A stretch of 64,000 bases of DNA, taken from the IMG/VR virus record IMGVR_UViG_3300027708_000032, positions 1-64,000 of that record. One strand, 5' to 3'. Below the pieces are notes generated by a model. That model saw nothing but the letters and a program-made list of their open reading frames with translations, ran no database searches and was not told where the DNA came from. Shown here in pieces: positions 1 through 64,000 of the stretch. How positions within the stretch are numbered: the first letter of the stretch is position 1; every line of letters begins with the position of its first letter. Position numbers and translations under genes: made by a program. This DNA comes from a virus.

Positions 1-119
1 GCTTTTTTATCAGCAGCCATATCTTTTTTAGAACCTTCTTTACTATGAGATCCTTTAGCATCCATTTTTTTATCATAAGAAGATTTCTCATAAGCAGCCA
101 TTCCCATTTTCTTTTTCAT
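1..119 (-). CDS. Small Lys-rich late protein, partial
   Basis: The reading frame starts at 119 and is open to the left edge, so the C-terminus is missing. The visible 39 residues begin MKKKMGMAAYEKSS and are rich in Lys, Ser and Gly, with no membrane segment. It is one of six tiny basic proteins around the capsid genes. A role in the virion or in DNA condensation is a guess from charge and position only. Confidence 0.6.
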   Translation of the reverse strand, partial: MKKKMGMAAYEKSSYDKKMDAKGSHSKEGSKKDMAADKK

Positions 120-123
120 GTTA

Positions 124-273
124 TTATTTTTTAGATTTAGCTTTTATTTTACGTTCTTGTTTAAGCATTTCAGGAGTGGGCTTTTTACCAGAACCTTTAG
201 CAGCTCTGATGTTATCCCACAATCCACGTTGTGATGTAGACCCATCTTTACGCTTAATCATTTGTTTAGCCAT
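124..273 (-). CDS. Small basic late protein (49 aa)
   Basis: Starts MAKQMIKRKDGSTSQ, followed by RGLWDNIRAAKGSGKKP, and ends in a Lys-rich tail. The start lies 11 bases after the stop of the carbonic-anhydrase-like gene, as expected within an operon. From memory, proteins of this pattern (RG-LWDNIR-GSGKKPT) recur in phages of Bacteroidota. The function is unknown; the charge suggests binding to nucleic acid or to the capsid interior. Confidence 0.7.
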   Translation of the reverse strand: MAKQMIKRKDGSTSQRGLWDNIRAAKGSGKKPTPEMLKQERKIKAKSKK

Positions 274-284
274 TGTAATAATAT

Positions 285-1223
285 TTAATTAAAGTCTGCT
301 GTTATATCTACCCAACCATCAGCAACTATCCATTTCTTAAATGAACTTATAGTAATATATGGTAGGTAACCATCGTCTACATTTATAAATATTCCACTAC
401 AGAAGAATACATCTTTACTAAGACCACCTATAGCTTCTATACCTGTAGGTCCTGTTAAGAATGTTTCACCAGCAGCTCTTATTGTTTCTGTAGCAGCTAC
501 CATTCTTTCCCCTGTTGTTGTTAATGCAGCAAGAGCAGTTTTAGTAGGAAACAATATATCAGTTAAAAGAAACTGTTGGTAATCATTTTCTGGAAAAGCA
601 ACAGATGGAAATGTAGGAGCTGATCCATTTGCTAACACCCATGTAACAGCTGCAAGTACAGCACCACATGAAGTGTTTTGTCCTGTCTGTCCTCTTCTAA
701 TTATAGAACCTACAGTACCATTACTAGATATACCAATATGTGGCATATTAAAAACAAATAAATGTCCTGTATCTGTAATGTGACTAGCATAAGCACCAAG
801 TCCAGTAATACCTGTATGAGGATAACCAGCTAAACCACCAGACATAAACGGTCCTAAAAAATTATTTAGTGATAAAGGATGTTGTCCTAAATTATCTACA
901 TTTAAAAAATTAGGAGCATTAACATCATCTGCACAAACTGATAAAGACATTAATGTATTATCAGGATTGTATCCTAAACCTTTTAAAAATCTTTTTATTT
1001 TTAAACCCATATCCTGAGCATATATTGCATTAGGATATACAGCATTAACTCTATCTGTATAAATGAATGGGTTATTATAATACTTGGCCTCATTCATCAC
1101 CTCTATCCAATCTCCAGTTTTTGGTGCCTTGTATGCAAATGTTAAAGAACCAGCTACTACAGCACCATCTGGTGTACGCAATACATAAGGTTTCTTGGGT
1201 TTGTTATTTCCGTTTCTAAACAT
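285..1223 (-). CDS. LCIB-type carbonic anhydrase-like protein
   Basis: A 312-residue protein that resembles the LCIB/LCIC family (limiting-CO2-inducible proteins, a zinc carbonic anhydrase group with a beta-CA-like fold). The expected landmarks appear in order: SVCADDVN with Cys97 and Asp99, then GGLAGYPHTGITGLGA, PHIGIS with His162, RRGQ (Arg176-177) and TSCGA with Cys186. Cys97, His162 and Cys186 would be the zinc ligands, and Asp99 with an Arg the catalytic dyad. The family normally hydrates CO2 to bicarbonate. No signal peptide is visible. The gene sits in the late operon after the capsid and between tiny basic proteins, so it could be a virion protein that reuses the fold or an enzyme made late in infection. 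The family call comes from motif memory and has not been checked by search. Confidence 0.68.
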   Translation of the reverse strand: MFRNGNNKPKKPYVLRTPDGAVVAGSLTFAYKAPKTGDWIEVMNEAKYYNNPFIYTDRVNAVYPNAIYAQDMGLKIKRFLKGLGYNPDNTLMSLSVCADDVNAPNFLNVDNLGQHPLSLNNFLGPFMSGGLAGYPHTGITGLGAYASHITDTGHLFVFNMPHIGISSNGTVGSIIRRGQTGQNTSCGAVLAAVTWVLANGSAPTFPSVAFPENDYQQFLLTDILFPTKTALAALTTTGERMVAATETIRAAGETFLTGPTGIEAIGGLSKDVFFCSGIFINVDDGYLPYITISSFKKWIVADGWVDITADFN

Positions 1224-1224
1224 T

Positions 1225-1461
1225 TTATTTCTTTTTATAGGGGTTATCTTTATGCCATTTCTTAGTAGCAGCTACACCTTGTTTAACAGTTTTAGCTTTA
1301 GCTTTTTCTGTAAGATCTATAGTATCCCATTTACCTTTATCTGTAGATGGATGGTTTACCATAATATGACCTTGTTTACCTTTACCTATTCCTGTTGCAC
1401 TAGTCTTTTTATATATAACATGCTTCTCACCACCAGCTGAAACTTTAACCTTCTTAGCCAT
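1225..1461 (-). CDS. Small Lys-rich late protein (78 aa)
   Basis: A very basic protein, starting MAKKVKVSAGGEKHV and ending in KDNPYKKK, with a Gly/Lys-rich middle. It lies 1 base upstream of the carbonic-anhydrase-like gene and is probably cotranslated with it. No known domain is recognised. Like its neighbours it may pack with DNA or decorate the virion, but only charge and context support that. Confidence 0.65.
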   Translation of the reverse strand: MAKKVKVSAGGEKHVIYKKTSATGIGKGKQGHIMVNHPSTDKGKWDTIDLTEKAKAKTVKQGVAATKKWHKDNPYKKK

Positions 1462-1462
1462 A

Positions 1463-1603
1463 CTATTTATTTTTAGCCATTTTTTTAAATGTCATAGCAA
1501 GAGCTTTTCTCTTGGGCGTACATGTGGCTTTAGTCATAGGAGTGCAATATCCTTTATGTGCTGGATTAACTGCTTTTTGTATCCACTTCTTATCTTTTGC
1601 CAT
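1463..1603 (-). CDS. Small basic Cys-containing late protein (46 aa)
   Basis: The sequence begins MAKDKKWIQKAVNPAHKG and contains Cys in YCTP and TCTPKRKA, ending in a Lys-rich helix. The spacing of one base to the next gene and a one-base overlap with the gene before it mark tight operon packing. Short proteins with this WI-KA-KG-CTP pattern are familiar from phage structural regions, but I know no function for them. Confidence 0.65.
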   Translation of the reverse strand: MAKDKKWIQKAVNPAHKGYCTPMTKATCTPKRKALAMTFKKMAKNK

Positions 1604-1770
1604 TATTTCTTTTTATTAAACTTATTAGCAAATTTCTTTTCTGCTCCTAGTTTCATAAAAGCAGCTTTACTATCAGCCTTACCTTTCATATAAGACTGGA
1701 TACCTTTATCTCCACAACCAGTACATGGTTGTTTCTTAGATGCTCCTCTTGTATTTGACTTAGCTTTCAT
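1603..1770 (-). CDS. Small zinc-ribbon-like late protein (55 aa)
   Basis: Reads MKAKSNTRGASKKQ, then a CTGCGDKG segment with a CxxC pair, and ends in FNKKK. Only one CxxC is present, so a single protein could not close a zinc site alone. It overlaps the next gene by one base. Function unknown. Confidence 0.62.
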   Translation of the reverse strand: MKAKSNTRGASKKQPCTGCGDKGIQSYMKGKADSKAAFMKLGAEKKFANKFNKKK

Positions 1771-1781
1771 TATTTATAATT

Positions 1782-2798
1782 TTACATGTTCCAATACTGT
1801 TCTACCTTCTTAGTAAGATCCATAAGAATCTCTTCATTTAAAGGGTTCTTAAGATATTCCAATACATCTGTAGCTGTTCTTCCCATTAGTACGCTCTTCT
1901 CAATATGCCAAATAAAACCATCAGCTTTAGTGGCAATTAACTTATAATAGTTACTATCTTTTACAATAGCTCTAATCTTAAGTGTTTCCATATCAAGATT
2001 AACGGCATCCAAAAACTTCTGTCCTGTTCTGCGTTTATCTTTATCTACAGACTCTCCGTTAATAAATTTATCCATGTTATCATAGATAATATCATTAGGT
2101 GTAGATTTCTTGTACTGGGTGCTATTAACATCTAGCACTTTAGCTATATAGAATAACTTGTTTTGGTTCTTATCAAATAACTTCTGAAGTTCTGAAAGAG
2201 CTTTATTTCTAAGCTTCTTAACTTCTGTATTAAGAGATGCTGTCTCTTCTATTCTATCTAAATAGAATTTTGTAGGTGTAGGTTTACTACGAGCTTCTTC
2301 TAAAGATCTAGATACTAATGAAAAACCACCAGCTTCTATAGCATATAATCTAATAAGATCATATGGATCTTTTTCTGGATCTAAATGTAATGGAGCATTA
2401 CTACATCTAACTTTAATTTTATCCCAGAACTCTCCATTATCATGTCTAAGTAGTTTTATTTTATTCCAAAACTCTTTATCTTCTGGATCTACTACATTAC
2501 CTGCAAGTTCCTTTTCAAGCTGTGCTACTATAGTTCTAATCTGTTTAATCTTAGCTTCTTGCTCTTCTAAAGGAAGACTTTTAACTTCTGGAGCAAACTC
2601 GTTCAAGCCTGTCAAATATCTTTTTATTCCGTTAATCTCTAAACAAGCTATACTTTCTTCATGAAAAGCTCCGTCAAAAAGACTAAGTCCATACTTCTGA
2701 AGTCCCATGTTTTCTACAGCAGCATCAAAATAAGGACGAATAGCTATTGTTGACTTTTTGTTTTGTGGGTATTTCTCCACCATTACTAAGTTACTCAT
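1782..2798 (-). CDS. Conserved virion-module protein, unknown function
   Basis: A soluble, mixed alpha/beta protein of 338 residues with a Lys/Glu-rich helical region around residues 75-130 and 190-225. There is no signal peptide, membrane segment or recognised catalytic motif. It lies directly downstream of the capsid gene, separated by one tiny gene and a hairpin, which fits an auxiliary head or head-tail joining protein. Its start is preceded by an A-rich leader containing AAAAACCAAAC, an element also found before the scaffold gene. Confidence 0.65.
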   Translation of the reverse strand: MSNLVMVEKYPQNKKSTIAIRPYFDAAVENMGLQKYGLSLFDGAFHEESIACLEINGIKRYLTGLNEFAPEVKSLPLEEQEAKIKQIRTIVAQLEKELAGNVVDPEDKEFWNKIKLLRHDNGEFWDKIKVRCSNAPLHLDPEKDPYDLIRLYAIEAGGFSLVSRSLEEARSKPTPTKFYLDRIEETASLNTEVKKLRNKALSELQKLFDKNQNKLFYIAKVLDVNSTQYKKSTPNDIIYDNMDKFINGESVDKDKRRTGQKFLDAVNLDMETLKIRAIVKDSNYYKLIATKADGFIWHIEKSVLMGRTATDVLEYLKNPLNEEILMDLTKKVEQYWNM

Positions 2799-2941
2799 GT
2801 TTGGTTTTTGGTTTTTTATATATAGATTATCGGAAATACTCCGATAATAGTCTAACTATTTTACATTGAACCTAATAAAGGTTTTGAGCCTTTCACATGA
2901 TCAGTGTGGTGTGTCTACACACAATAGGTGGGAGGGGATGA

Positions 2942-2976
2942 AATAAATAAGTAGAGGATCTTACGGGACCCTCTAC
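2942..2976 (-). terminator. Terminator-like hairpin after capsid unit
   Basis: A stem of GTAGAGG with CCTCTAC is followed on the minus strand by a T-rich run (TTATTTATTT). It would end or attenuate transcripts that leave the capsid gene, lowering expression of the genes downstream. Confidence 0.55.
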
Positions 2977-2984
2977 AAATTTTA

Positions 2985-3128
2985 TTATTTCTTTTTCTTC
3001 ATTCCAACTGCTGTAGACATTACTACACCTTTTCCTGCATTCATACCAACCTTAACACCTTTAGAGCCAGGTTTCATTTGAGCAGTTTTAGGAGCTACAG
3101 CTTTTGGAGTTTTTGGATTACCAGCCAT
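2985..3128 (-). CDS. Small basic late protein (47 aa)
   Basis: Starts MAGNPKTPKAVAPKTAQM, is rich in Gly, Lys and Val, and ends MKKKK. It lies between the capsid stop and a terminator-like hairpin. Its abundance may therefore match that of the capsid protein, and a role as a minor head component is possible but unproven. Confidence 0.65.
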   Translation of the reverse strand: MAGNPKTPKAVAPKTAQMKPGSKGVKVGMNAGKGVVMSTAVGMKKKK

Positions 3129-3208
3129 TGTTTTATATTTAAATTGTGATTAAACTATATAATGACCTGCTAGCAGTTCTTACGGTATGCTAGCAGGTAC
3201 TGTTATAA

Positions 3209-4828
3209 TTAGAATGAACCACCAGTAACTGGGTTTCTCATAACGATCTTCAACACTTTGGTTGGATCTTTAACCCAGATAGCAGGCATTGTTTGTGTCA
3301 TGAACACACGGTATCCATTAAAGTTTCCAGAAGACTGGAACCCTTGAGTTCTACCCATGTAATCCATAGTACCATTTTGATAGAACCACTTTAATTGATT
3401 ATCCCAAGATAACTTCAATAAGAAGATGTTATCGTTAGTATTATCAGTGATATCAAAAATGATAAAGTTGTAAGAAGATAATGGGAAACCATCAATGATT
3501 GGGTTCTCAATATCATTAGTGTGGATGTTATCAAACGCTGGGTTCAACACAAACTTAACGTTAGCCAAGAACGGAATAACGTAGCTAGTGTATGCAAATC
3601 CAAAGTTTAGATCCATGCCTTTACCAGTTACAGCTCCAAGCTCATGAGCATTAAGAACTAAACCAGAGTTAACTGCCTCTTTCTTAATAGCCTCGTTAAC
3701 AAGCTTCATACCACCCATACCTGTTTGAACAATCAAAGAACGGTTAGGCTCTGGTCCTTGGAACTCCACACGACCATTGAAGAAGTTAAAGATTTCAGAT
3801 TTAAACAAGTCTAAGTTAAATGAACCACGGTTGTAAATTCTCTTGTAAGAATTATCCAACTGCTTCCAAAGACCTACAGACAAACGGATATCATCTGGAC
3901 CATCTTGCTTAATACGTCCACCTTGTCCCCACATTAAGTAGGTCTCAATGTCATTAGCAATCTTAGTCAAGTGAGCTGCTTCTAAAGTAGTCAAGAATGA
4001 ACGTGACAACTGACCATTAGCATAAGCCTTCTTAACATAGTCTTTACCCATCTTCTCAGCCATTGTTTCCAAGTTGGTGATAGAAGGATCAAGAGTTTTG
4101 TCAAAGTTTCTCCACATTTCTACTACTGGTACAGTACCATCAGCTTTCATACCACCCTTCATCATCAAGTCAGCACGACTAGAGATAGAATAGTGTACGT
4201 GAGCTTCTGCTCCTCCTACATAGTTGTAGAACTCACGGAAACCAGCAGATACATTACCAATGTCAGAAAAACGCTCACCATACTCTCCACGAGCCGAACC
4301 TTTACGGAACAACTTGGTACCAGTAGTGATGTAAGCATTAGATAAAAACTTGTTGTTATCATTATTAACCAACTGAACAGTGTAGATGAAACCATCACCA
4401 GCTGGAATAACATCATCAGCAGTAACGTACATTTCCACACCATTGTACTTATCATAAGTGATGATATCACCATGACCAAAGTAACGTTTGTTAATCTTGA
4501 TCTTAAAAGTTTGACCGTCAATACCTTTTGTAGCATTGCCTGACTCAATATCTTCTAAGAAATAAGGAAGATCCTGAGCTACAGGAATCTGCCATTTGTA
4601 CTCTCCACGAGCGTTATCTACCATGATAACGTTCTTACCACCAAAAGATGACATTTGGTACAAAGGCATTTCTACTTTTTGTGCCATTGCCCAAAGATCC
4701 ACTGGACCTAAATCTGTAGGCTCAGCTGATTTAAGGAGGTTAGAAAGGTGGTAAGAGTCTACGTGCGAACTAGTCTGATAGTTATTATCACGCAGGAATA
4801 TACCATTGTTTAAAACTGGGGTTGCCAT
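3209..4828 (-). CDS. Major capsid protein (probable)
   Basis: A 539-residue soluble protein with the order terminase, portal, acidic scaffold-like protein, then this gene, which is where a phage capsid gene belongs. The sequence is rich in beta and Gly/Asn loops, with no signal peptide or membrane segment. Codon use is noticeably different from the small neighbouring genes (more C-ending codons such as AAC, GAC and TTC), as expected for a very highly expressed protein. It probably has the HK97 fold, as in other tailed phages, but the fold itself cannot be read from the sequence by eye. Virion mass spectrometry would settle it. Confidence 0.8.
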   Translation of the reverse strand: MATPVLNNGIFLRDNNYQTSSHVDSYHLSNLLKSAEPTDLGPVDLWAMAQKVEMPLYQMSSFGGKNVIMVDNARGEYKWQIPVAQDLPYFLEDIESGNATKGIDGQTFKIKINKRYFGHGDIITYDKYNGVEMYVTADDVIPAGDGFIYTVQLVNNDNNKFLSNAYITTGTKLFRKGSARGEYGERFSDIGNVSAGFREFYNYVGGAEAHVHYSISSRADLMMKGGMKADGTVPVVEMWRNFDKTLDPSITNLETMAEKMGKDYVKKAYANGQLSRSFLTTLEAAHLTKIANDIETYLMWGQGGRIKQDGPDDIRLSVGLWKQLDNSYKRIYNRGSFNLDLFKSEIFNFFNGRVEFQGPEPNRSLIVQTGMGGMKLVNEAIKKEAVNSGLVLNAHELGAVTGKGMDLNFGFAYTSYVIPFLANVKFVLNPAFDNIHTNDIENPIIDGFPLSSYNFIIFDITDNTNDNIFLLKLSWDNQLKWFYQNGTMDYMGRTQGFQSSGNFNGYRVFMTQTMPAIWVKDPTKVLKIVMRNPVTGGSF

Positions 4829-4856
4829 AGGGCTTAAAATTTAAGGGTTAATAAAA

Positions 4857-6107
4857 TTATCGTTTAAAAATATTTTGTGGTCTAGCTATTTTTCTAGACT
4901 TTGTTTGTTCTTCTTCTTCATATGTAGAAGCATACTTACGAGACTGTTCTGTTTTGAGCTGTCTCACTGTTTGTTCTACTGCTGCATTCTTTCCCTGTTT
5001 TCTTAAAGAATCTCTATAATCATCAGGGTTAGATAGTAACCAAAGAGCTTCTGCAATCAATGGATAGTTAGGTTCTACAAACTGATACTTCTCTAAAAGG
5101 TGTCCCAACAAGTTAGTTGGTTTACCAGATATAGAAGGATACTGAGGTTGAACCAATCCACTATATAACTGAGCTTGAACTTTTTTATCTAGTTTCAGTC
5201 CGTTAATTTCTGCAGGTCTAAGAGCTTCAAAGACATTCTTCATGTACGCATCTGCTGCGTTTTCTTGTTGTTGTCTTTTATATTCTTGTTCAGCTAACTG
5301 AGCTTGAACAATCTGTTCGTGCATAGAATCAAGCTTTGGCTTAAACTGCTTAGCTTTCTTTTCAAGTACACCAAGATCTTTCCATGTTACAACTTCTTCT
5401 TCTATTTCTTCAGGAGATCCAAAGTTTGTAGCTTGTAAATATTGTCTAACAATGAACTCTTGATCATTATCATCTCTAGGATCCATTTCTCTTACAGCTT
5501 CCACTTGAGCTAAAGCAGCAAATAATCCTTTAAGATCAGAACCACCATCTGCTACATATTTAGCAGCATATTGTAATTCTTCTGGAAGACTTTGAAAGAA
5601 CTCAGCTGGTGTTGATGCAGCCACCTCTTGTTTAAGATTATCTACATTAGCTTTCCAAAGTTCTTCTACGTCTTTTTCTCCAAGACCACCAAGATACTCA
5701 TCTAATGATTGTTTACCTTCATCGTAGTCATCAAAAGCAAACATCTCTTTAGACTCTATCCGTTTTTTTAAGAACTCTACCAATCCAGACTTTTCAGTCT
5801 TTGGTCTACCACCCTTTCCTTTAACTTCATCATCAAATGATTCTGGGGCTACCCCTTCATCTAAAATATCTGTAAGAAGTTCTTTTGCTGTTTCACGTGA
5901 AACTTCTTTTTCTTTTTCTTCTACACCTTTTTGAGATCCATCAGGATCTAAAAAAGAAAGATCAGCTCCTTTCTTTGTAAAGATGTTTGGTTTAATCTCT
6001 GTAGGTTCCCCAGACGGTGTTACAATACTATCGGCTCCAGGAGCTCCAGAAAATAAACTGTCAATGTCAAGGTCTATCTGTTGTACAGATGTTTGGTTAT
6101 CAATCAT
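4857..6107 (-). CDS. Scaffold-like capsid assembly protein
   Basis: A 416-residue acidic protein. The N-terminal 120 residues are disordered and Asp/Glu/Pro-rich, the centre (about 230-300) is a Gln/Glu/Lys-rich helix that could coil, and the C-terminus is short and basic (ending NIFKR). This polarity, and its position between portal and capsid genes, is typical of scaffolding proteins, whose basic tail binds the capsid protein. No protease motif was seen. The call is from architecture and order, not from a recognised family signature. Confidence 0.65.
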   Translation of the reverse strand: MIDNQTSVQQIDLDIDSLFSGAPGADSIVTPSGEPTEIKPNIFTKKGADLSFLDPDGSQKGVEEKEKEVSRETAKELLTDILDEGVAPESFDDEVKGKGGRPKTEKSGLVEFLKKRIESKEMFAFDDYDEGKQSLDEYLGGLGEKDVEELWKANVDNLKQEVAASTPAEFFQSLPEELQYAAKYVADGGSDLKGLFAALAQVEAVREMDPRDDNDQEFIVRQYLQATNFGSPEEIEEEVVTWKDLGVLEKKAKQFKPKLDSMHEQIVQAQLAEQEYKRQQQENAADAYMKNVFEALRPAEINGLKLDKKVQAQLYSGLVQPQYPSISGKPTNLLGHLLEKYQFVEPNYPLIAEALWLLSNPDDYRDSLRKQGKNAAVEQTVRQLKTEQSRKYASTYEEEEQTKSRKIARPQNIFKR

Positions 6108-6216
6108 AATGTTTGGTTTTTTGTTTATCTCTACAGTAAAAATATACTAATTTAAACTATAAAAATTTAAAATTATTTCTTTGAAATATCAAAGCAACGG
6201 ATTATAGAGCTATAAT

Positions 6217-8967
6217 TTATTTCTTTTTTTCCGCTGGCTTCTTTACGTCATACTTATTTTTATTTTCTCTAGCAATCTGTAATTGCTTATCAGCTATTTC
6301 TTTTTGTGTCTGAAGTCTACGTTCTTCTACATTAAGCTTTTGCTGAGTCATCATGGTCTTATTAGTTTCCTGATCTCTTTTAAGATTCATTTGATCTTGG
6401 TGTTGTTGATCAGCTCTAATATTTTCTAAAGCATCCATATAGTCAGACTGCTTATTTTCATTAATATCTACAGTGGAACCATAGCCAGCTGCTTTAATTT
6501 GTGCTTCTTCTATCTTAGCATCTCTATCTTTCTGGTTTTCCTCAGCTTCAAACTGTTGAGCCATCTGCATTTGTTGTTGCTGAGCCTGAAGCTGTTCTTG
6601 TTGCATCTGCTGCTGTTGCTGCATTTCAGCTTGTTTCTGAGCCTGCATTTTTTCTTCAGACTTCTTAAGAACACCAGTAAGTTCAGCAATACTCTCAGAC
6701 TTAATAACATTACCAAGATCATATATAGAAGCACCCATTGTGTTATTCTGTATAGCCAATTGCTTTAGTTGTTCTAATATAGCTCTAGAATTAGTCTTAG
6801 TGGTGCAGAATATATTAAGATCTCTCATCAAAAGATCTGTACCATTCATCTGAAAGTTTACTTTTTCGTCTGTACTTGTAATATACTGAAGACGCACACT
6901 AGGTTTTGTAGAATGATAATACTGAGCCAAGTCAGTACGCATCTGATGTACGCGAGGCATTAGGTTGTCACTATGCTGTACAAAGTATTGTTCTGTCTGA
7001 GCATAAGAAGCTGTCATAGCTTGTTCTATACCAGTGGCTGTTTGTTGTTGAGCAATAGGCTGACCCATACGTTGTTGATTAAGTCCTATTACAGCAAAAG
7101 CTTCATTCTTAAAATAGTTAGCCAACTGTATTCTAGACATTAAACGTTGTGTCTGTTCTAGATTTAACACTTGATAGTGTTGGAAAGATAGAGGATTTTC
7201 AGTGTTAGTAATAGTGGTATCCAATGGTAACATCTGAAAGTTCTTCATGGCTACATATGCCTTAGATAGATTGTTCTTTCCCCAATCTTCTCCTAATGAG
7301 TGACGTGGTAGGGCATTCTGATCTAACATGATAACAGTACCTAATTCATCTACTAAGATGTCAGCTATCTGATTATTTACAATATTATAACCAATCTGAA
7401 ATGGTTTCATTAAATCTACTAAACTTACTGATCTAGTATTTCTATCTCCAAATATACATCCCTCTACAGGAAGTTTACATCCATATATAGTGGAATCTCC
7501 TTTAAACTGAAAAGGTACACGTCCTGGTTTACCACCTTGTAAACCAAGATATATAGGATTGATACCTCCTGGATTATTCATACCCCAGAATGCAGGTCTG
7601 TTAGGACCAATTTTAATTCCACCCCAGGTTTCATTAATCCATATCCAATCTATATGCTCACCAAACATAAGATTGTCTTTTGTTTTCTGTTTGTAAACTA
7701 CAGTGTTATACTGAGGAGCATCTGTTACTTTATAAGTTTCATCTACAATATCTTGTACAAGATCTCCGTCTTGAGTTATTTTAGTAAGATGGCCCACCTT
7801 TCTTTGACTCTTCCAATAAATTGTAGAAACACGTAACATGTATGACTTACCAAAATCTTGAAGATCTTCAGAGTCTGATAAAATCCATTGTACAATATCT
7901 CCGAACTGAGATCCAGCATCGTACAAAGAAGTAAACTGTCTATAAGCCAACGAAGGCATTTGTGTGTTCCATTCATGAGATCTAGTTGGGTCATAGTATG
8001 TACCATCATTTTGGTATCCTTGTATTGCATATCCTGCAGATCTAGCTGGATATATAGCTTCTAAAGCTTCCAACTGATCTTGGTTCATCATCCAACCAAA
8101 CTTATCTATAACATCTGATATAGACATCATATCCATTTTACCCACCCAGTTACCCTGAGATACATAACGAATGTCTGGAGATTTATGATAAAATGTAAGT
8201 AGAGGATTCCAAAGTTCCACCTCATAATCATCTTCTTTCATATCAAAATGCCAGAACTCTCTGTCTGTAATAAGCATATCTCTAAATGCTCTTTCCTCTA
8301 ACTCTTGCATTTTAAATCTTTCCTCATCTACAGTTTTTTGATGAGCAGCCCACTCTTCTATCATAGAACGATAATCTTTTTTAAAGAATTGTTCTAATTC
8401 TGGAAGTTGTTTTATAGCATCAGGAGACATAGCTTTTTGAGCTTCTTCTGATTTAATATCTTGACCTTGATCAATAAGCTGTATTCCTATTTTTCTTTCT
8501 GCATCTTTAACTAAAATGTCTTCTAACATCTTACGTTTCTCTTCCAACATCTCATTATAAGAAGTGTCATCAGTAGCTCTAAACATAATTTTAGAAGTAC
8601 GTTTAGAAAACTCATTTGTAAGAACATTAACTACACTTGGAATAATAGGATAGAACTTAAGCTCAAATGCTGATACGTCTTCTTTTGTAAGAGTGTCAAT
8701 AAGATCTGCCATTTCATTATCTTCCTCTACAATATAATCCTGTTTGTCTATAATACCTTTAGCTAGTTTATAGTTCTTCATCAAACGTCTAGCGTTTCTT
8801 CTTAACTGTTTCATTCCCTGAAACTCTAACCAATCAAGATTCCAAGCTCTCCACTCTTCATCTTTTTCTTTTTCTGATACAAACTGAAAAGGCTGTATAA
8901 GAGTACCCATCTTGTTGTACTCCACCTTGGCTCCTTTCTTAAGTTGTAGGGCGTTATATATCTGCAT
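6217..8967 (-). CDS. Portal protein
   Basis: A 916-residue protein encoded directly downstream of the large terminase, as portals usually are. It is mostly helical with a beta-rich middle (about 240-530). A long Gln-rich helix near residues 765-815 (runs such as QQQQQMQQEQLQAQQQQ) and a Lys/Glu-rich C-terminal tail follow. Portals with extended Gln-rich C-termini that form the barrel are familiar in crAss-like and other podophage-type heads. The protein would form the dodecameric ring through which DNA is packaged and ejected. About 100 bases without a gene separate it from the scaffold gene. Confidence 0.8.
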   Translation of the reverse strand: MQIYNALQLKKGAKVEYNKMGTLIQPFQFVSEKEKDEEWRAWNLDWLEFQGMKQLRRNARRLMKNYKLAKGIIDKQDYIVEEDNEMADLIDTLTKEDVSAFELKFYPIIPSVVNVLTNEFSKRTSKIMFRATDDTSYNEMLEEKRKMLEDILVKDAERKIGIQLIDQGQDIKSEEAQKAMSPDAIKQLPELEQFFKKDYRSMIEEWAAHQKTVDEERFKMQELEERAFRDMLITDREFWHFDMKEDDYEVELWNPLLTFYHKSPDIRYVSQGNWVGKMDMMSISDVIDKFGWMMNQDQLEALEAIYPARSAGYAIQGYQNDGTYYDPTRSHEWNTQMPSLAYRQFTSLYDAGSQFGDIVQWILSDSEDLQDFGKSYMLRVSTIYWKSQRKVGHLTKITQDGDLVQDIVDETYKVTDAPQYNTVVYKQKTKDNLMFGEHIDWIWINETWGGIKIGPNRPAFWGMNNPGGINPIYLGLQGGKPGRVPFQFKGDSTIYGCKLPVEGCIFGDRNTRSVSLVDLMKPFQIGYNIVNNQIADILVDELGTVIMLDQNALPRHSLGEDWGKNNLSKAYVAMKNFQMLPLDTTITNTENPLSFQHYQVLNLEQTQRLMSRIQLANYFKNEAFAVIGLNQQRMGQPIAQQQTATGIEQAMTASYAQTEQYFVQHSDNLMPRVHQMRTDLAQYYHSTKPSVRLQYITSTDEKVNFQMNGTDLLMRDLNIFCTTKTNSRAILEQLKQLAIQNNTMGASIYDLGNVIKSESIAELTGVLKKSEEKMQAQKQAEMQQQQQMQQEQLQAQQQQMQMAQQFEAEENQKDRDAKIEEAQIKAAGYGSTVDINENKQSDYMDALENIRADQQHQDQMNLKRDQETNKTMMTQQKLNVEERRLQTQKEIADKQLQIARENKNKYDVKKPAEKKK

Positions 8968-8972
8968 GATTA

Positions 8973-9086
8973 TTAAATAGTTAGTGTGACAAATTCAGCT
9001 GTAGCTGTTGTAACATCAAATCTTACGTTTTCTGTAGACACGCTAACAGAAACATTTGTACTAGGTGTGATTGTAATAGTGTTCAT
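8973..9086 (-). CDS. Tiny beta-rich protein between terL and portal (37 aa)
   Basis: Reads MNTITITPSTNVSVSVS and continues as alternating Thr/Val residues to FVTLTI, so it is probably a pair of beta strands. It lies immediately after the terminase stop and five bases before the portal start. Such small Thr/Val-rich proteins can be decoration or joining proteins, but no family is recognised. Confidence 0.5.
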   Translation of the reverse strand: MNTITITPSTNVSVSVSTENVRFDVTTATAEFVTLTI

Positions 9087-9087
9087 T

Positions 9088-11292
9088 TTATCTCATGTTT
9101 TTAAATGCGTTACGAGAAGGTCTCATAAGACCATTACTTTTGGTAGAACTACCAATATGCCTAAATGGGCTATAGTTTAATTTACTAAATTTTTGGGAGT
9201 TAACCAAATTATCCTTCTTAACTTCTATACGTTTAGCTAGTCCTCTATTAGATTGTTGTACCTTGGCAAATGCTATAAGAGAACAGAATGCCACAAGTCT
9301 ATCCACGTTTAGTCCATCTCTGTATGCCTGCATCTCTTTAAGTAACATAACATCAGGTATACGCTGTACGCCATATATAGTTTTAACTATAGTTCCATCT
9401 GGTAAAGTTTCAGTGTCAAGCTCTTCTTGTAAAAACTCAATACCATATGATAGAATAGTACCCTTAAATAATGTACCTACGTTCTTCCAACCATACTGCT
9501 GAAATACATTTCTGTTTGCTCCTATGTCCTTGAGAAACAATATCATATCTTTTGGTACCAAATATTTCTGTCTCTTTCTAGATATCATGTATTGTATAAA
9601 CAAAGCTACGTTATTCTCCACTATAGTCCAGGCATTATACCATTCTATGAGTAGCTCTAGTCTTTCATGTGTTTTATTAATATCATCAAACCTACCACAC
9701 CATGAAGCAACTATAGCATCACGTTCTATTGTATTCTTCACCTTACCATCCCCATCATCCTGTATAATCTCCACTGGGTTTTTATATACGTATATAGAAC
9801 ATAATGAGTCTGATGTAGTAGTCTTACCCTCGCCTACGGGATCCACAGAAGCATAGTACATACCAAACGTAGGATCTTTGTGTGGTCTTTCATATACACA
9901 TATCACACCTTCTTTATCTTCTGTCTTCTTAGATATAGGAAATTCCATAATAGGAATCTTTCTAGATGGTTTGTCTATTATTTTACCCTCAGCATTTCTA
10001 CTAAGTTCTAAATATTCTACAGGATATTCTTTCTCTGCTATCCTTTGCATCTGTTTAGAAACAAGATGTGGAGGAAATACACTCACCTTTCTAGTAGCAA
10101 AAGCTTCTTCTATAGTACGTGGATGCTGAGATATGGTGAGCTGATACGCAGCTGGGTCCATATTCTTTTTAGCTTTCTCAAACTCTTCATCAAGAGCAGT
10201 TAAAGCTTCTTCCACTTTAGAGTTACCATAGTTGTCTATATATGGTGGCATAGACCACTGCTCAGGAATAAATAGTCCTGTCACACCAACACTACCATCT
10301 TTGTCTAACAGATTAGATGGCACACCATAAAAACCATTCTCTTCTGGCTGTAGTATATATTCTTTAAGAGGTTCACACTGATCAAGATCACCCACAGAAC
10401 CAGCAGCTATAAACTGTCCTGTAATCATATGACCAGATTTAAGAGCTGGTTTCATAAACCCATAAGTGTCATTCATCTTAGGAGCAATACCACCCTCTTC
10501 ATGAAAGAAATATGTTACGGGACCACCAACACCATTAGTTGGATCTTTTTCAAATGAATAAGATGATATGTTACTCTTAAGTCCTCTATATGTATCACGA
10601 TTATTTATTCTCACTTTAATACGCTGCATCCAAGCTCCCACCTTATCTGGTTCACTAGGTCTATACCAAGCAGTGTGTTCATTTAAAAAGTTCTTATATT
10701 CATCTAAGAACTTCCAGGATCCTTTCTCATTAATATAATCTTTCAAACTAGCTCCTATCTTTAACACGGCACCTTCTTCAAACCAATACTGGTTTATAAG
10801 CTTACCCATATGAAAATAAGAAGAAGCTATCTGACGTTTCTTTAAAATTACAGCATGCTTCCAATGTAGTTCTGCCAAGTGTTCATATAGAGCCATGTGA
10901 TATTGTGCATCTCTCACCTTAGCAAAGTCAAACCTCTTTTCTTCCTTATCATAAATAGGAAGAAAGTTAAGCCACATGTAATAGTCTCTACTAAGAAACC
11001 ATGACTTATCATTGTTCTTAATAATTACACCCTTACGACATTTATTCTTTTGATCATCCCAATAAGCTATAAAGTCTTTAGTTTTTACAGGAGCATCACA
11101 GTAATACTTTTGTTTCTGAAACTTTCTAGCCTCAGCATTAAATATTAAAGAACTTTCGTCAAACTCATACTTCCCTGGTTCTTTAAATATAGATAATAGA
11201 AAGTCTCTGAACTCTTCCCTTGTTTGAAACTCAGTAGTAGTCCAGAGACCATTCTCGTATGTAGGAACCTCTATAAAATTATTACTCAACAT
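9088..11292 (-). CDS. terL: Terminase large subunit (ATPase/nuclease)
   Basis: A 734-residue DNA-packaging motor. The ATPase half shows a degenerate Walker A, KKRQIASS (151-158), and a Walker B with catalytic Glu, YFFHEE (261-266). The C-terminal RNase H-like nuclease begins at YYASVDPVGEG with Asp484, followed by a VENN segment and a late Asp in LNVDRLVAF. The protein binds the portal, cuts concatemeric DNA and pumps it into the head. It overlaps nothing and starts at the base after the glycosyltransferase stop, so the two are probably coupled. No small terminase subunit is recognisable nearby; one of the short upstream genes may fill that role. Confidence 0.88.
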   Translation of the reverse strand: MLSNNFIEVPTYENGLWTTTEFQTREEFRDFLLSIFKEPGKYEFDESSLIFNAEARKFQKQKYYCDAPVKTKDFIAYWDDQKNKCRKGVIIKNNDKSWFLSRDYYMWLNFLPIYDKEEKRFDFAKVRDAQYHMALYEHLAELHWKHAVILKKRQIASSYFHMGKLINQYWFEEGAVLKIGASLKDYINEKGSWKFLDEYKNFLNEHTAWYRPSEPDKVGAWMQRIKVRINNRDTYRGLKSNISSYSFEKDPTNGVGGPVTYFFHEEGGIAPKMNDTYGFMKPALKSGHMITGQFIAAGSVGDLDQCEPLKEYILQPEENGFYGVPSNLLDKDGSVGVTGLFIPEQWSMPPYIDNYGNSKVEEALTALDEEFEKAKKNMDPAAYQLTISQHPRTIEEAFATRKVSVFPPHLVSKQMQRIAEKEYPVEYLELSRNAEGKIIDKPSRKIPIMEFPISKKTEDKEGVICVYERPHKDPTFGMYYASVDPVGEGKTTTSDSLCSIYVYKNPVEIIQDDGDGKVKNTIERDAIVASWCGRFDDINKTHERLELLIEWYNAWTIVENNVALFIQYMISRKRQKYLVPKDMILFLKDIGANRNVFQQYGWKNVGTLFKGTILSYGIEFLQEELDTETLPDGTIVKTIYGVQRIPDVMLLKEMQAYRDGLNVDRLVAFCSLIAFAKVQQSNRGLAKRIEVKKDNLVNSQKFSKLNYSPFRHIGSSTKSNGLMRPSRNAFKNMR

Positions 11293-12351
11293 TTATTTTT
11301 TAAAATACTCCACCCAAATATTTTCAGCCTTTTGAGAATGTTTAACCAATCCCTTAAAATTAACTTCAACATTTCTTCTAGGCACTCTGTATGTTTTATT
11401 CAATACGTCTGTTATATCTGATGTATCATTAGGATCAGCAGTGTATACATTACCTAACCATTGTATTTCAGAAGTACCAATTGTTGGTACACCTTGGCTA
11501 ACAAGATCAGCACACACTATATTAAATGTTTCTGAAAATGAACATTGCATACCTAAGTCCATGGTTCCACATAAAGCTACAAATTCTTCTTTGGTATACC
11601 AAGAATGTTCTACAAGTCTATGTCCTTTGTCTTTAATAGACTCAAAAAAGTTTTGTATATTTCTAAGAACAGCTTCACCTCTTTGTTCCACTCTAGATGA
11701 GTTAATATGAAACACCACTTTCTTCTTAGCCTTTTCTGCAAACATCACTGCAGCAACTGCTTGTGTAAGCTGATTTTTCATAGGACGTATAGCTCCAAAA
11801 CAAGCAACGTTTATTTCATCAGATGAGAATGTATAATCTTTTTTAGGAAGAGTGGTGGTTGGATAGTAGTTAGGAAGATAGACAAGATTATCATCTACCA
11901 CATCATCTTCTATGTCTTGTTTATGTCTAAGTATAAATGCAAGTTCTCTAAATAATCTTTTAGAGTTTACAATAACCATTACATTAGGATTCTCTATATA
12001 TGCAGCAATCCACTCCATGGCCACACCTTCATTAGCTAAGAATGGTAGGTCACTATGTAAATGTACATACCATTTAATAGTAGGGTGAATAGTAGATAGT
12101 TGTTTAAACTTTACAGGCACAACCCACAATGCTTCTATAATAACATCTGTTGGTTTATATTCTGTAACTTCTTTATTTATACTATTATTATCTTTTACTA
12201 CAACAAGCTTAGCTTCTATGCCATTTTTATTTAGCATATCTACCACGTACTGCGTAGAGTTAAGAAGTCCTGTTGCAAAGTTCACCTGACCAGTGGTGGT
12301 ATCAGATCCATAGTCAAATCTTTCTTTCAGAATAAATAAAATCTTTTTCAT
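11293..12351 (-). CDS. GT-B glycosyltransferase, group 1 type
   Basis: A 352-residue protein that fits a two-Rossmann GT-B enzyme. The second half holds VACFGAIRPMKNQ, the usual start of the C-terminal domain, and ETFNIVCADLVSQGVPTIG, which matches the EX7E-like nucleotide-sugar binding segment. Such enzymes move a sugar from a nucleotide donor to an acceptor. It abuts the terminase gene, so it is expressed late. Glycosylation of virion proteins or modification of the host surface are both possible; hypermodified DNA bases are less likely because no partner genes are seen. Confidence 0.75.
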   Translation of the reverse strand: MKKILFILKERFDYGSDTTTGQVNFATGLLNSTQYVVDMLNKNGIEAKLVVVKDNNSINKEVTEYKPTDVIIEALWVVPVKFKQLSTIHPTIKWYVHLHSDLPFLANEGVAMEWIAAYIENPNVMVIVNSKRLFRELAFILRHKQDIEDDVVDDNLVYLPNYYPTTTLPKKDYTFSSDEINVACFGAIRPMKNQLTQAVAAVMFAEKAKKKVVFHINSSRVEQRGEAVLRNIQNFFESIKDKGHRLVEHSWYTKEEFVALCGTMDLGMQCSFSETFNIVCADLVSQGVPTIGTSEIQWLGNVYTADPNDTSDITDVLNKTYRVPRRNVEVNFKGLVKHSQKAENIWVEYFKK

Positions 12352-12370
12352 TGTTTTATAGGGGTTTAAA

Positions 12371-12883
12371 TTATTGATCGTAAGCTAAGTTTTGTCCACC
12401 ACGCACGCTTGACTGCTGCTCTTCCATAAGGTCTCTATATACACCTTTAAATGATTGACGTACACCATCATACTTCTCAGCCATTCTTAGTAGTGCAGGA
12501 CTAGATCCATCTCTACCAAAGGTGAGTTGTTCTGTTGCCATACTCTTAGCCATGTTGTCTAAGAATATCTTAATACCAAGGTATGCCCTATATGTAGGTG
12601 TTTGATACATCTTCTCACACATCTTTAATCCATGCATAATAGACTCTTCATCTATGCTAAAGTCTGCATCTATTTCTTTAAGAATGATTTCTTCTTTGTC
12701 TGTTTCTGGAATATCAAAGAAAGGGTTCATGTCTGGGTTGGGACATGTCATGTAGAATAAATATGTGTATATCTTTAAATGATCTTCTGGAAACTCATCC
12801 ATTATATCTTTAAGAAACTTTAGTGTATAACAATGTTCACTAGCTATCACTTTACCACCCTGTATATCAAAAAGTCTTATCAT
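12371..12883 (-). CDS. Conserved protein upstream of terminase, unknown
   Basis: A 170-residue protein, mainly helical, starting MIRLFDIQGGKVI and ending in a Gln/Ser-rich tail. I chose the start at 12883 because it lies one base after the stop of the preceding gene. The longer frame from 12967 would overlap that gene by 83 bases and adds an unlikely N-terminus. The position before the terminase and the size would suit a small terminase subunit or head-completion protein, but no DNA-binding motif is evident. Confidence 0.6.
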   Translation of the reverse strand: MIRLFDIQGGKVIASEHCYTLKFLKDIMDEFPEDHLKIYTYLFYMTCPNPDMNPFFDIPETDKEEIILKEIDADFSIDEESIMHGLKMCEKMYQTPTYRAYLGIKIFLDNMAKSMATEQLTFGRDGSSPALLRMAEKYDGVRQSFKGVYRDLMEEQQSSVRGGQNLAYDQ

Positions 12884-12884
12884 G

Positions 12885-13109
12885 TTATTTACTATTACGT
12901 AATAAATCTCTGCTAGATCTCTTGCCCATATTCTTAAGAAGCATTTGGTTCTTAAGTTCATGGTCATGTATCCAGCTTACTATGTTTTTATATTTGTGTG
13001 CTTCTGTCATATAATACTTACGAGCTGAGTTTCCCACTTCTATTTTACCAGCTTCAAATTCATTCAGAAGTTCTTCTAATGTTGGAATATTATTTTTTTG
13101 AATATTCAT
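12885..13109 (-). CDS. Small helical protein (74 aa), unknown
   Basis: Starts MNIQKNNIPTLEELLNEF and ends with a basic GKRSSRDLLRNSK. It overlaps the end of the PhoH gene by 20 bases and is followed after one base by the next start (TAACATG). Two amphipathic helices are likely. With its basic C-terminus it could be a small DNA-binding or terminase-associated protein; no family is recognised. Confidence 0.6.
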   Translation of the reverse strand: MNIQKNNIPTLEELLNEFEAGKIEVGNSARKYYMTEAHKYKNIVSWIHDHELKNQMLLKNMGKRSSRDLLRNSK

Positions 13110-13743
13110 ATTCTAATATTTTACCTACTAAATCTGATCTATGATTATGCTTAAGTTTTATCCATTTAATCTCTTCTATTTTTTTAGATAGGTCTATAAT
13201 ATAAGATAAGCCATTATATGGATCTTTTATATCTTTTTGTTCATTATCTCCATTAATAATTATTCTTCCTGATCTCCCCAGACGGGTGAGAATAGCCAAC
13301 ATCTCAGCTTTAGTAAGATTTTGTGCTTCTTCAACGATAAGAATATCATCAACCGTTTTGCCCCTGATAAACTGTACAGGAAGAGCAACCACTTTTTTAT
13401 CAAGAATAATCTGTTGAATTTTAACTTTGTCATAGCACTTAATTAAGTTTTCCTGAAATGCTTCTAGATAAGGATCAAACTTATCATTTAAACTACCAGG
13501 TAGAAAACCTAAACTATGTCCCACCTCAACTGCTGCTCTTGTAACTAATATTTGACTATACTCTTTTTTAAAGAGGAAATCTAGTGCACATTGTGCAGAC
13601 ACCAAACTTTTACCACAACCAGCTCTACCAGTGATAACAACAATCTGATTATCGAGGATGAGTCGTTTAACTTCCTTTTGTTCGTCATTAAGCTGTATAT
13701 TATATTTAATATCATTCTTAAGAACTTTTTTTTCTTTTTCCAT
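13090..13743 (-). CDS. phoH: PhoH-like P-loop ATPase
   Basis: A 217-residue protein with the PhoH arrangement: Walker A GRAGCGKS (39-46), a middle LGFLPGSLNDKFDPY segment typical of PhoH, and Walker B VEEAQN (137-142), followed by TRLGRSGRIIINGD. PhoH proteins are cytosolic ATPases related to SF1 helicases and probably act on RNA or DNA. They are frequent in phages, where their role is unsettled. The start codon overlaps the stop of the gene before it. The protein is shorter than two-domain PhoH2 proteins and has no PIN domain. Confidence 0.85.
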   Translation of the reverse strand: MEKEKKVLKNDIKYNIQLNDEQKEVKRLILDNQIVVITGRAGCGKSLVSAQCALDFLFKKEYSQILVTRAAVEVGHSLGFLPGSLNDKFDPYLEAFQENLIKCYDKVKIQQIILDKKVVALPVQFIRGKTVDDILIVEEAQNLTKAEMLAILTRLGRSGRIIINGDNEQKDIKDPYNGLSYIIDLSKKIEEIKWIKLKHNHRSDLVGKILEYEYSKK

Positions 13744-14027
13744 TATACTTTTTTTAAAAAATCCATATTATGTTTAGCATCTTTAGGTAGTTTTGTCACT
13801 CTATCTGACCAGTCAGATTTATCTATATCATACCCATTACCATTCATAGGATTGTCATACATTCTTATATCATCACTATAAAAGTGTTTTATATGACCAC
13901 CAGGTAGTCTAACTACCCACACAGTATTTACATTTAGTCCATAGTCTATAATCATTATAGCCTCACCATCTCCATGATCTTTACATACCACTGGTATTGT
14001 AGGATTTAGTTGTAATATCATAATCAT
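13743..14027 (-). CDS. Small beta-rich protein (94 aa), unknown
   Basis: The N-terminal 60 residues form a probable small beta barrel (VWVVRLPGGHIKHFYSDDI), followed by an Asp-rich C-terminus. It overlaps the nuclease gene by four bases (ATGA) and the PhoH start by one, so the three are translationally coupled. The family is not recognised; the first part resembles KOW- or SH3-like small barrels only in a general way. Confidence 0.6.
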   Translation of the reverse strand: MIMILQLNPTIPVVCKDHGDGEAIMIIDYGLNVNTVWVVRLPGGHIKHFYSDDIRMYDNPMNGNGYDIDKSDWSDRVTKLPKDAKHNMDFLKKV

Positions 14028-14860
14028 TTTGCTTTTATTTTACTTCTATTATCTTCTAACCAATGTATTACAGCAATTGCTTCCTGCTTTAAATATGGTA
14101 GGTCATACTGCACTATATCTGTGACAATAGGATTACCATGAGTATCACGAGCAGATATAGGATTATTAAAAACATCTCTACCTGCTTCTTCGAACAGTAT
14201 GTGATGAATTGTAAGAATGCCAGGGCTAAGCTTAGGATTGTGCTTAAGAATAATATACATATACATGCTAAGCTGAAGAGCATAATGGTTAAGATGACAA
14301 TCGTCCAAGTGAGACACTGGACCAGACATCTTCTGTGTTTTTCCTTCCCAGTTTGTAAAACCTTCAACTTTAATCTCTTTATTAGTTTTATAATCTGTTA
14401 TGTGCACCACCCCGTTCACCACCTCTACCAAATCAGACTGACCACATACGCCAGCAGATCTGAGGTACACCATATGTTCTGGATAGACACCATCTTTAAG
14501 TTTTTGTTCTGGTGAGTATTTAATACCCTCTTTCTCTATGGGTTTAAATATAGGAATAGTGAACCCGTGTCTTTCCATATTCTCTATCTCACATATATCA
14601 GTCTCACGTTGGTTATGATACCATGTACCAAGATCAGTGGCTCTCTTAGCCTCACTTTTCCAGGCTTCCTTAATATCTTCTGGTGTCATACCATACCACT
14701 TACTCTTTTTATTTTTAGAAGACTTCACTGCTATAGTGTCTGCGTCAAATGGTTGTTTAAAATTAGAAATCAAACTTGTCACACTCAGCCAATCTTTCTC
14801 ATCTTCTGGTTTAATACTTATATACTTGTGATTGTGTGGTGTGAATTTTAAAAGTGTCAT
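14024..14860 (-). CDS. PD-(D/E)XK nuclease, Cas4/RecB type
   Basis: A 278-residue protein with the core of this nuclease group: GTWYHNQRE (a His-containing first helix), CGQSDLVEVV with the metal-binding Asp, ITDYKTNK as the D-x-K motif, then a downstream LNHYALQLSMYMY helix with the Q-xxx-Y pattern of RecB-like nucleases. Such enzymes degrade or process DNA ends in recombination or packaging. It is coupled by four-base overlaps to both neighbours. A second, different nuclease of this fold lies in the replication operon. Confidence 0.75.
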   Translation of the reverse strand: MTLLKFTPHNHKYISIKPEDEKDWLSVTSLISNFKQPFDADTIAVKSSKNKKSKWYGMTPEDIKEAWKSEAKRATDLGTWYHNQRETDICEIENMERHGFTIPIFKPIEKEGIKYSPEQKLKDGVYPEHMVYLRSAGVCGQSDLVEVVNGVVHITDYKTNKEIKVEGFTNWEGKTQKMSGPVSHLDDCHLNHYALQLSMYMYIILKHNPKLSPGILTIHHILFEEAGRDVFNNPISARDTHGNPIVTDIVQYDLPYLKQEAIAVIHWLEDNRSKIKAK

Positions 14861-15183
14861 ATGTTTAATTTTTGATTTATTGCATCTTCCTCTTCCTGTG
14901 TAAGTTCAGCTTTCCAATGTCCCATTGGACAATCAGCTGATAAAGATCTAGTTTTAAATCCTAGACTACACCCACATCCTCCTTTATCTTGATTGCAACA
15001 AGGAGATGTTCCTACCACCATACATCCTTTATCATCTTCAGTGTACAAATCACAAAAATGACAAATACTCATTCTAGCTTCTGCAATCTCTTCTACATGT
15101 TCCTTCTTAAATACACTATTCTTCACTCCCTCCAGTATCTGTCCCTTTGCTTTCCAAATCTGTATTATGTTTTTTAGATTCAT
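14857..15183 (-). CDS. Cys-rich zinc-binding protein (108 aa)
   Basis: Residues 35-95 hold clustered cysteines (SICHFCD, GCMVV, PCCNQDKGGCGC, ADCPMGHW), enough for two zinc sites. The first 30 residues are a basic helix. The protein overlaps the end of the HU/IHF-like gene by 68 bases in another frame, and both frames look coding. Small Cys-rich proteins with this pattern are common in Bacteroidota phages. The role is unknown and could be DNA or RNA binding. Confidence 0.65.
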   Translation of the reverse strand: MNLKNIIQIWKAKGQILEGVKNSVFKKEHVEEIAEARMSICHFCDLYTEDDKGCMVVGTSPCCNQDKGGCGCSLGFKTRSLSADCPMGHWKAELTQEEEDAINQKLNI

Positions 15184-15538
15184 TCTTGTGTAGTTTTATA
15201 AAATCTTTACGTTGGTTTTCTTCTTCTACAATCTTCTTTAAGTTCTTTAGATCAAACAAACTCTCAGCTGTTTTAAACCTAGCTGTTATTTGTTGCATTC
15301 CTTTTAGTTTATTACTCTCCTCCCACTTCTCTAGCATCTCTATCTTCTCATCTATCTTCCAATGTTTTGTCACAAAATCTCCAAGATTTGTGACATGTAT
15401 TCTGCTGTGAGATAGACCAGACAAACTTTTGCGTATTTCTCTCCAGTAGTAGAGAATAACATCCTCAGCTAATTCTACAGACACATCTGCTTTATTAGCT
15501 ATGATTGGTATGAACTCTTTAGACTTCCTGGGTCGCAA
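15116..15538 (-). CDS. HU/IHF-like DNA-binding protein
   Basis: A 140-residue protein whose first 65 residues match the HU/IHF pattern: an N-terminal helix pair (IIANKADVSVELAEDVI then YYWREIRKSL), then the strand-turn start RIHVTNLGDF. The usual GFGxF is replaced by NLGDFV. The C-terminal half is Lys/Glu-rich and helical. HU/IHF proteins bend DNA, and an IHF-like subunit is one of the genes commonly reported for crAss-like phages. Expected jobs are packaging, transcription or genome compaction. It overlaps both neighbours. Confidence 0.7.
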   Translation of the reverse strand: MRPRKSKEFIPIIANKADVSVELAEDVILYYWREIRKSLSGLSHSRIHVTNLGDFVTKHWKIDEKIEMLEKWEESNKLKGMQQITARFKTAESLFDLKNLKKIVEEENQRKDFIKLHKNESKKHNTDLESKGTDTGGSEE

Positions 15539-15890
15539 TGCTTAAAAATTTATAATCTAAAAAAATGTTCCCCTTAGAGAACACTTTTAAATCTGGATGG
15601 ATGAATATCTTTTTACGGTTCTTTCCTTCCTTCTTTATAAGATGTTTCTTCTCAGCTTTAGTGAGACAGTTACGCACACTCTGTATAGAACTAAATATAT
15701 GTTGGCCATGAGCCTTACTACAGAAAGCAGTTAGTTCTTGGTCTCCCTCTAAAGCCAAATAAGTGAGACAGTTTAAATCTGCCTCACTTACGGATATCTT
15801 GTTTAGATAGCAGTGTGTTAGTATTTGATACTTTACAATATCAAACCTATCCATTTTAACACGTTTATCTATTTGGTTTACTAAAGCCAT
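15519..15890 (-). CDS. Winged-helix-like regulator (123 aa)
   Basis: A basic, helical protein in which QSVRNCLTKAEKKHLIKKEG followed by KKIFIHPDL reads as a recognition helix plus beta wing. The start is shared by one base with the stop of the upstream gene. It is a probable DNA-binding protein, possibly a late transcription factor or small terminase subunit given its position early in the late operon. No named family is recognised. Confidence 0.55.
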   Translation of the reverse strand: MALVNQIDKRVKMDRFDIVKYQILTHCYLNKISVSEADLNCLTYLALEGDQELTAFCSKAHGQHIFSSIQSVRNCLTKAEKKHLIKKEGKNRKKIFIHPDLKVFSKGNIFLDYKFLSIATQEV

Positions 15891-16234
15891 TATTTATCTT
15901 TTTTTAAACCCCTTGCTTTAGGAGCTTCTGTTTTTTCTACTAACACTTCGTCACCCACCTTAAACCCTTGTTCAGCTATTTCAGGATTGGCATCCATGTC
16001 TTCCTGTGTAATAACATGAGGCTGAGCATTAGCTGGTGGCTGGGGATTAGTAATCTGAGCTATAAAGCTAAGAGCCTTAAGCTCATCTGCTCTGTACGTA
16101 GCTAGCTTAGTGTTAATCTCCTGAAGTTCTAGCTGTACTTTTTTAACTTCAATCTGTTCTTGTAAAAACTTAATCACCTCTTCTTTAGACGGTGGTGTTT
16201 GAACTGGTTCTTGAGCTGTCGTTTGTTCTGACAT
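15890..16234 (-). CDS. Coiled-coil protein (114 aa), unknown
   Basis: Residues 15-60 form one long Glu/Lys/Gln-rich helix (EEVIKFLQEQIEVKKVQLE) likely to dimerise. The flanks are Pro/Thr/Gln-rich, and the C-terminus is basic (RGLKKDK). It overlaps the winged-helix-like gene by one base. It may be a scaffold or adaptor; no family is recognised. Confidence 0.6.
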   Translation of the reverse strand: MSEQTTAQEPVQTPPSKEEVIKFLQEQIEVKKVQLELQEINTKLATYRADELKALSFIAQITNPQPPANAQPHVITQEDMDANPEIAEQGFKVGDEVLVEKTEAPKARGLKKDK

Positions 16235-16253
16235 AATTATTGGTTTTATTGGT

Positions 16254-16562
16254 TTATAATTCTAAATCATTTTCATCAGAGATGTCATCTTCTCTATCAA
16301 GAATACTAAAGTTGTTCCACTGTGTAAACTTCTTAAAGAACTCTTGAGGATCAGTATCTATAATATACGTATCACCACCCCTAGTAAATATAGTGGTGCA
16401 GTTGTATGTTGGAGAGTCTAGCTCATCAGAGCTGAGCTTGGCTGCCTCCACCATATCCATGTCAAATATAAATGGTAACCATTTACCATTATCTTCTATG
16501 CCCAAAGCGTCCATGTCTTTAATGTTCATACTGTGGCATTGTACTTTACATTCGTGTATCAT
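16254..16562 (-). CDS. Acidic protein (102 aa), unknown
   Basis: I place the start at 16562 (MIHECKVQCHSMN), one base after the stop of the preceding gene, in the same TAAnATG arrangement seen at 12883. The longer frame from 16676 would overlap that gene by 113 bases. The protein is acidic, ends in EDDISDENDLEL and shows no known domain. Confidence 0.6.
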   Translation of the reverse strand: MIHECKVQCHSMNIKDMDALGIEDNGKWLPFIFDMDMVEAAKLSSDELDSPTYNCTTIFTRGGDTYIIDTDPQEFFKKFTQWNNFSILDREDDISDENDLEL

Positions 16563-16563
16563 A

Positions 16564-16794
16564 TTATATATGTTGTTTAGGTTTTTGTGATCTATGGTAT
16601 TCTGTATAGTTGATGTATTTAGAACGGTTGGTTGACTTTTCCATTTGATAAGCCATAGCTCTATAGGTCCAACCATCTCTAACGTCTACGACAGGGACTA
16701 CTACTTCTTGACCATACTTGTTTGTAGATATTCTATAATGGGATAGGAGCTCTTCTCCTTCGTCAGTGGTTAGATGTTTAATAGTTGGTTTCAT
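16564..16794 (-). CDS. First gene of the late operon, small protein (76 aa)
   Basis: Starts MKPTIKHLTTDEGEELL and has a basic, Tyr- and His-rich end. It is the most upstream gene of the block that leads to the capsid genes. The AT-rich motif shared by three minus-strand units (16793-16806) overlaps its start codon. The function is unknown; a regulatory role is possible from its position. Confidence 0.6.
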   Translation of the reverse strand: MKPTIKHLTTDEGEELLSHYRISTNKYGQEVVVPVVDVRDGWTYRAMAYQMEKSTNRSKYINYTEYHRSQKPKQHI

Positions 16795-16806
16795 AATATA
16801 ATATAC
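16793..16806 (-). promoter_or_regulatory. Shared AT-rich element, copy 1
   Basis: On the minus strand this reads GTATATTATATTAT. The same 14-mer occurs at 17395-17408 and a 12-base version at 50401-50412, each at the head of a minus-strand unit. Here it overlaps the start codon, so if it is a promoter the transcript would be leaderless, or another start would be used. Confidence 0.4.
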
Positions 16807-16879
16807 TTTAAATGTTTAAACTTGCCAAATTTAATTTATTATATTATTCTAAAGATTATAACTTATCAACACTATGTTT

Positions 16880-16918
16880 ATAAAACACAAAGCCCTTAGA
16901 TTTCTCTAAGGGCCTTGT
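16880..16918 (-). terminator. Terminator after gene 16943-17380
   Basis: A perfect 8-base-pair stem, GCCCTTAG with CTAAGGGC, has a six-base loop. On the minus strand it is followed by a T-rich tail (TTTGTGTTTT). It separates the single gene 16943-17380 from the late operon that follows. Confidence 0.75.
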
Positions 16919-16942
16919 TATATATTTCATAGGAATTTTATA

Positions 16943-17380
16943 TTAACACCAATTTGTTCCATTTATAACTCCATTAGTAACCTCACCACCAGTTAATCCA
17001 AGCTTAGTTAAATAGAATATACCATCTTCTAACACTATATGACCCATACCACCTAGTCTAGTGTTAAGAGCATTTAATAATGCACCTATAGTGTTATCTG
17101 CATTAAGTGGAGCAATAGCTGTACTAAAAGTTAAACTGGTACCTCCTAGGCTTCCATCAAAATTAGTATCTATTGTAAGTTCTATGTTATCTGCATTTAC
17201 TAAAGTGTTCATCTTTGCACCACCTCTTACAGATAATGCACCTTGTGCAGTTAGTGCGTATTTAATATTAGTGGGAACATTAAAATTTATATACTCACCT
17301 ACAGCAGGTTTCTTCTCTACTATAGAAGCACCCACTACAGGCTTAGCTCCTTTGCTCTTTTTTACAAAAAATGTTTTCAT
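16943..17380 (-). CDS. Gly/Asn-rich beta protein (145 aa), possible virion protein
   Basis: After a basic start (MKTFFVKKSKGAKP) the protein is rich in Gly, Asn, Thr and Ala with alternating hydrophobics, suggesting beta structure. It ends VINGTNWC. It forms a one-gene unit with its own shared AT-rich element 15 bases upstream and a strong terminator, which suggests separate and perhaps high expression. A decoration or fibre-tip protein is plausible but not shown. Confidence 0.6.
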   Translation of the reverse strand: MKTFFVKKSKGAKPVVGASIVEKKPAVGEYINFNVPTNIKYALTAQGALSVRGGAKMNTLVNADNIELTIDTNFDGSLGGTSLTFSTAIAPLNADNTIGALLNALNTRLGGMGHIVLEDGIFYLTKLGLTGGEVTNGVINGTNWC

Positions 17381-17552
17381 GTCTTATTTAGTTTATAATA
17401 TAATATACAATATTTCTCTGTGGTTTTAAAAAATATTTTTCTACCCCCTAGAAAATATAGCGTGTTACAGAATGTGGTTACCTATCCCTGAACCAGCCCT
17501 ACCCTGAATTTGCAGACACGGTACCCCCGTCAAAACCTGCAACAAACATATT
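17381..17552. promoter_or_regulatory. Divergent promoter region
   Basis: 172 bases between the leftward and rightward blocks. It holds copy 2 of the shared AT-rich element (17395-17408) facing the minus gene. After this comes a C-rich stretch around 17442-17530 that is unlike the AT-rich surroundings (for example GACACGGTACCCCCGTC). No recognised promoter box faces the plus gene. It is a candidate control region or replication origin on position alone. Confidence 0.45.
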
Positions 17553-17870
17553 ATGTCAGAACATTTAAAACAAACTGCAGTAACCTTTAAAGGTTCATTA
17601 ACTCGTCAAAAAGTTCAAGACGGTGTTGTAGTACTCTACTATCGTAACACTTTTAACATTGACGGTAAAACTCACGCTGTGTCGTCACCCGTTGACTTAG
17701 CGGGATTAGACGGAATGGTTCAGTTCGTTAAGAAAGGCGAACCACACCCTTCGGGCACGGGAACTGTAGCTCAAGATGCTTACTCTCTTGTCGAAGTAGT
17801 AAGCATTCAGTCTTTACGTAACCGTACTGAAACTCTTAAGCTTAAGCGTGAAGCTGAAGCATTAGGTTAA
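17553..17870 (+). CDS. Small highly expressed early protein (105 aa), unknown
   Basis: A soluble protein, starting MSEHLKQTAVTFKG, with several beta strands and a basic C-terminal helix (RNRTETLKLKREAEALG). Codon choice differs from the surrounding genes (CGT, GAC, GTC, CTT more frequent), and it forms a one-gene unit with a strong terminator. Both features suggest an abundant early product. No family is recognised; the beta-rich core with a charged tail would suit a small nucleic-acid binding protein. Confidence 0.65.
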   Translation: MSEHLKQTAVTFKGSLTRQKVQDGVVVLYYRNTFNIDGKTHAVSSPVDLAGLDGMVQFVKKGEPHPSGTGTVAQDAYSLVEVVSIQSLRNRTETLKLKREAEALG

Positions 17871-17872
17871 TT

Positions 17873-17898
17873 GAAAGGGCTAATGCCCTTTCTTTTTT
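17873..17898 (+). terminator. Rho-independent terminator
   Basis: The stem GAAAGGGC/GCCCTTTC has a four-base loop and six T residues directly after it. It starts two bases after the stop codon of the 105-residue gene. Confidence 0.9.
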
Positions 17899-18151
17899 AT
17901 TATATATACACAACATTACCATACAATCCGCAGATAATCAATGAGTTATGTGTGTCTATATGTGTAGTAGACAACCAACACATCTTTTCTTAAACTATTT
18001 CTATTTAGCTATACAGACCATTTTGGGTCGGATCAGATAGCTATAACTCTTATGTGTTCCTTTCAGAGAGTATAAACAAATGATAAATAACAGAAGGGCA
18101 TGGTAGCTCAACCTTAAAGAGTATGTCTCTCTATAACAGACAACAACAGTT
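17899..18151 (+). other. Noncoding tract before 148-aa gene
   Basis: 250 bases without a convincing frame. TAGCTATACAGACC and GATCAGATAGCTATA form a broken inverted pair (TAGCTATA with TATAGCTA-like halves) around 18006-18053. A GGGCATGGTAGCTCAACC stretch looks tRNA-like at its 5' side but lacks a matching acceptor. It may be a structured leader of the next gene. Confidence 0.35.
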
Positions 18152-18598
18152 ATGAAAAATTTTAATAAAGTTATCACCGTAGAAGTATCAGTAGACTCTA
18201 TTGCTAACATGTTATTAGACTCTATGTCTCCAGAGTTTAAACACAAAGAATTGGTAGCAGAAGCTATAGTAGGTAGAATGATGAACGATGGTTCATTAGG
18301 ATATCTATATAACTCTCTTAATGGTTATCCTACAACTATTGACTTTCAAGTAGGTGATGAAGTTAGTTCTAACTCTGGCTTTAGAGCTTATGCTTATTGG
18401 ACACCTGAGTCTATTGAGAAGAACGACAGCTGTTATGGTTCTGTAAAGAGTGGTAAGATAATAGAGATTAATGAGTATGGAGATCAAAAATTGAGAATAG
18501 AGTATCAGGTTCCTAATAAGAAAGGAGAAATGGATACCAACACTCAATGGGTTAAACATACTGATTGGAACAGAGTGGTTGTAGAAGCTGCTCTATAG
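18152..18598 (+). CDS. Early protein (148 aa), unknown
   Basis: The N-terminal 60 residues are a Val/Ser/Asp-rich helix pair. The C-terminal part (about 65-140) is beta-rich, with GSVKSGKIIEINEYG followed by a strand and TQWVKHTDWNRVVV, resembling a small SH3/KOW-like barrel. It is flanked by noncoding tracts and ends at its own terminator, so it is a separate unit. Function unknown. Confidence 0.6.
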   Translation: MKNFNKVITVEVSVDSIANMLLDSMSPEFKHKELVAEAIVGRMMNDGSLGYLYNSLNGYPTTIDFQVGDEVSSNSGFRAYAYWTPESIEKNDSCYGSVKSGKIIEINEYGDQKLRIEYQVPNKKGEMDTNTQWVKHTDWNRVVVEAAL

Positions 18599-18606
18599 TT
18601 ATTTAA

Positions 18607-18648
18607 GGTTGGCTGAACTAGTAATAGGGAGGCCAACCATTTCTTTTT
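18607..18648 (+). terminator. Terminator hairpin
   Basis: A perfect stem of GGTTGGC with GCCAACC across an 18-base loop is followed by ATTTCTTTTT. It lies just after the 148-residue gene. Confidence 0.7.
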
Positions 18649-18688
18649 AAAACAAACGGTAAGGCTACCATACACAGCCACAATTAGC

Positions 18689-18988
18689 ATGATGATACAT
18701 TATAACATTGCTAAAAAACAAGAAATTAACCCATTTGATGGTGTTAAAGTAGTAACTCTTTCTAGCTGTTCAAGAGGTAAGGAACTGTTACAGGGCTTCT
18801 TTGATAGAAAGTCTGAAGATAGTGTAGAAACAAGGAAGATAAATGGTTCATGGGTGATAGCCTATGATATTAACCATTTAGATTACACCACTATAATGGA
18901 ATGGTACAGTCCTATCAGAGGTAAGTTCCAGTTTAGAGGACAGTGGATACACTTCACTATAGAAGATGATGTAATGGCTTGTTTCTAA
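18689..18988 (+). CDS. Early protein (99 aa), unknown
   Basis: A basic N-terminus, then a beta-rich C-terminus (WVIAYDINHLDYTTIMEWY and a final FRGQWIHFTIEDD). It is a one-gene unit closed by a terminator four bases after its stop. No family is recognised. Confidence 0.6.
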   Translation: MMIHYNIAKKQEINPFDGVKVVTLSSCSRGKELLQGFFDRKSEDSVETRKINGSWVIAYDINHLDYTTIMEWYSPIRGKFQFRGQWIHFTIEDDVMACF

Positions 18989-18991
18989 AGC

Positions 18992-19016
18992 ATTGGGTGT
19001 GTACAGCCCAATTTTT
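18992..19016 (+). terminator. Rho-independent terminator
   Basis: The stem ATTGGG/CCCAAT is followed by TTTTT. It closes the 99-residue gene and isolates the noncoding tract downstream, which must therefore have its own promoter if it is transcribed. Confidence 0.75.
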
Positions 19017-19504
19017 GCTCATAAGGGAGATAAAAGGCTACCGAATGACTAGTGATACTCTAGTTACTGTAATAGAGAGCAATACAGTAGTAAATCTAAT
19101 TATACCTAACAGGATAGGTATGTCCCGTTATCTTAAGTACTGAACATCATAGGGAAAAGGCTCTAAGCATAAGGAGAACAACAATGCTATTAGCTTAAGG
19201 TAAACAAACAAAGTCGTAAGGGGAACATTATGCTGACCCAAGCCATACGTTAAGTGGCTCATTTATGTAACCAACTTCTAATTCCCTGGATCAGGGTTGC
19301 ACCGCTTGTAGGCCATGGTGTGTAATGTAAAACAACCTTCCAATGGTGGTAACGAGCCCACTATTCCTAATGCATCAGATATAATATGTCTGTAGTGAAT
19401 CCACATAAGGGCGTCCACCTTCAACAAGTGGCAGTGGTTATCTACGTCAATGTAACCCTTTAAAAAAGGTTGCGGATATATTACATCTGTTGCATATAGG
19501 AAAA
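19017..19504 (+). ncRNA. Candidate structured noncoding RNA, about 500 nt
   Basis: Nearly 500 bases between two terminators with no frame that reads like a protein. Base composition is more even than the genes around it, and local hairpins are visible: TACCTA/TAGGTA at about 19105-19122, a CCCTTT/AAAGG pair near 19457-19472, and several GC-rich loops. The 3' end is the terminator at 19505-19563. Together this looks like a stable phage RNA. No riboswitch, tmRNA, group I intron or 6S signature was recognised. Confidence 0.45.
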
Positions 19505-19563
19505 AAACAGGTATGGGACTGAGGCCCTACTAACACATCTAGCGGACCTGTTTGTTTTATTTT
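19505..19563 (+). terminator. Branched terminator of the noncoding tract
   Basis: AAACAGGT pairs perfectly with ACCTGTTT over a 33-base insert that contains its own GGG/CCC hairpin. A T-rich run (GTTTTATTTT) follows. It marks the 3' end of the tract from 19017. Confidence 0.7.
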
Positions 19564-19601
19564 GTATTCATATTCATCACACCTATAAAAATTCATTAAA
19601 C

Positions 19602-19841
19602 ATGAAAATGGAACTTACACGTAATGCTGACAATAAGATTGTTGGCTACAAGTTAATCAAAGAAGCATCTGATGATGTAGAAACCTTTGAAACGGTTAGA
19701 GACATGTATTTCTGGTCTTTAGATCAGAAGGTATTAGTCTACGATGGTAGAACAAGTGATAAAACAACAGATGAAACTGTTGAACTTATGTTTTCTACCA
19801 AAGAACACCACAAACAAAAGATGGACAAAATTAATTCTTAA
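19602..19841 (+). CDS. Small early protein (79 aa), unknown
   Basis: Starts MKMELTRNADNKIVGYKLI after an A-rich leader. An acidic helix and a basic, His/Lys-rich C-terminus follow. It is the first of a run of six small genes with no terminator between them until 21269. No family is recognised. Confidence 0.6.
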   Translation: MKMELTRNADNKIVGYKLIKEASDDVETFETVRDMYFWSLDQKVLVYDGRTSDKTTDETVELMFSTKEHHKQKMDKINS

Positions 19842-19861
19842 CCACCTAAAAATTCATTAAC

Positions 19862-19999
19862 ATGAAACAGGTAACATTAACAATTAAAGAGTTTTATCTC
19901 TTTAAAGACATTGCTCATTTTATATATGAGTTTAGTGTAAACAACAATTTCATCACTATTAAAGCTGATTCCCATCAGTTAGAACTATTGGGCTATTAG
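19862..19999 (+). CDS. Small early protein (45 aa), unknown
   Basis: Starts MKQVTLTIKEFYLFKD, is mixed beta/alpha and has no membrane segment. The stop lies one base before the next start. It is supported by position in the operon and a leader like those of its neighbours. Confidence 0.5.
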   Translation: MKQVTLTIKEFYLFKDIAHFIYEFSVNNNFITIKADSHQLELLGY

Positions 20000-20000
20000 T

Positions 20001-20225
20001 ATGAAAAAGTTTATCATCTTTTGCAGTACAGCTGCTATACCATTTATACTAGTATGGATGGGTTTTATTCTCACTGGTTTTAGTTACAATCCTTTAGATA
20101 TATTTCAGAACGGAAACTTCTGGGGTGTAAGCGTTCTTTATTGGTTTCTATGGATATGTATGTCTCCACTAATAATGGAGACTATCAACGAAATACATAA
20201 CAAGAAACCAGTGAGTAAAATATAA
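20001..20225 (+). CDS. Small membrane protein with two segments (74 aa)
   Basis: Hydrophobic segments at about residues 4-27 (FIIFCSTAAIPFILVW) and 40-60 (FWGVSVLYWFLWICM), with a short basic end. It probably sits in the inner membrane. Early phage membrane proteins of this kind often block superinfection or disturb host functions; nothing here shows which. Confidence 0.6.
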   Translation: MKKFIIFCSTAAIPFILVWMGFILTGFSYNPLDIFQNGNFWGVSVLYWFLWICMSPLIMETINEIHNKKPVSKI

Positions 20226-20310
20226 GATAGTAGGAAGGTTTAGTGTCAACCTCAGAGCTCTTAGAGCAAAAACACTTTTTTATTTCATCATCATTTAAAT
20301 TATATACACT

Positions 20311-20478
20311 ATGAAGTATGTATTAATTTCTCCTGTATGGGCAGTATTGTTTATACTATCTATGTTATTAGGTGGTATTATGTATCTATGGCAGTTTTCT
20401 CAAGATGATTTCTTTAGAGGTGCTAGATATATAAACGAAAACGTAATAAGATTTGGAGACTGGTATTTTAAACATTAA
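20311..20478 (+). CDS. Small membrane protein (55 aa)
   Basis: One hydrophobic stretch at residues 4-28 (VLISPVWAVLFILSMLL) is followed by a polar, aromatic tail ending DWYFKH. It lies in a row of early membrane protein genes. Confidence 0.55.
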   Translation: MKYVLISPVWAVLFILSMLLGGIMYLWQFSQDDFFRGARYINENVIRFGDWYFKH

Positions 20479-20495
20479 TCTTAAAAACATTAAAC

Positions 20496-20744
20496 ATGAC
20501 TATTAAAGAAACAGCACTTAACATTGCTATAATAGTAATACTACTAACAGGATTGGTAGTAAGCTTTATGTACTCTTTTGAACAACGTAGAAAAGTTAAA
20601 GAATTACAGCGTATAAAAGACACTGCAGAATATCAGTTTATCATTACAGATGATAGCATCACTGTATATGATTATGGTAGAACAGTGGGTACGATTAAGT
20701 TAGACGGATCATTAGATAGTCTTATGATAGAAGATAATCAATAA
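20496..20744 (+). CDS. Single-pass membrane protein (82 aa)
   Basis: A transmembrane segment at about residues 8-27 (NIAIIVILLTGLVVSFMY) is followed by a basic juxtamembrane helix (EQRRKVKELQR) and a beta-rich soluble end. The basic patch after the segment predicts a cytoplasmic C-terminus. No family is recognised. Confidence 0.6.
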   Translation: MTIKETALNIAIIVILLTGLVVSFMYSFEQRRKVKELQRIKDTAEYQFIITDDSITVYDYGRTVGTIKLDGSLDSLMIEDNQ

Positions 20745-20748
20745 TCCT

Positions 20749-20756
20749 TATATTTG
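20749..20756 (+). promoter_or_regulatory. Bacteroidota-type -7 box
   Basis: TATATTTG matches the TAnnTTTG -7 consensus of the Bacteroidota housekeeping sigma factor. It lies 32 bases before the start of the outer-membrane protein gene. A clear TTG -33 box is not seen. Confidence 0.5.
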
Positions 20757-20787
20757 TAACTAATTAACAAACCATAAAAAAACAGCA

Positions 20788-21252
20788 ATGAAAAAATTCA
20801 TTCTTATTCTTGCAGCATGTGCTACAACTACCGCATATGCCCAGAAAACAAAAATGTCCTACAAAGTAGGTGTAGTAACTAGTCTACCAGCTAATGTTAC
20901 AAGCACAAGTATTAATGCTGGTAGCACAATGTTAGAAGCCTCTAAAAAGGTTTCTAAAAAGATTTCTGCAACAGCTAATGTAGGATACATTAGATTAACA
21001 GCTACAGATGCTCCAATTTCACAGATTCCTGTGTTTGTGGGTGCAAGATACTCTGTAACTGATCAGTGGTACTTTGGTGCTGCTGCAGGTGTTACCATCT
21101 CAACCAAAAAGGGATATGGTAGCACAGAGTTTGGCTACAGTCCATACTTAGGTTATCAGAAAGGACATATCAGCGTAGATGCTAGATATTACCTATCTGG
21201 ATTACAAACACCGTTGTCTACTATTGGACTAGTGTTTAGCTACAGTTTATAA
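20788..21252 (+). CDS. Outer-membrane beta-barrel protein with signal peptide
   Basis: A 154-residue protein with a Sec signal peptide, MKKFILILAACATTTAYAQ, with the cleavage expected after TAYA. The rest is a run of alternating beta strands with aromatic girdles (FVGARYSVTDQWYFGAAAG, YSPYLGYQKG) ending in FSYSL, the terminal aromatic/hydrophobic strand typical of outer-membrane barrels. An eight-strand barrel is likely. It is expressed from its own promoter box and ends at a long hairpin. A phage-made early outer-membrane barrel could mask the receptor against superinfection; this is an inference. Confidence 0.7.
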   Translation: MKKFILILAACATTTAYAQKTKMSYKVGVVTSLPANVTSTSINAGSTMLEASKKVSKKISATANVGYIRLTATDAPISQIPVFVGARYSVTDQWYFGAAAGVTISTKKGYGSTEFGYSPYLGYQKGHISVDARYYLSGLQTPLSTIGLVFSYSL

Positions 21253-21268
21253 TTCTTGTTATTTTACC

Positions 21269-21352
21269 ATGAGCCCACTGATGGGCTGTAAACAATACCA
21301 CTATATTAGTATAATGGTAATGTTTAGAGCTCACTGGTGGGCTCATCCTTTT
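21269..21352 (+). terminator. Long imperfect hairpin with terminator tail
   Basis: ATGAGCCCAC pairs perfectly with GTGGGCTCAT, and the inside continues as TAAACA/TGTTTA and TACCA/TGGTA. Together they make a rod of about 78 bases with a short top loop. CCTTTT follows. It ends the barrel gene and may also protect the transcript. A second GAGCCC/GGGCTC hairpin occurs 280 bases later. Confidence 0.65.
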
Positions 21353-21382
21353 ATGACATCATAACACTTAAAAAACATTTAC

Positions 21383-21535
21383 ATGAGTAAATACACCATT
21401 ATTAAAATATTATTGACAATTATTACGCTTGGTAGTTTAGTCTTATTTGCTATGACCTCTTGCCGTACAGGATATGGATGCCATGGTAACCAATCATGGA
21501 AACACATGGAGCGTAGGATAAATAGACCTTATTAA
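21383..21535 (+). CDS. Small lipoprotein (50 aa)
   Basis: A signal segment (IIKILLTIITLGSLVLFA) is followed by the lipobox AMTSC and then a Gly/His/Arg-rich mature part of about 25 residues. It would be acylated and anchored in the outer or inner membrane. The gene lies between two related hairpins. Function unknown. Confidence 0.55.
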   Translation: MSKYTIIKILLTIITLGSLVLFAMTSCRTGYGCHGNQSWKHMERRINRPY

Positions 21536-21551
21536 ACTCATAAGGTGTATG

Positions 21552-21588
21552 ATGGAGCCCTGAAACTTTTATAAGTGTAGGGGCTCAT
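21552..21588 (+). terminator. GAGCCC/GGGCTC hairpin
   Basis: The stem GAGCCC with GGGCTC resembles the outer stem of the hairpin at 21269, including the flanking AT and CATC. There is no good T run, so it may stabilise or process RNA rather than terminate. Confidence 0.45.
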
Positions 21589-21615
21589 CTACATTAAACT
21601 TTTAAATATTTAACA

Positions 21616-22362
21616 ATGAAAAAGATAACATTATTAGTTCTTCCTTTTCTTTTTTCTTGTTCTATAGGAACAACAAAAGACGAAGAACATTTAGTTTATG
21701 GAATGGATGATGATATGTATTATTCTAAGCTAAAAACTATTGATCTTATTGAAGCACCCAATGGATATAAAAGAACAATAGTTTCTGATACGTCATTTGG
21801 TACTTTTTTAAGAACTCTTGAGTTATCAAATGATAACACAGTTTATTATTACAATAAAGAAAAAAGAGATGACCAAAATCAGTATGCAGTTATAGCACTG
21901 CCTCTTGATGGTGAGTTAGAGCAGTGTGCAGATTTTGTAATGAAACTTAGAATGTTGTACTTAAGAACTCAGAATAGAGATATTGTATTTTATGACAATG
22001 AAAACGGTGTGTATACATTGTCTAGTCCTTATAATAACTTTGAACAGTATAAACAAACAGTGTTTGGTATGTGTGGTAGCATGTCTTTATGTAAACATTT
22101 ACAACCAAGAGATATAAAAGATATACATATTGGTGATGTTTTTATAAGAGGTGGTTTTCCTGGTCATGTACAAATTGTAATAGATATTGTAGAAAATGCT
22201 GAAGGACATAAGATGTTTATGTTAGCAGAAGGATATACACCAGCTCAAAGTCCGCATATAATTAGAAACTCAAAAGATAATAGTCCATGGTTTAATTGTG
22301 ATGAAAGCATTATAGCTTCTTCTAGTTATTTATTCACTGCATCTGAATTAATGACATGGTAA
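21616..22362 (+). CDS. DUF4846-like lipoprotein
   Basis: A 248-residue protein with a short signal peptide and lipobox-like LFSCS (Cys15). The body matches what I know of DUF4846 in Bacteroidota: ALPLDGELEQCADFVMKLR, then a QNRDIVFYDN segment, GMCGSMSLCKHL, and IGDVFIRGGFPGHVQIVID. The conserved Gly-His pair in PGHVQIV and the Cys residues suggest an enzyme-like active site, but its chemistry is unknown. It is membrane-anchored and faces the periplasm or surface. Presumably it was taken from a host; it may alter the envelope during infection. Confidence 0.7.
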   Translation: MKKITLLVLPFLFSCSIGTTKDEEHLVYGMDDDMYYSKLKTIDLIEAPNGYKRTIVSDTSFGTFLRTLELSNDNTVYYYNKEKRDDQNQYAVIALPLDGELEQCADFVMKLRMLYLRTQNRDIVFYDNENGVYTLSSPYNNFEQYKQTVFGMCGSMSLCKHLQPRDIKDIHIGDVFIRGGFPGHVQIVIDIVENAEGHKMFMLAEGYTPAQSPHIIRNSKDNSPWFNCDESIIASSSYLFTASELMTW

Positions 22363-22374
22363 ATACTAAATTTT

Positions 22375-22602
22375 ATGACTAAAGAACAAGCACAAAGAGA
22401 GACCATAAAACGTTTTACTAATCTTATAGATGGTAAAGTGTTACCGTTTGCATCTGTAGCAACCATTTTAAACTATTATGAGACGTTGTTAGCAGATAAT
22501 AAACCAAATGTAACATCACCATGTAATATTACAAAAAGCTTTGAAGAAGAGTGGGTTAAAGAACTTGAGCAAGAAGCTGCTGAATATGATGGTGATATTT
22601 AA
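22375..22602 (+). CDS. Small acidic protein (75 aa), unknown
   Basis: A soluble, helical protein, starting MTKEQAQRETIKRFTNLI, with an acidic end (EEEWVKELEQEAAEYDGDI). It begins 12 bases after the DUF4846 gene and ends where a noncoding tract starts. Confidence 0.55.
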   Translation: MTKEQAQRETIKRFTNLIDGKVLPFASVATILNYYETLLADNKPNVTSPCNITKSFEEEWVKELEQEAAEYDGDI

Positions 22603-22853
22603 GATACGTGGCAAGTAGTTACTGCCTAGTGTGCCTTACATGATAAGAAATGGTATAACAACCATATAGGTATGCTGATAGGACATGGTTCTATCCAGGA
22701 GAACATCCTGGAATCAACAATTCAATATGTTTACCTAACCTGCCTAGACAAAACAGCACGGGAGAACAGAGAGCCTCCTGCAGGGACAGCCACGACACTT
22801 ATAAGTTGGGAAGAACAGAGTGTCACTTTTAATAACATTTTAAAACCTATTAT
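22603..22853 (+). ncRNA. Candidate structured noncoding tract
   Basis: 250 bases with a mixed composition and clear hairpins: TCCAGGA/TCCTGGA at 22694-22712 (perfect, five-base loop), GGAG/CTCC pairs near 22761-22778, and GACACT/AGTGTC at 22794-22824 followed by ACTTTTAAT, which could terminate. A frame exists from 22672 to 22866, but its translation is not protein-like and it runs through all the hairpins. Confidence 0.4.
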
Positions 22854-23072
22854 ATGGGAAAAATGAAAGACTTGGTCATAGACCAAATGAACGATGAAGG
22901 TCCACAGTATGACTCTGCAGGATATACATCTGCAGATAATCAATTACATCCACCACCAGATGAAATAAACCTAGAGTCTGGATTATCCATGTGGGTTATT
23001 AAAGATATAAGAGTGTGGGCTACAGATTACCCACAAGCCTGTAAGCTTTATGAGATAATAGATAAATTCTAG
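22854..23072 (+). CDS. Small acidic protein (72 aa), unknown
   Basis: A soluble protein with a Pro/Asp-rich middle (NQLHPPPDEINLESG) and a final helix (YPQACKLYEIIDKF). Starts at 22854 or the Met at 22863. It lies three bases before the next gene and is probably coupled to it. Confidence 0.5.
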   Translation: MGKMKDLVIDQMNDEGPQYDSAGYTSADNQLHPPPDEINLESGLSMWVIKDIRVWATDYPQACKLYEIIDKF

Positions 23073-23075
23073 TTT

Positions 23076-23636
23076 ATGAGAAAAACTGATTACTCTAAAG
23101 CACACAATAAAAAATTAGTTCAACAGATAGTATTTGATGACTTTAAAAGAAGAGGGATAAATAAGTTAATTGGTTTGGCTGGTCCAAACATTACTGATTA
23201 TCTTTCTTTTGTTAAGAGTAAAGGTATAAAACATGCCGAAGTGTATGAAAGAGACTATGTTAATCTCATTTACCAAATGGCAGACTTTAAACCACCTATC
23301 AAAACTGTTGTAAAGTATCAAGATATATACACTGCTGATTTATATCAGGATGTATTGTACGATCTTGACTTTTGTTGTACTATTAAGAATGCAGCACCCC
23401 ATATACAAAGATTCAAGAAGAATGCTATTGTTACACTTGCTTTAAGAAAAATAGGTTTAATGCCTACATTAAAGAAGTTTTGTAAACTAGTAAGCAATCT
23501 TAAACCGTACATACAACTAAATGTACAGGTTACAAACAACTACAAAATGCATATACTGCATTTTGAAGATTTATCATATACTGTCTATCAGTATCATGAT
23601 ACAACACCTATGGTGTTAATTAAACCCAATTTTTAA
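23076..23636 (+). CDS. Possible SAM-methyltransferase-like protein
   Basis: A 186-residue basic protein. KLIGLAGPNITDYLSFVK followed by AEVYERD reads like motif I and the acidic end of strand 2 in Rossmann methyltransferases. YDLDFCCTI then resembles motif IV, and NAIVTLALRK a following strand. The glycine-rich loop is poor and the catalytic motif is not canonical, so the protein may bind but not methylate. The assignment is from pattern only. Confidence 0.5.
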   Translation: MRKTDYSKAHNKKLVQQIVFDDFKRRGINKLIGLAGPNITDYLSFVKSKGIKHAEVYERDYVNLIYQMADFKPPIKTVVKYQDIYTADLYQDVLYDLDFCCTIKNAAPHIQRFKKNAIVTLALRKIGLMPTLKKFCKLVSNLKPYIQLNVQVTNNYKMHILHFEDLSYTVYQYHDTTPMVLIKPNF

Positions 23637-23657
23637 AAACATTTAAATTAAAAAACC

Positions 23658-23993
23658 ATGTCAAAAGGACTAAGATTTTACACTAGAGAAGAACTTAATG
23701 CATTACATCAGCTTGCTGTATCAGAAGCTCCTGTTAATAAAAAATTACTTGAACAGTTTTGTAAAGACTATAATAGATCTTTTCATTCTGCAGGATTAAA
23801 AGTTTATGAGTTTAGAAAGAAATTAAACATTGGAAATGCAAAACCTCCAAGAAATAAAACAGTTATGCCTAAAGCAGATCTTGTAAAAGATAGTTCTGTA
23901 GCAAAAATATCAAAGAATGAATTTAAAATTCCAGTAAACAACTGGAACATTACAAATGAAAACGGACAGATGTTTCTAAACATCAAGTTTTAA
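23658..23993 (+). CDS. Basic early protein (111 aa), unknown
   Basis: A soluble, basic protein. The N-terminal half is helical (REELNALHQLAVSE, then a LEQFCKDYNRSFHSAGLKV segment that could be a helix-turn-helix), and the C-terminal half is Lys/Asn-rich. It might bind DNA, but the motif is weak. Confidence 0.5.
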   Translation: MSKGLRFYTREELNALHQLAVSEAPVNKKLLEQFCKDYNRSFHSAGLKVYEFRKKLNIGNAKPPRNKTVMPKADLVKDSSVAKISKNEFKIPVNNWNITNENGQMFLNIKF

Positions 23994-24256
23994 AATAGGT
24001 GAGGCTAGCATAAGCTAGTACCTACATTATCGCGAGTAGTGTAGGAATAAGGGGCACGTTCTTGCTCTAACCAATCCAACTCAGGACACTGATCAACCAT
24101 GAACGTGTGTCTAGACAAGATTCTAGACTAATCAGGGATGAAAACATAACCTGTAATTGTGATCAGCCTATTACACCCTTGTTACGTTGGGACTTTGTCC
24201 TGTATCTACCATATGTGGAGCCTTAGAGCTGCTGCAGTGACTAGTAGTAATACATG
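23994..24256 (+). ncRNA. Candidate structured noncoding RNA
   Basis: 260 bases without a gene, dense with hairpins: CTAGC/GCTAG near 24006-24019 inside TAGGT/ACCTA, a CTACA/TGTAG pair around 24030-24053, and the perfect GTCTAGA/TCTAGAC at about 24108-24127. GGAC/GTCC follows near 24192-24201. A terminator at 24257 closes it. It has the same build as the tract at 19017 and is a good candidate for a transcribed RNA. Confidence 0.45.
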
Positions 24257-24285
24257 CAGGGTGGGTTAAGCCCTGTATTTTTTTA
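24257..24285 (+). terminator. Rho-independent terminator
   Basis: The stem CAGGG/CCCTG across a nine-base loop is followed by TATTTTTTT. It ends the noncoding tract before the 163-residue gene. Confidence 0.75.
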
Positions 24286-24306
24286 TACACTTAAAAATTT
24301 ACAATT

Positions 24307-24798
24307 ATGCTAAAATTTAAGCATGAAGAAGAACAGATGCATAAAGCATTGTGTTTATCAGATGAAGTAAAAGACAATGTTAGAGAGAAGATATTTTTCT
24401 CTACATTCAGTAACACTCTTGTAAAAGAAGAGTTATTTGATAACAAGGATGATGTTCCTGCACAGTTAACCACTGTTACTGGGATACTAGAGAAAGCTAT
24501 AGCCTTAGCTAATGAGCAAGAGTATGATTATATGTTGTTAACGTTTAATAACACACATGATTTAGCTCATAAAGCTCTTGCACATTATAAGATTCTTAGT
24601 GATGATACAACTAAAGAGGCAAGAACTAAGATGAAGCTTTTGGAGCTATTAGCAGGACTTAAAGAATTAGATATGGATGAGGCTGATGAAGTGAGAAGTT
24701 TAGCACCAACTAATCTTGTAAAAAGAGTTAAGATGGTTAAAAAGAGTGGGTACAATTTTGACAAATACATGGAGCTTATTGCTGATATAATGGAATAG
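24307..24798 (+). CDS. Acidic helical protein (163 aa), unknown
   Basis: Nearly all helix, rich in Glu, Lys and Leu, from MLKFKHEEEQMHKALCL to KYMELIADIME. No membrane segment or catalytic motif is seen. Its end holds the -33 box of the promoter of the next gene. Function unknown. Confidence 0.6.
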   Translation: MLKFKHEEEQMHKALCLSDEVKDNVREKIFFSTFSNTLVKEELFDNKDDVPAQLTTVTGILEKAIALANEQEYDYMLLTFNNTHDLAHKALAHYKILSDDTTKEARTKMKLLELLAGLKELDMDEADEVRSLAPTNLVKRVKMVKKSGYNFDKYMELIADIME

Positions 24799-24808
24799 TT
24801 TATATTTG
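24779..24808 (+). promoter_or_regulatory. Bacteroidota-type promoter (TTG-N19-TATATTTG)
   Basis: TTG at 24779-24781, a 19-base spacer and TATATTTG at 24801-24808 fit the Bacteroidota -33/-7 consensus. The start of the HTH gene lies 22 bases downstream. It is the best promoter match in the window. Confidence 0.65.
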
Positions 24809-24830
24809 TTGTACACAAGACAAAACAACA

Positions 24831-25112
24831 ATGAAACAAAATCCACGTATTAGTAATGCTTATGGTATTGTTAATAAGAACATTATAATAGACCCTTCTT
24901 TAAACTTCGGCCAAAAGGCCATCTATGCATACTTATGTACGTATGCAGATATAAATAACGAATTACACGTTAGCGTTAGTAGGATAGCAGTGGAATGTGA
25001 TGTAGGACATAGCACTGTTAAAAGAATACTTGACCAGCTTCTTAAGAAAGGGATAATATCTCGTGAACGAAGAGGAGCTGGTCAATCATTTAAAACCATT
25101 TTATTAAAATAA
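24831..25112 (+). CDS. Helix-turn-helix DNA-binding protein (HTH_36 type)
   Basis: A 93-residue winged-helix protein. INPSL-like opening (IIIDPSLNFGQKAIYAYLC) is typical of HTH_36 or replication-initiator winged helices. It is followed by VSVSRIAVECDVGHSTVKR (helix-turn-helix) and a wing (GIISRERRGAGQSF). It would bind DNA as a regulator of early genes or of replication. It has its own promoter and is followed by a noncoding tract rather than a terminator. Confidence 0.75.
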   Translation: MKQNPRISNAYGIVNKNIIIDPSLNFGQKAIYAYLCTYADINNELHVSVSRIAVECDVGHSTVKRILDQLLKKGIISRERRGAGQSFKTILLK

Positions 25113-25290
25113 TATACGATCTGAGGAGCCATACGAGTATAGAAGTGGGATCCAAGTATGTACGGTGAACACATAAGTATCAACCCGCATGACAGATAGG
25201 GCCTGGGAACTGAGAAAATGTAAGTAGCTATGGGATCAATGGTATCTCTAAATTAGAAAGTATGTCCCTCGGATGTATTAACTTTGTTAT
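25113..25290 (+). other. Noncoding tract after HTH gene
   Basis: 178 bases with mixed composition and no frame. GGGATCC-centred and GTATGTACGGTGAAC-like segments stand out, but no strong stem with a T tail was found. It may be a 3' untranslated region, an operator region for the HTH protein, or a fourth structured RNA. Confidence 0.35.
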
Positions 25291-25599
25291 ATGGTAGAAT
25301 GCATATGTATAAATGATAAAGACAGACCCAAGGAAATACCTGCTAACAAATGGGTTAAAAAAGGTGAGCCATACACAGTGATATACACTGTCACTGTACT
25401 GCCACAAAAACAATTAGCGTTCCATTTAGCAGAGATAGAACTTGATGAGTCTTGTCATCCGTATGAGTATTTTCTTGCTCATAGGTTTGCGTTTACACAA
25501 GAAAACTTAGAAAAGCTCATAGAACTTATTAAAGACTGTAATGATACAGACTTTAGTATGGACGAGTTATTAAAACAAACAGAATTAGAAACAATCTAA
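25291..25599 (+). CDS. Early protein (102 aa), unknown
   Basis: The N-terminal half is beta-rich: KWVKKGEPYTVIYTVT resembles the small barrel seen in phage proteins with a KKG-E-Y-V pattern. The C-terminal half is an acidic helix ending LLKQTELETI. No catalytic motif. Function unknown. Confidence 0.6.
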   Translation: MVECICINDKDRPKEIPANKWVKKGEPYTVIYTVTVLPQKQLAFHLAEIELDESCHPYEYFLAHRFAFTQENLEKLIELIKDCNDTDFSMDELLKQTELETI

Positions 25600-25608
25600 A
25601 TTTAAAAC

Positions 25609-25938
25609 ATGAACAAAAGAACATTTCAAATTGTAGATACAGCTGGTGATGGTTACAGTCATGATTATGATGTATCTGTAGAAATTACAGATGCAGGAAT
25701 AGTGTATACTATGTCTTATAGTATGAACCATTATTGGAATGAAAACAGAAGAGGAGAAAAGATTATGACTGTCACTGATGATGGTGATGGTTATGTAGTT
25801 AATCCAAAGTTTAGTAAAGCTATGGATTATGCTGAGATGGCAGAACTATTTGCTATGCTATCATTTATAAACTCTCAAGAAAAGTATGGTTTGTACAAGG
25901 GTGACATTTTAGAAACAACTTTTATTAAAAGCATATGA
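25609..25938 (+). CDS. Beta-rich early protein (109 aa), unknown
   Basis: Alternating strands (TFQIVDTAGDGYSHDYDV, ITDAGIVYTMSYSMNHYW) and an acidic final helix. Its stop overlaps the next start in ATGA, so it is coupled to the lipoprotein downstream. Confidence 0.6.
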   Translation: MNKRTFQIVDTAGDGYSHDYDVSVEITDAGIVYTMSYSMNHYWNENRRGEKIMTVTDDGDGYVVNPKFSKAMDYAEMAELFAMLSFINSQEKYGLYKGDILETTFIKSI

Positions 25939-26087
25939 GGATAGCTCTTATATTGCTTGTGGTGCTTGCAAGTTGTTCTACTCGTAGGACAATTTGTAAG
26001 ACACCCACTAGACGAGAAATAAACAGAGCTATGAAATATAGCACATGGAAATATTCCCAACCATCTTTAAAAAATTATAGAAAATGA
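25935..26087 (+). CDS. Small lipoprotein (50 aa)
   Basis: A short signal (IALILLVVL) and lipobox LASC with Cys14, then a basic mature part (STRRTICKTPTRREINR). It overlaps its neighbours by four bases on both sides, supporting a real coupled gene. Confidence 0.6.
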   Translation: MRIALILLVVLASCSTRRTICKTPTRREINRAMKYSTWKYSQPSLKNYRK

Positions 26088-26194
26088 CATTATTAATCTT
26101 AGCATCATGTACATCTACAGCATCTGTAATATGTGCAACGTTATTAGTAAAACACCTAAAAAAACAATCAAATGAATGGAAATCTAAAATATAA
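26084..26194 (+). CDS. Tiny hydrophobic protein (36 aa)
   Basis: Starts in the ATGA overlap with the lipoprotein gene and reads MTLLILASCTSTASVIC, then a basic end. An LASC box at residue 9 is too close to the start for a normal lipoprotein signal, so a small membrane peptide is more likely. It overlaps the next gene by 23 bases. Confidence 0.4.
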   Translation: MTLLILASCTSTASVICATLLVKHLKKQSNEWKSKI

Positions 26195-26516
26195 CCAAAC
26201 AGAATGGTTAGTTACACAAGAAGGTCAAGAAAGATCTTTTCCTATACATCCTGAACAACAAGATCAAATGGGTGTATTTGATAAGTTTAAAGAATATTCT
26301 GTACAATATAGTCTTTGTTATTTAGTAGAGTTTAAACTATATTGTGTAAAAATAGCACGTTCTAGTTTTCCAGAACCTGAAATAGAAAAGTCACACATTA
26401 ATGCTACAAGCATAGAAATAATAAATGATGATGAGTCTTTCTATATAGGTGAAAATCTAAGTATAGAAGTTGGATACAGAAACGATGTTATGAAGGTTTA
26501 TGTAAAAACTAAATAA
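26172..26516 (+). CDS. Early protein (114 aa), unknown
   Basis: Soluble and beta-rich (YSLCYLVEFKLYCVKIAR, then IEVGYRNDVMKVYVK), with one Cys-containing strand. Its stop overlaps the next start by one base. No family is recognised. Confidence 0.55.
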   Translation: MNGNLKYNQTEWLVTQEGQERSFPIHPEQQDQMGVFDKFKEYSVQYSLCYLVEFKLYCVKIARSSFPEPEIEKSHINATSIEIINDDESFYIGENLSIEVGYRNDVMKVYVKTK

Positions 26517-26845
26517 TGGAAAAAGAAAACTTTGTGGACACTACATACTCTCTAGCTAAAAGTTTACATCATATAAACATAGCTAGAGAGTATTTAGAAG
26601 ATGTTAAAAGAGAAACCAAAGGAACCGTTAAAGACCTGTTTAATAACTATATTAACAAATGTGATTTTATTATACATAGTATGCGTGATAGACTTACACC
26701 TGAAAACAGAGAGGTATTTAAACAAGAACTTAGAGACTCATTCATGATAGAAGCTATCAATGATAAGCTTATACATTTGGATGAGCAACAACGTCTAGAA
26801 GTAGAAAACTTTATAGATGAATTAATTAAAAAAAGTAGTGTATGA
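26516..26845 (+). CDS. Helical early protein (109 aa), unknown
   Basis: Almost entirely helix, with charged repeats (YLEDVKRETKGTVKDLF, LRDSFMIEAINDKL) and a basic end. It overlaps both neighbours by 1-4 bases, so it lies in a coupled run of five genes. Confidence 0.6.
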   Translation: MEKENFVDTTYSLAKSLHHINIAREYLEDVKRETKGTVKDLFNNYINKCDFIIHSMRDRLTPENREVFKQELRDSFMIEAINDKLIHLDEQQRLEVENFIDELIKKSSV

Positions 26846-27207
26846 CCTTTTTAAAGAAACCAGACCCTAATAAAATTTATAGAAAAGAATTACCAAAGAT
26901 TAATACAGAAGGTCCTAAAAGTAAAAAACTTACTACATTTCAGATTATAAAAAATGGTATACTTGATATAGAAATGGAACCAAAAGAATATCATAAATAT
27001 GATACTATTAAAACTGAATTTAAAGTTTATTTATTTACATTTTTAATAGCTTTTGGTATGTTTTATGTGGCAATTCATAGTAGTATAACTAGTGGACCCA
27101 TAACAGAAACCCGAGATAGTTGGTTTGATAAAACAATTGACACTGTATTAAACTTTTTAGCAGATCAGTGGGATAATTTAACTGATAAAATTCAAAACTT
27201 ATTTTAA
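26842..27207 (+). CDS. Single-pass membrane protein (121 aa)
   Basis: About 65 soluble, basic residues come first, then one transmembrane segment (YLFTFLIAFGMFYVAIH, near 68-86), then a short outer part with an amphipathic end (FLADQWDNLTDKIQNLF). It is part of the coupled run 26172-27755. Confidence 0.6.
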   Translation: MTFLKKPDPNKIYRKELPKINTEGPKSKKLTTFQIIKNGILDIEMEPKEYHKYDTIKTEFKVYLFTFLIAFGMFYVAIHSSITSGPITETRDSWFDKTIDTVLNFLADQWDNLTDKIQNLF

Positions 27208-27755
27208 TGACAAAAGAAGAATACAGTAGTTTAAAAGAAAACTACATAGATCATCTTACAGGTATGATGTCTGAAATAGGTAGCATACCTGCACACATAA
27301 CAGTGTTTGCAGATCATATAGATACTAAAGATTCTAAAAAACCAGCTCTTGTTCATATGCTTATACCACCTCATTATATGGAATCTGAAGATTCTAAAGA
27401 TAGGTTTGTTAATGAAGAGCTTCCACCAGCATTTAAAGCTATGAAACAAAAGTTCAAGCCTTATTGTATAACATGGGCAGCAGAAGCTTGGGTGAGAATA
27501 GCTGGTGCAGACTTTGATGTAGATAAACAAAACTGGAAAGCTATACCTATTAAGAAAGAAGTGGTTATAGTGAGTATGGAAACAGAAGATACTACTGAAA
27601 CTATTATATACAACATTCACAGAAACGGTAAACAAGTTACTAAAGATGGAGATATTGTAGATAATGTAACTTTAGAATTAGATGAAGATTTAAACCAAGG
27701 TGGAGCTGCTGGAGGCAGGTTTACTGGGTTATTTAGAACATTTAAAAATATATAA
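27207..27755 (+). CDS. Early protein (182 aa), unknown
   Basis: A mixed alpha/beta soluble protein with His- and Pro-containing loops (ALVHMLIPPHYMES), ITWAAEAWVRIAG and a Gly-rich end (GGAAGGRFTGLF). No known motif. It is coupled to the membrane protein upstream by one base. Confidence 0.55.
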   Translation: MTKEEYSSLKENYIDHLTGMMSEIGSIPAHITVFADHIDTKDSKKPALVHMLIPPHYMESEDSKDRFVNEELPPAFKAMKQKFKPYCITWAAEAWVRIAGADFDVDKQNWKAIPIKKEVVIVSMETEDTTETIIYNIHRNGKQVTKDGDIVDNVTLELDEDLNQGGAAGGRFTGLFRTFKNI

Positions 27756-27756
27756 A

Positions 27757-27984
27757 ATGAGTTTATTAAACCTTTTTGGAAAAAGTAAAGCTTTACAACA
27801 AGAAGTTGAAAGTCTTAAAACAGCATTAGAAGAATGTAGTGGCAAACTTGCAGAAAAGCAAGAGCATATTAATACTACTAATGCCTATTGGAAAAAGAAA
27901 CTTAAAGAACAGCAAATGAGTGGTGAAAAGAAACCAAAAGCTAAAAAAAGCACAGGTTATCCAAAACCACCATTAGACGCTTAA
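27757..27984 (+). CDS. Coiled-coil protein (75 aa)
   Basis: I place the start at 27757, one base after the preceding stop; a longer frame from 27700 would overlap that gene. A helix from residue 10 to 55 (ALQQEVESLKTALEECSG) with a heptad pattern is followed by a basic tail (KKPKAKKSTGYPKPP). Confidence 0.55.
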   Translation: MSLLNLFGKSKALQQEVESLKTALEECSGKLAEKQEHINTTNAYWKKKLKEQQMSGEKKPKAKKSTGYPKPPLDA

Positions 27985-28072
27985 TTATAGCTCTATTATC
28001 CACCTATTCTGTATAAACTATTAGTTTATTCAATATTATATTGTTATTTTTATAACAACATAATGTTTATCA

Positions 28073-28321
28073 ATGATTTATCAGTTACCAAACGGTAAAT
28101 GTATAGAGATAAGCACAGAACAGTTTATAGAAATGTCGGATGAAGAACTGGAGTATCTGATAGCTTATAACTATGGTGATGTAGTGGAGAACCCATGGCA
28201 CGGGTCTATATTAAATAGGCCAAGCAGTGTTATCGATGATGAGTATATACTACCAGATATCACAGACATACCAGAAATAGACAAGCTTATGGATTTAGAT
28301 GCTGATATAGAACCTGAATAA
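28073..28321 (+). CDS. Acidic protein (82 aa), unknown
   Basis: Very acidic, with a WHGSILNRPSSVIDDEY stretch in the middle and an Asp/Glu-rich end. It is a one-gene unit closed by a terminator. Such acidic early proteins sometimes mimic DNA, but nothing specific supports that here. An AT-rich stretch resembling the shared element (ATATTATATTGT, 28033-28044) lies upstream. Confidence 0.55.
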   Translation: MIYQLPNGKCIEISTEQFIEMSDEELEYLIAYNYGDVVENPWHGSILNRPSSVIDDEYILPDITDIPEIDKLMDLDADIEPE

Positions 28322-28344
28322 TAGTTTTCAATGTGTGTAGTCAT

Positions 28345-28371
28345 TCCCTGGGTATAAACCTGGGGATTTTT
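28345..28371 (+). terminator. Rho-independent terminator
   Basis: The stem TCCCTGGGT with ACCTGGGGA has a four-base loop and is followed by TTTTT. Confidence 0.8.
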
Positions 28372-28394
28372 ATTTATAACAAAAAACAAAAAGC

Positions 28395-28865
28395 ATGAAC
28401 GAAAAAGTAACAGTTGCTGCTGACAAGAACGGAAACGTAATAGGCGTTTCTACAAACAACCCAGAGTATGGGTATTTACGTGTAGAACAAACAACTACAC
28501 AAATTAATGATGAAGGTTGGTTACGTAATGTAAAGAGATCCGCTCTTATCAAAGGTAAGGTGGAAGATTTAATGGGTACAGGTTACAAAGAAGGAACACA
28601 GATTCCTGGTAAGATTGTAGTACGCGAGAGTTTAGAACCATTTAATCCTGTTAATCCAGATAGAGATCTGAAGATTGCTGGTGATACTGGTGTTATATGT
28701 CGTATAGATGATCAGCCTATCTACAGGCAGACATTCTTTACTTCTAATCTTAATGCGTTTGATGAGTTAATTACTCATAATAACTCTGAAGAAATTAGAG
28801 AAGTACAAGCTGCACAAAGAGCTATGGTTAACTTAACTTCTGATAAAGAACCAGTTACTCTCTAG
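28395..28865 (+). CDS. Conserved phage protein (156 aa), possibly nucleic-acid binding
   Basis: Beta-rich: VTVAADKNGNVIGVSTNN, then RNVKRSALIKGKVEDL and GKIVVRESLEPFNP, an arrangement like a small OB or beta-sandwich domain. It is a one-gene unit between two strong terminators and so is probably abundant. I recognise the general type from Bacteroidota phages but no function is known. Confidence 0.6.
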   Translation: MNEKVTVAADKNGNVIGVSTNNPEYGYLRVEQTTTQINDEGWLRNVKRSALIKGKVEDLMGTGYKEGTQIPGKIVVRESLEPFNPVNPDRDLKIAGDTGVICRIDDQPIYRQTFFTSNLNAFDELITHNNSEEIREVQAAQRAMVNLTSDKEPVTL

Positions 28866-28884
28866 GATGGTTATGTTTTAGGTT

Positions 28885-28919
28885 AAAAAAGGGCTTGGGA
28901 AACCGAGCCCTTTTTTATT
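28885..28919 (+). terminator. Very strong rho-independent terminator
   Basis: AAAAAAGGGCT pairs with AGCCCTTTTTT, and the stem continues to a GAAA tetraloop. The T run is part of the stem and of the tail, so it could work in both directions. Confidence 0.92.
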
Positions 28920-28960
28920 TATAGAAATTAGTATTATCTTTAACAACTAAATATTAAATC

Positions 28961-29482
28961 ATGAACTCTAACAAAACAGTTAGTGCTAACTCTAAAGGTA
29001 TAATTATATCTTATGGAGATGTTAACAAGCATATGTTTACTCACTATGAGAGTAGATATAGCTTTATTAATAAAATTCAGGTGGAGGGTACAAGTAAGTA
29101 CCAACATACTGAAACTAAACATTTTACGTTATTACAACAAGAAATGTATAACAAGATTGTATATGGCTTTTCTGCATATACAAAGGAAGAAATACAGCAG
29201 ATGTCTAAAACTAGTAAGTTTAACATCACTGTTACATACACCAAAGCTCACCGCATACTGAACCGCTGGAAGCAAGAACTTATAAATGAGAAGATAGATA
29301 GCTTACTTATAAAGCTATTTCCTAACTCTCCTATTATAAAGCAGATGACAGCTGTAAAAGGTTATGATGATAACCTAACCGTTAACACTACGTTTAAAGA
29401 TCTCGGAATAACCAGAGAAGCCATAGCTAACAAGCTTATGGAATATGGCTTCCTACCGAACAATTTTTATCAACTAACTTAA
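28961..29482 (+). CDS. Early protein (173 aa), unknown
   Basis: A beta-rich N-terminus, a basic helical centre (VTYTKAHRILNRWKQEL) and a final helix pair (FKDLGITREAIANKLMEYG) that could be a DNA-binding helix-turn-helix. Not assigned to a family. Confidence 0.55.
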   Translation: MNSNKTVSANSKGIIISYGDVNKHMFTHYESRYSFINKIQVEGTSKYQHTETKHFTLLQQEMYNKIVYGFSAYTKEEIQQMSKTSKFNITVTYTKAHRILNRWKQELINEKIDSLLIKLFPNSPIIKQMTAVKGYDDNLTVNTTFKDLGITREAIANKLMEYGFLPNNFYQLT

Positions 29483-29491
29483 AACCTAAAC

Positions 29492-29740
29492 ATGGAACAC
29501 ATATTTGTTACCAATGGAACTGTACAGCTAATACTATCACCTGAAGATGACTTAGATCGTCTTCTTCTAGCAGAACTTTTAAAAGACGGACCCTTAGAAC
29601 TAGATACTATCAGACAACCTGTTAGTATATTGGGTAAGTCTGTAAAGGACGGATTAATCATTAGAAAAAAGAAAACAGATGCAGCAGAAACTAAAGATGT
29701 GTCGGGGCTGCCAAAGTCTAAAACACATATGGAAGTCTGA
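29492..29740 (+). CDS. Small protein before HNH gene (82 aa)
   Basis: Residues 17-60 (LSPEDDLDRLLLAELLKDG, then SVKDGLIIRKKK) are helical with a basic end. It overlaps the HNH gene by 44 bases in another frame and is probably coupled to it. Confidence 0.55.
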   Translation: MEHIFVTNGTVQLILSPEDDLDRLLLAELLKDGPLELDTIRQPVSILGKSVKDGLIIRKKKTDAAETKDVSGLPKSKTHMEV

Positions 29741-30065
29741 CAAGAAAGATAAGTATTGTAAAGAATGCTGGTACAAAATAGAAAAGCCTAAATCTATAGC
29801 TCCTGTCTCTGAAAAGAGGCAGGTGGCTATGGATGAGTATTCTAAGAAAAGACTAGCATTCTTAACATTACATACTAACTGTCAAGCAAGAATGCCTGGC
29901 TGTACAGGTTTAAGTAATGACGTACACCATAAAGCTGGCCGTATAGGAGACAACTATCTAAACATGAACACATGGCTTGCTGTATGTAGGTCGTGCCATT
30001 CATGGATTGAGCTTAACCCAGATGCAGCTAAAGATCTTGGGTTTTCAGAGTCTAGACTTCAGTAA
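29697..30065 (+). CDS. HNH endonuclease with zinc ribbon
   Basis: About 122 residues from MCRGC (29697); a start at 29679 is also possible. The N-terminal ribbon has MCRGCQ and YCKECW. The nuclease core shows CQARMPGC, then VHHKAGRIGDNYLN with the catalytic HH, and CRSCHSWIE. HNH enzymes cut DNA with a single metal. This could be a homing-type nuclease or act in DNA processing. It shares the overall plan, but not the sequence, of the HNH gene at 55581. Confidence 0.75.
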   Translation: MCRGCQSLKHIWKSDKKDKYCKECWYKIEKPKSIAPVSEKRQVAMDEYSKKRLAFLTLHTNCQARMPGCTGLSNDVHHKAGRIGDNYLNMNTWLAVCRSCHSWIELNPDAAKDLGFSESRLQ

Positions 30066-30286
30066 TATATTACTTAAACACCCTATAATGTGTCATAAAA
30101 CACACAAAACAGGGCATAATAGGTATTATATTACTAGTTATAATGTATGTTATATGTAGCATTAATGACCCATTATGCTTAAAAGCATATTGTAGTATGC
30201 AATATTGTAAATGTCTTAAAAACCATACATTAAGTTAAAAACTTCAAAATATTTGGTATAATGATGGATATATTGTACATTGTATT
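30066..30286 (+). promoter_or_regulatory. Hairpin-rich leader of the GIY-YIG/HTH gene
   Basis: 220 AT-rich bases with TGTGT/ACACA near 30090-30105, GCAT-AATG/CATT-ATGC near 30160-30179 and GCATA/TATGC near 30185-30200. TATAAT occurs at about 30258. The inverted pairs could be operators for the HTH part of the next protein. No frame of interest was found. Confidence 0.4.
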
Positions 30287-30871
30287 ATGAAGACAAATTT
30301 AATTTATGGTCTCAGAGACCCTAGAAATGATGTATACTATTACATTGGTAAGACTACAGTAGGTTATGAAAGACCTCTTAAACACTTAACAAAATCTCAT
30401 AGTAAAACTGTTAACGATTGGGTAAACCAGCTTGAAAGTTTAGGTTTGGTACCAGCTGTTGATGTTATAGAAAGAGATATATTATTAGAAAATTTAACAG
30501 AAAGAGAGAAGTTCTGGATAGACTATCATTATGATTTAAATCCAGAACTTTTTAATATTCAATCACTACCTGAAACTATTAATAAAGTAAGAACTCAGGA
30601 TGATGATGCTAAGTTTAATTCTCTAGTAAGTTTAGTGCTTAACATAGGTAATATACTAAAAACTGAAAGAATGTCTAGAAAACTTACACAAGAGGAACTT
30701 GCAAAAAAATCTGGACTTCATAGAAGTACTATTTCATTATGTGAAGGTGGTAACAATGTAACAGTAGAAGCTATTAAAAAGTATTTAGCAGCATTAAAAG
30801 GTGTAGATATACTTACTAGAAATCTAGATTGTATTAGAGTTGGTAAATCCCACCAGAAAACAGTAAAATAG
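30287..30871 (+). CDS. GIY-YIG nuclease fused to XRE helix-turn-helix
   Basis: A 194-residue fusion. Residues 1-85 are GIY-YIG-like: LIYGLRDPRNDVYYYIGKT carries the two Tyr of the family (here YGL and YIG), R/H residues follow in RPLKHL, and the metal-binding Glu lies in NLTEREKFWID. Residues 117-175 are an XRE-type HTH (LTQEELAKKSGLHRSTISL then EGGNNVTVEAIKK). GIY-YIG enzymes cut DNA; the HTH would give site choice or let the protein repress its own gene. It is isolated from its neighbours by noncoding stretches, like a selfish homing gene or a regulator. Confidence 0.75.
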   Translation: MKTNLIYGLRDPRNDVYYYIGKTTVGYERPLKHLTKSHSKTVNDWVNQLESLGLVPAVDVIERDILLENLTEREKFWIDYHYDLNPELFNIQSLPETINKVRTQDDDAKFNSLVSLVLNIGNILKTERMSRKLTQEELAKKSGLHRSTISLCEGGNNVTVEAIKKYLAALKGVDILTRNLDCIRVGKSHQKTVK

Positions 30872-30927
30872 CTTTTTGTGATGATATTTACCTACATTTT
30901 AACCTATTTTGTAGATAATAAACAACA

Positions 30928-30939
30928 GTTTACGTAAAC
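30928..30939. promoter_or_regulatory. Perfect palindrome, candidate operator
   Basis: GTTTACGTAAAC is a perfect 12-base palindrome, extended by a second half-site copy (GTAAACGTAAAC overlapping it). It lies between the GIY-YIG/HTH gene and the next start, so it is a natural candidate for HTH binding. Confidence 0.5.
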
Positions 30940-30964
30940 GTAAACAACCTAAAAAAGTAAACAT

Positions 30965-31348
30965 ATGACATCAATAGAATGGTTAATAGAACAATTAATG
31001 GAAAGAGGTTTCCAAGAAAAGAATTTTGAAATACTTAACCAAGCCAAAGAAATGCACAAGCAAGAGATAATAGATGCTGTTGATTCCAATTTTTCTTATT
31101 CTAGTAATGAATATCCTACATTGGGAGAACAATATTATCATAAAACTTTTGTAAGTAATGAAAGTAATAACCATATTTCTGACATCAGCAAAATGGTAGA
31201 AGTTCACCAACAAGAAATATCAGATGAAGAAATAGAGAAAGCAGCAAGAGATTATGACAACAGTGTTATTTATGGACCACCATTACTGCATTTTGAACAA
31301 GGTGCATTTTGGTATAGAGAACAATTAAAACAAGCTAAAAAAGATTAA
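30965..31348 (+). CDS. Early protein with YREQLK motif, paralog A (127 aa)
   Basis: A helical, acidic protein. The C-terminal 45 residues (ISDEEIEKAARDYD ... FWYREQLKQ) recur in the next gene, with two exact DNA repeats (31214-31237 with 31486-31509, and 31310-31330 with 31573-31593). The domain is a short helical unit familiar from Bacteroidota phage proteins. Function unknown. Confidence 0.6.
   Translation: MTSIEWLIEQLMERGFQEKNFEILNQAKEMHKQEIIDAVDSNFSYSSNEYPTLGEQYYHKTFVSNESNNHISDISKMVEVHQQEISDEEIEKAARDYDNSVIYGPPLLHFEQGAFWYREQLKQAKKD
31214..31237 (+). repeat. 24-base direct repeat, copy 1
   Basis: Identical to 31486-31509 and encodes the shared EISDEEIE segment. It shows that the C-terminal domain was duplicated recently. 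Confidence 0.8.
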
Positions 31349-31350
31349 TT

Positions 31351-31605
31351 ATGATAATATCAGAAGCAATAAGTATCTTAAAGATACATCAGCAATGGAG
31401 ATTAGGTGCTGATATAGTAATGAGTGAACCAAAAGAGTTGACTGAAGCATTGGATGTGCTATTAAACCATTGTACTGATACCACAGAAATATCAGATGAA
31501 GAAATAGAGGATGTTGCTTGGGAAAGATATACAGGAGATTCTGCAAGACTTGCTTGGGTAGCAGCAATTAAATGGTATAGAGAACAATTAAAAAGTAAAC
31601 AATGA
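31351..31605 (+). CDS. Early protein with YREQLK motif, paralog B (84 aa)
   Basis: A different N-terminus (MIISEAISILKIHQQWR) joined to the same C-terminal unit, EISDEEIEDVAWERY ... KWYREQLKSKQ. It starts two bases after paralog A. Presumably it arose by tandem duplication followed by divergence. Confidence 0.6.
   Translation: MIISEAISILKIHQQWRLGADIVMSEPKELTEALDVLLNHCTDTTEISDEEIEDVAWERYTGDSARLAWVAAIKWYREQLKSKQ
31486..31509 (+). repeat. 24-base direct repeat, copy 2
   Basis: Identical to 31214-31237. A further exact 21-base pair lies at 31310-31330 and 31573-31593. Confidence 0.8.
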
Positions 31606-31691
31606 AAAAAACATTAGTTATAACAATAATACTTTGGGAAACAGTTAAGTATGTTGTAAAAAAGATTTGGCAAAAAATAGTAAATAATTAA
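31602..31691 (+). CDS. Tiny basic hydrophobic peptide (29 aa)
   Basis: Starts inside the ATGA overlap with paralog B and reads MKKTLVITIILWETVKY, with a basic amphipathic end. It could be a membrane-active peptide. Support is the overlap and leader only. Confidence 0.4.
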   Translation: MKKTLVITIILWETVKYVVKKIWQKIVNN

Positions 31692-31694
31692 GTT

Positions 31695-31892
31695 ATGAGA
31701 GATCTACCACTAAATAAACAGCAACAGAAGGATGGATGTTTTAATCTATCTCTTTTTCTAGTATTCTTTATAATAGGATTAGCAATACTACACTATGCAG
31801 TAAATGATTCTGTATCTGGAATGATACAGTTTACAGCAGGGTTTGTTATAACTCTTATTATATTAAAAATTATAGACAAAATAATGAAATAG
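31695..31892 (+). CDS. Two-segment membrane protein (65 aa)
   Basis: Hydrophobic stretches at about 17-34 (LSLFLVFFIIGLAILHY) and 42-60 (MIQFTAGFVITLIILKI) enclose a short polar loop. Ends basic. Probably in the inner membrane. Function unknown. Confidence 0.6.
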   Translation: MRDLPLNKQQQKDGCFNLSLFLVFFIIGLAILHYAVNDSVSGMIQFTAGFVITLIILKIIDKIMK

Positions 31893-31893
31893 T

Positions 31894-31949
31894 AGAATAT
31901 TTTCCACTATAACACTAAAAACATAGAAAATTTTCCATTATGGCACTAA
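31894..31949 (+). repeat. Imperfect 25-base tandem repeat over a start site
   Basis: 31894-31918 and 31925-31949 agree at 21 of 25 bases (core TTTTCCAyTAT). The second copy contains the start codon of the 61-residue gene. It may be a translational or transcriptional control element, or simply a local duplication. Confidence 0.45.
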
Positions 31950-32125
31950 TATGTGACCCACCATCAGGGTGGAAATATGGGTTTCCTAAACCTATTCCTG
32001 AAGATAGAAGATATGACTCTCTAACTTGGTTAGTAGAAGAAGGTTATCCTCAAGAATTAATAGATGAACTAGGAGAACATTTCTACTGTAGGTATTGGGA
32101 ACAACCAGATAAAGATGTCAAGTAA
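31940..32125 (+). CDS. Small acidic protein (61 aa), unknown
   Basis: Contains PPSGWKYGFPKPIPED and an acidic helix with aromatics (LGEHFYCRYWEQPDKD). No family is recognised. It precedes the tRNA gene. Confidence 0.5.
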   Translation: MALICDPPSGWKYGFPKPIPEDRRYDSLTWLVEEGYPQELIDELGEHFYCRYWEQPDKDVK

Positions 32126-32242
32126 ACTGTAACAAAAACTTGACAAATCTGTTACTAATTTAAGGAAATTGGTCACAAATTTAGTAGATATTTGCGACAA
32201 AACTGCATGTAGTTTTAGTAAAAATTCATGCAAAATCTTATT

Positions 32243-32315
32243 AGTCAGGTAGCTCCAACTCTTAGAGCCTTTGCTTGTAGCAGAGAGTGTGTGGGTGAAA
32301 ATCCCACCCTGACTG
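32243..32315 (+). tRNA. tRNA-Thr (anticodon TGT)
   Basis: A cloverleaf of 73 bases can be drawn. The acceptor AGTCAGG/CCTGACT is a perfect 7 pairs. The D stem is GCTC/GAGC, the anticodon stem CTTTG/CAGAG with loop CTTGTAG (C32, T33, TGT, A37), the variable loop five bases, and the T stem GTGGG/CCCAC. Departures from the norm are the T loop TGAAAAT, a D loop without GG, and no base between the D and anticodon stems. No CCA is encoded. It would read ACA (and perhaps other ACN) codons, which are frequent in this genome. It is the only tRNA seen in the window. Confidence 0.7.
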
Positions 32316-32359
32316 ATTTTTTATATCTTTAACATCAGCTTAAACCTGACATATAACCT

Positions 32360-32503
32360 ATGAAACATCTATTAATATTTCTTAGAATTACAGAAGACAA
32401 TGACTTTTACCACTTAGATGAGGGACTTACAAGAGTACCTTATTTTATAGCTGGAATATTTTTCATACTACTAATACTACGTCTAGTTGAAAATAAGAAA
32501 TAA
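32360..32503 (+). CDS. Single-pass membrane protein (47 aa)
   Basis: Starts MKHLLIFLRITEDNDF and has one hydrophobic segment at about 28-42 (YFIAGIFFILLILRL), ending in a charged ENKK. The leader is A-rich as for other genes here. Confidence 0.5.
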   Translation: MKHLLIFLRITEDNDFYHLDEGLTRVPYFIAGIFFILLILRLVENKK

Positions 32504-32530
32504 AATAATATGTTGGTACATGGTGTTTAT

Positions 32531-32548
32531 ACATAGAATAGTCTATGT
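32531..32548 (+). other. Perfect hairpin
   Basis: ACATAGA/TCTATGT with a four-base loop lies in the gap between two small genes. No T run follows, so it is more likely a processing or regulatory element than a terminator. Confidence 0.4.
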
Positions 32549-32605
32549 TAAGGATTCTGCTATACATCAATATATAAAACAAGAATATTGTAACCATTGT
32601 AATTT

Positions 32606-32809
32606 ATGAAAGCTACAGTAAAATTTAATAATGGCAACCTAGCCGTACTATGTTCTTATTGTCATAAGATAATTAAGACAGGAGCAGACTTAACTAATGA
32701 TGAGCTATTCTTAGTTCTATCAGAAGATGAAAACATGCTACCAGCACAATATTGTGAAACTTGTAAACCAAACGAAAATGGAACAGAAACAGACAACACC
32801 CCCAGTTGA
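32606..32809 (+). CDS. Zinc-ribbon protein (67 aa)
   Basis: Two CxxC knuckles, LCSYCHK and YCETCK, 35 residues apart form one probable zinc site. The rest is acidic. The next gene begins inside its last 32 bases. Confidence 0.6.
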   Translation: MKATVKFNNGNLAVLCSYCHKIIKTGADLTNDELFLVLSEDENMLPAQYCETCKPNENGTETDNTPS

Positions 32810-32927
32810 TAAAAGAGATGAAGCTTTTCATGCTCTTAGAGAAATTATACTAGATGCCCCTACAGATGCAGAGTATAAAATTAAACTATTAAATGCATTA
32901 GGCATATACATAAAAACACTTACATAA
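32778..32927 (+). CDS. Small helical protein (49 aa)
   Basis: Start placed at 32778 (MEQKQTTPPVDKRDEAF). The remaining sequence is one amphipathic helix pair (LREIILDAPTDAEYKIKLL). The stop overlaps the next start by one base. Confidence 0.5.
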   Translation: MEQKQTTPPVDKRDEAFHALREIILDAPTDAEYKIKLLNALGIYIKTLT

Positions 32928-33178
32928 TGGAAACAATAACTAAAATTACAGATGCAGAAGAAATATTCTGCTTTTTTAAATTAGGTAAAGAAGGTTCATT
33001 TATGACCTCTCTTATAAATGTCATCTTTAAAGGAGATGTACATAATCAAGCCAAGATTGCTAAAGGATATCCCGAACTTGTAGAAGTTATTCAGAGATAT
33101 GGTAGTGAAAGAGGCTATTGGAAAGACTTAGTAAACAGATGGAACAAAGAATATCCATTATTAAAACTTTATGAATAA
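32927..33178 (+). CDS. Early protein (83 aa), unknown
   Basis: Soluble and helical, from METITKITDAEEIFCFF to WNKEYPLLKLYE. Coupled on both sides by one-base overlaps. No family is recognised. Confidence 0.55.
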   Translation: METITKITDAEEIFCFFKLGKEGSFMTSLINVIFKGDVHNQAKIAKGYPELVEVIQRYGSERGYWKDLVNRWNKEYPLLKLYE

Positions 33179-33561
33179 TGAGCCATCCCTTACACCACGC
33201 TATCTCTAGTAAAAAGAAACATGGAGGTAGTATAGAAGATTATATAAAATTACATAACTGGTTTGATGAAACTAAAGCACACTTTCCAGACATGCGTCAT
33301 AGAGCCCTCAGACACCACTCTGAGGGTATTTTTTGGCTAGAACAACAGTTTGGTACATATATAACCAACTCTGATGGTAAAATGGTACCAGTAAGAGCTA
33401 TAGGAGAACAACACGTTATGGAAGATGTGGGATTTATTCCCACTATAGCAGACTACCTAAAAGAAATGAACCAGGCTGGTTGGATGTATAAGCCTGGAGA
33501 AGGTAGAAAAGTATTAAAAGAAATTAGAGAAGAAAAATTAGATTACACAGTAAACATTTAA
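33178..33561 (+). CDS. His-rich conserved phage protein (127 aa)
   Basis: A soluble protein with many His in the first 50 residues (SHPLHHAISSKKKHGG, then FPDMRHRALRHHSEGI). This resembles a small metal-binding helical family seen in phages with an H-ALRHH-GIF motif. The histidines could bind a metal. The C-terminus is basic and helical. Function unknown. Confidence 0.6.
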   Translation: MSHPLHHAISSKKKHGGSIEDYIKLHNWFDETKAHFPDMRHRALRHHSEGIFWLEQQFGTYITNSDGKMVPVRAIGEQHVMEDVGFIPTIADYLKEMNQAGWMYKPGEGRKVLKEIREEKLDYTVNI

Positions 33562-33563
33562 AC

Positions 33564-33815
33564 ATGGAAAAAGAATTTATAACAATAACTTATTATTTTA
33601 TAATAATACTATTTTATTATCTTATTGGTCTTCTTGTATCCATATTTAATATATGGTATTATAGATACTCAAAATGGAAAACCCAACCTAAAACATCAGA
33701 TGCTATTGCAGCCTTGTTAGGAGTTTGGGTGTGGCCTTTACAATTAATTTTATTTGTTTTAATAACAAAATATATTTGGAGAAAAAAGAAACCTCAACAT
33801 TTAAAAACTAAATAA
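33564..33815 (+). CDS. Membrane protein (83 aa)
   Basis: Two hydrophobic segments (YYFIIILFYYLIGLLVSIF and LLGVWVWPLQLILFVLI) with a basic linker and end. The order of charges predicts both termini inside the cell. Function unknown. Confidence 0.6.
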   Translation: MEKEFITITYYFIIILFYYLIGLLVSIFNIWYYRYSKWKTQPKTSDAIAALLGVWVWPLQLILFVLITKYIWRKKKPQHLKTK

Positions 33816-33816
33816 C

Positions 33817-34521
33817 ATGAAAAAATCAATCTTAGCTTGGCTAAAAGAAAAAACTGATGAAGGTGGAGAAATTAAAATGAAATGGGAAGGTGGTGGAGAT
33901 AGTGGCTGGTGTTATTTTGAGATAGATGGTGAAACTATAGACAATGAGTATGCAGACTGTTTGTTACAAAGAATAGACAACACTCTTAACTATGGTTCAT
34001 GGGCAGGAGAGTTTAATGCTAGCGGTGAAGCTATATATGATCCAAAGAAGAATGCTTTTGAGGGTACAGACTTCTACGGAGAAGATACTAGTGAAGTGTT
34101 AGATGTAGACTTTACTGTTAGAGTTCCTAAAAAATTATGGTTTGATACATTACATGTAGAAGTAGAAGCTAACTATGATGATGAGCCACAAATGTCTGTA
34201 AGATTACTTGTAAAAAATGGCTTTCTAACTGATGAACATACAGAATTTTGTAGTAACTTAGAGACAGATTTAGGAAAAGATTTTACTGATCTTTTTGCTA
34301 ATTATAAGTCTAGTGAAGGTTATGAATTTAGCAGTTGTACAGACAGCTGGATATTAGAAAGAGCTGATGCTGTAGAGTCTGGTGATGATTTACTTTTCTA
34401 CATAAAACAAGTGGACATACAAGTAATGACCAATGAAGAAAGAGGTATAGTATTAGAACTAGATGAAGAAACAGTAACCGCTATTGACGAACAATTAAAC
34501 GAAGAAGAACATGCAGAGTAG
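33817..34521 (+). CDS. Acidic beta-rich protein with GGGDSG motif (234 aa)
   Basis: The start of the protein carries MKWEGGGDSGWCYFEIDGE, followed by NYGSWAGEFNASGEAIY and a set of acidic beta strands. The GGGDSG pattern recurs in bacterial proteins that sit beside MoxR/vWA genes, and here a MoxR/vWA pair lies a few kilobases downstream. It overlaps the next gene by 11 bases. Role unknown; possibly an adaptor for the ATPase system. Confidence 0.55.
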   Translation: MKKSILAWLKEKTDEGGEIKMKWEGGGDSGWCYFEIDGETIDNEYADCLLQRIDNTLNYGSWAGEFNASGEAIYDPKKNAFEGTDFYGEDTSEVLDVDFTVRVPKKLWFDTLHVEVEANYDDEPQMSVRLLVKNGFLTDEHTEFCSNLETDLGKDFTDLFANYKSSEGYEFSSCTDSWILERADAVESGDDLLFYIKQVDIQVMTNEERGIVLELDEETVTAIDEQLNEEEHAE

Positions 34522-35269
34522 TTATGCAAATTATAAATATGTAGTTAACGGTAGAGATGGATACCATCTTACAGCAGCACTAAGACTTTGGAAGACCAAG
34601 TATCAAGATGATATTAGAGACTTCTTTAAAGATGTTATTACACACGACCAGTTACAAGACTTTGGATTGTTTGTAGAAGAATGCTGGAACAGAATAGAAC
34701 CTGTCACAGTAGAAGAAGCTCTTCAACAAGAAAATACAGAAGACAGAAGAGTGTTCTTTGATGCTATTGGTATAGAAAAACTATTTAAGAGTCTTGATCC
34801 TAAACTTCTAGACAAACAAGTGATAGATAAGAATAGAACAAGATGGGATGATGAGCTTAATGAGTATACATATACGTTTGAAGATGTGTATGAACTATAT
34901 GAACTAGATGCTAAAAAGATGTTTAAAACAGACAGATGGGGTAATGAACCTAGAGAACATATTTATGCAGTTAGATGTTGGTGTACTACTACTAATAGAG
35001 AATATTGGTTGTATGTACCAAGAGAAGCAGCATTAGGTAGTACATGGTGGGCAGGTGATCAAGATAATGAAGCTAGAGCAGATGCTATCAGAGCTATAGC
35101 TTGGACTGTTAGAATAGATGTACCAGAAGAGAACGTAGAAAAGATATATAGACAAGGTGATATAATTGTAGCTAAAATGAAAGATAAAGCTAAAGCTACA
35201 GTATCTACTTTTAATCCATATCATCTTTCTAAAGAACAATATTTATCACTAATGTATTCAGAAACTTAA
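34511..35269 (+). CDS. Protein with a DUF6745-like RQGD segment (252 aa)
   Basis: Residues 155-230 read REHIYAVRCWCTTTNREYW, LYVPREAA, then AIRAIAWTVRIDVPEEN and IYRQGD. This resembles a bacterial domain (from memory close to DUF6745) with a conserved VP...A-AW...RQGD pattern. The first 130 residues are helical and acidic. It is coupled to the GGGDSG protein. The comparison is from memory and needs a profile search. Confidence 0.5.
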   Translation: MQSSYANYKYVVNGRDGYHLTAALRLWKTKYQDDIRDFFKDVITHDQLQDFGLFVEECWNRIEPVTVEEALQQENTEDRRVFFDAIGIEKLFKSLDPKLLDKQVIDKNRTRWDDELNEYTYTFEDVYELYELDAKKMFKTDRWGNEPREHIYAVRCWCTTTNREYWLYVPREAALGSTWWAGDQDNEARADAIRAIAWTVRIDVPEENVEKIYRQGDIIVAKMKDKAKATVSTFNPYHLSKEQYLSLMYSET

Positions 35270-35281
35270 AAAATAAAAATT

Positions 35282-35617
35282 ATGCCTAGAGGTAGAAAAC
35301 CAAAAATTAAAACAGAAGAAGCAGTAGTTAAAAAAGAAATTAACCAAGCTGCAGTAGATCTTAAAGTTCTTGAAATAGCAAGAATAAAAGAGATAGAAGC
35401 ATTATATACAGATTTAGCTAAGATTAAACATCAATTAAATTCAGCAGTATCTAGAATAGGTAATATTGATAGTTGTGAAAACTTAGCAGAAGCTGCATTT
35501 AAAGCAGGTTTAGCTTATAATCCAATAGATCAAGCTAATGATAAACTTGAGGAAATGCTAGAAAACTTATATGAAACTTATGACTTAGAACATTGGTCTG
35601 ATGTTAATGAAAACTAA
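35282..35617 (+). CDS. Coiled-coil protein with AT-hook-like start (111 aa)
   Basis: Begins PRGRKPKIK, an AT-hook-like DNA minor-groove motif, then two long charged helices (IEALYTDLAKIKHQLN). This suggests a DNA-associated oligomer. The motif is short and could occur by chance. Confidence 0.55.
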   Translation: MPRGRKPKIKTEEAVVKKEINQAAVDLKVLEIARIKEIEALYTDLAKIKHQLNSAVSRIGNIDSCENLAEAAFKAGLAYNPIDQANDKLEEMLENLYETYDLEHWSDVNEN

Positions 35618-35622
35618 AAGTT

Positions 35623-35718
35623 ATGCAAATTTTAGCAGGTGTAATAATATTAGTTCTTTATTCAGTTTGTGTATATGGACTAATAGATATTTTTAAACAA
35701 ATAAAAAAAATAAAATAA
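35623..35718 (+). CDS. Tiny membrane peptide (31 aa)
   Basis: MQILAGVIILVLYSVCVYG forms one membrane segment with a basic tail (KQIKKIK). It lies five bases after the previous stop and one base before the next gene. Confidence 0.45.
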   Translation: MQILAGVIILVLYSVCVYGLIDIFKQIKKIK

Positions 35719-35719
35719 C

Positions 35720-35965
35720 ATGCAAAAAGCAAAACGTATTGTGTTAGGTGAGGGAGAAATCATCGGACACAAGCATATTCTAGAGTCTAAGAAAGACATG
35801 CAGTATTCTCAAACTACAGACAGCATAACTTTTATGCTGAAAGACATGGGTATTCTTACACATGATGAACATGATAAGATGGTGTTTCCTAAAGGTAAAT
35901 ACAGATCATACAATCAGGTGGAGTTTAACCCATTTGATAACACAGTACAACGTGTATTTGACTAA
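35720..35965 (+). CDS. Small early protein (81 aa), unknown
   Basis: A basic and beta-rich protein, starting MQKAKRIVLGEGEIIGHKH, then a metal-ligand-rich middle (His, Asp, Met). The stop overlaps the next start by one base. Confidence 0.55.
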   Translation: MQKAKRIVLGEGEIIGHKHILESKKDMQYSQTTDSITFMLKDMGILTHDEHDKMVFPKGKYRSYNQVEFNPFDNTVQRVFD

Positions 35966-36090
35966 TGAAAAAGTATAATAGGTTAGTTATTATAATTTAC
36001 ATTATAATAAGTTTAATAACTGCATATTCAGTTATAGCCTTTCTACTTTTTATAAATTGGTTATTACACTTAAGACACTTTATAAAATGA
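35965..36090 (+). CDS. Tiny membrane protein (41 aa)
   Basis: A single long hydrophobic segment (LVIIIYIIISLITAYSV) is followed by LLFINWLLHLRHFIK. Its TGA stop overlaps the helicase start in ATGA. Confidence 0.45.
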   Translation: MKKYNRLVIIIYIIISLITAYSVIAFLLFINWLLHLRHFIK

Positions 36091-37193
36091 GTAAAAGAGA
36101 TGACATCCAGAAAGAAGCTCTGGAAATAACACAGAAGCATAAACGCTGTGGTTTGGGAGTAAGTATGGGTGTTGGTAAAACTCTTATTGGACTTAAGTAT
36201 ATTAATAGGTTACAGGGACAAAATATGGGGATGCTTAGGGTGCTAGTTGTAGCACCCAAGCTCTCTATATTTAAATCTTGGACAGATGATGCTGAAAAGT
36301 TCAATATAGACATTACTAATATAGAGTTTACCACTTATCTCTCTTTATATAAACAAAACCCACACGCTTATGATGTAGTTGTATTAGACGAGTGTCATAG
36401 TTTACTATCTAGTTCTCTTGTATTTCTTGAGAACTACAGAGGTAGAATACTAGGACTAACGGGTACGCCACCACGACATAATAATTCAGAGAAAGGAATT
36501 TTAGTAGCTAAGTATTGTCCTATAGTTTATAAGTATATTACAGATGATGCTGTAGATGATGACATATTAAATGATTATAGAATCATCGTACACAGGATGC
36601 CGTTATCTCATGCTAATACATTACATGTAAAGCTTAAAGATAAAGACTTCTGGACATCAGAATCTAAGAACTATGCTTATTGGACACAAAGGATAATGCA
36701 GGCTAATACTAAAAAGCAAGAGCAGATAGCATCTATCATGCGTATGAAAGCTATTATGGGCTTTAAGACTAAAGAAGATTACACCAAGAAACTGTTAGAA
36801 GATATAGAAGACAAATGCATAGTGTTTTGTAATACACAAGACCAAGCAGACTACATGTGTAGTCACTCCTATCATTCTAATAATCCAGAGTCTGAAGAGA
36901 ACTTAGATATGTTCAAGCATGGTAAGATAGATAAACTATCTTGTGTACTACAGCTCAACGAAGGTGTAAATATACCAGAGCTTAGAGCAGGTATAATTAT
37001 GCATGCATATGGTAATGAGCGTAAAAGCTCTCAGCGTATTGGTAGACTACTTAGACTTAACCCTACAGAAACAGCTATAGTGCATATACTTTGTTATAGA
37101 GACACTGTAGATGATAGATGGGTGACAGAAGCTCTTAAAGACTTTGATCAGAAGAAAATTAAATATTTTGATATAGATGATACTATCAGGTAA
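36087..37193 (+). CDS. SF2 (SNF2/DEAD-like) helicase
   Basis: The start at 36087 is chosen because it overlaps the previous stop in ATGA; the frame opens at 36057 but adds a membrane-like leader. The 368-residue protein carries motif I VSMGVGKTL, motif II DECHS, motif III GLTGTPPR and motif VI QRIGRLLRL. It is a compact two-RecA-domain ATPase that translocates on double- or single-stranded DNA. Likely jobs are replication restart, recombination or removal of host proteins. A SNF2-type helicase is among the genes usual in crAss-like phages. Confidence 0.85.
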   Translation: MSKRDDIQKEALEITQKHKRCGLGVSMGVGKTLIGLKYINRLQGQNMGMLRVLVVAPKLSIFKSWTDDAEKFNIDITNIEFTTYLSLYKQNPHAYDVVVLDECHSLLSSSLVFLENYRGRILGLTGTPPRHNNSEKGILVAKYCPIVYKYITDDAVDDDILNDYRIIVHRMPLSHANTLHVKLKDKDFWTSESKNYAYWTQRIMQANTKKQEQIASIMRMKAIMGFKTKEDYTKKLLEDIEDKCIVFCNTQDQADYMCSHSYHSNNPESEENLDMFKHGKIDKLSCVLQLNEGVNIPELRAGIIMHAYGNERKSSQRIGRLLRLNPTETAIVHILCYRDTVDDRWVTEALKDFDQKKIKYFDIDDTIR

Positions 37194-37566
37194 ATATAGA
37201 AAGGAAAGAGGTTTATTAAAACCTTTGACAATAGGTAGTATGAAACAGTACGAACAGTTTGTTTCTCATTTAGAAGATGGAGCTATTGTAGAGTTTTTCT
37301 ACGAAGTACAACATGATGATGGTACGCTACCACAGTTAGCTAAGCTTCACGCTATGATTAAACAACTAGCCACACATATTGGTGAGACAGCAGAGAACAT
37401 GAAGCTGCTGATAAAAGACAGAGCTGGACTTTGTATAGCAAGAGAAGTGTCTGGTAGAGAATACTTCTTGGCTAAAAGCTTTGGAGAATGTTCTAGAGAA
37501 GAACTATCTCTGGCTATACAAGCAGCTATTGAAATTGGTGAGCAGATTAACTTTCCCTTGGGATGA
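37177..37566 (+). CDS. NinB/recombination-like protein (129 aa)
   Basis: A basic N-terminus, then LHAMIKQLATHIGETAENM followed by a long middle helix and EELSLAIQAAIEIGEQI. Short phage proteins with this HAxI... and EELS-x-AI pattern are related in my memory to NinB-type recombination mediators, but the match is loose. It overlaps the helicase by 17 bases, so they may work together. Confidence 0.5.
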   Translation: MILSGKYRKERGLLKPLTIGSMKQYEQFVSHLEDGAIVEFFYEVQHDDGTLPQLAKLHAMIKQLATHIGETAENMKLLIKDRAGLCIAREVSGREYFLAKSFGECSREELSLAIQAAIEIGEQINFPLG

Positions 37567-37837
37567 TTGTATCCGATATATCTCCTTCATAAGTGAAACC
37601 TTGCTCTTCTGCTTTAGTTTCTATCTCTTTAAGAAGAATAGATAGGGTAGTAAGATGTTCCATCCATGGTTCTGTAAGCTCTTCATTTTTTTCGTTAAGC
37701 TTTTTATACAGTTCCATATCTTCAGGTGTAAGATCCATTGTCATGTACAACAACATCTTCTGCAATTTCTGAAGAAAACCTGTACCAATCTTGATGTCTA
37801 TTACAGCATCATGTTTAATCATCTTTACTTTTTCCAT
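37547..37837 (-). CDS. Antisense-oriented coiled-coil protein (96 aa)
   Basis: A lone minus-strand gene inside the rightward block. Start placed at 37837 (MEKVKMIKHDAVIDIKIG). A long acidic helix follows (LYKKLNEKNEELTEPWMEHL). Its last 20 bases overlap the end of the NinB-like gene, and its 5' end faces the promoter of the uracil-DNA glycosylase. The composition is that of a real gene (Lys/Glu helices). Its antisense frame gives an implausible His/Phe-rich sequence that earlier callers might join to the glycosylase. Confidence 0.6.
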   Translation of the reverse strand: MEKVKMIKHDAVIDIKIGTGFLQKLQKMLLYMTMDLTPEDMELYKKLNEKNEELTEPWMEHLTTLSILLKEIETKAEEQGFTYEGDISDTIIPRES

Positions 37838-37843
37838 GTGGTA

Positions 37844-37851
37844 TATTTTTG
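37844..37851 (+). promoter_or_regulatory. -7 box of uracil-DNA glycosylase gene
   Basis: TATTTTTG fits TAnnTTTG and is followed by TAACAAATTT. It lies 22 bases before the GTG start. It also lies just upstream of the start of the minus-strand gene at 37837. Confidence 0.5.
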
Positions 37852-37873
37852 TAACAAATTTAACTGTAAAATT

Positions 37874-38596
37874 GTGACAGACCAAATAAATTTAGAAGAC
37901 GTAAAACTAAAGCTAGTAGAACGTTTACAACCATCAGGTTGGGCTAGTAAGCTTAAGGGTTTTGTTCAAAGCTCTGACTTTGATAAAATCCTAGAAACAT
38001 TATATAAACTAAGAGAAGACGGTAAACGTTTTACTCCTCCTCTTAAACAAGTGTTTAGAGCATTTGAAGAGTGTCCACATGATAAACTAAAAGTTATCAT
38101 GATAGGACAAGACCCCTATCCACATTTTGGTGTAGCTGATGGTTTAGCTTTCTCTTGTAGTAATACAGGTAAGGCACAACCAAGTCTTGCTAAAATGCTT
38201 GAGAACATAGATAATACAGTGTATACTTCTGAGTTCCCTCCACGGGAGCATGATGTAGATCTTACACGTTGGGCAAACCAGGGTGTGTTATTATTAAACA
38301 CAGCTCTAACATGTCAAGTGGACAAAGTAGGATCTCACTATGCTGTATGGCATGAGTTTATTATGTACACCTTAGATATATTAAACTTTACAGACACAGG
38401 ACTAATCTTTGTCCTAATGGGAAAACAAGCACAAGAACTAGAGGGTATGATTGGAGAACATCATCATATCATTAAGACCACACATCCAGCGTATGCTAGT
38501 TATACTAAGCAACCATGGGACAGTGGTAACATGTTCAATGAAGTAAACAAAATTATTAACGGACAGAACGGTCCATCATTTAAAATTACCTGGTAA
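37874..38596 (+). CDS. ung: Uracil-DNA glycosylase, family 1
   Basis: I read the start as GTG at 37874, giving 240 residues. The in-frame ATG at 37655 would make an N-terminus that is only the antisense of another gene. The catalytic motif IGQDPYPH (Asp80) and WANQGVLLLNTALT are characteristic. The C-terminal HPAYASY stands where the usual HPSPLS loop lies. The enzyme removes uracil from DNA and may protect the phage genome or strip uracil introduced by the host. A UDG is one of the genes repeatedly found in crAss-like phages. Confidence 0.88.
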   Translation: MTDQINLEDVKLKLVERLQPSGWASKLKGFVQSSDFDKILETLYKLREDGKRFTPPLKQVFRAFEECPHDKLKVIMIGQDPYPHFGVADGLAFSCSNTGKAQPSLAKMLENIDNTVYTSEFPPREHDVDLTRWANQGVLLLNTALTCQVDKVGSHYAVWHEFIMYTLDILNFTDTGLIFVLMGKQAQELEGMIGEHHHIIKTTHPAYASYTKQPWDSGNMFNEVNKIINGQNGPSFKITW

Positions 38597-38943
38597 TGGC
38601 TATCAACAAAGTAGATTTAACGGTCTCTCAGATTATTAATGACCTAAACACAGGTTTAACATGGTTCAAGAAAGATGATCTTGGCTATGGTTCTATAGAA
38701 ACTAAGTATGGTGCTAATGCTCCACAGATTATGGCTATTAGAAAGCACCCATCTCTTAAAGATGCTGAGACTACTATTACAATCTTTAACATTATAGACG
38801 ACACTAAGAATGAAAATAGCTCCTCCACAGAATCCTCAGCTACAAGGACAAGTAGTGATATGGAACAACCAAAATTGGATTTGGTATGTGAGCCTACAAA
38901 GGTGGGTTCAAATGAAGCAGCAGACATCTTCGCAAACCTCTAA
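38596..38943 (+). CDS. Conserved protein upstream of MoxR ATPase (115 aa)
   Basis: The first 70 residues are clearly protein-like (VDLTVSQIINDLNTGLTWF, YGANAPQIMAIRKHP, TITIFNIIDD). From residue 73 on, the Ser/Glu-rich sequence overlaps another good frame (38810-38947) that runs into the ATPase. The overlap could be real dual coding or an error in the start. Coupled to the glycosylase by one base. Function unknown. Confidence 0.55.
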   Translation: MAINKVDLTVSQIINDLNTGLTWFKKDDLGYGSIETKYGANAPQIMAIRKHPSLKDAETTITIFNIIDDTKNENSSSTESSATRTSSDMEQPKLDLVCEPTKVGSNEAADIFANL

Positions 38944-38947
38944 TAAT

Positions 38948-40516
38948 ATGGCAAGTAAAACAACAAGACCTAGTCCTTCACAAAGTGCTACATTATATCC
39001 TCCAGGTACAAAAATGACAGGTAATAATGGTGGACAATGGGTAGTAACACAAAATAGTAATGGTGTTAAAAGATGGGTATCTGCAGCTGGTGTAAAACCA
39101 CCAATACCAACTAGACCATTAGGATCAGGTTTTAATTATAAATTCCAAATTGGAGATAAAGTAAAAGTAGTAGAATCTGGATCAGGATGTGGTCCAGAAG
39201 ATTTTGATAAAGAAGTAGTTATTATAAGAAAAGGAAACTATGGTGGATATCCAGGATATGAAGTGGCACCACCTATAGGAAACAGTAAACCAATCAGCAA
39301 TGCTCATAGCTTTTATGATGGTATGATAGCAGAACACACATTTGAACTAGTAGAAGAACCAATTACAAAACCCCAACAACCAAAACCCATTACAATGGCT
39401 ACAGCAACCAAAACCATTACGAGAAAAACGACACAAGAGGTTCGTAGTATTGAAACTTCCTTGATCAATAAGGAAGAAGTATTTAAGATGCTAGCGTTAG
39501 CAGAAGCTACAGGATTACCACTATTGTTAGTAGGTGAGCCAGGTGTAGCAAAGACAAAAACTATTATAGACTATGCTAAGGCATGGTTGAACAAGGACGG
39601 TAAGATGACAGAACAAGATTTCATGAACAAGATTTATGTTCTAGAGACTGACGAGGGTACTAAAGCATCAGAGATCAAGGGTATGCCAGATCTTGAAAGG
39701 TTATTTACAGATAACAAGTATGATCTTAACACTCCTATTGCAGATGCAGAGATAGTAGTTATCAACGAGGTGGACAAAGCTAGTTCAGCTATTAGAAATG
39801 CAATGCTAGGTGTTATGAACGAGAAGTTCTTGTTTAACGGTAAGCATAAGATTCCATGTAAATGGAAGCTGTTTGTAGCCACTTGTAATGAAATCCCTAA
39901 AGAAGAGGCTAACAGTCCTTTCTGGGATAGATTTATGCTAAAGATGACGGTTAACCGTGTATCTGCAGGTGAGATGGCTAAGTATTATGAGAAGGGTGCA
40001 CGTAACTACAAAGAGAACTTTAAGATTGGTATTCCTAACAAGGCAGAGATTGCTGGTGTAGAAATTCCAACTAAAAAGCTTGAGAAGTATTTAGAAGTGG
40101 GTTATGCTAAGAGTTCAGATCGTACTCTTACGTTTGTACCTAATCTAACTAGAGCTGTAAGCTATATATGGGATATCTCTGTAGATAAGTCCTTAGTAAA
40201 GACTGCTCAGATTATGATTGACCAGACAGCAGGTTCTGAACTACAGAATAAGCTTATGTCAGCAGAAGTTAAGGCAGTGATGTCTAAGGTGGAGATGTTA
40301 CATTCTCATAGTAATAATGAAGCTCTTGAGCTAGCAGTGGCTGAGATAGAAAGCTTGATTAATGCTTATGCTACAAGAGGTGTAATGGATATGGGACAAG
40401 TGGAAGAGATAGAACTATCTATGCAGTATATTTTACAGAACCATCCAGCTCGTAAAGACTATCAAACGTCTGAAGAGTTTGATGCTATGTTAGAGGATGC
40501 ACCATCTTTTCAATAG
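38948..40516 (+). CDS. MoxR-like AAA+ ATPase (CobS type)
   Basis: 522 residues from MASKTTRPSP; the frame is open from 38810, adding a Trp/Gln-rich stretch. An N-terminal beta segment with GQWVVTQNSNGVKRWV precedes the ATPase, which shows Walker A GEPGVAKTKT, Walker B EIVVINEVDKA, and sensor/arginine-finger regions ATCNEI and NSPFWDRF. MoxR and CobS proteins are ring ATPases that work with a vWA protein; that partner is the next gene. In phages this pair has no settled job. Expect protein remodelling or metal insertion. Confidence 0.8.
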   Translation: MASKTTRPSPSQSATLYPPGTKMTGNNGGQWVVTQNSNGVKRWVSAAGVKPPIPTRPLGSGFNYKFQIGDKVKVVESGSGCGPEDFDKEVVIIRKGNYGGYPGYEVAPPIGNSKPISNAHSFYDGMIAEHTFELVEEPITKPQQPKPITMATATKTITRKTTQEVRSIETSLINKEEVFKMLALAEATGLPLLLVGEPGVAKTKTIIDYAKAWLNKDGKMTEQDFMNKIYVLETDEGTKASEIKGMPDLERLFTDNKYDLNTPIADAEIVVINEVDKASSAIRNAMLGVMNEKFLFNGKHKIPCKWKLFVATCNEIPKEEANSPFWDRFMLKMTVNRVSAGEMAKYYEKGARNYKENFKIGIPNKAEIAGVEIPTKKLEKYLEVGYAKSSDRTLTFVPNLTRAVSYIWDISVDKSLVKTAQIMIDQTAGSELQNKLMSAEVKAVMSKVEMLHSHSNNEALELAVAEIESLINAYATRGVMDMGQVEEIELSMQYILQNHPARKDYQTSEEFDAMLEDAPSFQ

Positions 40517-40539
40517 GAGGTTTTCTTAAGCCAATGAAC

Positions 40540-40565
40540 CCAGGGAGTGTAAATGCACTCTCTGG
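40540..40565 (+). terminator. Hairpin between ATPase and vWA genes
   Basis: CCAGGGAGTG pairs with CACTCTCTGG across a six-base loop. The T tail (TGTTTCATT) is weak, so part of the transcription may continue into the vWA gene. Confidence 0.55.
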
Positions 40566-40597
40566 TGTTTCATTAGAAGATCTCGTAAGACAGGCTA

Positions 40598-42136
40598 ATG
40601 AAAAAATTAAACAAAACCAAAATGGCTCAAAAATATAGGAATGTATATACAATTCTTGAAAAAGTAAAGAAGGGTGAGATAGACACCTATTATAAAAAAG
40701 ATGATGGTGGTTTGTTTGGTAAGATAAACTTCTATAAGAAACCTGATTTAGTTAAACCACACATGCATTGGTTAGATGAGCATAAGATAGATGCTATCAT
40801 GGATGCTTATGTAACAGACGGTAAACTAGTTTCAGAGGAGTTTAGTAAGTTTGCAAAAACTGCAGACTATACTAAAAAGATTCCAGATGGTAAGAAACCA
40901 GATGCATCAACTTTTCATCAAAAGTTTTTAGATAACTACAGAAAGTTTCCTAAGCATATGATAAAGGACATTTTCAAGATGTACAACAACCCAATGGAAA
41001 AGTTGGAGTTTGAAGAGCGTACAGACAAGAACAACACTAAGTTTAAGTTCTTAGAGAATGCCAATAATCCAGTTGCTAAGATTATGTCTCAGGGTTCTAA
41101 TCTAAAGTCTGCAATCTTTGCTCGTAATATTCTAGCAAACTACATTATGAGAATGACTATGCTAGACTATGTAGATCCAGATGCATCTGAAAGTATTAAG
41201 AAAGGGCTCAACGGAGCTTCTGACTTTGATACTAAAGATGCTGCTGAAGCTGTAGATGATATGTGTAATAGTACACAAGCTAAGAAAGCTATGGAAGATG
41301 CTATTAATAAAGCTACAGAGCTTTGTAAGAACATGGATGACGCTATGGATGAAGATATACAAGAACAAATGTTTGACAACGCCACAGAACATGGAGAAAA
41401 CTGTTCTGCAGGTGATATTAGTCCAAACTATATCAAACAAGTTACTTCTAGACTAGAAAACATAAAGCTTTCTATGGGATCTGTTAAAGAGAAACTTAAA
41501 AAACTATTGGATAAGTCTGCTAGTTATTTCAGTTCTAGACAACAAGTTACATACGATGACTTGTTTAACTCAGATAACATAGCAGGGCTAGAAGACTATG
41601 AACTACTACATCCAAAGCTTAGAAAGATCTTTGCAGAAGATCTACAAGTGAAAGAAACCAAGTCTATAGGTAAGATAGATGTCTATATAGATATCTCTGG
41701 TTCTATGGACAGTGGTTGTGGTATTGAAAATAGTCAAGGAAATAGTATTACTAGACTAGACTTTTGTAAATCTATGGTAGTTAAACTATCTCAGATGGAC
41801 ATGCTTAATGATGTATATGTATTTAACAACAGGGTAAAGAAGTACAAGAAAGATCCTGTTAGTATTTCTATGCTAGACATAAGCGGTGGTACAACCATCG
41901 ATGCTGCTGTCAAAAGTATAGAAAGAAATGGTGTTAATGCTATTGTTCTCACTGACGCAGAAGATCATTGTAATACATATTCTGAAAAAGCATTCTTCAT
42001 TGGCCTACAAGGAGCTAATTTTAACTACTTCCAAGAAGATGTTATTAAACAGTATTCTGAAAAAGATCAAGTTATTGTATTTGACGGACATACCATTAAG
42101 TATGTAAATGAGAATGGATACGTTGTAAAAGATTAG
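40598..42136 (+). CDS. vWA-domain protein (CobT type), partner of MoxR
   Basis: A 512-residue protein. The first 340 residues are helical and charged. The C-terminal vWA domain has the MIDAS motif DISGSM (Asp365-Ser369), then a TTIDAA Thr and VLTDAED Asp that complete metal binding. It pairs with the MoxR-like ATPase just upstream, as in CobS/CobT and MoxR/vWA systems. It would bind the substrate that the ATPase remodels. It ends at a bidirectional terminator. Confidence 0.8.
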   Translation: MKKLNKTKMAQKYRNVYTILEKVKKGEIDTYYKKDDGGLFGKINFYKKPDLVKPHMHWLDEHKIDAIMDAYVTDGKLVSEEFSKFAKTADYTKKIPDGKKPDASTFHQKFLDNYRKFPKHMIKDIFKMYNNPMEKLEFEERTDKNNTKFKFLENANNPVAKIMSQGSNLKSAIFARNILANYIMRMTMLDYVDPDASESIKKGLNGASDFDTKDAAEAVDDMCNSTQAKKAMEDAINKATELCKNMDDAMDEDIQEQMFDNATEHGENCSAGDISPNYIKQVTSRLENIKLSMGSVKEKLKKLLDKSASYFSSRQQVTYDDLFNSDNIAGLEDYELLHPKLRKIFAEDLQVKETKSIGKIDVYIDISGSMDSGCGIENSQGNSITRLDFCKSMVVKLSQMDMLNDVYVFNNRVKKYKKDPVSISMLDISGGTTIDAAVKSIERNGVNAIVLTDAEDHCNTYSEKAFFIGLQGANFNYFQEDVIKQYSEKDQVIVFDGHTIKYVNENGYVVKD

Positions 42137-42161
42137 GGTTTACGGGGAACGGAAACATAAA

Positions 42162-42189
42162 GCCCCTGTAGAAATACAGGGGCCTCTTT
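42162..42189. terminator. Bidirectional terminator
   Basis: GCCCCTGTA with TACAGGGGC is a perfect nine-pair stem with a GAAA tetraloop. CTCTTTCC follows on the plus strand and TTTATGTTTCC on the minus strand. It ends both the rightward block and the leftward lysis block. Confidence 0.8.
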
Positions 42190-42223
42190 CCTATATAAGG
42201 ACTATATAGGAATATATAGAGGG

Positions 42224-42346
42224 TTAGCGTCCTTGTCCTACGTATTTCTTAGGTCTAGGGTTATGCTTATTAAAGCTCTTCTTAGCAGATCCTGACTTAC
42301 GTCTACCAAATGTAACCTTTCTAAGATCTCCTGCTGATTTTGCCAT
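42224..42346 (-). CDS. Small basic protein (40 aa)
   Basis: Reads MAKSAGDLRKVTFGRR, then a Lys/Ser/Gly-rich middle and ends KKYVGQGR. From memory this MAKSAGDLRK...GQGR form is a frequent tiny protein of Bacteroidota phages. Strongly positive, so a nucleic-acid or ribosome-associated protein is likely. It is the last gene of the lysis block. Confidence 0.65.
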   Translation of the reverse strand: MAKSAGDLRKVTFGRRKSGSAKKSFNKHNPRPKKYVGQGR

Positions 42347-42351
42347 TATTA

Positions 42352-43023
42352 TTATTTTAAGTCAAACAGAATTATTTCAGATTCTGCTGTAGGTATTATT
42401 TCTATTTTGTTTTCTTCTGTAAAACTTAGTCCATCTCCTTCTATTAACTTATAACCATTAATAGTTAGCTCACCTGATATAACGTATAGATAATAGCTCC
42501 GTGCATTATCTATTTCAAACGTATACTCTTCTGTAAAAATACCAGCTAGAAATCTAGCATCTTGTTTTATTGGTAGTTTCTCAGTGATGTTACAGAACTT
42601 GTTTAGTTTATCTTCTCTAGTAAACTGATGCCACTCATGTATTGGTTCAGTGTCTAATACATTAGGTCTTACCCACAGCTGTAAATACCTATTAGGTGTA
42701 TCTGATGCATTACCTTCTGTATGTTTTATACCACTACCAGCACTCATTCTTTGTACAGCACCAGCAGGTATATCTAAAACAGCACCATGACTATCTGTAT
42801 GTCTACATACACCCTCTACAACATACCCAAAGATTTCCATGTTCTTGTGTTCATGTATTGGAACATGACCACCTGGTTGCACCCTGTCATCATTAATAGT
42901 TTGCAGATCACTAAAGTGAATATACTTTCTATCAAAGTATCCAGGAAAGCTAAATGTTCTAAAAGAACTAATCCAGCTAGCTCTTGGGTTTCCTCTAGTA
43001 TGTGCAGGTCTATGCTTTATCAT
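42352..43023 (-). CDS. Pirin-family cupin protein
   Basis: A 223-residue bicupin with the pirin ligand set: His57 and His59 in IHEHKNMEIF, His101 and Glu103 in GIKHTEGN, and FGYVVEGVCRHTDSHG between them. Pirins bind Fe or another metal; some show quercetinase activity, others are redox-sensitive regulators. The C-terminal cupin (INGYKLIEGDGLSF) is more degenerate. The gene overlaps the endolysin by four bases, so it is a late gene. A phage pirin is unusual and was probably acquired from a host. Confidence 0.8.
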   Translation of the reverse strand: MIKHRPAHTRGNPRASWISSFRTFSFPGYFDRKYIHFSDLQTINDDRVQPGGHVPIHEHKNMEIFGYVVEGVCRHTDSHGAVLDIPAGAVQRMSAGSGIKHTEGNASDTPNRYLQLWVRPNVLDTEPIHEWHQFTREDKLNKFCNITEKLPIKQDARFLAGIFTEEYTFEIDNARSYYLYVISGELTINGYKLIEGDGLSFTEENKIEIIPTAESEIILFDLK

Positions 43024-43547
43024 GCCTCATTTACAGATATATCACCACCAATAGAAATAATTATTTTTCTAACATTGTCAGGTTGTAGATTATAAGCTGG
43101 TCTTCTAGCTTGTGAAAGTCTAGACTTTAAAATTCTTTTAATACACACTTTATTATCTTGGTTACCACCAAGTACATGATATGTTGTAGCATCTTCTGCT
43201 ACATATATCCCAACGTGTCCACCACCTTTTCTTGTGAATGTAACAACATCACCAAGCATAGGAGCTGACACCTTTACACCGAAATTATTCCAGTTGAGAG
43301 CACCAAGTGGGTTTAAAACCACAGGTCTTTCAGCTCTTTTCATAACTACAGCTATGTATAACCCACACCATGGAATTTCATCAGCTGTATATATACCACT
43401 AAGTCCTAACTCTTTAGCCCATCCAAGTATAACAGGGTTATGTTTAGAACCTACCACTTCTTGTGTACCATAAAGCTCAATAGCTTTTAGAAGATGCCGT
43501 GGAGCATCTTCTAAAGCTAGCCATTGATATGTTTGGGGTAGTTTCAT
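43020..43547 (-). CDS. Endolysin, NlpC/P60-CHAP type (TIGR02594-like)
   Basis: A 175-residue papain-like peptidoglycan hydrolase. Cys61 in IPWCGLYIA, His111 in GGGHVGIYVA and Asn129 in LGGNQDN form the catalytic triad. The N-terminal PRHLLKAIELYGTQEVVGSKHNP and LGWAKELGL are typical of the TIGR02594 lysin family. No signal peptide, so release depends on a holin, and candidates flank it. It overlaps the DUF1003 gene and the pirin gene by four bases each. Confidence 0.82.
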   Translation of the reverse strand: MKLPQTYQWLALEDAPRHLLKAIELYGTQEVVGSKHNPVILGWAKELGLSGIYTADEIPWCGLYIAVVMKRAERPVVLNPLGALNWNNFGVKVSAPMLGDVVTFTRKGGGHVGIYVAEDATTYHVLGGNQDNKVCIKRILKSRLSQARRPAYNLQPDNVRKIIISIGGDISVNEA

Positions 43548-43948
43548 TTCTTATTTAATTTTTTAATTTCTTTTAAGATCTTACTATGATCTTCTATAGC
43601 TTTTCTATCAAGCTTTAAATCTTCTTCAAGTTTCATAAGAAGAACTAATACAGCTTGTAATAACTCTTTAGAATCTTCATCAACCTCAAGATCTTTTTTC
43701 ATATGTTCTCTATCTTTCTCAGCTTGTCTATTACCTGACATAAGAATCATAGGTGTAGCATAAGCTGCTTGTGCTGATAGAAACAAGTTCATTAATATAA
43801 AAGGATATGGATCAAAATCTACAACATTGTCTAAATTAATCAGCATCCATACTATAAGTATCACTGATTGTAAAATTATAAATGTCCAGCTTCCTACAAA
43901 GCTAGCTATGTTGTCAGCTAGATTTATTCCAAATTCTTTTAGTTTCAT
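43544..43948 (-). CDS. DUF1003 membrane protein, holin candidate
   Basis: A 134-residue DUF1003 protein: two membrane segments (WTFIILQSVILIVWMLI and YPFILMNLFLSAQAAYA) and the family signature MILMSGNRQAEKDR, followed by a charged coiled coil. It overlaps the endolysin start by four bases. In bacteria the role of DUF1003 is not settled. In this position, coupled to the endolysin, it could act as the holin. That is inferred from context. Confidence 0.75.
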   Translation of the reverse strand: MKLKEFGINLADNIASFVGSWTFIILQSVILIVWMLINLDNVVDFDPYPFILMNLFLSAQAAYATPMILMSGNRQAEKDREHMKKDLEVDEDSKELLQAVLVLLMKLEEDLKLDRKAIEDHSKILKEIKKLNKK

Positions 43949-45648
43949 TGTACAATAAATTTAACCACTGTACGTTTGTTATTTATAATATAATAGAGAG
44001 CATACACACCACGCTCAAGATTTAAACTAAAGTCTTTGCTGAGTACACCATCCACACTTTTAATTCTTTCACTATACACTGTTCTACCAGTCATATCAAT
44101 AATGTTTACATTAGCATATGCTGTCTTAGTGATGGTACTTTGTACATTAAGTGTAAAGTTTCCATTATTAGGAATAGGATAGAGAGCAACTAAGTCTTTT
44201 TGTAAATCTTCTACACCTATTCTTGTTCCAAATGCACAATTAATATGTGTAAGTGTTTTAGATATTGGTGTACTAAGTGTACCACATAATGTAGTGGCTT
44301 TAGCTGTTAAAGGACCACCTGTGTAACCAGTGTTAAACTGAAGTGTTACAACAGAACTATCTGCATTAGCATATGTAAATGTTGTATTAGCTGGTTTAGT
44401 CCATCTAAAAGCTACCCCCGGAGGAATTGATACATTTGGAACAGCAGAGATTACAGAATATGTAGCACTGTTACCAATACATCCATTCCAAAATCCTGTA
44501 GATGAAGACATATCTAAAGGTTTAGATGGTGCCACTGCTAAACTCTTAGCTGCACTAACTATATTACAAGCACTTTGACATTTAACTGTAATAGCTCCTG
44601 TACTAAAAGTAGAACCAAATCTTATAGTGACAGAAGAACTATCTGTGTTAGCAGCTGTAATTGTGCTACCTACAGGAACTGTCCATCTAAATACACTATT
44701 AGCCACTTGAGAAGAAGTTGGAATAGCTGCACTTGTTGTATATGTAAATGTACTATTAGGACAAGGTGCTACAGAACCAACTATACTAACTGGAGCAGGA
44801 GGTAATGCTCTTGTAAAAGCTGATGACACTGTAGGAATACTTCCTGCATTATTACTTAATGTAAGATATACAGAACCTGCAGCTTTAATTGCAGCTGTAA
44901 TACTATTAGTACCTTGACCACTTGTTGCACTGATTATATAATTACCAGTACCTGATATACTCCAAGCATAATTAACACCACTTTCTACAGGAACAGAGAA
45001 TGTTCTTAAAGTGTCACATAGTCCAGAAACTGGAGTTTGTGTAATCACTTGTGTAGTTGGCACTGTAGCAGTTGGAGGAGGAGCTACATATTTAGTAGAA
45101 CTAAATGTTGTAGTGTATACATAATCCTGAGCTTCATTACCATTATTATTACCAGCCACTGCAGAAACATAAAACTTTACTTTACTTGGAGCTACACTTG
45201 GTGCATTCCATGTAAGTCCTGTGTATGTGTAGTTATTAGCCACTGTAGTAACAGCAGCATTAGCATGGCTTAATTCATATGTTGCACCACCAGCTGTTCC
45301 TTTAATAGAACTGTTAGCGTTAGTGCTAGTCCATGTACCAACAACAGTGTTAGTGGTTGTGTCTACAGCTTTAATAGCATATCCCCACACCTTTCTATCA
45401 GCTGTTCCATGAGCTATCTTAATACTAAAAGGGTAAGCTACACCTGCAGTGAATGTAGTAGGTAGGCCAGTGAGAGTGATGTTACCACCACCAGAGTTAA
45501 GACTATAGTCACCATGACAATTAGTACAGTTTCTTGTAGATCCTGTAGATGTTGGAGCCATAGTGTAACCTGTAGGACAGTTTGGATTGCTTAGTACAAA
45601 AGAAAAAGCAATAATAACAAAACTTAATAAGTACAATACTTTTTTCAT
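43945..45648 (-). CDS. Exported protein with CxxCH, PKD-like repeats and T9SS sorting domain
   Basis: A 567-residue protein with a signal peptide (to about residue 20). A CTNCH motif follows at 41-45 inside a choice-of-anchor-V/reelin-like domain (about 22-195), with GVAYPFSIKIAHGTADRKV. Then come three PKD-like beta-sandwich units (200-470) with NSTFTYTTSA- and GNSATYSV-type starts. The last 85 residues form a type-A T9SS sorting domain: LYPIPNNGNFTLNV, NVNIIDMTGRTV and a C-terminal YIINNKRTVVKFIVQ. In the host such proteins are carried across the outer membrane by T9SS. Here the gene is coupled to DUF1003 in a late phage block. Confidence 0.82.
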   Translation of the reverse strand: MKKVLYLLSFVIIAFSFVLSNPNCPTGYTMAPTSTGSTRNCTNCHGDYSLNSGGGNITLTGLPTTFTAGVAYPFSIKIAHGTADRKVWGYAIKAVDTTTNTVVGTWTSTNANSSIKGTAGGATYELSHANAAVTTVANNYTYTGLTWNAPSVAPSKVKFYVSAVAGNNNGNEAQDYVYTTTFSSTKYVAPPPTATVPTTQVITQTPVSGLCDTLRTFSVPVESGVNYAWSISGTGNYIISATSGQGTNSITAAIKAAGSVYLTLSNNAGSIPTVSSAFTRALPPAPVSIVGSVAPCPNSTFTYTTSAAIPTSSQVANSVFRWTVPVGSTITAANTDSSSVTIRFGSTFSTGAITVKCQSACNIVSAAKSLAVAPSKPLDMSSSTGFWNGCIGNSATYSVISAVPNVSIPPGVAFRWTKPANTTFTYANADSSVVTLQFNTGYTGGPLTAKATTLCGTLSTPISKTLTHINCAFGTRIGVEDLQKDLVALYPIPNNGNFTLNVQSTITKTAYANVNIIDMTGRTVYSERIKSVDGVLSKDFSLNLERGVYALYYIINNKRTVVKFIVQ

Positions 45649-45649
45649 A

Positions 45650-46108
45650 TTACATTTTTTTTATGTAGAGATCTCTATAATGTAGCATTTCCCCTGTAAG
45701 AATAAATGCTCCTCCAATTAGAACAATATCCCAAAGAGTATTCTTCACTTGGTTCTTTCTATATTTTTTAGAAAGAATATTAAAGTTATTTTCTAAAGGA
45801 GCATATGCACCTTTATACATATTAACTTGTTCTGTAAGGTTCTTAACTTGATCTTTTAAGTTAGTTTCTGAAGATTTGTATAAGTCTATAGCATTCATCT
45901 GATCAAACACTTGTCTTTTTAACAATGCTGATTCAGTGGATGTAACAGATAACAAAGCTTTAGCAGAGTCACCAATTAAAAGATCTGTTTGAATACTTTT
46001 AATGACAGGATAAGGGATGCAAACATCCCTCACCGTGTCAGTATTCTTTTGAGCATTACAAATAAATGCTAAAACTAATAGTAAGATTGTAGTTGTTGAT
46101 TTTTTCAT
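45650..46108 (-). CDS. Spanin-like exported coiled-coil protein (152 aa)
   Basis: An N-terminal signal peptide (MKKSTTTILLLVLAFICNA), a periplasmic coiled coil (about 65-125), then a C-terminal transmembrane segment (LWDIVLIGGAFILTGEM). Such an arrangement can bridge the membranes, as a spanin must, and proteins of this kind with a QTDLLIGDSA-like start recur in Bacteroidota phages. It lies beside the endolysin block. The spanin role is inferred. Confidence 0.6.
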   Translation of the reverse strand: MKKSTTTILLLVLAFICNAQKNTDTVRDVCIPYPVIKSIQTDLLIGDSAKALLSVTSTESALLKRQVFDQMNAIDLYKSSETNLKDQVKNLTEQVNMYKGAYAPLENNFNILSKKYRKNQVKNTLWDIVLIGGAFILTGEMLHYRDLYIKKM

Positions 46109-46113
46109 ATAAA

Positions 46114-46635
46114 TTATTGTTTAAGATTACCTGATAAACTAAAGGTATTACTCCCTTGACATATAACTGTAATAACACCATATTGTGTTTGTGAACGTCT
46201 GTAATTAAATACACTGTGAATAGTCACACCACTAGCAGCTGCAAAAGTAATAGTTCCACCAGCTTGTAACACCTTACAAGTCCAACCATCAGGTAAACCT
46301 GCAGGAAGAGTAATTGTAGAGACACCACCAGTAGTCATACTAACTAGTTTATTAAAATCACCAGTTACTACAGTGTAGATGCTACCTGTTTGTGTATTTC
46401 CAGCAGGGTAAGCTGTAGCTCCACCAACTAAAGCAGCAAGCTGAGTCATAGCTGTAGCTGTCATATAACCATTTGCAGATGTTGTAGCAGCTTGCATAAA
46501 CAAAGTGTCTTTTACAGCACCACCAGTTCTAACTACTCCTAAGGGAGATTTAACAACTGTTGTGTCATAAACCATAGTTTGTGCAGAAGCACCAAAAGAG
46601 AAAAGAATACCAAGAATAAATAATAGTTTTTTCAT
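46114..46635 (-). CDS. Exported tail-fibre-like beta protein (173 aa)
   Basis: A Sec signal peptide (MKKLLFILGILFSFGASAQ), then Gly/Thr-rich beta structure: ATTSANGYMTATAMTQLAAL is a fibre-like connector, and TITLPAGLPDGWTCKVLQ with ITFAAASGVTIHS resembles the tip domains of phage fibres. A signal peptide on a fibre-like protein is odd for a virion part and suggests export by the host. Confidence 0.6.
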   Translation of the reverse strand: MKKLLFILGILFSFGASAQTMVYDTTVVKSPLGVVRTGGAVKDTLFMQAATTSANGYMTATAMTQLAALVGGATAYPAGNTQTGSIYTVVTGDFNKLVSMTTGGVSTITLPAGLPDGWTCKVLQAGGTITFAAASGVTIHSVFNYRRSQTQYGVITVICQGSNTFSLSGNLKQ

Positions 46636-46659
46636 GTGTTTATTTTTTTTTTAGATTAA

Positions 46660-46821
46660 TTAAACTGTTTTAGCATCTTGTGCTGAAGCTCCCAAGAAGA
46701 ATAAACCAATAGCTTGACATACTTGTCCTACTATTTGTAACACTCCTGTTTGAGAATTTACTAAGTAGCTACCCACTGCAGCTAAAATACCACCGATTGT
46801 TGTTTTCCAATTTGCTTTCAT
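46660..46821 (-). CDS. Small holin-like membrane protein (53 aa)
   Basis: Starts MKANWKTTIGGILAAVG and continues with a second hydrophobic part (VGQVCQAIGLFFLGASA), ending in a charged QDAKTV. From memory, very similar short proteins (NWKTT-GGI-AA-G) are common beside endolysins in Bacteroidota phages. A two-segment holin is the simplest reading. The ORF is too short for most gene callers. Confidence 0.6.
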   Translation of the reverse strand: MKANWKTTIGGILAAVGSYLVNSQTGVLQIVGQVCQAIGLFFLGASAQDAKTV

Positions 46822-46825
46822 AATT

Positions 46826-49240
46826 TTAATTTTTAAATTTTAAACGTGATTTAATAATAGAAGAAATATATGTAACTGTAAAGTTAAAGTCATGTGTACA
46901 ACCATTAGCATCTTTAGCTGATATAGTATGATCACCAGAAGTTACACCAGTGAAAGATGTACCTGATTGATAAGCTCCACCATCTAGACTATACGTCTTA
47001 GCTCCTGTACCACCTGTTACACTAACTGTCACAGTAGTAGTCCCACCTTGAACAGTGATAGGAGTGAAAGATACTGTTCCTGTTACATCTGTAGGCTGTG
47101 ACAAAGTAACAGATATATTAGCGGTGGAACCAACAGCATCACTTATATTGTAAGACGTACTTCCTGCTGCTTGTATAAATGTTCCAGTTCCATTATACGG
47201 AGGAACACCACCTGTAGCACCAACTGTAACATTTGTTGTACCATTAAAACATGTAATTGTTCCTGTTGTTACAGTGGCTGTTAATGATGTTACACTAGTT
47301 GATGGTTTGTACAAACCAATAAATGGTGTAATACCAACAATACTATTACCCTCAAAGTCTGTAGTAAAACCTGATATAGCCACGCCATTATTACGAGCAT
47401 AGCTTGTGTCATTTAAATGTAAGTCCCAGTTCTCTGGATATATACTATTAAGAGTATCTTTAAATAAAAGACCACTAGTCATAGCTCTTTCTTTAGTACC
47501 TCTATAATTAAGTGTACCACCAACAGCAGATGCATATCTAGCCCCACCTAAATAATAATAAATATTAGCAGAACGCTTGTATCTATTTCTATCATATAAT
47601 GCTTGTATACCCGTAGTCCAATAAAATATATTATTTCTATTGTCAATCATTGTATCTATGTTAGATCCCCATAGTGTAGCATCCCCTGAATACTGCATAG
47701 TAAATCTAGTTCCACCATAGTTTTGATAAGCAGGATTACTAGGATTACTCCATGTTGTATTAGATACAGGAAGATAAAAACCTGACATACCAGAACATGT
47801 ATAGTTTGATTCTGATCTTGTAGATGGATCACTAAGTGTAAGACTAAGACCATTAATAGCAGTGACTGTTACTGTTTTATATACTATACTAGCAAGATCA
47901 TCATCATCTGTAAACCAAACTGAACCAACGAATATACCTGTGGCATTACTCACTGTAATAACATTAGAACCTGCTGTAGTACTAACTGTGGGTCTTAATG
48001 GATAGCCTGGAGGATTAAATGTATTAGCTATATCTCTACAGAACCACCAAGGTTGTGTTGTACCAGGTCTAAAACCTTGTCCATCTCCATATACATCTTT
48101 ACCAAAACCTAAACCATTCAGTCTATCATTATTATTAGATATAATTACATTATTCCAATGTGATAAATGATGATTATTTCCTTGGAAAGCATCACCTACA
48201 CTACCATGAATATAAGCAAACTGACCACAGTTTATTATTTTATTAAAAGCAAATGTATCATACTGTGAACCTGAGTTACTATCATTTCTATCAAGGTTAC
48301 CAATCTCATATGCTCCACCACAATCTATAATAGTATTATAACAAACTTTAGAGTTGTATAGATTAAATATATCCATAGCTACACCACCTAAACCTTGACA
48401 AGATCCTATTCTACCACTCTTACCCCAAGCTCCTTTAATATAGTTATAACTAATCTCTGTTCTAATAGCTGCAATACCCTCTATAGCACCAGCCATAATA
48501 TCATGTGTACCAGCTGTATCTGCAGAACTCTTGAAGTTAGTGAACCTGTTATTTGTTATCTTAGAATCAACAGTAGCCATTCCTTGTATACCATACATAG
48601 TATTGTTAAACACACAGTTTCTCACTGTAAATCTAGTGACCATGTATTTTCTTCTACTAGTATCTCCATAACTATTTTTAAGACCACCACTTGTACCTTG
48701 TGTCCATTCTCCTAATATCCAACCACCAGAATAACCTGGATTAGCTTTATCAGTTTCAGGTACTCTATAATCATTAGATTGTATACCATCTATGATGATA
48801 TCATGTACGCCTGCAAAATATACTATACCTCTACCTTCTCTTGATATCCATGTACTTACAGGATATGTAGCACTTGGATATAACCAGTTTGGCAAACTTC
48901 CTGTACCATAATTAGTAATTACTATAGGTTGACTAGGTGTACCTGACGGAGCTGTAAAATATGTACCACCATCATTAGCCCATTGCATACTAGAAAACCC
49001 ATTAACAAACCCATTGGCAAATACATCACCTCTTTTAAATGCTATAGTATCACCAGGTAAAAAAGTACTAACTCCACTAGTTACACATCTTTGTAGTTTT
49101 TGTAAAGTCTGCCATGGTGTAGCTTGGTTCTGAGCTTGTGTAGATGTATAGTTGTCATTACCAGTAGAAGAACTGAAATAAAACTTTCTACCAAATACTA
49201 TGGTAGGCAATAAAAATAAAATCAGTAAGAGTTTTTTCAT
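46826..49240 (-). CDS. Exported beta-helix protein with SprB-like repeats
   Basis: An 804-residue protein with a signal peptide (MKKLLLILFLLPTIVFG). The start of the mature part, FYFSSSTGNDNYTSTQAQ then PWQTLQKLQ, is the usual opening of pectate-lyase-like right-handed beta-helices. Repeated NN-rich turns continue to about residue 640. The last 150 residues hold two repeats like those of the gliding adhesin SprB (ITCFNGTTNVTVGATGG, and VTGGTGAKTYSLDGG ... HTISAKDANGC). It could be a receptor-binding or polysaccharide-degrading protein, or a surface mimic. It lacks the C-terminal sorting domain of T9SS. Confidence 0.72.
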   Translation of the reverse strand: MKKLLLILFLLPTIVFGRKFYFSSSTGNDNYTSTQAQNQATPWQTLQKLQRCVTSGVSTFLPGDTIAFKRGDVFANGFVNGFSSMQWANDGGTYFTAPSGTPSQPIVITNYGTGSLPNWLYPSATYPVSTWISREGRGIVYFAGVHDIIIDGIQSNDYRVPETDKANPGYSGGWILGEWTQGTSGGLKNSYGDTSRRKYMVTRFTVRNCVFNNTMYGIQGMATVDSKITNNRFTNFKSSADTAGTHDIMAGAIEGIAAIRTEISYNYIKGAWGKSGRIGSCQGLGGVAMDIFNLYNSKVCYNTIIDCGGAYEIGNLDRNDSNSGSQYDTFAFNKIINCGQFAYIHGSVGDAFQGNNHHLSHWNNVIISNNNDRLNGLGFGKDVYGDGQGFRPGTTQPWWFCRDIANTFNPPGYPLRPTVSTTAGSNVITVSNATGIFVGSVWFTDDDDLASIVYKTVTVTAINGLSLTLSDPSTRSESNYTCSGMSGFYLPVSNTTWSNPSNPAYQNYGGTRFTMQYSGDATLWGSNIDTMIDNRNNIFYWTTGIQALYDRNRYKRSANIYYYLGGARYASAVGGTLNYRGTKERAMTSGLLFKDTLNSIYPENWDLHLNDTSYARNNGVAISGFTTDFEGNSIVGITPFIGLYKPSTSVTSLTATVTTGTITCFNGTTNVTVGATGGVPPYNGTGTFIQAAGSTSYNISDAVGSTANISVTLSQPTDVTGTVSFTPITVQGGTTTVTVSVTGGTGAKTYSLDGGAYQSGTSFTGVTSGDHTISAKDANGCTHDFNFTVTYISSIIKSRLKFKN

Positions 49241-49243
49241 AGT

Positions 49244-49594
49244 TTAATAGTTATAACGTTGTTTAAAAAATGTATCAAGATCTGATGGGGTAGATGTTCT
49301 AGACTTAGTTATCTTATCACTGTACACTTTCTGAATAACCACTCTAGATGTTCCTACATCTGTAAGTCTGTTTTCTATATCTTCAATTCTAGCATCATAC
49401 TGAGCTGTAAGACTATCTATCTCTATCTGTTTTTTAATAAGTTCTAAGTTATTAGCCTCAAGATCTTCTATTTTCTTTTGTAGTTCTTTAGTGTCTTGTG
49501 GTAATACTACTTTAGGAGTGAGGACATTTACAAGAATAATAACTCCTATTACTATTCCAAGTCCAATTAATGCATACTTTGCGTACTTGTTCAT
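49244..49594 (-). CDS. Membrane-anchored coiled-coil protein (116 aa)
   Basis: An N-terminal membrane anchor (ALIGLGIVIGVIILVNVL) is followed by a coiled coil (DTKELQKKIEDLEANNLEL) and a basic end. This is the layout of an inner-membrane spanin or of a minor tail component. Lies directly before the beta-helix gene. Confidence 0.55.
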   Translation of the reverse strand: MNKYAKYALIGLGIVIGVIILVNVLTPKVVLPQDTKELQKKIEDLEANNLELIKKQIEIDSLTAQYDARIEDIENRLTDVGTSRVVIQKVYSDKITKSRTSTPSDLDTFFKQRYNY

Positions 49595-49606
49595 ATATGT
49601 TTGTTT

Positions 49607-50023
49607 TTAATTGTATACTTTTATTTCTATAGTAAATGAAGTATTAGCAACAACATCTATTCTAGATCCTTGATAGTTTGTAGTTAAAAAATAAATTTGA
49701 TCTGTATCAATATAGCCATATTGAATATGTAATGGATACGCAGTTCCATACGAAATAATTGATGTATTTAATACAGAAGTTTTATTAGGAGTAAATAACC
49801 CCTCTCCAAAACATTTAATTAATGGACCAGAACCCTCATAAGTCCAAACAATATTTCCAAGTGTATTTTCTATTACTGTTACTATAGGATCACTTGTACC
49901 ATTTGGTTTTACTAAAGCTGTATACACTTTATAAGAAGGGTTATTTACAGTATGAGCAACAGCTCTTATTCTTCTGTCATTGTAGTTAAGTCTACCAAAT
50001 ATGTCTGTATAGTTAGGATTCAT
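49607..50023 (-). CDS. Beta-rich protein (138 aa), possible fibre tip or baseplate
   Basis: A soluble, beta-rich protein (VYTALVKPNGTSDPIVTVI, then YFLTTNYQGSRIDVVAN) with no signal peptide. Asn/Tyr/Gly-rich strands fit a small virion protein; no family is recognised. Overlaps the preceding gene by 11 bases. Confidence 0.55.
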   Translation of the reverse strand: MNPNYTDIFGRLNYNDRRIRAVAHTVNNPSYKVYTALVKPNGTSDPIVTVIENTLGNIVWTYEGSGPLIKCFGEGLFTPNKTSVLNTSIISYGTAYPLHIQYGYIDTDQIYFLTTNYQGSRIDVVANTSFTIEIKVYN

Positions 50024-50339
50024 GCTCTATATATTTTTTAATGTCAAAGATTTCTTCATGCTTAAAATACTTATCATAAGATGACTGCCTTACTGTTTCA
50101 ACATTACCTACTAACTTCTTATTAAACGTAGCCTGCTCTAACATTTTTACATCTTTCTCAAGACTTTCAATCTTAGTCTTGTCTATATTAGACTGAGCTA
50201 ATAAAGCTTTAACATCTGATCTTAGCTCCGAGACATCTCTCCAGATTAACATTGCTAAGATACTAAGTAAAGATGGAAATAAATATACTTTTACAGTATT
50301 TCCAATGTTATGTTTTTGGGAGTTTTGCACAGGTGTCAT
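50013..50339 (-). CDS. Membrane coiled-coil protein, first gene of the lysis block (108 aa)
   Basis: A membrane segment near residues 15-33 (VKVYLFPSLLSILAMLIW) followed by a coiled coil with LRSDVKALLAQSNIDKTK. This layout suits an inner-membrane subunit (spanin or holin regulator). The shared AT-rich element lies 62 bases upstream. Confidence 0.55.
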   Translation of the reverse strand: MTPVQNSQKHNIGNTVKVYLFPSLLSILAMLIWRDVSELRSDVKALLAQSNIDKTKIESLEKDVKMLEQATFNKKLVGNVETVRQSSYDKYFKHEEIFDIKKYIEHES

Positions 50340-50462
50340 TTTTAGACAGATGTTTTTAATTAGTTTTCATATATTTGTTACCCTTTGTGATGAAGTTCAC
50401 AATATAATATACGATTTTTTTACTTCATAAAATATAAACCACCCCTTAAACTTAAAATAGTT
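50340..50462. promoter_or_regulatory. Divergent promoters, replication and lysis blocks
   Basis: 123 bases between the two blocks. A -7 box TATATTTG (50370-50377) points to the replication genes. The shared AT-rich element (AATATAATATAC at 50401-50412, reading GTATATTATATT on the minus strand) points to the lysis genes. ATGAAGT/ACTTCAT (50390-50396 and 50422-50428) is an inverted pair around it. As it lies next to the DnaA-like gene it is also a candidate origin, though no canonical DnaA box is seen. Confidence 0.55.
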
Positions 50463-50924
50463 ATGCCTAGAGACATAAAAGAAGAAAAAGAGTTTACTAA
50501 ACACTTTGTAAAGAGGTTTTATAGAAAGTTTAATTACTATCCTACAGTAATTATAAACAAAGAAAGAGCTAGTGATGATTATAACTTACTCAGTCTGAGT
50601 CAGTTAGAAGAATGCTTTACACCCTTTCTGCCTACATTACGTAATAAGATTATACCATTAAACAGTAGAGAAAGAATAAGAGAAATAACAGAGCTAAGAC
50701 ATGTATTTTGTTTCTTAGCTAGAAGCATGAACTTTAAAGTGACCACTATAGGTAGATATCTAGGTGGTAGAGACCATACCACTGTAGTACACAGTGTAAT
50801 GGTTTTCAAGAACTTATATGAAACAGATGAAGCATTTAGAGAGAAATTTAAACGTATTACTAACCACATAAAACAAAAGTATGAGTCATCAATTATGGAG
50901 CACGTTGATCAAGCATGGAATTAG
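50463..50924 (+). CDS. DnaA domain IV-like replication initiator
   Basis: A 153-residue protein whose second half matches the DNA-binding domain IV of DnaA: RHVFCFLARSMN, then TTIGRYLGGRDHTTVVHSV with the GGRDHTT signature (101-107). That helix-turn-helix reads DnaA boxes. The ATPase domain III is absent, so it cannot form a normal DnaA filament. It heads the replication operon. It could recruit the DnaB-like helicase to the phage origin or compete with the host DnaA. Confidence 0.8.
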   Translation: MPRDIKEEKEFTKHFVKRFYRKFNYYPTVIINKERASDDYNLLSLSQLEECFTPFLPTLRNKIIPLNSRERIREITELRHVFCFLARSMNFKVTTIGRYLGGRDHTTVVHSVMVFKNLYETDEAFREKFKRITNHIKQKYESSIMEHVDQAWN

Positions 50925-51468
50925 TCCAAACCAAATGTATTTTTTAGACTGCTGTAGATCCAGCATTAAACCAAGTAGTATCATCAATCAGGATGCTGAG
51001 AAAATGATATGTGTAGCTAAATGTCTTATTAATGAACAAGGTGAGCTTACTAACCTTGGAGCCACTGTATTAAATGAGTTTGAAGCTTATTTAGTTAAAC
51101 GTAAGAAAGCTATAACAAGAGAAGTTTTAGGTCCAGATTTTAAAGCTAAAGTAGAAGAGTACATAAAATTATGGCCTGCTATGACGCTTCCTTCTGGAAA
51201 AGCAGCTAGACAAGGTAAAAATGATATAGAAAAAAAGTTTGTAGTTTTCTTTAAAGACTATCCAGAGTATGATTGGAATCTAGTATTGGATGCCACTCAA
51301 ATTTATGTACAAGAGTTTGAAAAGAAAGATTATAGATTTATGGTAAACAGTTTATATTTTATTAGTAAAACTAATAATATGACTAAAGATTCTACATCTG
51401 ACTTAGCCAGTAGATGTCAGGTTATATTAGACAACCCTGCAGAATTAAACAAAATTGAACAAAGATGA
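50881..51468 (+). CDS. Replication-module protein, possible helicase loader (195 aa)
   Basis: A helical protein of 195 residues in the place where phages often carry a helicase loader or DnaD-like protein, between an initiator and DnaB. The C-terminal half (AMTLPSGKAARQGKNDIE, then YPEYDWNLVLDATQIYV) has the aromatic helical look of such adaptors. It overlaps the initiator by 44 bases. No ATP-binding motif. Function is inferred from order. Confidence 0.55.
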   Translation: MSHQLWSTLIKHGISPNQMYFLDCCRSSIKPSSIINQDAEKMICVAKCLINEQGELTNLGATVLNEFEAYLVKRKKAITREVLGPDFKAKVEEYIKLWPAMTLPSGKAARQGKNDIEKKFVVFFKDYPEYDWNLVLDATQIYVQEFEKKDYRFMVNSLYFISKTNNMTKDSTSDLASRCQVILDNPAELNKIEQR

Positions 51469-51536
51469 TAAAATAATTTTGGTGTTTTAAAAAAAACTAT
51501 ATACATTTACAGTACAAAAAGCAAAATCACAATAAC

Positions 51537-52577
51537 ATGTCACAAGCAGAGAGACACTACGGTGCAAAGAAGTATTCTGAAATACTCAACGAAGGTCTTC
51601 AATATATAAAAGATAGAAAGTCTGGTAAGATAAAATCTTTTAAAACCCCATGGAATAGTTTAAACAACGCAGGTGTTGGTGGTCTTGAGTGGGGAGCTAT
51701 GCTAACAATAGCAGCACGTCCAGGTGCAGGTAAGACAATGTTAGTTTCTCATATTATAAGAGAGAGTAAAATTTTAAATCCCACACAAGATTTTAATATT
51801 TTAGAATTTCAGTTTGAGATGGCTCCAAAACAAACTGCATCTAGAGATTTTGCTGCTCTTACAGCTTTAGACTATGATATAGTGTTAAGTACTAGACAAG
51901 CAGTAGATGACTATTCTGTAGAGATGATGGAAAAATATGTAAAAGAAACTGAAAGGCTTGAGGGACAAGGTGTACATAGACTACAGATTAATAATCCTCT
52001 TACACATAAAGACATGGAAAAGGCTATTCATCATTATTATAATGCAATGGGTGGTAAACCTATGATTGTTACTATAGATCATAGCTGGCTTATGAAAAAA
52101 GACGTAGGAGATAAAGAGAAGATTAACACTCTTTATAACACTGTAGAAATGCTTATGCAGGTTAAAAATAAGCTACCTATTATTGTACTTATGATATCTC
52201 AGCTTAACAGAGATATAGAAGATCCAGGAAGAAAAACACCAGGTAGTATTCAAAACTACCCAACTAGTAGTGACATATTTGGTGGTGATGCTCTTATGCA
52301 GGGTTCAGATATGGTGCTAGTTCTTACTAGACCATTTAGATCAGAGATCAGATGTTATGGTCCTAAACAATTTCAAACTACTAAAGAAGATATATTCGGT
52401 CATATTCTAAAATCTAGAAATGGTTCTGATGATGATAATATCATTTACATGAAAGGAGACTTTAAGAAACAGAGTATGATTGAAAGTCCTCCTCCTATAG
52501 CTAGTAACCCCTCAGGTACCTTTGTAGCAAGGAGTAGAAGTAGATTACAGTCCACAGATGCTGATATAAACATTTAA
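51537..52577 (+). CDS. dnaB: DnaB-type replicative helicase (short form)
   Basis: 346 residues with the RecA-like core: Walker A AARPGAGKT (59-67), then a LEFQFEMAPKQTASRD motif, Walker B IVTIDHSWLM, and IVLMISQLNRDIEDPG, the motif with conserved Gln. The C-terminus ends in an Arg-rich linker. The N-terminal primase-interacting domain is missing, so it is shorter than cellular DnaB. It would unwind DNA ahead of the polymerase, working with the Toprim primase downstream. Confidence 0.82.
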   Translation: MSQAERHYGAKKYSEILNEGLQYIKDRKSGKIKSFKTPWNSLNNAGVGGLEWGAMLTIAARPGAGKTMLVSHIIRESKILNPTQDFNILEFQFEMAPKQTASRDFAALTALDYDIVLSTRQAVDDYSVEMMEKYVKETERLEGQGVHRLQINNPLTHKDMEKAIHHYYNAMGGKPMIVTIDHSWLMKKDVGDKEKINTLYNTVEMLMQVKNKLPIIVLMISQLNRDIEDPGRKTPGSIQNYPTSSDIFGGDALMQGSDMVLVLTRPFRSEIRCYGPKQFQTTKEDIFGHILKSRNGSDDDNIIYMKGDFKKQSMIESPPPIASNPSGTFVARSRSRLQSTDADINI

Positions 52578-52616
52578 CATTTTCACCCAATACATTCACA
52601 ATTTAAAACAAACAAC

Positions 52617-53198
52617 ATGTTTCAGACAAACTTGCAACAAGCAAAAGTAGATGCTACTAATGCACAATGGAAAAAGGATAAGCTAGAAGCTATCCGTAGT
52701 TTTCACCAAGAACTTATTAGTGATCTTGGTATTGAAAGATCAGATTTTAACATGAAGATGCCATTCTATGATCAGAAAGCTAGAATGGTTGTAGGCATTT
52801 TTGCCTCAGAATTTAAGAAGGACAAAGGTTTCTTCTTTGAACTAGTAACAAGACAGCTAGACCCTGCAGACGAAGAACGCAAAGTTTACAGAGTGGCTCC
52901 TAGTGGTAGTTATGAAGAAGAGTATGAACTGAATGAAAAAGGTTCTTATCTTGTTCCTGTTGAAGAACTAAGAGTGGTTAATCCAGACTCTGTAGCTATT
53001 AGTAAATCATCAGCTGTTACAGCTAGTGATAACTTTCTAAAAGGAACACAGCCTTTAGTAGAAAGATACAAAGCTCCAGCTCCTATGGAAGATGCTGCTT
53101 ATAGTGAGATGACCATCAGAGACTACTATGCTATTCATAGTGGTAAACCAGTAAGTGCTAAGAACTGGTTGAACGAACTTATAAAAAACAACAAGTAA
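52617..53198 (+). CDS. Replication-module protein (193 aa), unknown
   Basis: A mixed, soluble protein with RMVVGIFASEFKKDKGFFF then ETYELNEKG-like strands and a disordered Ala/Ser-rich linker near residue 145. It ends in a basic helix. It sits between DnaB and the Sak4-like ATPase and may cooperate with them. No family is recognised. Confidence 0.55.
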   Translation: MFQTNLQQAKVDATNAQWKKDKLEAIRSFHQELISDLGIERSDFNMKMPFYDQKARMVVGIFASEFKKDKGFFFELVTRQLDPADEERKVYRVAPSGSYEEEYELNEKGSYLVPVEELRVVNPDSVAISKSSAVTASDNFLKGTQPLVERYKAPAPMEDAAYSEMTIRDYYAIHSGKPVSAKNWLNELIKNNK

Positions 53199-53199
53199 T

Positions 53200-53883
53200 A
53201 TGGCACACGGTATTTTAATTATTGCAGAGTCAGGTGCTGGTAAATCTACCAGCATCGAGACTCTCGATCCTACAGAAACATTTATTATTAATGTAGCTAA
53301 CAAAGCTCTACCTTTTAAAGGCTGGCGTAAGAAGTACAGTATCTGGAGTAAGGAAAATCCTTCTGGAAATATGTATGACAAAGCTGGTCCTGAGAATATA
53401 GAAGCTTGTCTTAAATACATTAGTGAGAAACGTCCAGAAATTAAGACAGTAGTAGTAGATGACTTTCAGTACATGTCAAGCTTTGAGTTCTTTGATAAAG
53501 CTGATGAGAAAGGGTACGAGAAGTTCACTAAGATTGGTGCACACTTAGCTCGTATAGCTAGAATGCCCAAGGATCTAAGAGAAGACTTACAGATTTATTT
53601 TCTTACGCATGCTGAAGAGTCTACAGACTTAGAAGGTAAACGTAAGTTTAAGGCTAAGACCATAGGTAAGATGGTGGATGAAAAGCTTACCCTAGAAGGT
53701 TTGTTCTCTATTGTTCTATTTGGTAAGACCAAGAAAAACAAAGAGGGAGAAATCAGATATGTATTTGAAACTCAGACTAACGGTGAGAATACATGTAAGA
53801 GTCCTAGAGGTATGTTTGATACATTAGAAATACCAAACGACCTTAAACTTGTACGAGACTCTATTATAGCTTACGAGAATTAA
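53200..53883 (+). CDS. Sak4/RecA-like ATPase (AAA_24)
   Basis: A 227-residue single-domain ATPase: Walker A AESGAGKST (8-16), Walker B KTVVVDDFQYM and IYFLTHAEES. The pattern is that of AAA_24/Sak4 proteins, which are annealing or strand-exchange recombinases in phages. It stands immediately before the SSB-like gene, the usual place for Sak4. The start lies one base after the preceding stop. Confidence 0.8.
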   Translation: MAHGILIIAESGAGKSTSIETLDPTETFIINVANKALPFKGWRKKYSIWSKENPSGNMYDKAGPENIEACLKYISEKRPEIKTVVVDDFQYMSSFEFFDKADEKGYEKFTKIGAHLARIARMPKDLREDLQIYFLTHAEESTDLEGKRKFKAKTIGKMVDEKLTLEGLFSIVLFGKTKKNKEGEIRYVFETQTNGENTCKSPRGMFDTLEIPNDLKLVRDSIIAYEN

Positions 53884-53912
53884 CTTTTATTATAAATTAA
53901 AATCACAAAAAA

Positions 53913-54536
53913 ATGTTTAGTACCAAAGGACAAGAAGTAAAACAAGGTAGCTCCGTTTCTAAATCTTTAGAACCAGGAGTGGCATTAGCACACATTTATA
54001 GTGCTAACGTAAGAACAGCATCTACAGGAAAGAAATGTTTAGAATTGGTTCTTGAAGGACCAGCTCTAGAAAACTTTGAAGGTTGGGCTGTGGATAAAAA
54101 TAACCAAGAAGGAACTAAGTTTAGAGGCCAGTCTGCTAAAGTTAGTGCAACCATCTACACTGCAGATTATGATAGCAGTGACATTAACAAGAATGACATT
54201 CTAAGAAAGATCATCACTATTGCTGATGAAGCTGGTCTTAGAACTGAAGTGGATGCTCTATCTGGAGATGGTAGTATCACTACCATTGAACAGTGGGTGG
54301 AAGCTGCAGCTAATGTTCTTAAAAACCAATCTTTATATTTCTTCTTAGTAGGTACTGAGAAAGAATATAACGGTAAAACTATTTTGATATTGTCTCTTCC
54401 AAAGTATAAGTTTTGTGCGGCTGATCCAAGCAAGCTTAACAAGTTTGACAAGAACAATAAGTATCACTATATAGCACTAACTAACAAACCTGTATCAGGT
54501 TTTGAACCAGCTAGTGATGACTTCGGAGGTCTTTAA
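53913..54536 (+). CDS. Single-stranded DNA-binding protein (SSB-like)
   Basis: A 207-residue protein, beta-rich in its first 120 residues, with an acidic C-terminal end (FEPASDDFGGL) that recalls the DDxxF-type tail with which SSBs recruit partners. It lies directly behind the Sak4-like gene and ends at a strong terminator, which suggests abundant expression. An OB fold is expected but cannot be read directly. Confidence 0.65.
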   Translation: MFSTKGQEVKQGSSVSKSLEPGVALAHIYSANVRTASTGKKCLELVLEGPALENFEGWAVDKNNQEGTKFRGQSAKVSATIYTADYDSSDINKNDILRKIITIADEAGLRTEVDALSGDGSITTIEQWVEAAANVLKNQSLYFFLVGTEKEYNGKTILILSLPKYKFCAADPSKLNKFDKNNKYHYIALTNKPVSGFEPASDDFGGL

Positions 54537-54567
54537 TTTATATAAAGGTTTAGTTTTTCTGATTGAC

Positions 54568-54599
54568 AAGGGGAATGTTTCTACATTCCCCTTATTTTT
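54568..54599 (+). terminator. Strong terminator after SSB-like gene
   Basis: AAGGGGAATG pairs perfectly with CATTCCCCTT and TTTTT follows. Its T run is at the same time part of a TATTTTTG box (54593-54600). Confidence 0.85.
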
Positions 54600-54600
54600 G
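54593..54600 (+). promoter_or_regulatory. -7 box before primase, built into the terminator
   Basis: TATTTTTG matches TAnnTTTG and overlaps the terminator tail. Transcription could thus stop and restart at the same place, 17 bases before the primase start codon. Confidence 0.45.
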
Positions 54601-54616
54601 TAATAAACTTTAATGT

Positions 54617-55687
54617 ATGTTCAAAACTAAAGATCTTATACATAATATAAAAGATGTTCCTGGAACATGGATATTTGAGCATTTCTGTAAGCTTAAACAT
54701 AAACTTACAGGTGAAGATGTTAAGATTAAAAGTATGTTCAATCCTAATGAACGCACACCTAGTATGTGTATTTATGTAAACAAAGATGGAACGTATTTAT
54801 TTAAAGATTTTTCTACAGGTAAAGGTGGTGATGGTGTTACGCTTGTAAAAGAAATAACAGGACTAGCTTTTAGTAAAGCCTGTGAGCTCATCATAGAAAA
54901 CTATAATGATTTTGTACTACACAATAATGGAGGACAAGATATACAAAAGTTTCAGAGGGCATCTAAGTACAAGGTGACAAGTACTAAGCCTAGATCATGG
55001 ACAACACAGGACCAGTATTACTGGACACAGTTTAACATTGGATCTAAGTTACTAAACGCACACCACGTTAAACCTTTAGAAAGTTATTGTATGACCAAAG
55101 AAGAAGATGAACTTTGTATAAAGGGACTCTATCTCTATGGTTATTTTAAAGAGGACGGTACGCTATATAAGATATACCAACCGAAGACACTAGATAAGAA
55201 GTTTATTAAAGTGTCAGATTATATACAAGGATATGAGCAGATACACAGAACTGATAATCTGCTAATCACGTCTAGTCTTAAAGATGTTATGTCTATTAAA
55301 TCTTTAAAGCTTGATATAGATGTTATAGCTCCTGATAGTGAGAACACCATGCTTAAACCAGATGTCATGGAACAACTACATGAAAGATATAAAAACATTG
55401 TAGTGTTGTTTGATAATGATGATGCAGGTGTTGCAGCTATGAAGAAATATAAAGAAACATATCCCTATGTTGAAGTGGCCGTTCTACCTATGAGTAAGGA
55501 TGTATCAGATAGTATAAAAGATTTTGGAGCTAAAGAAGTTAGAAACAGATTAGTTCCTATCTTAGATAGAAAATTAAAATATGACAAAGAAGAAGAGAGT
55601 AACAGCTCCCAAGACAAGAAACGCAGGGACCATGACAGATGCTGCTTTCTGGAGTTTCATAAGAAGTGCACTACGACAGAAGTCTAG
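54617..55687 (+). CDS. Toprim DNA primase (DnaG-like)
   Basis: 356 residues. The start contains SMFNPNERTPSMCIY, then LFKDFSTGKGGDGVTLV, the fold normally behind a CHC2 zinc finger; the zinc Cys pattern itself is not complete here. The Toprim domain follows: LLITSSLKDVMSI, in which the usual Glu is replaced by Ser, and VVLFDNDDAGVAA with the DxD pair. The enzyme would make primers for the family B polymerase. The loss of the Toprim Glu may change activity and deserves attention. The last 107 bases overlap the HNH gene. Confidence 0.78.
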   Translation: MFKTKDLIHNIKDVPGTWIFEHFCKLKHKLTGEDVKIKSMFNPNERTPSMCIYVNKDGTYLFKDFSTGKGGDGVTLVKEITGLAFSKACELIIENYNDFVLHNNGGQDIQKFQRASKYKVTSTKPRSWTTQDQYYWTQFNIGSKLLNAHHVKPLESYCMTKEEDELCIKGLYLYGYFKEDGTLYKIYQPKTLDKKFIKVSDYIQGYEQIHRTDNLLITSSLKDVMSIKSLKLDIDVIAPDSENTMLKPDVMEQLHERYKNIVVLFDNDDAGVAAMKKYKETYPYVEVAVLPMSKDVSDSIKDFGAKEVRNRLVPILDRKLKYDKEEESNSSQDKKRRDHDRCCFLEFHKKCTTTEV

Positions 55688-55964
55688 ATGGTGGAAACCT
55701 ATAGCTCAAGCTAAAGCAAAAGCTAAGAGATCTTATAAAGGTCCACTTAAGAGACAGAAGTTTGAGTATCAGTGTGCAGAGTGTTTAAACTGGTTTCCTG
55801 ATAAGGAGATCAATGTAGACCATGTTGTACCTGCTGGTACTTTAAGGTGTGCTGATGATCTTCCAGGTTTTGTAGAAAGATTATTTTGTGAAGTGGACAA
55901 TCTACAGGTGCTCTGTTCTACCTGCCACAATAAAAAAACACAACATGAAAAGTCCAAAAAGTAA
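55581..55964 (+). CDS. HNH endonuclease (127 aa)
   Basis: Starts MTKKKRVTAPKTRNAG. A conserved WWKPIAQAKAKAKRSYKG precedes the zinc-binding CAECLNWF, the catalytic VDHVVPAG and the final LCSTCHNKK. The layout C-x2-C...DH...C-x2-C is typical of phage HNH enzymes. It overlaps primase by 107 bases in another frame. From memory, similar proteins beside the primase are frequent in Bacteroidota phages, so it may work in replication rather than in homing. Confidence 0.78.
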   Translation: MTKKKRVTAPKTRNAGTMTDAAFWSFIRSALRQKSRWWKPIAQAKAKAKRSYKGPLKRQKFEYQCAECLNWFPDKEINVDHVVPAGTLRCADDLPGFVERLFCEVDNLQVLCSTCHNKKTQHEKSKK

Positions 55965-56139
55965 ACAGGACCTTATAGAAAAAGTAGTGGAACAGATTAA
56001 AGAAGATGTCCACTGTGGTTATTATGAATCTTTAGAAGGACTGCTTGAAATTCTATCTGTAGATAATTTGATAGAATATTTACCAGAAGAAGACTGGAAA
56101 CAATTTAAACACTTAACAGATGACACCACAACTACATGA
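55945..56139 (+). CDS. Small acidic helical protein (64 aa)
   Basis: Start at 55945 (MKSPKSKQDLIEKVVEQI), 19 bases before the HNH stop; the longer frame from 55888 overlaps HNH too deeply. Two acidic helices with aromatic turns (CGYYESLEGLLEIL). No family is recognised. Confidence 0.55.
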   Translation: MKSPKSKQDLIEKVVEQIKEDVHCGYYESLEGLLEILSVDNLIEYLPEEDWKQFKHLTDDTTTT

Positions 56140-56326
56140 TACCATGATTGGTAAAAAACTTATAGAAGGTACAATACCAGATATAGCACATCAGCTTAAA
56201 AGAATAGCTGATATTTTAGAAAGTAAACAGCAAGACCAAGTGACATCAGCTTTTAAAGCTTATGTAAACAGTGGTGCATCAGATTCAGAAATTGTAAAAC
56301 AACTTAGAGAAATATGGCAGAAGTAA
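56120..56326 (+). CDS. Small helical protein (68 aa)
   Basis: MIGKKLIEGTIPDIAHQLK is a helix, and a second one follows (LESKQQDQVTSAFKAYV). An alternative start lies at 56144. Overlaps both neighbours by 13-20 bases. Function unknown. Confidence 0.55.
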   Translation: MTPQLHDTMIGKKLIEGTIPDIAHQLKRIADILESKQQDQVTSAFKAYVNSGASDSEIVKQLREIWQK

Positions 56327-56466
56327 CAAACGGAAAGGATCTAAATGATCCTATCAACATTCAACATCTTATAGAATTTTTAGAGTATGAAGAGGCTCTA
56401 ACTAAAGACAAAGAAACAGCAACAAGAATTAGAATACTTTTAAAACTATTAGGTGTATGGAACTAG
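56314..56466 (+). CDS. Small helical protein (50 aa)
   Basis: MAEVTNGKDLNDPINIQHL, then a helix with LLKLLGVWN at the end. It overlaps the next gene by 10 bases. It is supported by the chain of overlaps in the operon. Confidence 0.5.
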   Translation: MAEVTNGKDLNDPINIQHLIEFLEYEEALTKDKETATRIRILLKLLGVWN

Positions 56467-57485
56467 AAGATTTAATGAATGATTCTATAGAAAATTTAGA
56501 GAAAGAGTTTTACAGTAAGAGGTTTGAGTTTTCATATAGTAGCCTTAACAAGCTTATGTGGAACCCAGCAGTATTTCACCAGCTATATGTACTGGGATTA
56601 AAAGAAGAGAAGACAGATGCTCATCTTGTAAATGGTAAGATTATTCATGGATTATTGTTAGAACCTGAAAAGTTTTTAGATAATTTTATTGTTAGTCCTA
56701 GTAACTTACCAACAGGTAACACACGCACTGTCATAGACAGAGTGTATAGTCATCATGTAGAGCTTGCTAAGAATGGAGATGAGAGAGAAAATCTTGTAGA
56801 ATTTGCTAAAGCTATACTAGATATTCTTAAAGATATGAACCTTCATCAAAGTTTAAAAACAGATGAACAAAGATTAGATAAAATATTTACACCAGAGGCT
56901 GTAAACTATTGGCATTTTCTTAGAGCTAAAGGAGATAAGAATCTTATAGATGAAGAAACATATAACTATTGTGGTAGTGCTGTAGAAATTATTAGGAGTA
57001 ATAAAGATGTATGCAAGCTTATTGGTTGTGATGTAAATGAGTTTGAAAACAAGGAAGTTCTTAATGAGATAAAACTAAGTTGTAATGTGAACATGAAACC
57101 ATTTGGTCTTAAGGGTATTGTTGATAATTTAGTTATAGACCATGACCAAAAAATTGTGTATATTAATGATGTAAAGACTACTAGCAAAGACTTAAAAGAT
57201 TTTCCTGAAACTGTAGAGTTTTATTCTTATTGGATGCAAGCAGCTGTATATGCAAGCTTAGTTGTTTCTAACTATGCACATCTGATAGATGCAGGTTATA
57301 ATGTTAAGTTTAACTTTGTAGTGATAGATAAAATGTATAATGTTTATCCTTTTCCAGTTAGCCAAAGCACACTAATGACTTGGTTATCTAGATTGGAACA
57401 TGTTTTAGATAAAGCAGCATGGCATTATACTAATAATAATTTTAATCTACCATACGAATTTGCTCAGGGTCTTGTATCATTATAA
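56457..57485 (+). CDS. RecE/lambda-Exo-like PD-(D/E)XK exonuclease
   Basis: 342 residues: FSYSSLNKLMWNPAVFHQL, typical of RecB/ExoVIII-like nucleases, then NGKIIHGLLLEPEKF with the first His. The core GLKGIVDNLVID (Asp) is followed by YINDVKTTS (D-x-K) and then YWMQAAVYASL with the Q-xxx-Y helix. It would resect double-stranded ends for recombination with the Sak4-like ATPase. It lies within the coupled replication operon. Confidence 0.78.
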   Translation: MELEDLMNDSIENLEKEFYSKRFEFSYSSLNKLMWNPAVFHQLYVLGLKEEKTDAHLVNGKIIHGLLLEPEKFLDNFIVSPSNLPTGNTRTVIDRVYSHHVELAKNGDERENLVEFAKAILDILKDMNLHQSLKTDEQRLDKIFTPEAVNYWHFLRAKGDKNLIDEETYNYCGSAVEIIRSNKDVCKLIGCDVNEFENKEVLNEIKLSCNVNMKPFGLKGIVDNLVIDHDQKIVYINDVKTTSKDLKDFPETVEFYSYWMQAAVYASLVVSNYAHLIDAGYNVKFNFVVIDKMYNVYPFPVSQSTLMTWLSRLEHVLDKAAWHYTNNNFNLPYEFAQGLVSL

Positions 57486-57504
57486 CCCTTAAACCTTTAT
57501 AGAA

Positions 57505-58065
57505 ATGATAGACAAACTGTACAATAAATACTTTCAGAAATCAAAGTCATTTCTATATCCTACATTAGGTATAAAACGTAATAGCTACGCTTCTCCTCTG
57601 AACACCTACCTGTCTTTAGAAGGGCAGGTGGGTGCTCATGAGTGCAAGCTAATATGTTTATTCAAAAAAGATGCCTCAGATAGATACAAAGAGTTTGAAC
57701 AGAACATGCTTATCAGTAGTCCACTCTATCTAGAAAAGATAGAAACAGATGATGCTAACCTGTACGTGTTCAGTCTTGAGATATATGAGTCTGACTTTTT
57801 TAATGTTATACTTGGAAAGTATTCCAAACTATCTAATGTATTGAAGAAAGCCATAAGAGAACACTTTGGAGAAAGATCTAAAGAATATTCTTACATAGAA
57901 ACCTTTCTATATCCTGATAAGTTTTATCCAGTGTATGCTAAACTGTTAGATATAGATATAAATATCTTAGAAAAAACAAAAGAACTCTGTGATGCTGCAG
58001 ATTTAGAGCAAGAAACTTTAAAATTACCTAAAGAAAATTTGGAAGTTATGACAAAAACTTTATAA
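57505..58065 (+). CDS. Replication-module protein (186 aa), unknown
   Basis: Soluble, mixed alpha/beta, with LYPTLGIKRNSYASPLNTY near its start, a beta-rich middle (YVFSLEIYESDFFNVIL) and a basic helix (KAIREHFGERSKEY). The position behind the exonuclease suggests a recombination partner. No family is recognised. Confidence 0.55.
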   Translation: MIDKLYNKYFQKSKSFLYPTLGIKRNSYASPLNTYLSLEGQVGAHECKLICLFKKDASDRYKEFEQNMLISSPLYLEKIETDDANLYVFSLEIYESDFFNVILGKYSKLSNVLKKAIREHFGERSKEYSYIETFLYPDKFYPVYAKLLDIDINILEKTKELCDAADLEQETLKLPKENLEVMTKTL

Positions 58066-58070
58066 ATTTG
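58039..58070 (+). promoter_or_regulatory. Promoter candidate (TTG-N21-TAAATTTG)
   Basis: TTG at 58039-58041 and TAAATTTG at 58063-58070 agree with the Bacteroidota consensus, with a slightly long spacer. The next start is 17 bases downstream. Confidence 0.5.
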
Positions 58071-58087
58071 AAAAATAAAACCAACGT

Positions 58088-58507
58088 ATGAATAAAACAA
58101 TGATGTTAATTACCTCTACCTGGGGTAGTAATGCTCAGAAAACATTTAAGCTTATCCCTGTTACAGATGATTGTCCTTATAATGAAGGTATCTATGATGC
58201 AGATAGTAAAGTGTTAGCTCTTATTTCTAAAGAAAAGAAAGAGAGTATGCACATGTTACCTAAGCTTAATGAATGGGGTGATCTTACACCAATGAAAATT
58301 GGAAAGAGACCTAACGGAAAAGATTATGCTGAAGAGCGTAAAACATTAGAAACATTCTATGAGTATTATGTAGAGAATGTAGAAGAAGTTAAATACTTAC
58401 TAACTAGTCTCGCTATAAATTCAGATAGTTTTGATTACTCTGTGTACTTAGATGGTGCTCCAAAGAGCAAGATAGAAGCTGCACCAAGTTTAATTCAGAC
58501 TATCTAG
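58088..58507 (+). CDS. Replication-block protein (139 aa), unknown
   Basis: A soluble protein with TSTWGSNAQKTFKLIPVTDDC near the start and a charged helix (ERKTLETFYEYYVENVEEV). It has its own promoter candidate and a strong terminator, so it is probably abundant. No family is recognised. Confidence 0.6.
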   Translation: MNKTMMLITSTWGSNAQKTFKLIPVTDDCPYNEGIYDADSKVLALISKEKKESMHMLPKLNEWGDLTPMKIGKRPNGKDYAEERKTLETFYEYYVENVEEVKYLLTSLAINSDSFDYSVYLDGAPKSKIEAAPSLIQTI

Positions 58508-58527
58508 TCCTATTTTAAAACCAACAC

Positions 58528-58558
58528 AAGGGAGTGTATTTCTACACTTCCTTTTTTT
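58528..58558 (+). terminator. Rho-independent terminator
   Basis: AAGGGAGTGTA pairs with TACACTTCCTT (one wobble), loop TTTC, followed by TTTTTTT. Confidence 0.88.
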
Positions 58559-58596
58559 ATCTCAAAGGGGGAACAGCTTAACTGAACATATACAAA

Positions 58597-60534
58597 ATGG
58601 CACAAGAAAGAGTACATTGGATCATGGATTATGAAACCATCTGCAACTGTTTCATAGGTGTATTCCAACATTACAAAGATCCTACAGTAAGAAAGCTGTT
58701 CGTTGTTTGCGAACAGAGAAATGACCTACCTGAGTTTATAAAGTTTCTAAAATCTAATATTAAGAACAACGAGTGGCATATATCCTTTAATGGACTAAAC
58801 TTTGACGCTCAGATTACTAATAAGATATTAGATGAACAAAAGAAACTTCTAGCTATGGACACTGCATCTGTAGTTAGGTTTATATATCATTATGCACAGA
58901 GTGTAATAGAAAAGTCTAGTAGAGGTACATTCTTAGACTATCCTCCCTTTAAAATGAAGATTAAACAGATAGATCTGTTTAAGCTAAACCACTGGGATAA
59001 TAAAGCTAAGATGTCTAGTCTAAAGTGGATACAATATTCCATGGACTGGCAGAACGTAGAGGAGATGCCTCACAGACATGACCAACCCGTGACAGATGAT
59101 CACACTTTGAACTCTGTTATAGAGTATTGTATTAATGATGTACTATCTACTAAAGAGGTGTTATATCATTCTAAAGAACAGATTAATCTTAGACAGACTC
59201 TTAGTACAGAGTATGGTATAGATTTATATTCTGCTTCAGAGCCACGTATATCCAAAGAACTCTTTCTGCATTTCTTACAGCAACGTCTAGGCTGGGATAA
59301 AGCTGAGATCAAAACTCTGCGTACACCTAGAGACTATATAGTGTTAGCTGATTGTATCCTACCCTATATATCTTTTGAAACTCCTGAGTTTAAAAGTGTA
59401 CTAGATTATTTCCGTACCAAGGTGATTACATCTACCAAGGATGGTTTTAAGCATAGTGTTAATCTTAAAGGAGTGAAGGTTGATTATGGGCTAGGTGGTA
59501 TACATGGTGCAGCACCTGCAGGAGTTTATGAAGCTAAACCAGGATGGACAATAATGACGTCTGACGTTGTTAGTTACTATCCTAATCTAGCTATTAAAAA
59601 TAAATTTCATCCTGAACATCTACCTAAAGACCAGTTCTGTAATTTGTATGAGTGGATCTTTGAAGAGAGAAAGAAGATACCTAAGACAGATCCTAAGAAC
59701 TATGTGTACAAGATTATTCTAAACTCTACCTACGGCTTAACAGGTGACGAGAATAGCTTTCTATATGATCCTAAAATGACTATGCAGATTACTATAAACG
59801 GTCAGCTACTATTATCAAAACTTGCAGAAATGTTAAGTTTGGCTATTCCAGAATGCCAGCCTCTTATGTTTAATACAGATGGTTTGGAAATGATGATACC
59901 CAATGATAAGATAGCCACCTATCATAGTATATGTAGTGTATGGGAACTTATGACACAGCTTTCTCTTGAGCATGATGAGTATGGTAAGATGGTTATTAGA
60001 GATGTAAACAACTACATGGCTGTTAGTAAAGAAGCTAAGGTTAAATGTAAAGGTGCTTTTGAGTGGGAAGATCTGTCTAAGAAAAAGGTAGCAACGTTCC
60101 ACAAAAATAAAAGCTTCTTGATTATACCAAAAGCTATCTATGCATTCTTTGTGCACGGAACCAAGCCAGAAGATTTCTTAGATCAGAATCAGAATATATA
60201 TGACTACTGTGGTGCTGTTAAAGCTAAAGCTGGTTGGCATTTTGAACAGAGATATGTAAAAGATGGCATAGTAGTTAATGATAAACTACAGAAGATTGTT
60301 AGATATTATATATCTAATGAAGGTGGTAAGATGGTTAAACGTCATCAAGATGGTCGTGAGATCCAGGTAGAATCTGGTGAGTGGTTACAAACCACAATGA
60401 ATAAGTTAGATCCTTCTATAGCATATGATAAATATGATATAGACAAGAAGTATTACTTAGAAGAGATCTATAAACAAATAGAGGGTATACAGGTTGTAAG
60501 TCAGAAGAGTATGACGCAGCTTTCCCTATTTTAA
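58597..60534 (+). CDS. Family B DNA polymerase with C-terminal clamp-binding motif
   Basis: 645 residues. Proofreading motifs: MDYET (Asp11, Glu13), FNGLNFD (65-70) and YCINDV (Asp181). Polymerase motifs: A, TSDVVSYYPNLA (Asp323); B, KIILNSTYG (372-380); C, FNTDGLE (Asp428, where DTD is usual, so one acid is changed to Asn-Thr-Asp order). The final residues SMTQLSLF match the QLxLF sliding-clamp motif, so the enzyme probably borrows the host beta clamp. It is the replicative polymerase. Confidence 0.88.
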   Translation: MAQERVHWIMDYETICNCFIGVFQHYKDPTVRKLFVVCEQRNDLPEFIKFLKSNIKNNEWHISFNGLNFDAQITNKILDEQKKLLAMDTASVVRFIYHYAQSVIEKSSRGTFLDYPPFKMKIKQIDLFKLNHWDNKAKMSSLKWIQYSMDWQNVEEMPHRHDQPVTDDHTLNSVIEYCINDVLSTKEVLYHSKEQINLRQTLSTEYGIDLYSASEPRISKELFLHFLQQRLGWDKAEIKTLRTPRDYIVLADCILPYISFETPEFKSVLDYFRTKVITSTKDGFKHSVNLKGVKVDYGLGGIHGAAPAGVYEAKPGWTIMTSDVVSYYPNLAIKNKFHPEHLPKDQFCNLYEWIFEERKKIPKTDPKNYVYKIILNSTYGLTGDENSFLYDPKMTMQITINGQLLLSKLAEMLSLAIPECQPLMFNTDGLEMMIPNDKIATYHSICSVWELMTQLSLEHDEYGKMVIRDVNNYMAVSKEAKVKCKGAFEWEDLSKKKVATFHKNKSFLIIPKAIYAFFVHGTKPEDFLDQNQNIYDYCGAVKAKAGWHFEQRYVKDGIVVNDKLQKIVRYYISNEGGKMVKRHQDGREIQVESGEWLQTTMNKLDPSIAYDKYDIDKKYYLEEIYKQIEGIQVVSQKSMTQLSLF

Positions 60535-60563
60535 CAATTAAAAAAGTGTAAAATAAACCAATT

Positions 60564-61433
60564 ATGCCAAGTAAAGTACCGTTCTACGCAGAACAAGAAG
60601 TAAGATTAGCTGCTCTTCCCAATCATGGGGGAAGATATGCCGTGGTAAGCCATGGTGATGTTATAGACAATGCAAAGAACCAGATATTAGGTGCTGGTTT
60701 CACCATTAAGAAAGAAGAATATAGAATGAGTAATGATGGAAATATTGCTCAGGGTGTTTATCATTTAGACTATGCAAATGATCCCGACATGGGAATGATG
60801 TTTGCGTGGAGTAATAGTTACAATAAAACCATGAGATTTAAGTGTGCTGTTGGTGCATATGTATTCATATGTGGTAACGGTGTAGTTAGAGGAGACATGG
60901 GCAGCTATTCTAGAAAGCATTCTGGTACAGCATTACAAGATGTTATATCTGAGATTAATCATCAGATAGCTCATGCTAAAGAACACTATGATATACTACT
61001 TGGTGATAAGCAGATGCTTAAGAATGTTACTCTCACTCCTAGACTTAAGGGTAAGATATTAGGTGAGCTGTTTGCGTATGATGAGATACTTACGCTCACT
61101 CAAGTGGGTATAGTAAAACGTGAAATGGATAAACCATCTCATACGTATAACGCAGATGTTCATTCAGCATGGACTATGTACAACCATATCACTCTTGCTC
61201 TAAAAGAATCTCATCCTAGTACTTTCATGAAAGATCATCAGAGAGTACATGGATACTTTGTAGATGCTTTTGGTCAGCTACATACACCTCCTCAAATAGA
61301 TGGAGGTGTAGATCCTGAAGAAGAAGATGAAATCTACACTGTAGAACCAGTTAGTCCAGCAGGAGGAGCTGACTTTGACATAGACAAAGCAGATGCTATG
61401 AGCCAGTCGTTGTATGGTGTAAACTTTTTATAA
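60564..61433 (+). CDS. DUF932-like protein (289 aa)
   Basis: A soluble protein with AVVSHGDVIDNAKNQILG, then AWSNSYNKTMRFKCAVGAYVFICGNG, and a Lys/Arg-rich C-terminal half. The N-x-Y-...-C-NG pattern fits DUF932, a phage and plasmid family of unknown function that is often found near polymerase genes. It follows the polymerase by 30 bases and ends at a strong terminator. Confidence 0.65.
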   Translation: MPSKVPFYAEQEVRLAALPNHGGRYAVVSHGDVIDNAKNQILGAGFTIKKEEYRMSNDGNIAQGVYHLDYANDPDMGMMFAWSNSYNKTMRFKCAVGAYVFICGNGVVRGDMGSYSRKHSGTALQDVISEINHQIAHAKEHYDILLGDKQMLKNVTLTPRLKGKILGELFAYDEILTLTQVGIVKREMDKPSHTYNADVHSAWTMYNHITLALKESHPSTFMKDHQRVHGYFVDAFGQLHTPPQIDGGVDPEEEDEIYTVEPVSPAGGADFDIDKADAMSQSLYGVNFL

Positions 61434-61445
61434 CCCAAGAAAGCA

Positions 61446-61480
61446 GGAGGTGGCTACATATTGTAGTCATCTCCATTTTT
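61446..61480 (+). terminator. Rho-independent terminator
   Basis: GGAGGTGGCTACA pairs with TGTAGTCATCTCC (13 pairs, two wobbles), three-base loop, followed by ATTTTT. Confidence 0.85.
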
Positions 61481-61485
61481 ATGTT

Positions 61486-61584
61486 ATGTACCAAAGAAAA
61501 AATACATTAAGAGGTTGGCTACACCATATATGGTTAGCTATTTTATCACTCACTAAAAAAACTCCTTATGATAATAGGCGTTAG
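61486..61584 (+). CDS. Possible tiny basic peptide (32 aa)
   Basis: MYQRKNTLRGWLHHIWLA and a short hydrophobic end. It overlaps the kinase start by 17 bases. Only length and position speak for it, and it may be a leader peptide or chance. Confidence 0.3.
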   Translation: MYQRKNTLRGWLHHIWLAILSLTKKTPYDNRR

Positions 61585-62221
61585 CGGCTACTCTGGTTCT
61601 GGCAAAGATACAGTCGGAACTATTATACAGTATTTAAAATGTTCTAATCCACAGTCATCTATAGAACAGATGTGTGCTGACTATTCAGAATATGAATACT
61701 GGTTAGACGAACAATCTGGATGGGAGATTAGAAAGTTTGCAGGTAAGCTTAAAGACATAGCCTCTCATCTAACAGGTATAGACATAGAAGATTTTGAAGA
61801 CCAAGAGTTTAAGAAAACTAACTTAGGTCCTGAGTGGTGGACCATATGTGACGAAGGTCATCAGCCAATGACTGTAAGAGACTTCTTACAGAAACTTGGT
61901 ACAGATGCATTACGTATAGGCCTACATGATAATGTGTGGGTGAACGCTCTTATGTCTGATTATGTAAATGATGATCAAACTGGTGAGCTACCCAACTGGA
62001 TTATTACAGATGTTAGATTTCCTAATGAAGCTCAAGCTATCAAAGACAAGGGTGGAATTATGATCCGTATAGACAGACCAGGAGTATCACCTATTAATGA
62101 TCATCCTAGTGAGACAGGCTTAGATGGTTGGAAGTTTGATTATAGAATAGCCAACGTATCTGATATATACACTCTTAAAGAAACTATAAGAGGAATTTTA
62201 AAGCATGCTAAAATAATATAA
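61568..62221 (+). CDS. Deoxynucleoside monophosphate kinase
   Basis: A 217-residue P-loop kinase: GVSGYSGSGKDT (4-15), then RKFAGKLKDIASHLTG, LQKLGTDALRIGLHDNVWV and WIITDVRFPNEAQAI with a lid Arg. These match the phage dNMP kinase family (T4 gp1-like), which phosphorylates dNMPs to supply precursors for replication. Overlaps the next gene by one base. Confidence 0.82.
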   Translation: MIIGVSGYSGSGKDTVGTIIQYLKCSNPQSSIEQMCADYSEYEYWLDEQSGWEIRKFAGKLKDIASHLTGIDIEDFEDQEFKKTNLGPEWWTICDEGHQPMTVRDFLQKLGTDALRIGLHDNVWVNALMSDYVNDDQTGELPNWIITDVRFPNEAQAIKDKGGIMIRIDRPGVSPINDHPSETGLDGWKFDYRIANVSDIYTLKETIRGILKHAKII

Positions 62222-62403
62222 TGAAAAATAAATTCTCAGTAGAGTTTTTTCCTAAACAGTATACTGTAATAGGACTAGTTTATGATGAAGGAGAAGCAGA
62301 AAATTTAAATACGGGAAAAGTTTTTCCCGTTTACAAAATAAGTCTAGGACTATTAATAGTACTATTTGAATTTGTATTTAGTTTTGAAAAAGGAGAGAAA
62401 TAA
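62221..62403 (+). CDS. Small protein (60 aa), unknown
   Basis: VEFFPKQYTVIGLVYDEGE, then a hydrophobic end (ISLGLLIVLFEFVFSFE) that could be a membrane segment. Its stop codon lies in the stem of the terminator. Confidence 0.55.
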   Translation: MKNKFSVEFFPKQYTVIGLVYDEGEAENLNTGKVFPVYKISLGLLIVLFEFVFSFEKGEK

Positions 62404-62416
62404 TCTCTCCTTTTTT
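62387..62416. terminator. Bidirectional terminator over the stop codon
   Basis: AAAAAGGAGAGA pairs perfectly with TCTCTCCTTTTT, loop of five bases. The A and T runs on either side make it symmetrical, so it serves the replication operon and the minus-strand gene that ends at 62418. Confidence 0.9.
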
Positions 62417-62417
62417 A

Positions 62418-64000
62418 TTAGTATTTTATGTCAAAAGACTTTCTAAAGTCATCATTAATAAAAGCATAGTTACTCTGTAGTTCTTTGGTGATAGGTAAAA
62501 TCTTATTAAGATATTTTAACGGATGGTTCTTCTTCATCTGCTCTTCATCATCTCTTAAGAAACCTACACCTTGTCCTATAGTATTACCAATTAAGTCTTC
62601 AGTATCTGTTAGAAGACCTATAAGAGGAACTGGACTCTTTATCATAGATGTAAACTCTCCAGGACTATAATAAAAAGCAAACTCATTCTTATATTTTCTA
62701 AGAGCTTTAGCTATCCATTTTCTAGCTCCTGATTTATCTTCATCATCATCTCCACCACCTGCAGCCCAGAATACTAAGCTAGCAAACCCTAACCACATAA
62801 TAAGTTCTCTCATCATAGATCTTAGATTACCAACATACATATCTATGAACTCAGCTTCTGTCATAAACTCAGAGTCATCATTAATTTTTCCTTCTTCTTT
62901 AAGTCTGACAATAAACTCTCTGTAACGTTCTTTAGCTTTATCTATAGTATTTGTTCCAAAACCTGTAGTAAGTTCTCCGATAAGAGGAAGAATGTTTTTA
63001 TTAGCCAAATGCTTAAAGAACAATCTAGCTTTACCGTACTGCCATGATTCCATGTCCATATCATATGTCATGTCTCCAAAACGTTCTGCCATCATCTGAG
63101 GCATCCATGAACGAAACTGCATCATGATACTACCAGCTAGACTCATTCTTACTTGGTTAATATCTTGACGACTAGCATTACCTATAATTTGCTTTATAGT
63201 CTTTTGTACAGCTCCTCTAAATGCTGTAGTGTTTTCTATGTTATCAGTCATGCCAGGAATAACAAGCTTTCCATTTTCTATTTTAGCTGTAGCTTTTAAA
63301 GACTTATTATCCATTAAGTCTTGTACTTCAGCTTCCATCTTAGCTCTTAAAGTTTTTTGTTCAGATATAGGTAGATTATAAAAGTTGTCATAGTTGTTCT
63401 TAGATTTTACATAGTTACGGATGTTTACAACTTTACCATCTTCTCCTATCATATATGTTCTAAGCATTGTAGCAGATACTGGAAGAGTTGCCCACTTATC
63501 ACCTGTTCTCTGTATAAACATTAAATGGTCACTAGTAGCATGTTTCATTACACCTTCTACAGATAACTCTCTTAACTTTTTATTAGTTTCGTCTTCTACA
63601 CTAAGTCCAAACTGATATATGGCAGCTAATGTTACTTCATCTTTAGATGTATAATCTTTTACACCCTGCACCCACTCACCTTCTGTAAACACTAAACGTT
63701 TACTACCTATAAAGAAAGCATTGGCTGTACCACCTACAAACGTAGCTGTACCACTCAATACGTTTAGACCAAGGGTTTTCATAGCCATATACCTTAAAGC
63801 TTTTCTAACTCCTTTTACAGCAGAGTATTCTTCACCATTAATTTGTATAGCTTTATCTATATTAGATGATGTTTCTCTACCGTATAAATAGTAGTTAATA
63901 TGGTTTTCTAAAACCTCAGCATTAGTTTCATTTTTATTTATTTTTTTCTCTTTATTTATTTTACCAAACTGGTTTTCAGCATAGCTTTGTTTATCATTTT
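62418..64000 (-). CDS. C-terminal part of a very large protein, open at the right edge
   Basis: The minus-strand frame ends at 62418 and is open to base 64000, so the start lies outside; the Met at 63788 is internal. At least 527 residues are visible. Helical segments with QTIKQIIGN-type and YREFIVRLKEEGK stretches surround one hydrophobic segment (ELIMWLGFASLVFWAAGGG followed by DDDEDKSG) near the end. The sequence resembles C-terminal parts of giant phage virion or polyvalent proteins. No catalytic motif lies in the visible part. It might be the virion-carried giant protein of crAss-like phages, but that is only an inference. Confidence 0.6.
   Translation of the reverse strand, partial: NDKQSYAENQFGKINKEKKINKNETNAEVLENHINYYLYGRETSSNIDKAIQINGEEYSAVKGVRKALRYMAMKTLGLNVLSGTATFVGGTANAFFIGSKRLVFTEGEWVQGVKDYTSKDEVTLAAIYQFGLSVEDETNKKLRELSVEGVMKHATSDHLMFIQRTGDKWATLPVSATMLRTYMIGEDGKVVNIRNYVKSKNNYDNFYNLPISEQKTLRAKMEAEVQDLMDNKSLKATAKIENGKLVIPGMTDNIENTTAFRGAVQKTIKQIIGNASRQDINQVRMSLAGSIMMQFRSWMPQMMAERFGDMTYDMDMESWQYGKARLFFKHLANKNILPLIGELTTGFGTNTIDKAKERYREFIVRLKEEGKINDDSEFMTEAEFIDMYVGNLRSMMRELIMWLGFASLVFWAAGGGDDDEDKSGARKWIAKALRKYKNEFAFYYSPGEFTSMIKSPVPLIGLLTDTEDLIGNTIGQGVGFLRDDEEQMKKNHPLKYLNKILPITKELQSNYAFINDDFRKSFDIKY

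Follow-up and report, generated by a model that had tools for sequence, protein, structure and literature searches.

Most enzymes known from phage virions target the cell wall, the capsule or nucleic acids. Carbonic anhydrase genes are encoded by giant algal viruses (PMC13037468), and in the openly accessible literature (subscription papers were outside our search) viral carbonic anhydrases are reported only from giant viruses of eukaryotes. Within the LCIB-type family, the algal proteins LCIB and LCIC are cellular components of the CO2-concentrating machinery. LCIB and LCIC of Chlamydomonas possess the fold and the zinc motif, yet are inactive in vitro, for which a review names a disordered histidine and arginine as the cause (PMC5876011). 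Bacterial members of the family (LCIB_C_CA) are found in Balneolaceae, Chitinophagaceae, Planctomycetes and others as stand-alone cellular proteins of 230-270 amino acids. A structural precedent for attaching a protein head to a phage capsid comes from phicrAss001, where trimeric gp21 and dimeric gp29 head fibers are anchored by N-termini of 38 and 58 residues, respectively, that plug hexon pockets; its authors suggest that uncharacterized proteins may plug the capsid in the same way in other crassviruses (PMC10172136).

Here, we describe an LCIB-type carbonic anhydrase gene located in a 64,000-nucleotide stretch of viral DNA (positions 1 to 64,000 of IMG/VR record IMGVR_UViG_3300027708_000032), referred to as the window. 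The enzyme family is known. A phage clade of it with an invariant site, coupled repeatedly to late-protein segments of phages, appears to be new. Particles of the many uncultured bacterial viruses that encode LCIB proteins probably bear an enzyme of CO2/bicarbonate chemistry, a trait for which we found no earlier description.

The window encodes an LCIB-type carbonic anhydrase

To establish the identity of the window protein, we combined profile searches with structure prediction. LCIB_C_CA (PF18599) is the only Pfam family found on the 312 amino acid protein (E = 9.3e-40, residues 69-296), with a score of 136.7 bits against a curated cut-off of 25, a cut-off also passed by ten divergent viral members. 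phmmer searches against PDB sequences returned 6kfs (5e-24), 9vzj, 5b5y (PtLCIB4, 7e-18) and the Chlamydomonas LCIB/LCIC structures. Single-chain AlphaFold2 prediction based on an alignment of 59 natural sequences yielded a model with a pLDDT of 90.1 and a pTM of 0.83. In a Foldseek search of the PDB, LCIB entries ranked at the top, led by PtLCIB4 (5b5y, E = 2e-18, TM-score of 0.85 by target length), followed by many classical beta-carbonic anhydrases. The original prediction had proposed an LCIB-type carbonic anhydrase and named the Pfam profile and structure prediction as checks. Its proposal is borne out by both, as the profile match lies far beyond chance and the modeled fold is that of LCIB and beta-carbonic anhydrases and not an unrelated one. 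Together with the conservation of the active site, profile and fold confirm the protein as a member of the LCIB-type carbonic anhydrase family. A chance motif as the source of the match is ruled out by the E-values and by residue invariance.

The active site is invariant across viral LCIB proteins

We aligned 91 distinct viral proteins of at least 180 amino acids from IMG/VR stretches. Residues C97, D99, D100, H148, H162, R176 and C186 are kept in all of them, at pairwise identities as low as 31%. The window protein shares all site residues and the whole-domain fold with PtLCIB4 and algal LCIB/LCIC, which lack a virion segment, and the domain and site residues with bacterial LCIB_C_CA proteins. 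C97, H162 and C186 are predicted zinc ligands, assigned by alignment without observation of the metal. H162 lies at the end of a strand like the zinc-ligand histidine of beta-carbonic anhydrases, and C186-G187 begins a helix like their second cysteine, as judged by the secondary structure of the model. H148 was identified as the equivalent of PtLCIB4 His88 via the H88A entry 5b5z. From topology and published work (PMC5876011), we infer that H162 is a zinc ligand and H148 an active-site residue. All motifs listed in the original prediction are present in the protein (C97-x-D99, PHIG with H162, RRGQ with R176-R177 and TSCGA with C186); its choice of H162 as ligand is retained while the invariant H148 had been missed. 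Residue 98, following the first cysteine, is serine in about 90% of cases, as in PtLCIB4. The viral clade additionally possesses invariant residues of its own (D100, G113 and D283) and a loop around residues 106-118 that is absent from the algal proteins. Given that Chlamydomonas LCIB and LCIC are inactive despite their zinc motif, an intact site is no proof of catalysis.

The LCIB gene is an optional passenger of crAss-like late operons

Judged by the sequences of its terminase, portal and capsid proteins, the window virus is crAss-like but distant (about 25% identity), and formal placement in the Crassvirales is not implied. The record comprises 128,065 bases and is probably complete and circular because its ends overlap by about 120 identical bases. 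Across the join, the gene order is capsid, 338 amino acid protein, small Lys-rich genes, LCIB, small genes and a 232 amino acid conserved late protein. Terminase, portal, capsid and LCIB genes all lie on the same strand with the first three upstream, and the three genes directly upstream of LCIB and the one directly downstream are short and Lys-rich. The setting is thus as originally described, namely a late operon behind the capsid gene with tiny basic genes nearby. The features of the locus are listed in Table 1.

Table 1. Positions of LCIB, its predicted active-site codons and neighboring late genes in the window
Feature	Position	Strand	Evidence or remark
LCIB-type beta-carbonic anhydrase ORF, 312 aa, ATG start	285..1223	-	PF18599 match, AlphaFold2 model, Foldseek
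LCIB carbonic anhydrase domain, aa 57-311	291..1055	-	
Cys186 codon, predicted zinc ligand	666..668	-	invariant
Arg176 codon, predicted Asp99 partner	696..698	-	invariant
His162 codon, predicted zinc ligand	738..740	-	invariant
His148 codon (= PtLCIB4 His88), predicted active-site His	780..782	-	invariant; alignment with 5b5y and H88A mutant 5b5z
Asp99 codon, predicted catalytic dyad Asp	927..929	-	invariant
Cys97 codon, predicted zinc ligand	933..935	-	invariant in all 91 viral proteins and in every bacterial sequence that spans the position
N1 module, aa 1-50, putative virion anchor	1074..1223	-	heads about 19 non-LCIB ORFs; modeled as small beta domain
Small Lys-rich late protein	1225..1461	-	stop 1 base before LCIB start; beside LCIB in sister phages too, e.g. 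L034, L037
338-aa conserved late protein, possible capsid auxiliary protein	1782..2798	-	
Major capsid protein, crAss-like	3209..4828	-	PHROG major head protein E 4e-30; 27% over 99% to Leptolyngbya phage Lbo-JY46
Portal protein	6217..8967	-	PHROG portal E 3e-94
Terminase large subunit, crAss-like	9088..11292	-	PHROG terminase E 1e-66; about 25% over 85-90% to crassviruses

Whenever the capsid gene is in range on a crAss-like contig, LCIB follows the capsid and 338 amino acid protein genes, about 3-6 kb past the capsid, and precedes the 232 amino acid late gene wherever the latter is in range. The complete interval from capsid to late gene is available for 51 sister crAss-like phages and contains LCIB in only three, making LCIB an optional passenger and not an essential morphogenetic protein. 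The 51 intervals represent the closest capsid relatives, and 3/51 is consequently not an unbiased frequency. In sister phages, the same slot also holds homing endonucleases, a fiber-like protein and Lys-rich proteins. Homing-endonuclease-like genes are present in the interval of contigs L099, L127 and L149, which suggests an insertion hotspot. The 338 amino acid late protein has no detectable homology to gp36 or gp33 of crAss001.

Viral LCIB proteins form a single clade under purifying selection

Profile scans of IMG/VR initially identified 64 stretches and later at least 151 relatives, while scans of bacteria yielded 23 loci. In a quick tree whose exact outgroup is unsure, a long branch with SH-aLRT 99 separates the first set of 61 viral proteins, as one clade, from bacterial and algal LCIBs. 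The bacterial proteins (L009-L031) fall outside this clade and show 25-32% identity to the window protein in full-length alignment. Host contamination of the contigs is ruled out, as phage structural genes flank LCIB in many independent contigs and the viral proteins form one clade.

No match to the window protein was found by tblastn among INPHARED phages or in PLSDB, no LCIB family exists in PHROGs and BFVD structures contain no viral LCIB. The best BFVD hit is a carbonic anhydrase of Pandoravirus celtis (A0A4D6EJK2, E = 1.7e-3), which is only a weak fold match. Like giant algal viruses, Pandoravirus celtis possesses a virus-encoded carbonic anhydrase, but these viruses have eukaryotic hosts and no link to a virion segment has been reported. 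Together with the literature search, these results agree with the earlier statement that no phage member had been described. The lack of INPHARED and PLSDB matches also means that neither a cultured carrier nor published proteomics was available to draw on.

In pairs with dS under about 0.6, dN/dS is about 0.19-0.48, and jumbo-phage pairs show values of 0.07-0.16. At the sequence level, this shows purifying selection on phage LCIB genes. Two adjacent LCIB genes are found in seven contigs of T4-like, partly jumbo, phages (L049, L051, L053, L056, L057, L059 and L065). The second gene of each pair lacks an N-terminal segment and both copies keep the full site.

LCIB domains are coupled to different late-protein segments

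Carriers belong to at least two unlike groups, namely crAss-like phages, recognized by terminase and capsid homologues, and T4-like phages with Portal_T4, some of which are represented by contigs over 200 kb. At least eight different N-terminal segments are found fused to the LCIB domain; three of them recur on neighboring late genes of fiber-like, Thr-rich and RCC1/baseplate-like type. The segment of the window protein, N1 (about 50 amino acids, consensus LKxYxxxxxGxxVPGSLxLxxxKPxxGxWxEV), starts about 19 other ORFs without LCIB in related phage contigs, some of them Thr-rich (E = 1e-13 to 3e-18). The N2 form is present in five T4-like contigs, all of which carry an enzyme-less N2 gene directly upstream of LCIB, and in L076 N2 is also found on larger fiber-like genes. 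Where an N2 locus has both ends in range, it lies in the stretch bounded by the major head protein and head-tail adaptor genes. N3 is common to LCIB and to RCC1-repeat and other proteins with a C-terminal match to the baseplate wedge tail-fiber connector family. Two such N3-sharing proteins are encoded at L068:5970-8513 and L226:1105-2547, the former additionally carrying RCC1 repeats. The N5 member L233 directly follows the T4 portal gene near a tail sheath stabilizer. For N4a, N4c, N6 and the L049 form, no relatives without LCIB were found, although these were not sought in depth.

Architecture labels require 11 changes on the 91-member tree compared with a mean of 49 after shuffling, so each architecture is mostly inherited within its clade with few swaps between clades. 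Searches of phages with the N1 module and the N2 form gave no match. N1 also matched no PDB chain and showed no detectable similarity to phicrAss001 gp21 or gp29, which served as short single-sequence templates.

In addition to N-terminal fusion, the LCIB domain is found within a 776 amino acid protein of a T4-like lineage (L254 and L257, the same loci as L201 and L203). The outer parts of this protein belong to a protein of about 500 amino acids. Of 71 complete relatives, 69 carry no insert and have a short Ser-Gly...Thr-Gly turn at the insertion point. The LCIB domain is inserted in a loop of the approximately 500 amino acid protein. Over the C-terminal part, L254 shares 96% identity with L256, which has no insert. 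No Pfam, PHROGs or NCBIfam family beyond a marginal PHROG of unknown function and no PDB match were found for the approximately 500 amino acid protein, and its structure prediction (pLDDT of only 38.5) was not used. Its structural role is inferred from its surroundings in Portal_T4 phages and not demonstrated. The gene upstream of the 776 amino acid protein encodes 516 amino acids and is baseplate-hub-like by eye, a likeness not supported by any database searched. The protein with the loop-inserted LCIB domain may be a natural case of an enzyme displayed on a phage.

A carbonic anhydrase may be displayed on the phage particle

We lean slightly toward the window gene encoding an accessory LCIB-type beta-carbonic anhydrase displayed on the exterior of the phage particle. 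The C-terminal residues (ca. 255) would form the zinc enzyme, with Cys97, His162 and Cys186 holding the metal and the Asp99-Arg176 pair and His148 completing the site. Solved relatives of the domain are dimers, and by analogy with solved LCIBs the phage enzyme would likewise act as a dimer. The N-terminal residues (ca. 50, N1) may serve as a plug docking this dimer on the virion, similar to the N-termini of phicrAss001 head fibers. In both cases, and in phage groups that are related, a C-terminal head follows a short N-terminal segment (about 40-58 residues in phicrAss001), but the heads of gp21 and gp29 are not enzymes. As N1 has no detectable similarity to gp21, gp29 or PDB entries, the plug role rests on architecture alone. 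Once displayed, the enzyme could speed the interconversion of CO2 and water with bicarbonate and a proton within a biofilm or where diffusion is limiting close to the host surface, and local pH or CO2 would be altered during adsorption. That the protein enters virions, that it is catalytically active and what purpose it serves are all inferred, and the absence of virion proteomics or a cultured host for any carrier counts against display.

An unlikely but still credible explanation is a beta-carbonic anhydrase that is made late and stays in the host cell, tuning CO2/bicarbonate or pH for phage synthesis, with the place in the operon setting timing only. The intact active site, the optional nature of the gene, the late expression expected from its position and the lack of a signal peptide visible in the sequence all speak for such an enzyme. 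A soluble form would however need neither at least eight N-terminal segments, some of them common to fiber-like neighbors, nor insertion into a late structural-region protein. Bacterial relatives of 230-270 amino acids lack an N-terminal segment of this kind.

It is doubtful that the fold merely represents a displayed binding module, such as an adhesin or decoration, in which zinc is structural and no turnover takes place. The architecture does resemble receptor-binding modules swapped between fibers, and the inactivity of algal LCIB/LCIC in vitro despite the zinc motif (PMC5876011) provides a precedent. Yet invariance in 91/91 proteins extends beyond the zinc ligands to D99, H148 and R176, and host-range selection usually diversifies a binding surface. 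A displayed zinc hydrolase of the beta-carbonic anhydrase fold acting on another small substrate, for example COS or CS2 as in known hydrolases of this fold, draws support from the long branch, the clade-own invariant D100, G113 and D283 and the loop at about 106-118, but is highly improbable with every shared carbonic anhydrase site residue kept and no positive evidence for another substrate.

The original prediction had posed enzyme and co-opted virion part as alternatives. Enzymatic function and a place on the virion are instead favored together, because the site is invariant in 91/91 proteins and LCIB domains are joined time and again to N-terminal segments common to late or fiber-like genes, with one case of insertion in a late structural-region protein. 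Optional presence in late operons, swapping of N-terminal segments and insertion into a late structural-region protein are directly observed. Whether these observations extend to a general principle is evenly balanced in our judgment: carbonic anhydrase would then be displayed recurrently on the virions of tailed phages, a single LCIB clade would have spread among crAss-like and T4-like phages, jumbo phages included, and become attached to different late-protein segments, and particles would change CO2, bicarbonate or pH at the surface of the cell about to be infected. A small-molecule carbon/pH enzyme that two large phage groups have preserved intact and transferred between late-protein segments would represent a new role for carbonic anhydrases, and would raise the question of whether local CO2 or pH can limit phage adsorption or genome entry.

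Other genes of the window virus

The same late operon encodes a DUF5856/ferritin-like (Dps-like) protein outside the window (G000:C1:126333-126794, minus strand, corresponding to L007:2333-2794), and in many carrier contigs a relative of it is found within 1-3 kb of LCIB. One 5424 amino acid ORF (G000:C1:67232-83506, minus strand), likewise located outside the window, is typical of the giant virion proteins of crAss-like phages. Within the window, a secreted-looking protein of 567 amino acids (43945-45648, minus strand) carries a C-terminal type IX secretion sorting domain (Por_Secre_tail, E = 8e-7), which suggests that the host is a member of the Bacteroidota and that the phage encodes secreted proteins. 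A Pirin/quercetinase-like cupin protein is encoded nearby at 42352-43023 on the minus strand (Pirin, E = 3e-23).

Follow-up and report, generated by a model that had tools for sequence, protein, structure and literature searches.

XRE control proteins such as C.Esp1396I and C.BclI regulate themselves through paired operators. Among homing nucleases, I-TevI binds both its homing site and a homing-site-like operator that lies over its own promoter and is identical to the site at 15 of 20 positions, and it represses itself, as set out in an excerpt of PMC2988022; several T4 homing cassettes rely on phage promoters that lie upstream of them (same excerpt of PMC2988022). Odn of Vibrio phage ICP1 is described, in a portion of PMC8263062, as a T5orf172/GIY-YIG nuclease joined to RepA_N that cuts a satellite origin, and T5orf172 phage homing genes, in a portion of PMC10448857, as lying beside essential genes and having modular DNA-binding parts with zinc-finger domains. 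GIY-YIG proteins fused to other HTH domains are mentioned in an excerpt of PMC1564403. A search of open-access PMC titles and the opening parts of abstracts returned no description of a phage GIY-YIG/XRE fusion or of paired palindromes of the kind described below.

Here, we describe a phage gene that joins these two kinds of domain. It lies in a 64,000-nucleotide stretch of DNA (the window) belonging to a 128,065-base virus record (Table 1). Sequence similarity identifies the virus as a crAss-like phage, since the record encodes a Crassvirus capsid protein (PF23898, E 5.8e-31) and its head and packaging proteins match portal and terminase PHROGs; from the provenance of its relatives we read it as a freshwater phage. 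The whole record contains one GIY-YIG match and one HTH_3 match, both within the fusion gene. We consider it likely that this is a free-standing GIY-YIG homing endonuclease gene, carried on a 694-bp cassette, that uses its XRE domain both to find its target and to repress itself.

Table 1. Features of the locus, with positions in the window.
Feature	Positions	Strand	Basis
Left neighbour, HNH-type ORF, 128 aa, outside the cassette	29679..30065	+	PHROG 740, E 2.2e-07
Left-flank palindrome O1 (P'), outside the insert	30142..30163	+	Profile; position homologous to P' of empty sites
Mobile cassette (insert), 694 bp	30177..30870	+	Same length in 9/9 loci; flanks align to empty sites
Cassette leader, 110 bp, with promoter-like TATTTGGTATAATG at 30250-30263	30177..30286	+	Closely similar in relatives
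Operator-like palindrome O2 (AATGATGGATATATTGTACATT), promoter/start region, 5 nt ahead of the ATG	30260..30281	+	Profile rank
GIY-YIG/XRE fusion protein, 194 aa, ATG start	30287..30871	+	ORF list, relatives, dN/dS
GIY-YIG nuclease domain, aa 1-92	30287..30562	+	Invariant residues and predicted-structure match
Short linker, aa 93-117	30563..30637	+	Predicted structure, dN
XRE-type helix-turn-helix, aa 118-175	30638..30811	+	Pfam, fold match
Right-flank palindrome O3 (P), outside the insert	30877..30898	-	Profile; homologous to the profile source, not independent
Second right-flank palindrome O4 (P''), 31 bp after O3	30908..30929	-	Profile
GTTTACGTAAAC, perfect 12-bp palindrome, outside the insert, private, chance level	30928..30939	.	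Sequence, shuffles, relatives

An earlier, sequence-only reading of this DNA had pointed to a nuclease and a repressor-type HTH within one 194-residue protein, and the ORF, the Pfam matches and a predicted structure confirm it: by sequence and model, the fusion is real. HTH_3 matches residues 124-174 of the window protein with 35.4 bits against a cut-off of 23, and GIY-YIG matches residues 5-79 with 16.3 bits, under Pfam's 22.6. Across the 42 family members scanned, HTH_3 is detected in 27 and GIY-YIG in 21 at E<=0.01, and Pfam scans of the window protein and these relatives contain no NUMOD or zinc-finger family. All 42 sequences share residues Y7, Y19, G21, R29, H33, E74 and N90, which by their numbering we take to correspond to the nuclease residues of I-TevI. 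The structure predicted from 42 aligned sequences has a mean pLDDT of 81.7 (an earlier prediction from 6 sequences was poor, at 46.9) and a pTM of 0.46, so that the arrangement of its domains is uncertain. Model residues 3-93 match the I-TevI catalytic domain 1ln0 (Z 8.9 over 83 residues, rmsd 2.5), and residues about 111-182 match XRE/HipB/C-protein folds; the HTH part, for which C.Esp1396I and C.BclI are the top Foldseek matches, is similar to repressors and C proteins. The predicted fold and the invariant residues are those of the GIY-YIG superfamily, with DNA cleavage as the predicted activity, and the fold and above-threshold HTH_3 match of the other part are those of a putative Cro/C1-type XRE DNA-binding domain. 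Whole-gene dN/dS ranges from 0.09 to 0.41 between pairs and that of the nuclease part from 0.13 to 0.28 (inserts differing by more than a few per cent); the nuclease part is the most strongly constrained in most comparisons, and the linker has the highest dN of the three protein parts in most pairs.

IMG/VR holds nine full-length close relatives and one partial one; the full-length relatives are 76-82% identical to the window protein except for L001, which comes from the same phage and encodes an identical protein (relatives and related loci are numbered L001 onward). A second scan, seeded on two conserved N-terminal words, gave 56 loci, 46 of them new and nearly all at about 34-59% identity, among them one partial relative (L085) at 80%; because the seeds lie in the nuclease domain, no conclusion is drawn from conservation of the seed words. 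One Bacteroidetes MAG contig also carries a relative. The family has two forms: one, of about 182-204 aa, has an XRE domain, and the other, of about 226-250 aa, differs in its HTH and has a longer tail (the reading frames of L082 and L086 may begin further upstream), and neighbourhoods across the wider family are mostly unlike each other. INPHARED phages yielded no relatives at 1e-5, and at E<=5 the matches were to GIY or XRE stretches separately, with no match spanning 80% of the query; a plasmid search with the GIY part gave one weak match. The family profile matches 211 of 296 bacterial genomes in the phylum to which the L049 MAG belongs; apart from the match to L049's own genome, all of the matches listed lie mainly over the HTH end, so here the profile picks up XRE domains rather than the fusion. 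Such sequences are not new, since one (A0A6J5KZ42, 33% identity) is present in public structure predictions, annotated only as HTH_XRE.

Comparison of loci shows the gene sitting between conserved genes in some phages and absent from others. The insert consists of the leader and the ORF as far as the TA of its TAG stop codon, and its length is exactly 694 bp at the aligned junctions of all nine loci tested (the window and L002-L009, among which the two members of L003/L004, of L005/L007 and of L008/L009 share an identical or nearly identical insert; the truncated loci L010 and L085 were left out). No target-site duplication is visible at these junctions. Empty sites in related phages, which the earlier reading had proposed looking for, exist as six distinct sequences at the same intergenic place (L027, L031, L032, L040, L042 and L044); the L030 site has the same sequence as L031, and L028 is without the site altogether. 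Flanks match at up to 54 of 60 positions on both sides (filled L003 against empty L031), the HNH-type left neighbour is also found in empty-site phages, and a single metagenome, 3300010885, yields both the empty L042 and the filled L001 contigs. An 808-bp block, made up of the insert and about 57 bp on each side, is 97% identical in the comparisons L002/L003 and L003/L005, against 66-82% in other alignments of at least 100 bp, and in L003 it lies in a different gene context. An exact insert, empty sites and a 97% block in genomes 66-82% alike form the pattern expected of a homing gene: presence or absence at a precise site in otherwise matching phages, and apparent spread to new genomes with co-conversion of the flanks. 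On sequence grounds, then, the gene is a mobile cassette that was recently transferred. Its leader, which occurs nowhere else in the window even when one mismatch is allowed, presumably acts as its promoter.

These features bear on whether the gene might instead be a resident regulator with a nuclease-derived domain, lost from some phages by ordinary gene loss and acting mainly to repress its neighbours. XRE domains are usually repressors, and operator-like palindromes lie on both flanks of the gene, as such a regulator would lead one to expect. An exact 694-bp insert and a 97% block in otherwise 66-82% alike genomes fit it poorly, as do nuclease residues that are invariant and a nuclease part that is the most constrained in most comparisons, and we give this account hardly any credence.

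Several further features were seen around these loci. A tRNA-Thr gene (anticodon TGT) lies at window positions 32242-32316, about 1.4 kb past the cassette, and L006 holds the same kind of tRNA at 1148-1222. Rfam finds tmRNA-like genes (RF00023) in L003 (3873-4356, 83.6 bits) and L031 (1240-1729, 61.2 bits), where ARAGORN listed none. A family of small ORFs (MTSIEWL...), in tandem copies with a recurring AAAAAAGATTAATTATGACATCAATAGAATGG ahead of each start, lies at window positions 30965-31348 and has repeated relatives in L005, L007 and L008; the leader region of L010 contains a small gene whose end has the same sequence. Immediately 3' of the site, L003, L006, L008 and L044 have in common about 200 nt of conserved sequence (GATCGTAAGTTCAGGAACACC...) that looks non-coding and for which Rfam gives nothing at gathering score. 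The phage of empty-site L027 carries a different member of the nuclease family elsewhere (L099, at 15939-16202 of that record), of which only the GIY-YIG part was matched (E 1.4e-19).

Each of the six empty sites contains two 22-bp imperfect palindromes, P' on the left and P on the right, whose starts are 41 bp apart (for L040, the P' start was read from profile scans, where its score is lower). The insertion point lies between them, in a 22-19-22 arrangement, and several empty sites have a third palindrome 31 bp after P. Seven distinct right-flank elements, all taken from relatives and not one from the window, were combined into a profile whose first match in the 64-kb window is the gene's own leader (30260-30281, 21.3 bits), followed by 30908, 30641 (within the ORF), 30877 and 30142. 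A symmetric version run over 128 kb ranks 30260, 30908, 30142 and 30877 highest, with scores of 19.9, 13.3, 11.4 and 10.0 and a next score of 8.8. Six shuffled windows reach 17.7 with the plain profile and 15.7 with the symmetric one, so the three lower scores are unremarkable alone and it is their clustering that is remarkable; only the leader match is independent, because the element at 30877 is homologous to the profile source and the other two flank the same site. The inverted pairs that the earlier reading saw ahead of the gene are thus real, and as O1 and O2 they join a palindrome family that also includes O3 and O4 after it.

Six close leaders have p values of 0.000-0.010 (500 shuffles each), the leaders of L002, L003, L005 and L006 reach only 10.2 bits, and the best site/leader pair, the window leader against L042, is identical at 17 of 20 positions. 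By simple word comparison, most of 16 site/leader pairs do no better than shuffles, and a general test for words common to the upstream and downstream flanks, from which near-duplicates and truncated loci had been left out beforehand, gave p<0.05 in only 2 of 41 loci.

The palindrome named in the earlier reading, GTTTACGTAAAC with a further GTAAAC after it as an extra half-site, is present, 57 bp past the end of the insert, but we reject it as an operator. Perfect 12-bp palindromes are common in the AT-rich window (36, against a mean of 25.5 and a range of 17-32 in 20 shuffles), and this one is absent from the readable right flanks of L002-L009 (58 bases only for L002) and, of the relatives, occurs only in L001; it is private to one phage, at chance level and outside the insert.

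Distant relatives provide a broader comparison. Of 21 of the XRE type, 15 have the best profile match of the whole locus in the 120 nt ahead of the gene (two of the 15, L049 and L073, are low-scoring), against 0.31 expected by length and a mean of 0.92, with a maximum of 12, for 1000 permuted profiles. Relatives with the other HTH have their locus-best match in the leader in one case of 13, a result equalled by 248 of the 1000 permuted profiles, and we conclude that the motif goes with the XRE-type subfamily. The rank test left out the near-duplicates L057, L059, L061, L066, L070, L078, L079, L084 and L086, as well as L072 (a miss, its leader match ranking only third), L089 and L095. Two other-HTH loci have palindromes of this type after the gene: L091 at stop+7 and stop+48, a pair exactly 41 bp apart, and L080 at stop+3.

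The same comparison weighs on the view that the protein is a homing endonuclease whose HTH serves target binding only, the leader palindrome being a promoter feature or chance and the gene having no autorepression. Leader palindromes do overlap promoter-like sequence, and their shared AATG..CATT ends could therefore partly reflect promoter boxes; the profile match is also weaker in four leaders. The inner bases agree too, however, in the 17 of 20 identical positions of the best pair, and the preference for XRE-type over other-HTH leaders appears although the latter genes also have leaders. Homing without autorepression thus seems to us unlikely, if conceivable.

We therefore return to a homing gene that represses itself. 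The gene sits among copies of a palindrome, one of which spans the gene's own promoter, so a single DNA-binding domain probably serves both to direct the nuclease and to turn its gene off; the XRE domain is the only recognised DNA-binding part of the protein, and its target motif is apparently shared with the operator of the gene. We propose that the XRE domain would bind 22-bp imperfect palindromes of the AATG-N14-CATT type and, as two of these flank the insertion point 41 bp apart, that the protein would bind the empty site through P' and P. The GIY-YIG domain would cut near the junction of the empty site, or perhaps some distance away as T4 Seg enzymes do, and the break would then be repaired from the donor, bringing in the cassette. 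Insertion parts the two palindromes to about 735 bp, which would protect the filled allele, and the palindrome that the leader carries across the promoter/start region would allow autorepression by the same protein. A copy of the putative target over the putative promoter is what an I-TevI-like autorepressor would be expected to have. The self-regulating homing nuclease suggested by the earlier reading is well supported by the empty sites and by a site-like palindrome over the promoter region, and loses only GTTTACGTAAAC as its operator.

The other suggestion made there, an anti-phage or anti-plasmid cutter guided by the HTH, finds no support here: matches in PADLOC are confined essentially to the HTH part and include no nuclease, leading us to reject a defence nuclease, and presence or absence at a fixed site fits homing. 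A related idea is that the protein resembles Odn and acts against satellites or competitors, its XRE domain directing cuts at the origins or operators of other elements. Odn supplies a precedent, as a GIY-YIG-type nuclease with a borrowed DNA-binding domain that cuts a satellite origin according to a portion of PMC8263062, and the palindrome pairs look like regulatory sites. Yet the apparent sites of the protein are in phage genomes, at the gene's own insertion point and in its leader, and precise insertion into empty sites is the outcome of homing; we regard an anti-satellite role as highly unlikely.

Members of the family also occupy a second place, in T4-like phages, where L062 and L056/L057 carry the gene between the exonuclease and tail tube genes. 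It is present in 3 and missing from 77 of the best 80 of 198 exonuclease loci. In L122, whose exonuclease is 92% identical to that of the filled L062, the exonuclease/tail-tube place is empty and contains a pair of identical 22-bp palindromes, 41 bp apart, and L123 and L163/L165 have pairs similar to those of L122 at the same place. By eye, other GIY-YIG-like homing genes occupy this spot in some phages (L138, L141).

Pairs of this kind are also found in phages without the gene. Scanning newly fetched loci with the outer bases and spacing fixed gave at least 81 distinct pairs; since both were fixed, the frequency and spacing of the pairs are not evidence, and only the match of the inner bases is. 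Among the matches listed, with near-duplicates removed, at least 9 of 14 inner bases agree between the arms in 21 of 35 pairs (shuffled mean 3.9, maximum 10 in 1000 shuffles), and a 43-row run of the test gave the same picture as this 35-row run. Good pairs among the matches listed are mostly intergenic, several overlapping or directly following a stop codon; a tRNA is found within 200 bp of 6 of the 34, compared with 3 of 47 weak pairs, and the gene family is in none of the 34 loci. Examples of gene-less 22-bp pairs with a 19-bp spacer and matching arms include L122:3818-3880, L123:3818-3880, L163, L252:3301-3363, L290:4957-5019, L221 and L309. Such pairs adjoin tRNAs or the 3' ends of conserved genes, which by eye are those for the clamp loader, tail sheath and single-strand-binding protein. 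Rfam has no name for the paired palindromes (six sources searched). We rejected an RNA reading of the empty sites, which is inconsistent (z of -3.4, -1.4, -1.3, -5.1 and -1.0 in five sites), and also a resident XRE protein that binds the palindromes in empty-site phages, since none of seven records, all of them fragments and including G009 of L028, which is without the site, has an HTH_3 match.

The pairs persist in many gene-less phages and so must be maintained for some other reason; another factor may use them as its sites. One explanation is that the paired palindromes, rather than the gene, are the mobile unit, short elements moved in trans by nucleases of this kind, with the cassette as the autonomous form. 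The empty element follows the HNH gene in L031, L042 and L044 and lies elsewhere in L032, pairs occur at unrelated loci of T4-like phages, and the arms of the listed pairs match, as just described, all of which would suit such a unit. Homing requires no such element, though, gene order is shuffled in these phages anyway, and none of the 34 good-pair loci among the matches listed contains the gene family, so that we consider movement in trans decidedly unlikely. As a tentative and on balance doubtful suggestion, the pairs could be a widespread, undescribed class of phage landing pad or short mobile element, sited where conserved genes end and next to tRNAs, which XRE-nuclease homing genes adopted as target and, with one arm taken along over the promoter, also as operator.

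The homing cassette that we propose suggests a simple route by which a selfish nuclease could gain both aim and restraint: fuse to a repressor HTH, insert among copies of its operator, and keep one of them in front of the gene, across the promoter. The motif follows the XRE-type subfamily but not the other-HTH one, which allows target and operator to be read off the sequence, and sites read in this way give candidate site/protein pairs for compact DNA cutters. The cassette also offers a direct test of how homing genes spare their own locus.

Compared with described systems, the fusion protein combines features that are otherwise found apart. Its HTH part is like C.Esp1396I and C.BclI, its best Foldseek matches, which unlike it have no fused nuclease. 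Like the T5orf172 genes it appears to be a phage homing gene with a modular DNA-binding part, which here is an XRE domain where those genes, in a portion of PMC10448857, have zinc fingers. Like Odn it joins a GIY-YIG-type nuclease to a borrowed DNA-binding domain (PMC8263062, in part), whereas the nuclease domain of Odn, in that portion, is C-terminal and directed at a satellite origin. As with T4 Seg genes, a single intergenic gene between conserved genes is present or absent among related phages; unlike those genes, the cassette has an XRE domain and paired palindromes at its insertion point, and unlike the T4 cassettes that use upstream phage promoters in the excerpt of PMC2988022, it brings its own leader. 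The cassette differs from I-TevI in not being intronic as far as seen, in having as its DNA-binding part one XRE domain after a linker of about 25 residues, with no zinc-finger or NUMOD match, and in a putative site that is palindromic rather than extended and asymmetric. As in the excerpted account of I-TevI, an N-terminal GIY-YIG domain is followed by a C-terminal, HTH-containing DNA-binding part, and a site-like operator lies over the putative promoter, with 17 of 20 positions identical in the best pair here and 15 of 20 in I-TevI (PMC2988022, in part).

Follow-up and report, generated by a model that had tools for sequence, protein, structure and literature searches.

A beta-helix protein with a signal peptide and SprB-type repeats, encoded near a T9SS sorting-domain protein in a distant crAss-like phage

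Introduction

SprB, the gliding adhesin of Flavobacterium, is a giant adhesin that is secreted by the T9SS. For phages, the open literature searched holds a single published case of T9SS cargo, that of Cryophage, called 'unique' in the accessible part of the 2020 account (PMC7468147, Nat Commun). According to the same text, T9SS type A sorting domains occur on phage proteins, some of which are carbohydrate enzymes, and closely related phages differ strongly in their cargo genes; the text makes no mention of SprB repeats. Phage genes with Bacteroidota-type signal peptides are known from Porphyromonas gingivalis phages, where the Q rule has been described for exported proteins (PMC10367356); the accessible part of that article describes neither SprB repeats nor T9SS domains for them.

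The locus described here lies in a window of 64,000 bases, the first part of a 128,065-base IMG/VR virus record, and its genes are named by their lower coordinate. Like Cryophage as described, it has a phage-encoded type A sorting domain (43945) and a gene that is hypervariable between close phages (46826), but the phage and the proteins are different, and here the SprB-type protein lacks a sorting domain while its neighbour has one. The signal peptides recall those of the Porphyromonas phages. Proteins of Ferruginibacter and Chitinophagaceae (L021, L027) have a homologous beta-helix with SprB-type repeats; their repeats are more numerous and their sorting domain passes the cut-off, whereas the phage members stand apart, with the C-terminus lost or altered. 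With Flavobacterium SprB itself only the repeat type is shared, the window protein having 804 residues, two repeats and no sorting domain. A right-handed beta-helix is also found in the GH136 lacto-N-biosidase LnbX (6kqs) and in PL6 lyases; the cap can be aligned to 6kqs (E 2e-10), the alignment being limited to this cap and the likeness extending to no demonstrated catalytic site.

Genome and probable host

Three genes near the start of the window were assigned by PHROG family matches:
3209-4828, major head protein
6217-8967, portal
9088-11292, large terminase

Judged from its gene content, the window is from a tailed phage. An origin as a bacterial-contig artefact was rejected, given these three genes at 3209-11292. 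The terminase is ~25% identical to those of crAss-like phages, and Flavobacterium and Cellulophaga phages are also among its matches. The window belongs to a distant crAss-like phage, for which these terminase matches make a member of the phylum Bacteroidota the most likely host. The minus strand holds the two structural regions and the block at 42352-50339, the plus strand the regions between, a layout that fits with late expression. Outside the block, a 154-aa ORF at 20788-21252 has a signal peptide (AYA/Q; here and below a slash marks the cleavage point) and is possibly a small outer-membrane barrel. In the second half of the genome, beyond the window, one minus-strand ORF of 5424 aa occupies 67232-83506 of the record (G000).

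A gene block rich in signal peptides

The block contains the following features, with the basis of each in brackets:
43020-43547, minus strand, CHAP / TIGR02594 peptidoglycan-hydrolase-like protein (TIGR02594 97 bits, cut-off 70.55; phrog_1259, phrog_9589)
43544-43948, minus strand, DUF1003 membrane protein (PF06210, 104 bits)
43945-45648, minus strand, second exported-type protein, with a T9SS type A sorting domain, 567 aa (PF18962, TIGR04183)
43948-44184, minus strand, the type A sorting domain of this protein, residues 489-567 (profile matches)
45650-46108, minus strand, exported-type protein with signal peptide, coiled region and C-terminal hydrophobic segment (sequence)
46114-46635, minus strand, protein with a signal peptide and a C-terminal module known from the ends of phage virion/minor tail proteins (phrog_21510, 2e-12; phrog_18179, 1.5e-9)
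46660-46821, minus strand, small hydrophobic ORF of 53 aa, possibly holin-like, between the 46114 and 46826 ORFs (sequence)
46826-49240, minus strand, exported-type beta-helix protein with two SprB-type repeats, 804 aa (ORF open over 804 codons; homologues in 13 viral loci and Chitinophagaceae)
46871-47287, minus strand, its two SprB-type repeat units, residues about 652-790 (BLASTP to L021; bacterial-unit profile)
47309-49189, minus strand, its right-handed beta-helix body, residues 18-644 (homologues match PF13229, TIGR03804, PelN and GH136 6kqs)
49190-49240, minus strand, its Sec signal peptide, residues 1-17 (sequence and simple predictor; relatives)
49244-49594, minus strand, spanin-like protein with N-terminal membrane anchor and coil (phrog_739 Rz-like spanin, E 7.7e-4)

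The block ends, at 42352-43023, with a gene for a Pirin-family protein (PF02678, PF17954), unusual in a phage. The DUF1003 gene is missing at the corresponding place in L003, the closest relative, where its neighbours flank no counterpart.

Signal peptides, which were called with a simple in-house predictor and not SignalP, are present in four ORFs of the block (43945, 45650, 46114 and 46826), i.e. 4 of 11 genes compared with 7 of 144 in the genome (p about 6e-4, an approximate value, the clear cases having been picked by eye). The original prediction had seen a cluster of three Sec-exported proteins here; the cluster stands, and the count becomes four with the addition of 45650. The signal peptides of 45650 and 46114 fit the Bacteroidota Q rule (...A/Q). 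The C-terminal module of 46114 also occurs at the C-termini of Gordonia phage minor tail proteins.

The T9SS sorting domain of the 43945 protein, which the original prediction did not name, is over both curated cut-offs (PF18962, 29.7 bits against 27; TIGR04183, 30 against 23). A tblastn search of this protein against annotated phages found nothing, and an AlphaFold2 model, made from only 3 sequences, reached a pLDDT of 49. In two related viral loci (L004, L005) the beta-helix gene is one of a run of signal-peptide genes, together with T9SS type B proteins that score 46.3 and 46.7 bits, above the cut-off; one L005 neighbour with a signal peptide belongs to the chondroitinase-B family (PF14592, 1.5e-59). 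With the type A domain on 43945, and with type B domains close to the beta-helix genes of these two loci, the case for a use of host surface pathways is stronger than was originally known.

Architecture of the beta-helix protein

The 46826 protein begins with a clear signal peptide (MKKLLLILFLLPTIVFG/RKF), directly after which the mature chain starts with the beta-helix cap. There is no N-terminal virion attachment domain, the mature chain opening at this cap. Taken alone, the protein gives no Pfam or NCBIfam match above cut-off. Among 18 aligned homologues (window included), six match PF13229 Beta_helix (best 2e-9) and four match TIGR03804 parallel beta-helix, while the pectate lyase PelN is matched by one of the 18 (2.4e-8). 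Between the family profile and the GH136 enzyme 6kqs there is a match at 2.1e-10 that covers the N-terminal cap only. Parallel-beta-helix-like motifs number 6 against 1.6 expected, a count reached in 10 of 2000 shuffles. A right-handed beta-helix is therefore a prediction well supported through homology, as had been proposed from the sequence together with the signal peptide. Residues D157, D247, E312 and E584 are invariant across 24 homologues. The AlphaFold2 model of the 804-aa protein, from only 4 sequences, has a pLDDT of 31. Searching annotated phages with tblastn found nothing. The repeat region has a weak match to PHROG 26672, a 'virion structural protein' (E 1.5e-4).

SprB-type repeats

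Two C-terminal repeats like those of SprB had been predicted. A direct search with PF13573 is weak, giving 12.4 bits against a curated cut-off of 28, and membership was judged instead by homology to repeats that pass the curated cut-off. Residues 559-789 are 38% identical to the Ferruginibacter protein L021, and residues 653-790 are 47% identical to its later repeats (BLASTP E 1e-30); L021 is itself over the cut-offs for SprB (61.8 bits) and for a T9SS sorting domain (34 bits, cut-off 27). Against a profile built from bacterial repeat units only, the C-terminus of the window protein reaches 133 bits, and 0 of 1000 shuffles are reported. One phage homologue, L012, is over the PF13573 cut-off (42.3 bits). 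Since they are homologous to Ferruginibacter repeats that pass PF13573, the repeats of 46826 are clearly to be classed as SprB-type by homology despite their sub-threshold score: the predicted repeats are borne out, although the profile search proposed for them falls short of its cut-off.

Relatives and exchanged C-termini

Matches to 46826 were found in 13 viral-contig loci, of which L019 and L020 match over the N-terminal cap only and L014 ends at the contig end. A further locus comes from a Ferruginibacter genome (L021), and 14 of 244 sampled genomes of the Ferruginibacter family (Chitinophagaceae) contain matches. Each of the nine full-length phage relatives has retained the signal peptide, and bacterial homologues have one as well. 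Of the two findings named at the outset as speaking against the original prediction, repeats foreign to SprB and relatives that lack the signal peptide, neither was made. In an unrooted tree of the beta-helix, ten phage sequences (window included) are split from 14 bacterial ones by a long 100/100 branch. This phage-only group, with its open frames and conserved signal peptides, points to long maintenance. The phages differ in type: the window has a crAss-like terminase, while the records of L004, L012 and L018 carry a Terminase_6N protein.

Two bacterial homologues, L021 and L027, are over both the SprB and the sorting-domain cut-offs, and the others whose C-terminus lies inside the fetched locus mostly have sorting-domain-like ends, as judged by eye. 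The bacterial homologues are predicted T9SS cargo. In the phage clade the C-termini are unrelated between members. They consist of SprB units in the window, L003 and L012; of a thrombospondin-like stretch and a sub-threshold sorting-domain-like end in L004, L005 and L013 (and, by eye, L015); of both kinds in L017; and of neither in L016 and L018. The CTD-like ends of L004, L005 and L013 score 15.7-17.7 bits in whole-protein scans, L005 and L013 also 16.7-21.4, against a cut-off of 27. L016 and L018 have basic ends (RLRTKFVNKN and RVRKRFVNKN), as does the window protein (IIKSRLKFKN).

Very long, fibre-like ORFs precede the homologue in L016, L018 and L019 (L016:2621-6850, L018:155-3337, L019:4990-8001); they have Bacteroidota-type signal peptides ending ...A/Q or ...G/Q. 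These ORFs match no PHROG, the term 'fibre-like' referring to sequence look and position, and tblastn with that of L016 retrieved nothing beyond a short stretch of one EBPR podovirus. In L016 a major tail protein gene is also near the homologue, upstream of it.

Variability between close phages

The genes flanking 46826 are mostly 93-99% identical in DNA between the window and L003. Within the gene, the first 40 residues are identical and the repeats are 93% identical at the protein level, and the beta-helix body shows 70-90% DNA identity (mostly 70-87%). Because L003 groups largely with L004 at residues about 40-250 and with the window elsewhere, the pattern can be taken as a sign of recombination within the body. 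By this comparison, the beta-helix body is a hypervariable, apparently recombined island inside well-conserved flanks. A second stretch of low identity to L003 (62-82% DNA) lies among replication-side genes at 51101-52600.

T9SS sorting domains in other viral contigs

No T9SS sorting domain of type A (PF18962/TIGR04183) or type B (PF13585) was found on the 46826 protein, and no type B domain in the genome of the window. Type B domains do occur in at least 80 IMG/VR viral contigs or loci (L081-L160), many of them behind signal peptides. Since a terminase is over the cut-off in 18 of the 32 long contigs tested, many of these contigs are real phages; some may be misassigned. Two uncultured phage genomes of 635-642 kb (LR756502.1, LR745206.1) also have type B matches. 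The published single case of phage T9SS cargo, as far as the accessible literature goes, is thereby suggested to belong to a phenomenon common in uncultured Bacteroidota phages.

Four proteins of 107-108 aa consist of a signal peptide and a bare type B domain only (L132:5941-6264, L138:5941-6264, L156:5941-6264 and L144:5950-6276). They score 46.5-58.2 bits with CHU_C (cut-off 27), and a terminase occurs in the L132 and L156 records. Proteins of this kind could compete for the host T9SS or jam it.

Proposed role and alternatives

The architecture, the homology, the conserved signal peptide, the co-location and the T9SS domain on 43945 can be read in the sequence, and we infer the export, timing, location, substrate and biological role of the 46826 protein. 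The preferred reading, with a probability of roughly 0.55, is that of a host-derived, Sec-exported beta-helix protein of carbohydrate-active type, which would enter the periplasm in late infection, be displayed at the surface or released by lysis, and have a polysaccharide as its target. It is kin to Bacteroidota surface proteins laid out as signal peptide, beta-helix, SprB repeats and T9SS sorting domain; the phage lineage would have retained the first two of these modules, while its C-terminal part was exchanged or lost. In late infection it would probably pass through Sec into the periplasm and, being without a sorting domain, would probably wait there, to reach the surface by an unrecognised route or to be released at lysis with the adjoining lysis-like genes. 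Its job would most likely be to bind or cut polysaccharide of the host surface or matrix, which may help progeny to escape, or lower re-adsorption and superinfection. Surface display of 46826 is doubtful because of the missing T9SS domain. The 43945 protein seems a better candidate for T9SS display and would most likely reach the surface through the host T9SS.

Several features argue for the preferred reading: the signal peptides in relatives, the lack of an attachment domain, the alignment of the cap to the enzyme 6kqs, bacterial kin that are predicted T9SS cargo, the block rich in signal peptides, two of them (45650, 46114) following the Q rule, the domain on 43945, the chondroitinase-B-family neighbour in L005 and the hypervariable body. 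Against it stand the missing T9SS domain, the fibre-like neighbours in L016, L018 and L019, the weak match to PHROG 26672 and the lack of an established catalytic site. The fibre-like neighbours and the weak PHROG match, and the fact that beta-helices are typical of phage tail spikes, bring in a virion tail spike or depolymerase, in which the signal peptide would be a relic or serve an assembly route of Bacteroidota phages. The major tail protein gene near the L016 homologue and the virion-type module on 46114 also speak for it. The original argument, by which a tail spike can do without a signal peptide, leaves a virion role standing, as the long ORFs of L016, L018 and L019 carry signal peptides themselves. 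Even so, a spike with no N-terminal attachment domain, with C-termini unrelated from member to member and, in the window, with its gene outside the structural gene regions is rather unlikely, and the fibre label of the long ORFs comes from look and position, with no PHROG match. A host-derived exported protein of carbohydrate-active type is more likely than a virion tail spike.

Routing of 46826 itself to the surface by the T9SS is improbable, whether through an unrecognised signal, such as its SprB end or the basic IIKSRLKFKN terminus, or in partnership with the cargo protein 43945. It would agree with the T9SS-cargo character of the bacterial relatives, with the CTD-like ends kept in L004, L005 and L013 and with the basic end common to L016 and L018; however, the window protein has no curated T9SS domain, every CTD-like end in this phage clade is under the cut-off of 27, and SprB repeats alone are not known to act as a sorting signal. 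A captured host gene carried as a passenger, with no role in infection, would account for the clear bacterial kinship and the mosaic structure. This is very improbable because of the deep phage-only group: a long branch sets ten homologues from phages of different types apart from the bacterial ones, and all ten have open frames and have conserved their signal peptides.

Under the preferred reading of an exported, host-derived protein, infected cells probably export virus-encoded versions of host surface proteins, and the proteins of the block may remodel or imitate the host surface, as was first proposed. A wider scheme is offered tentatively, and is itself doubtful: Bacteroidota phages may have repeatedly captured gliding-adhesin and T9SS modules, down to a bare signal peptide and sorting domain, as a surface-remodelling or secretion-jamming system of which the SprB beta-helix protein would be one member. 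The data suggest that a repeat family of host adhesins is also used by phages. If these proteins are exported, they would offer a way, directly open to testing, for a phage to alter the surface of the cell it infects, and would bear on superinfection exclusion, biofilm escape and the co-evolution of phages and gliding bacteria.
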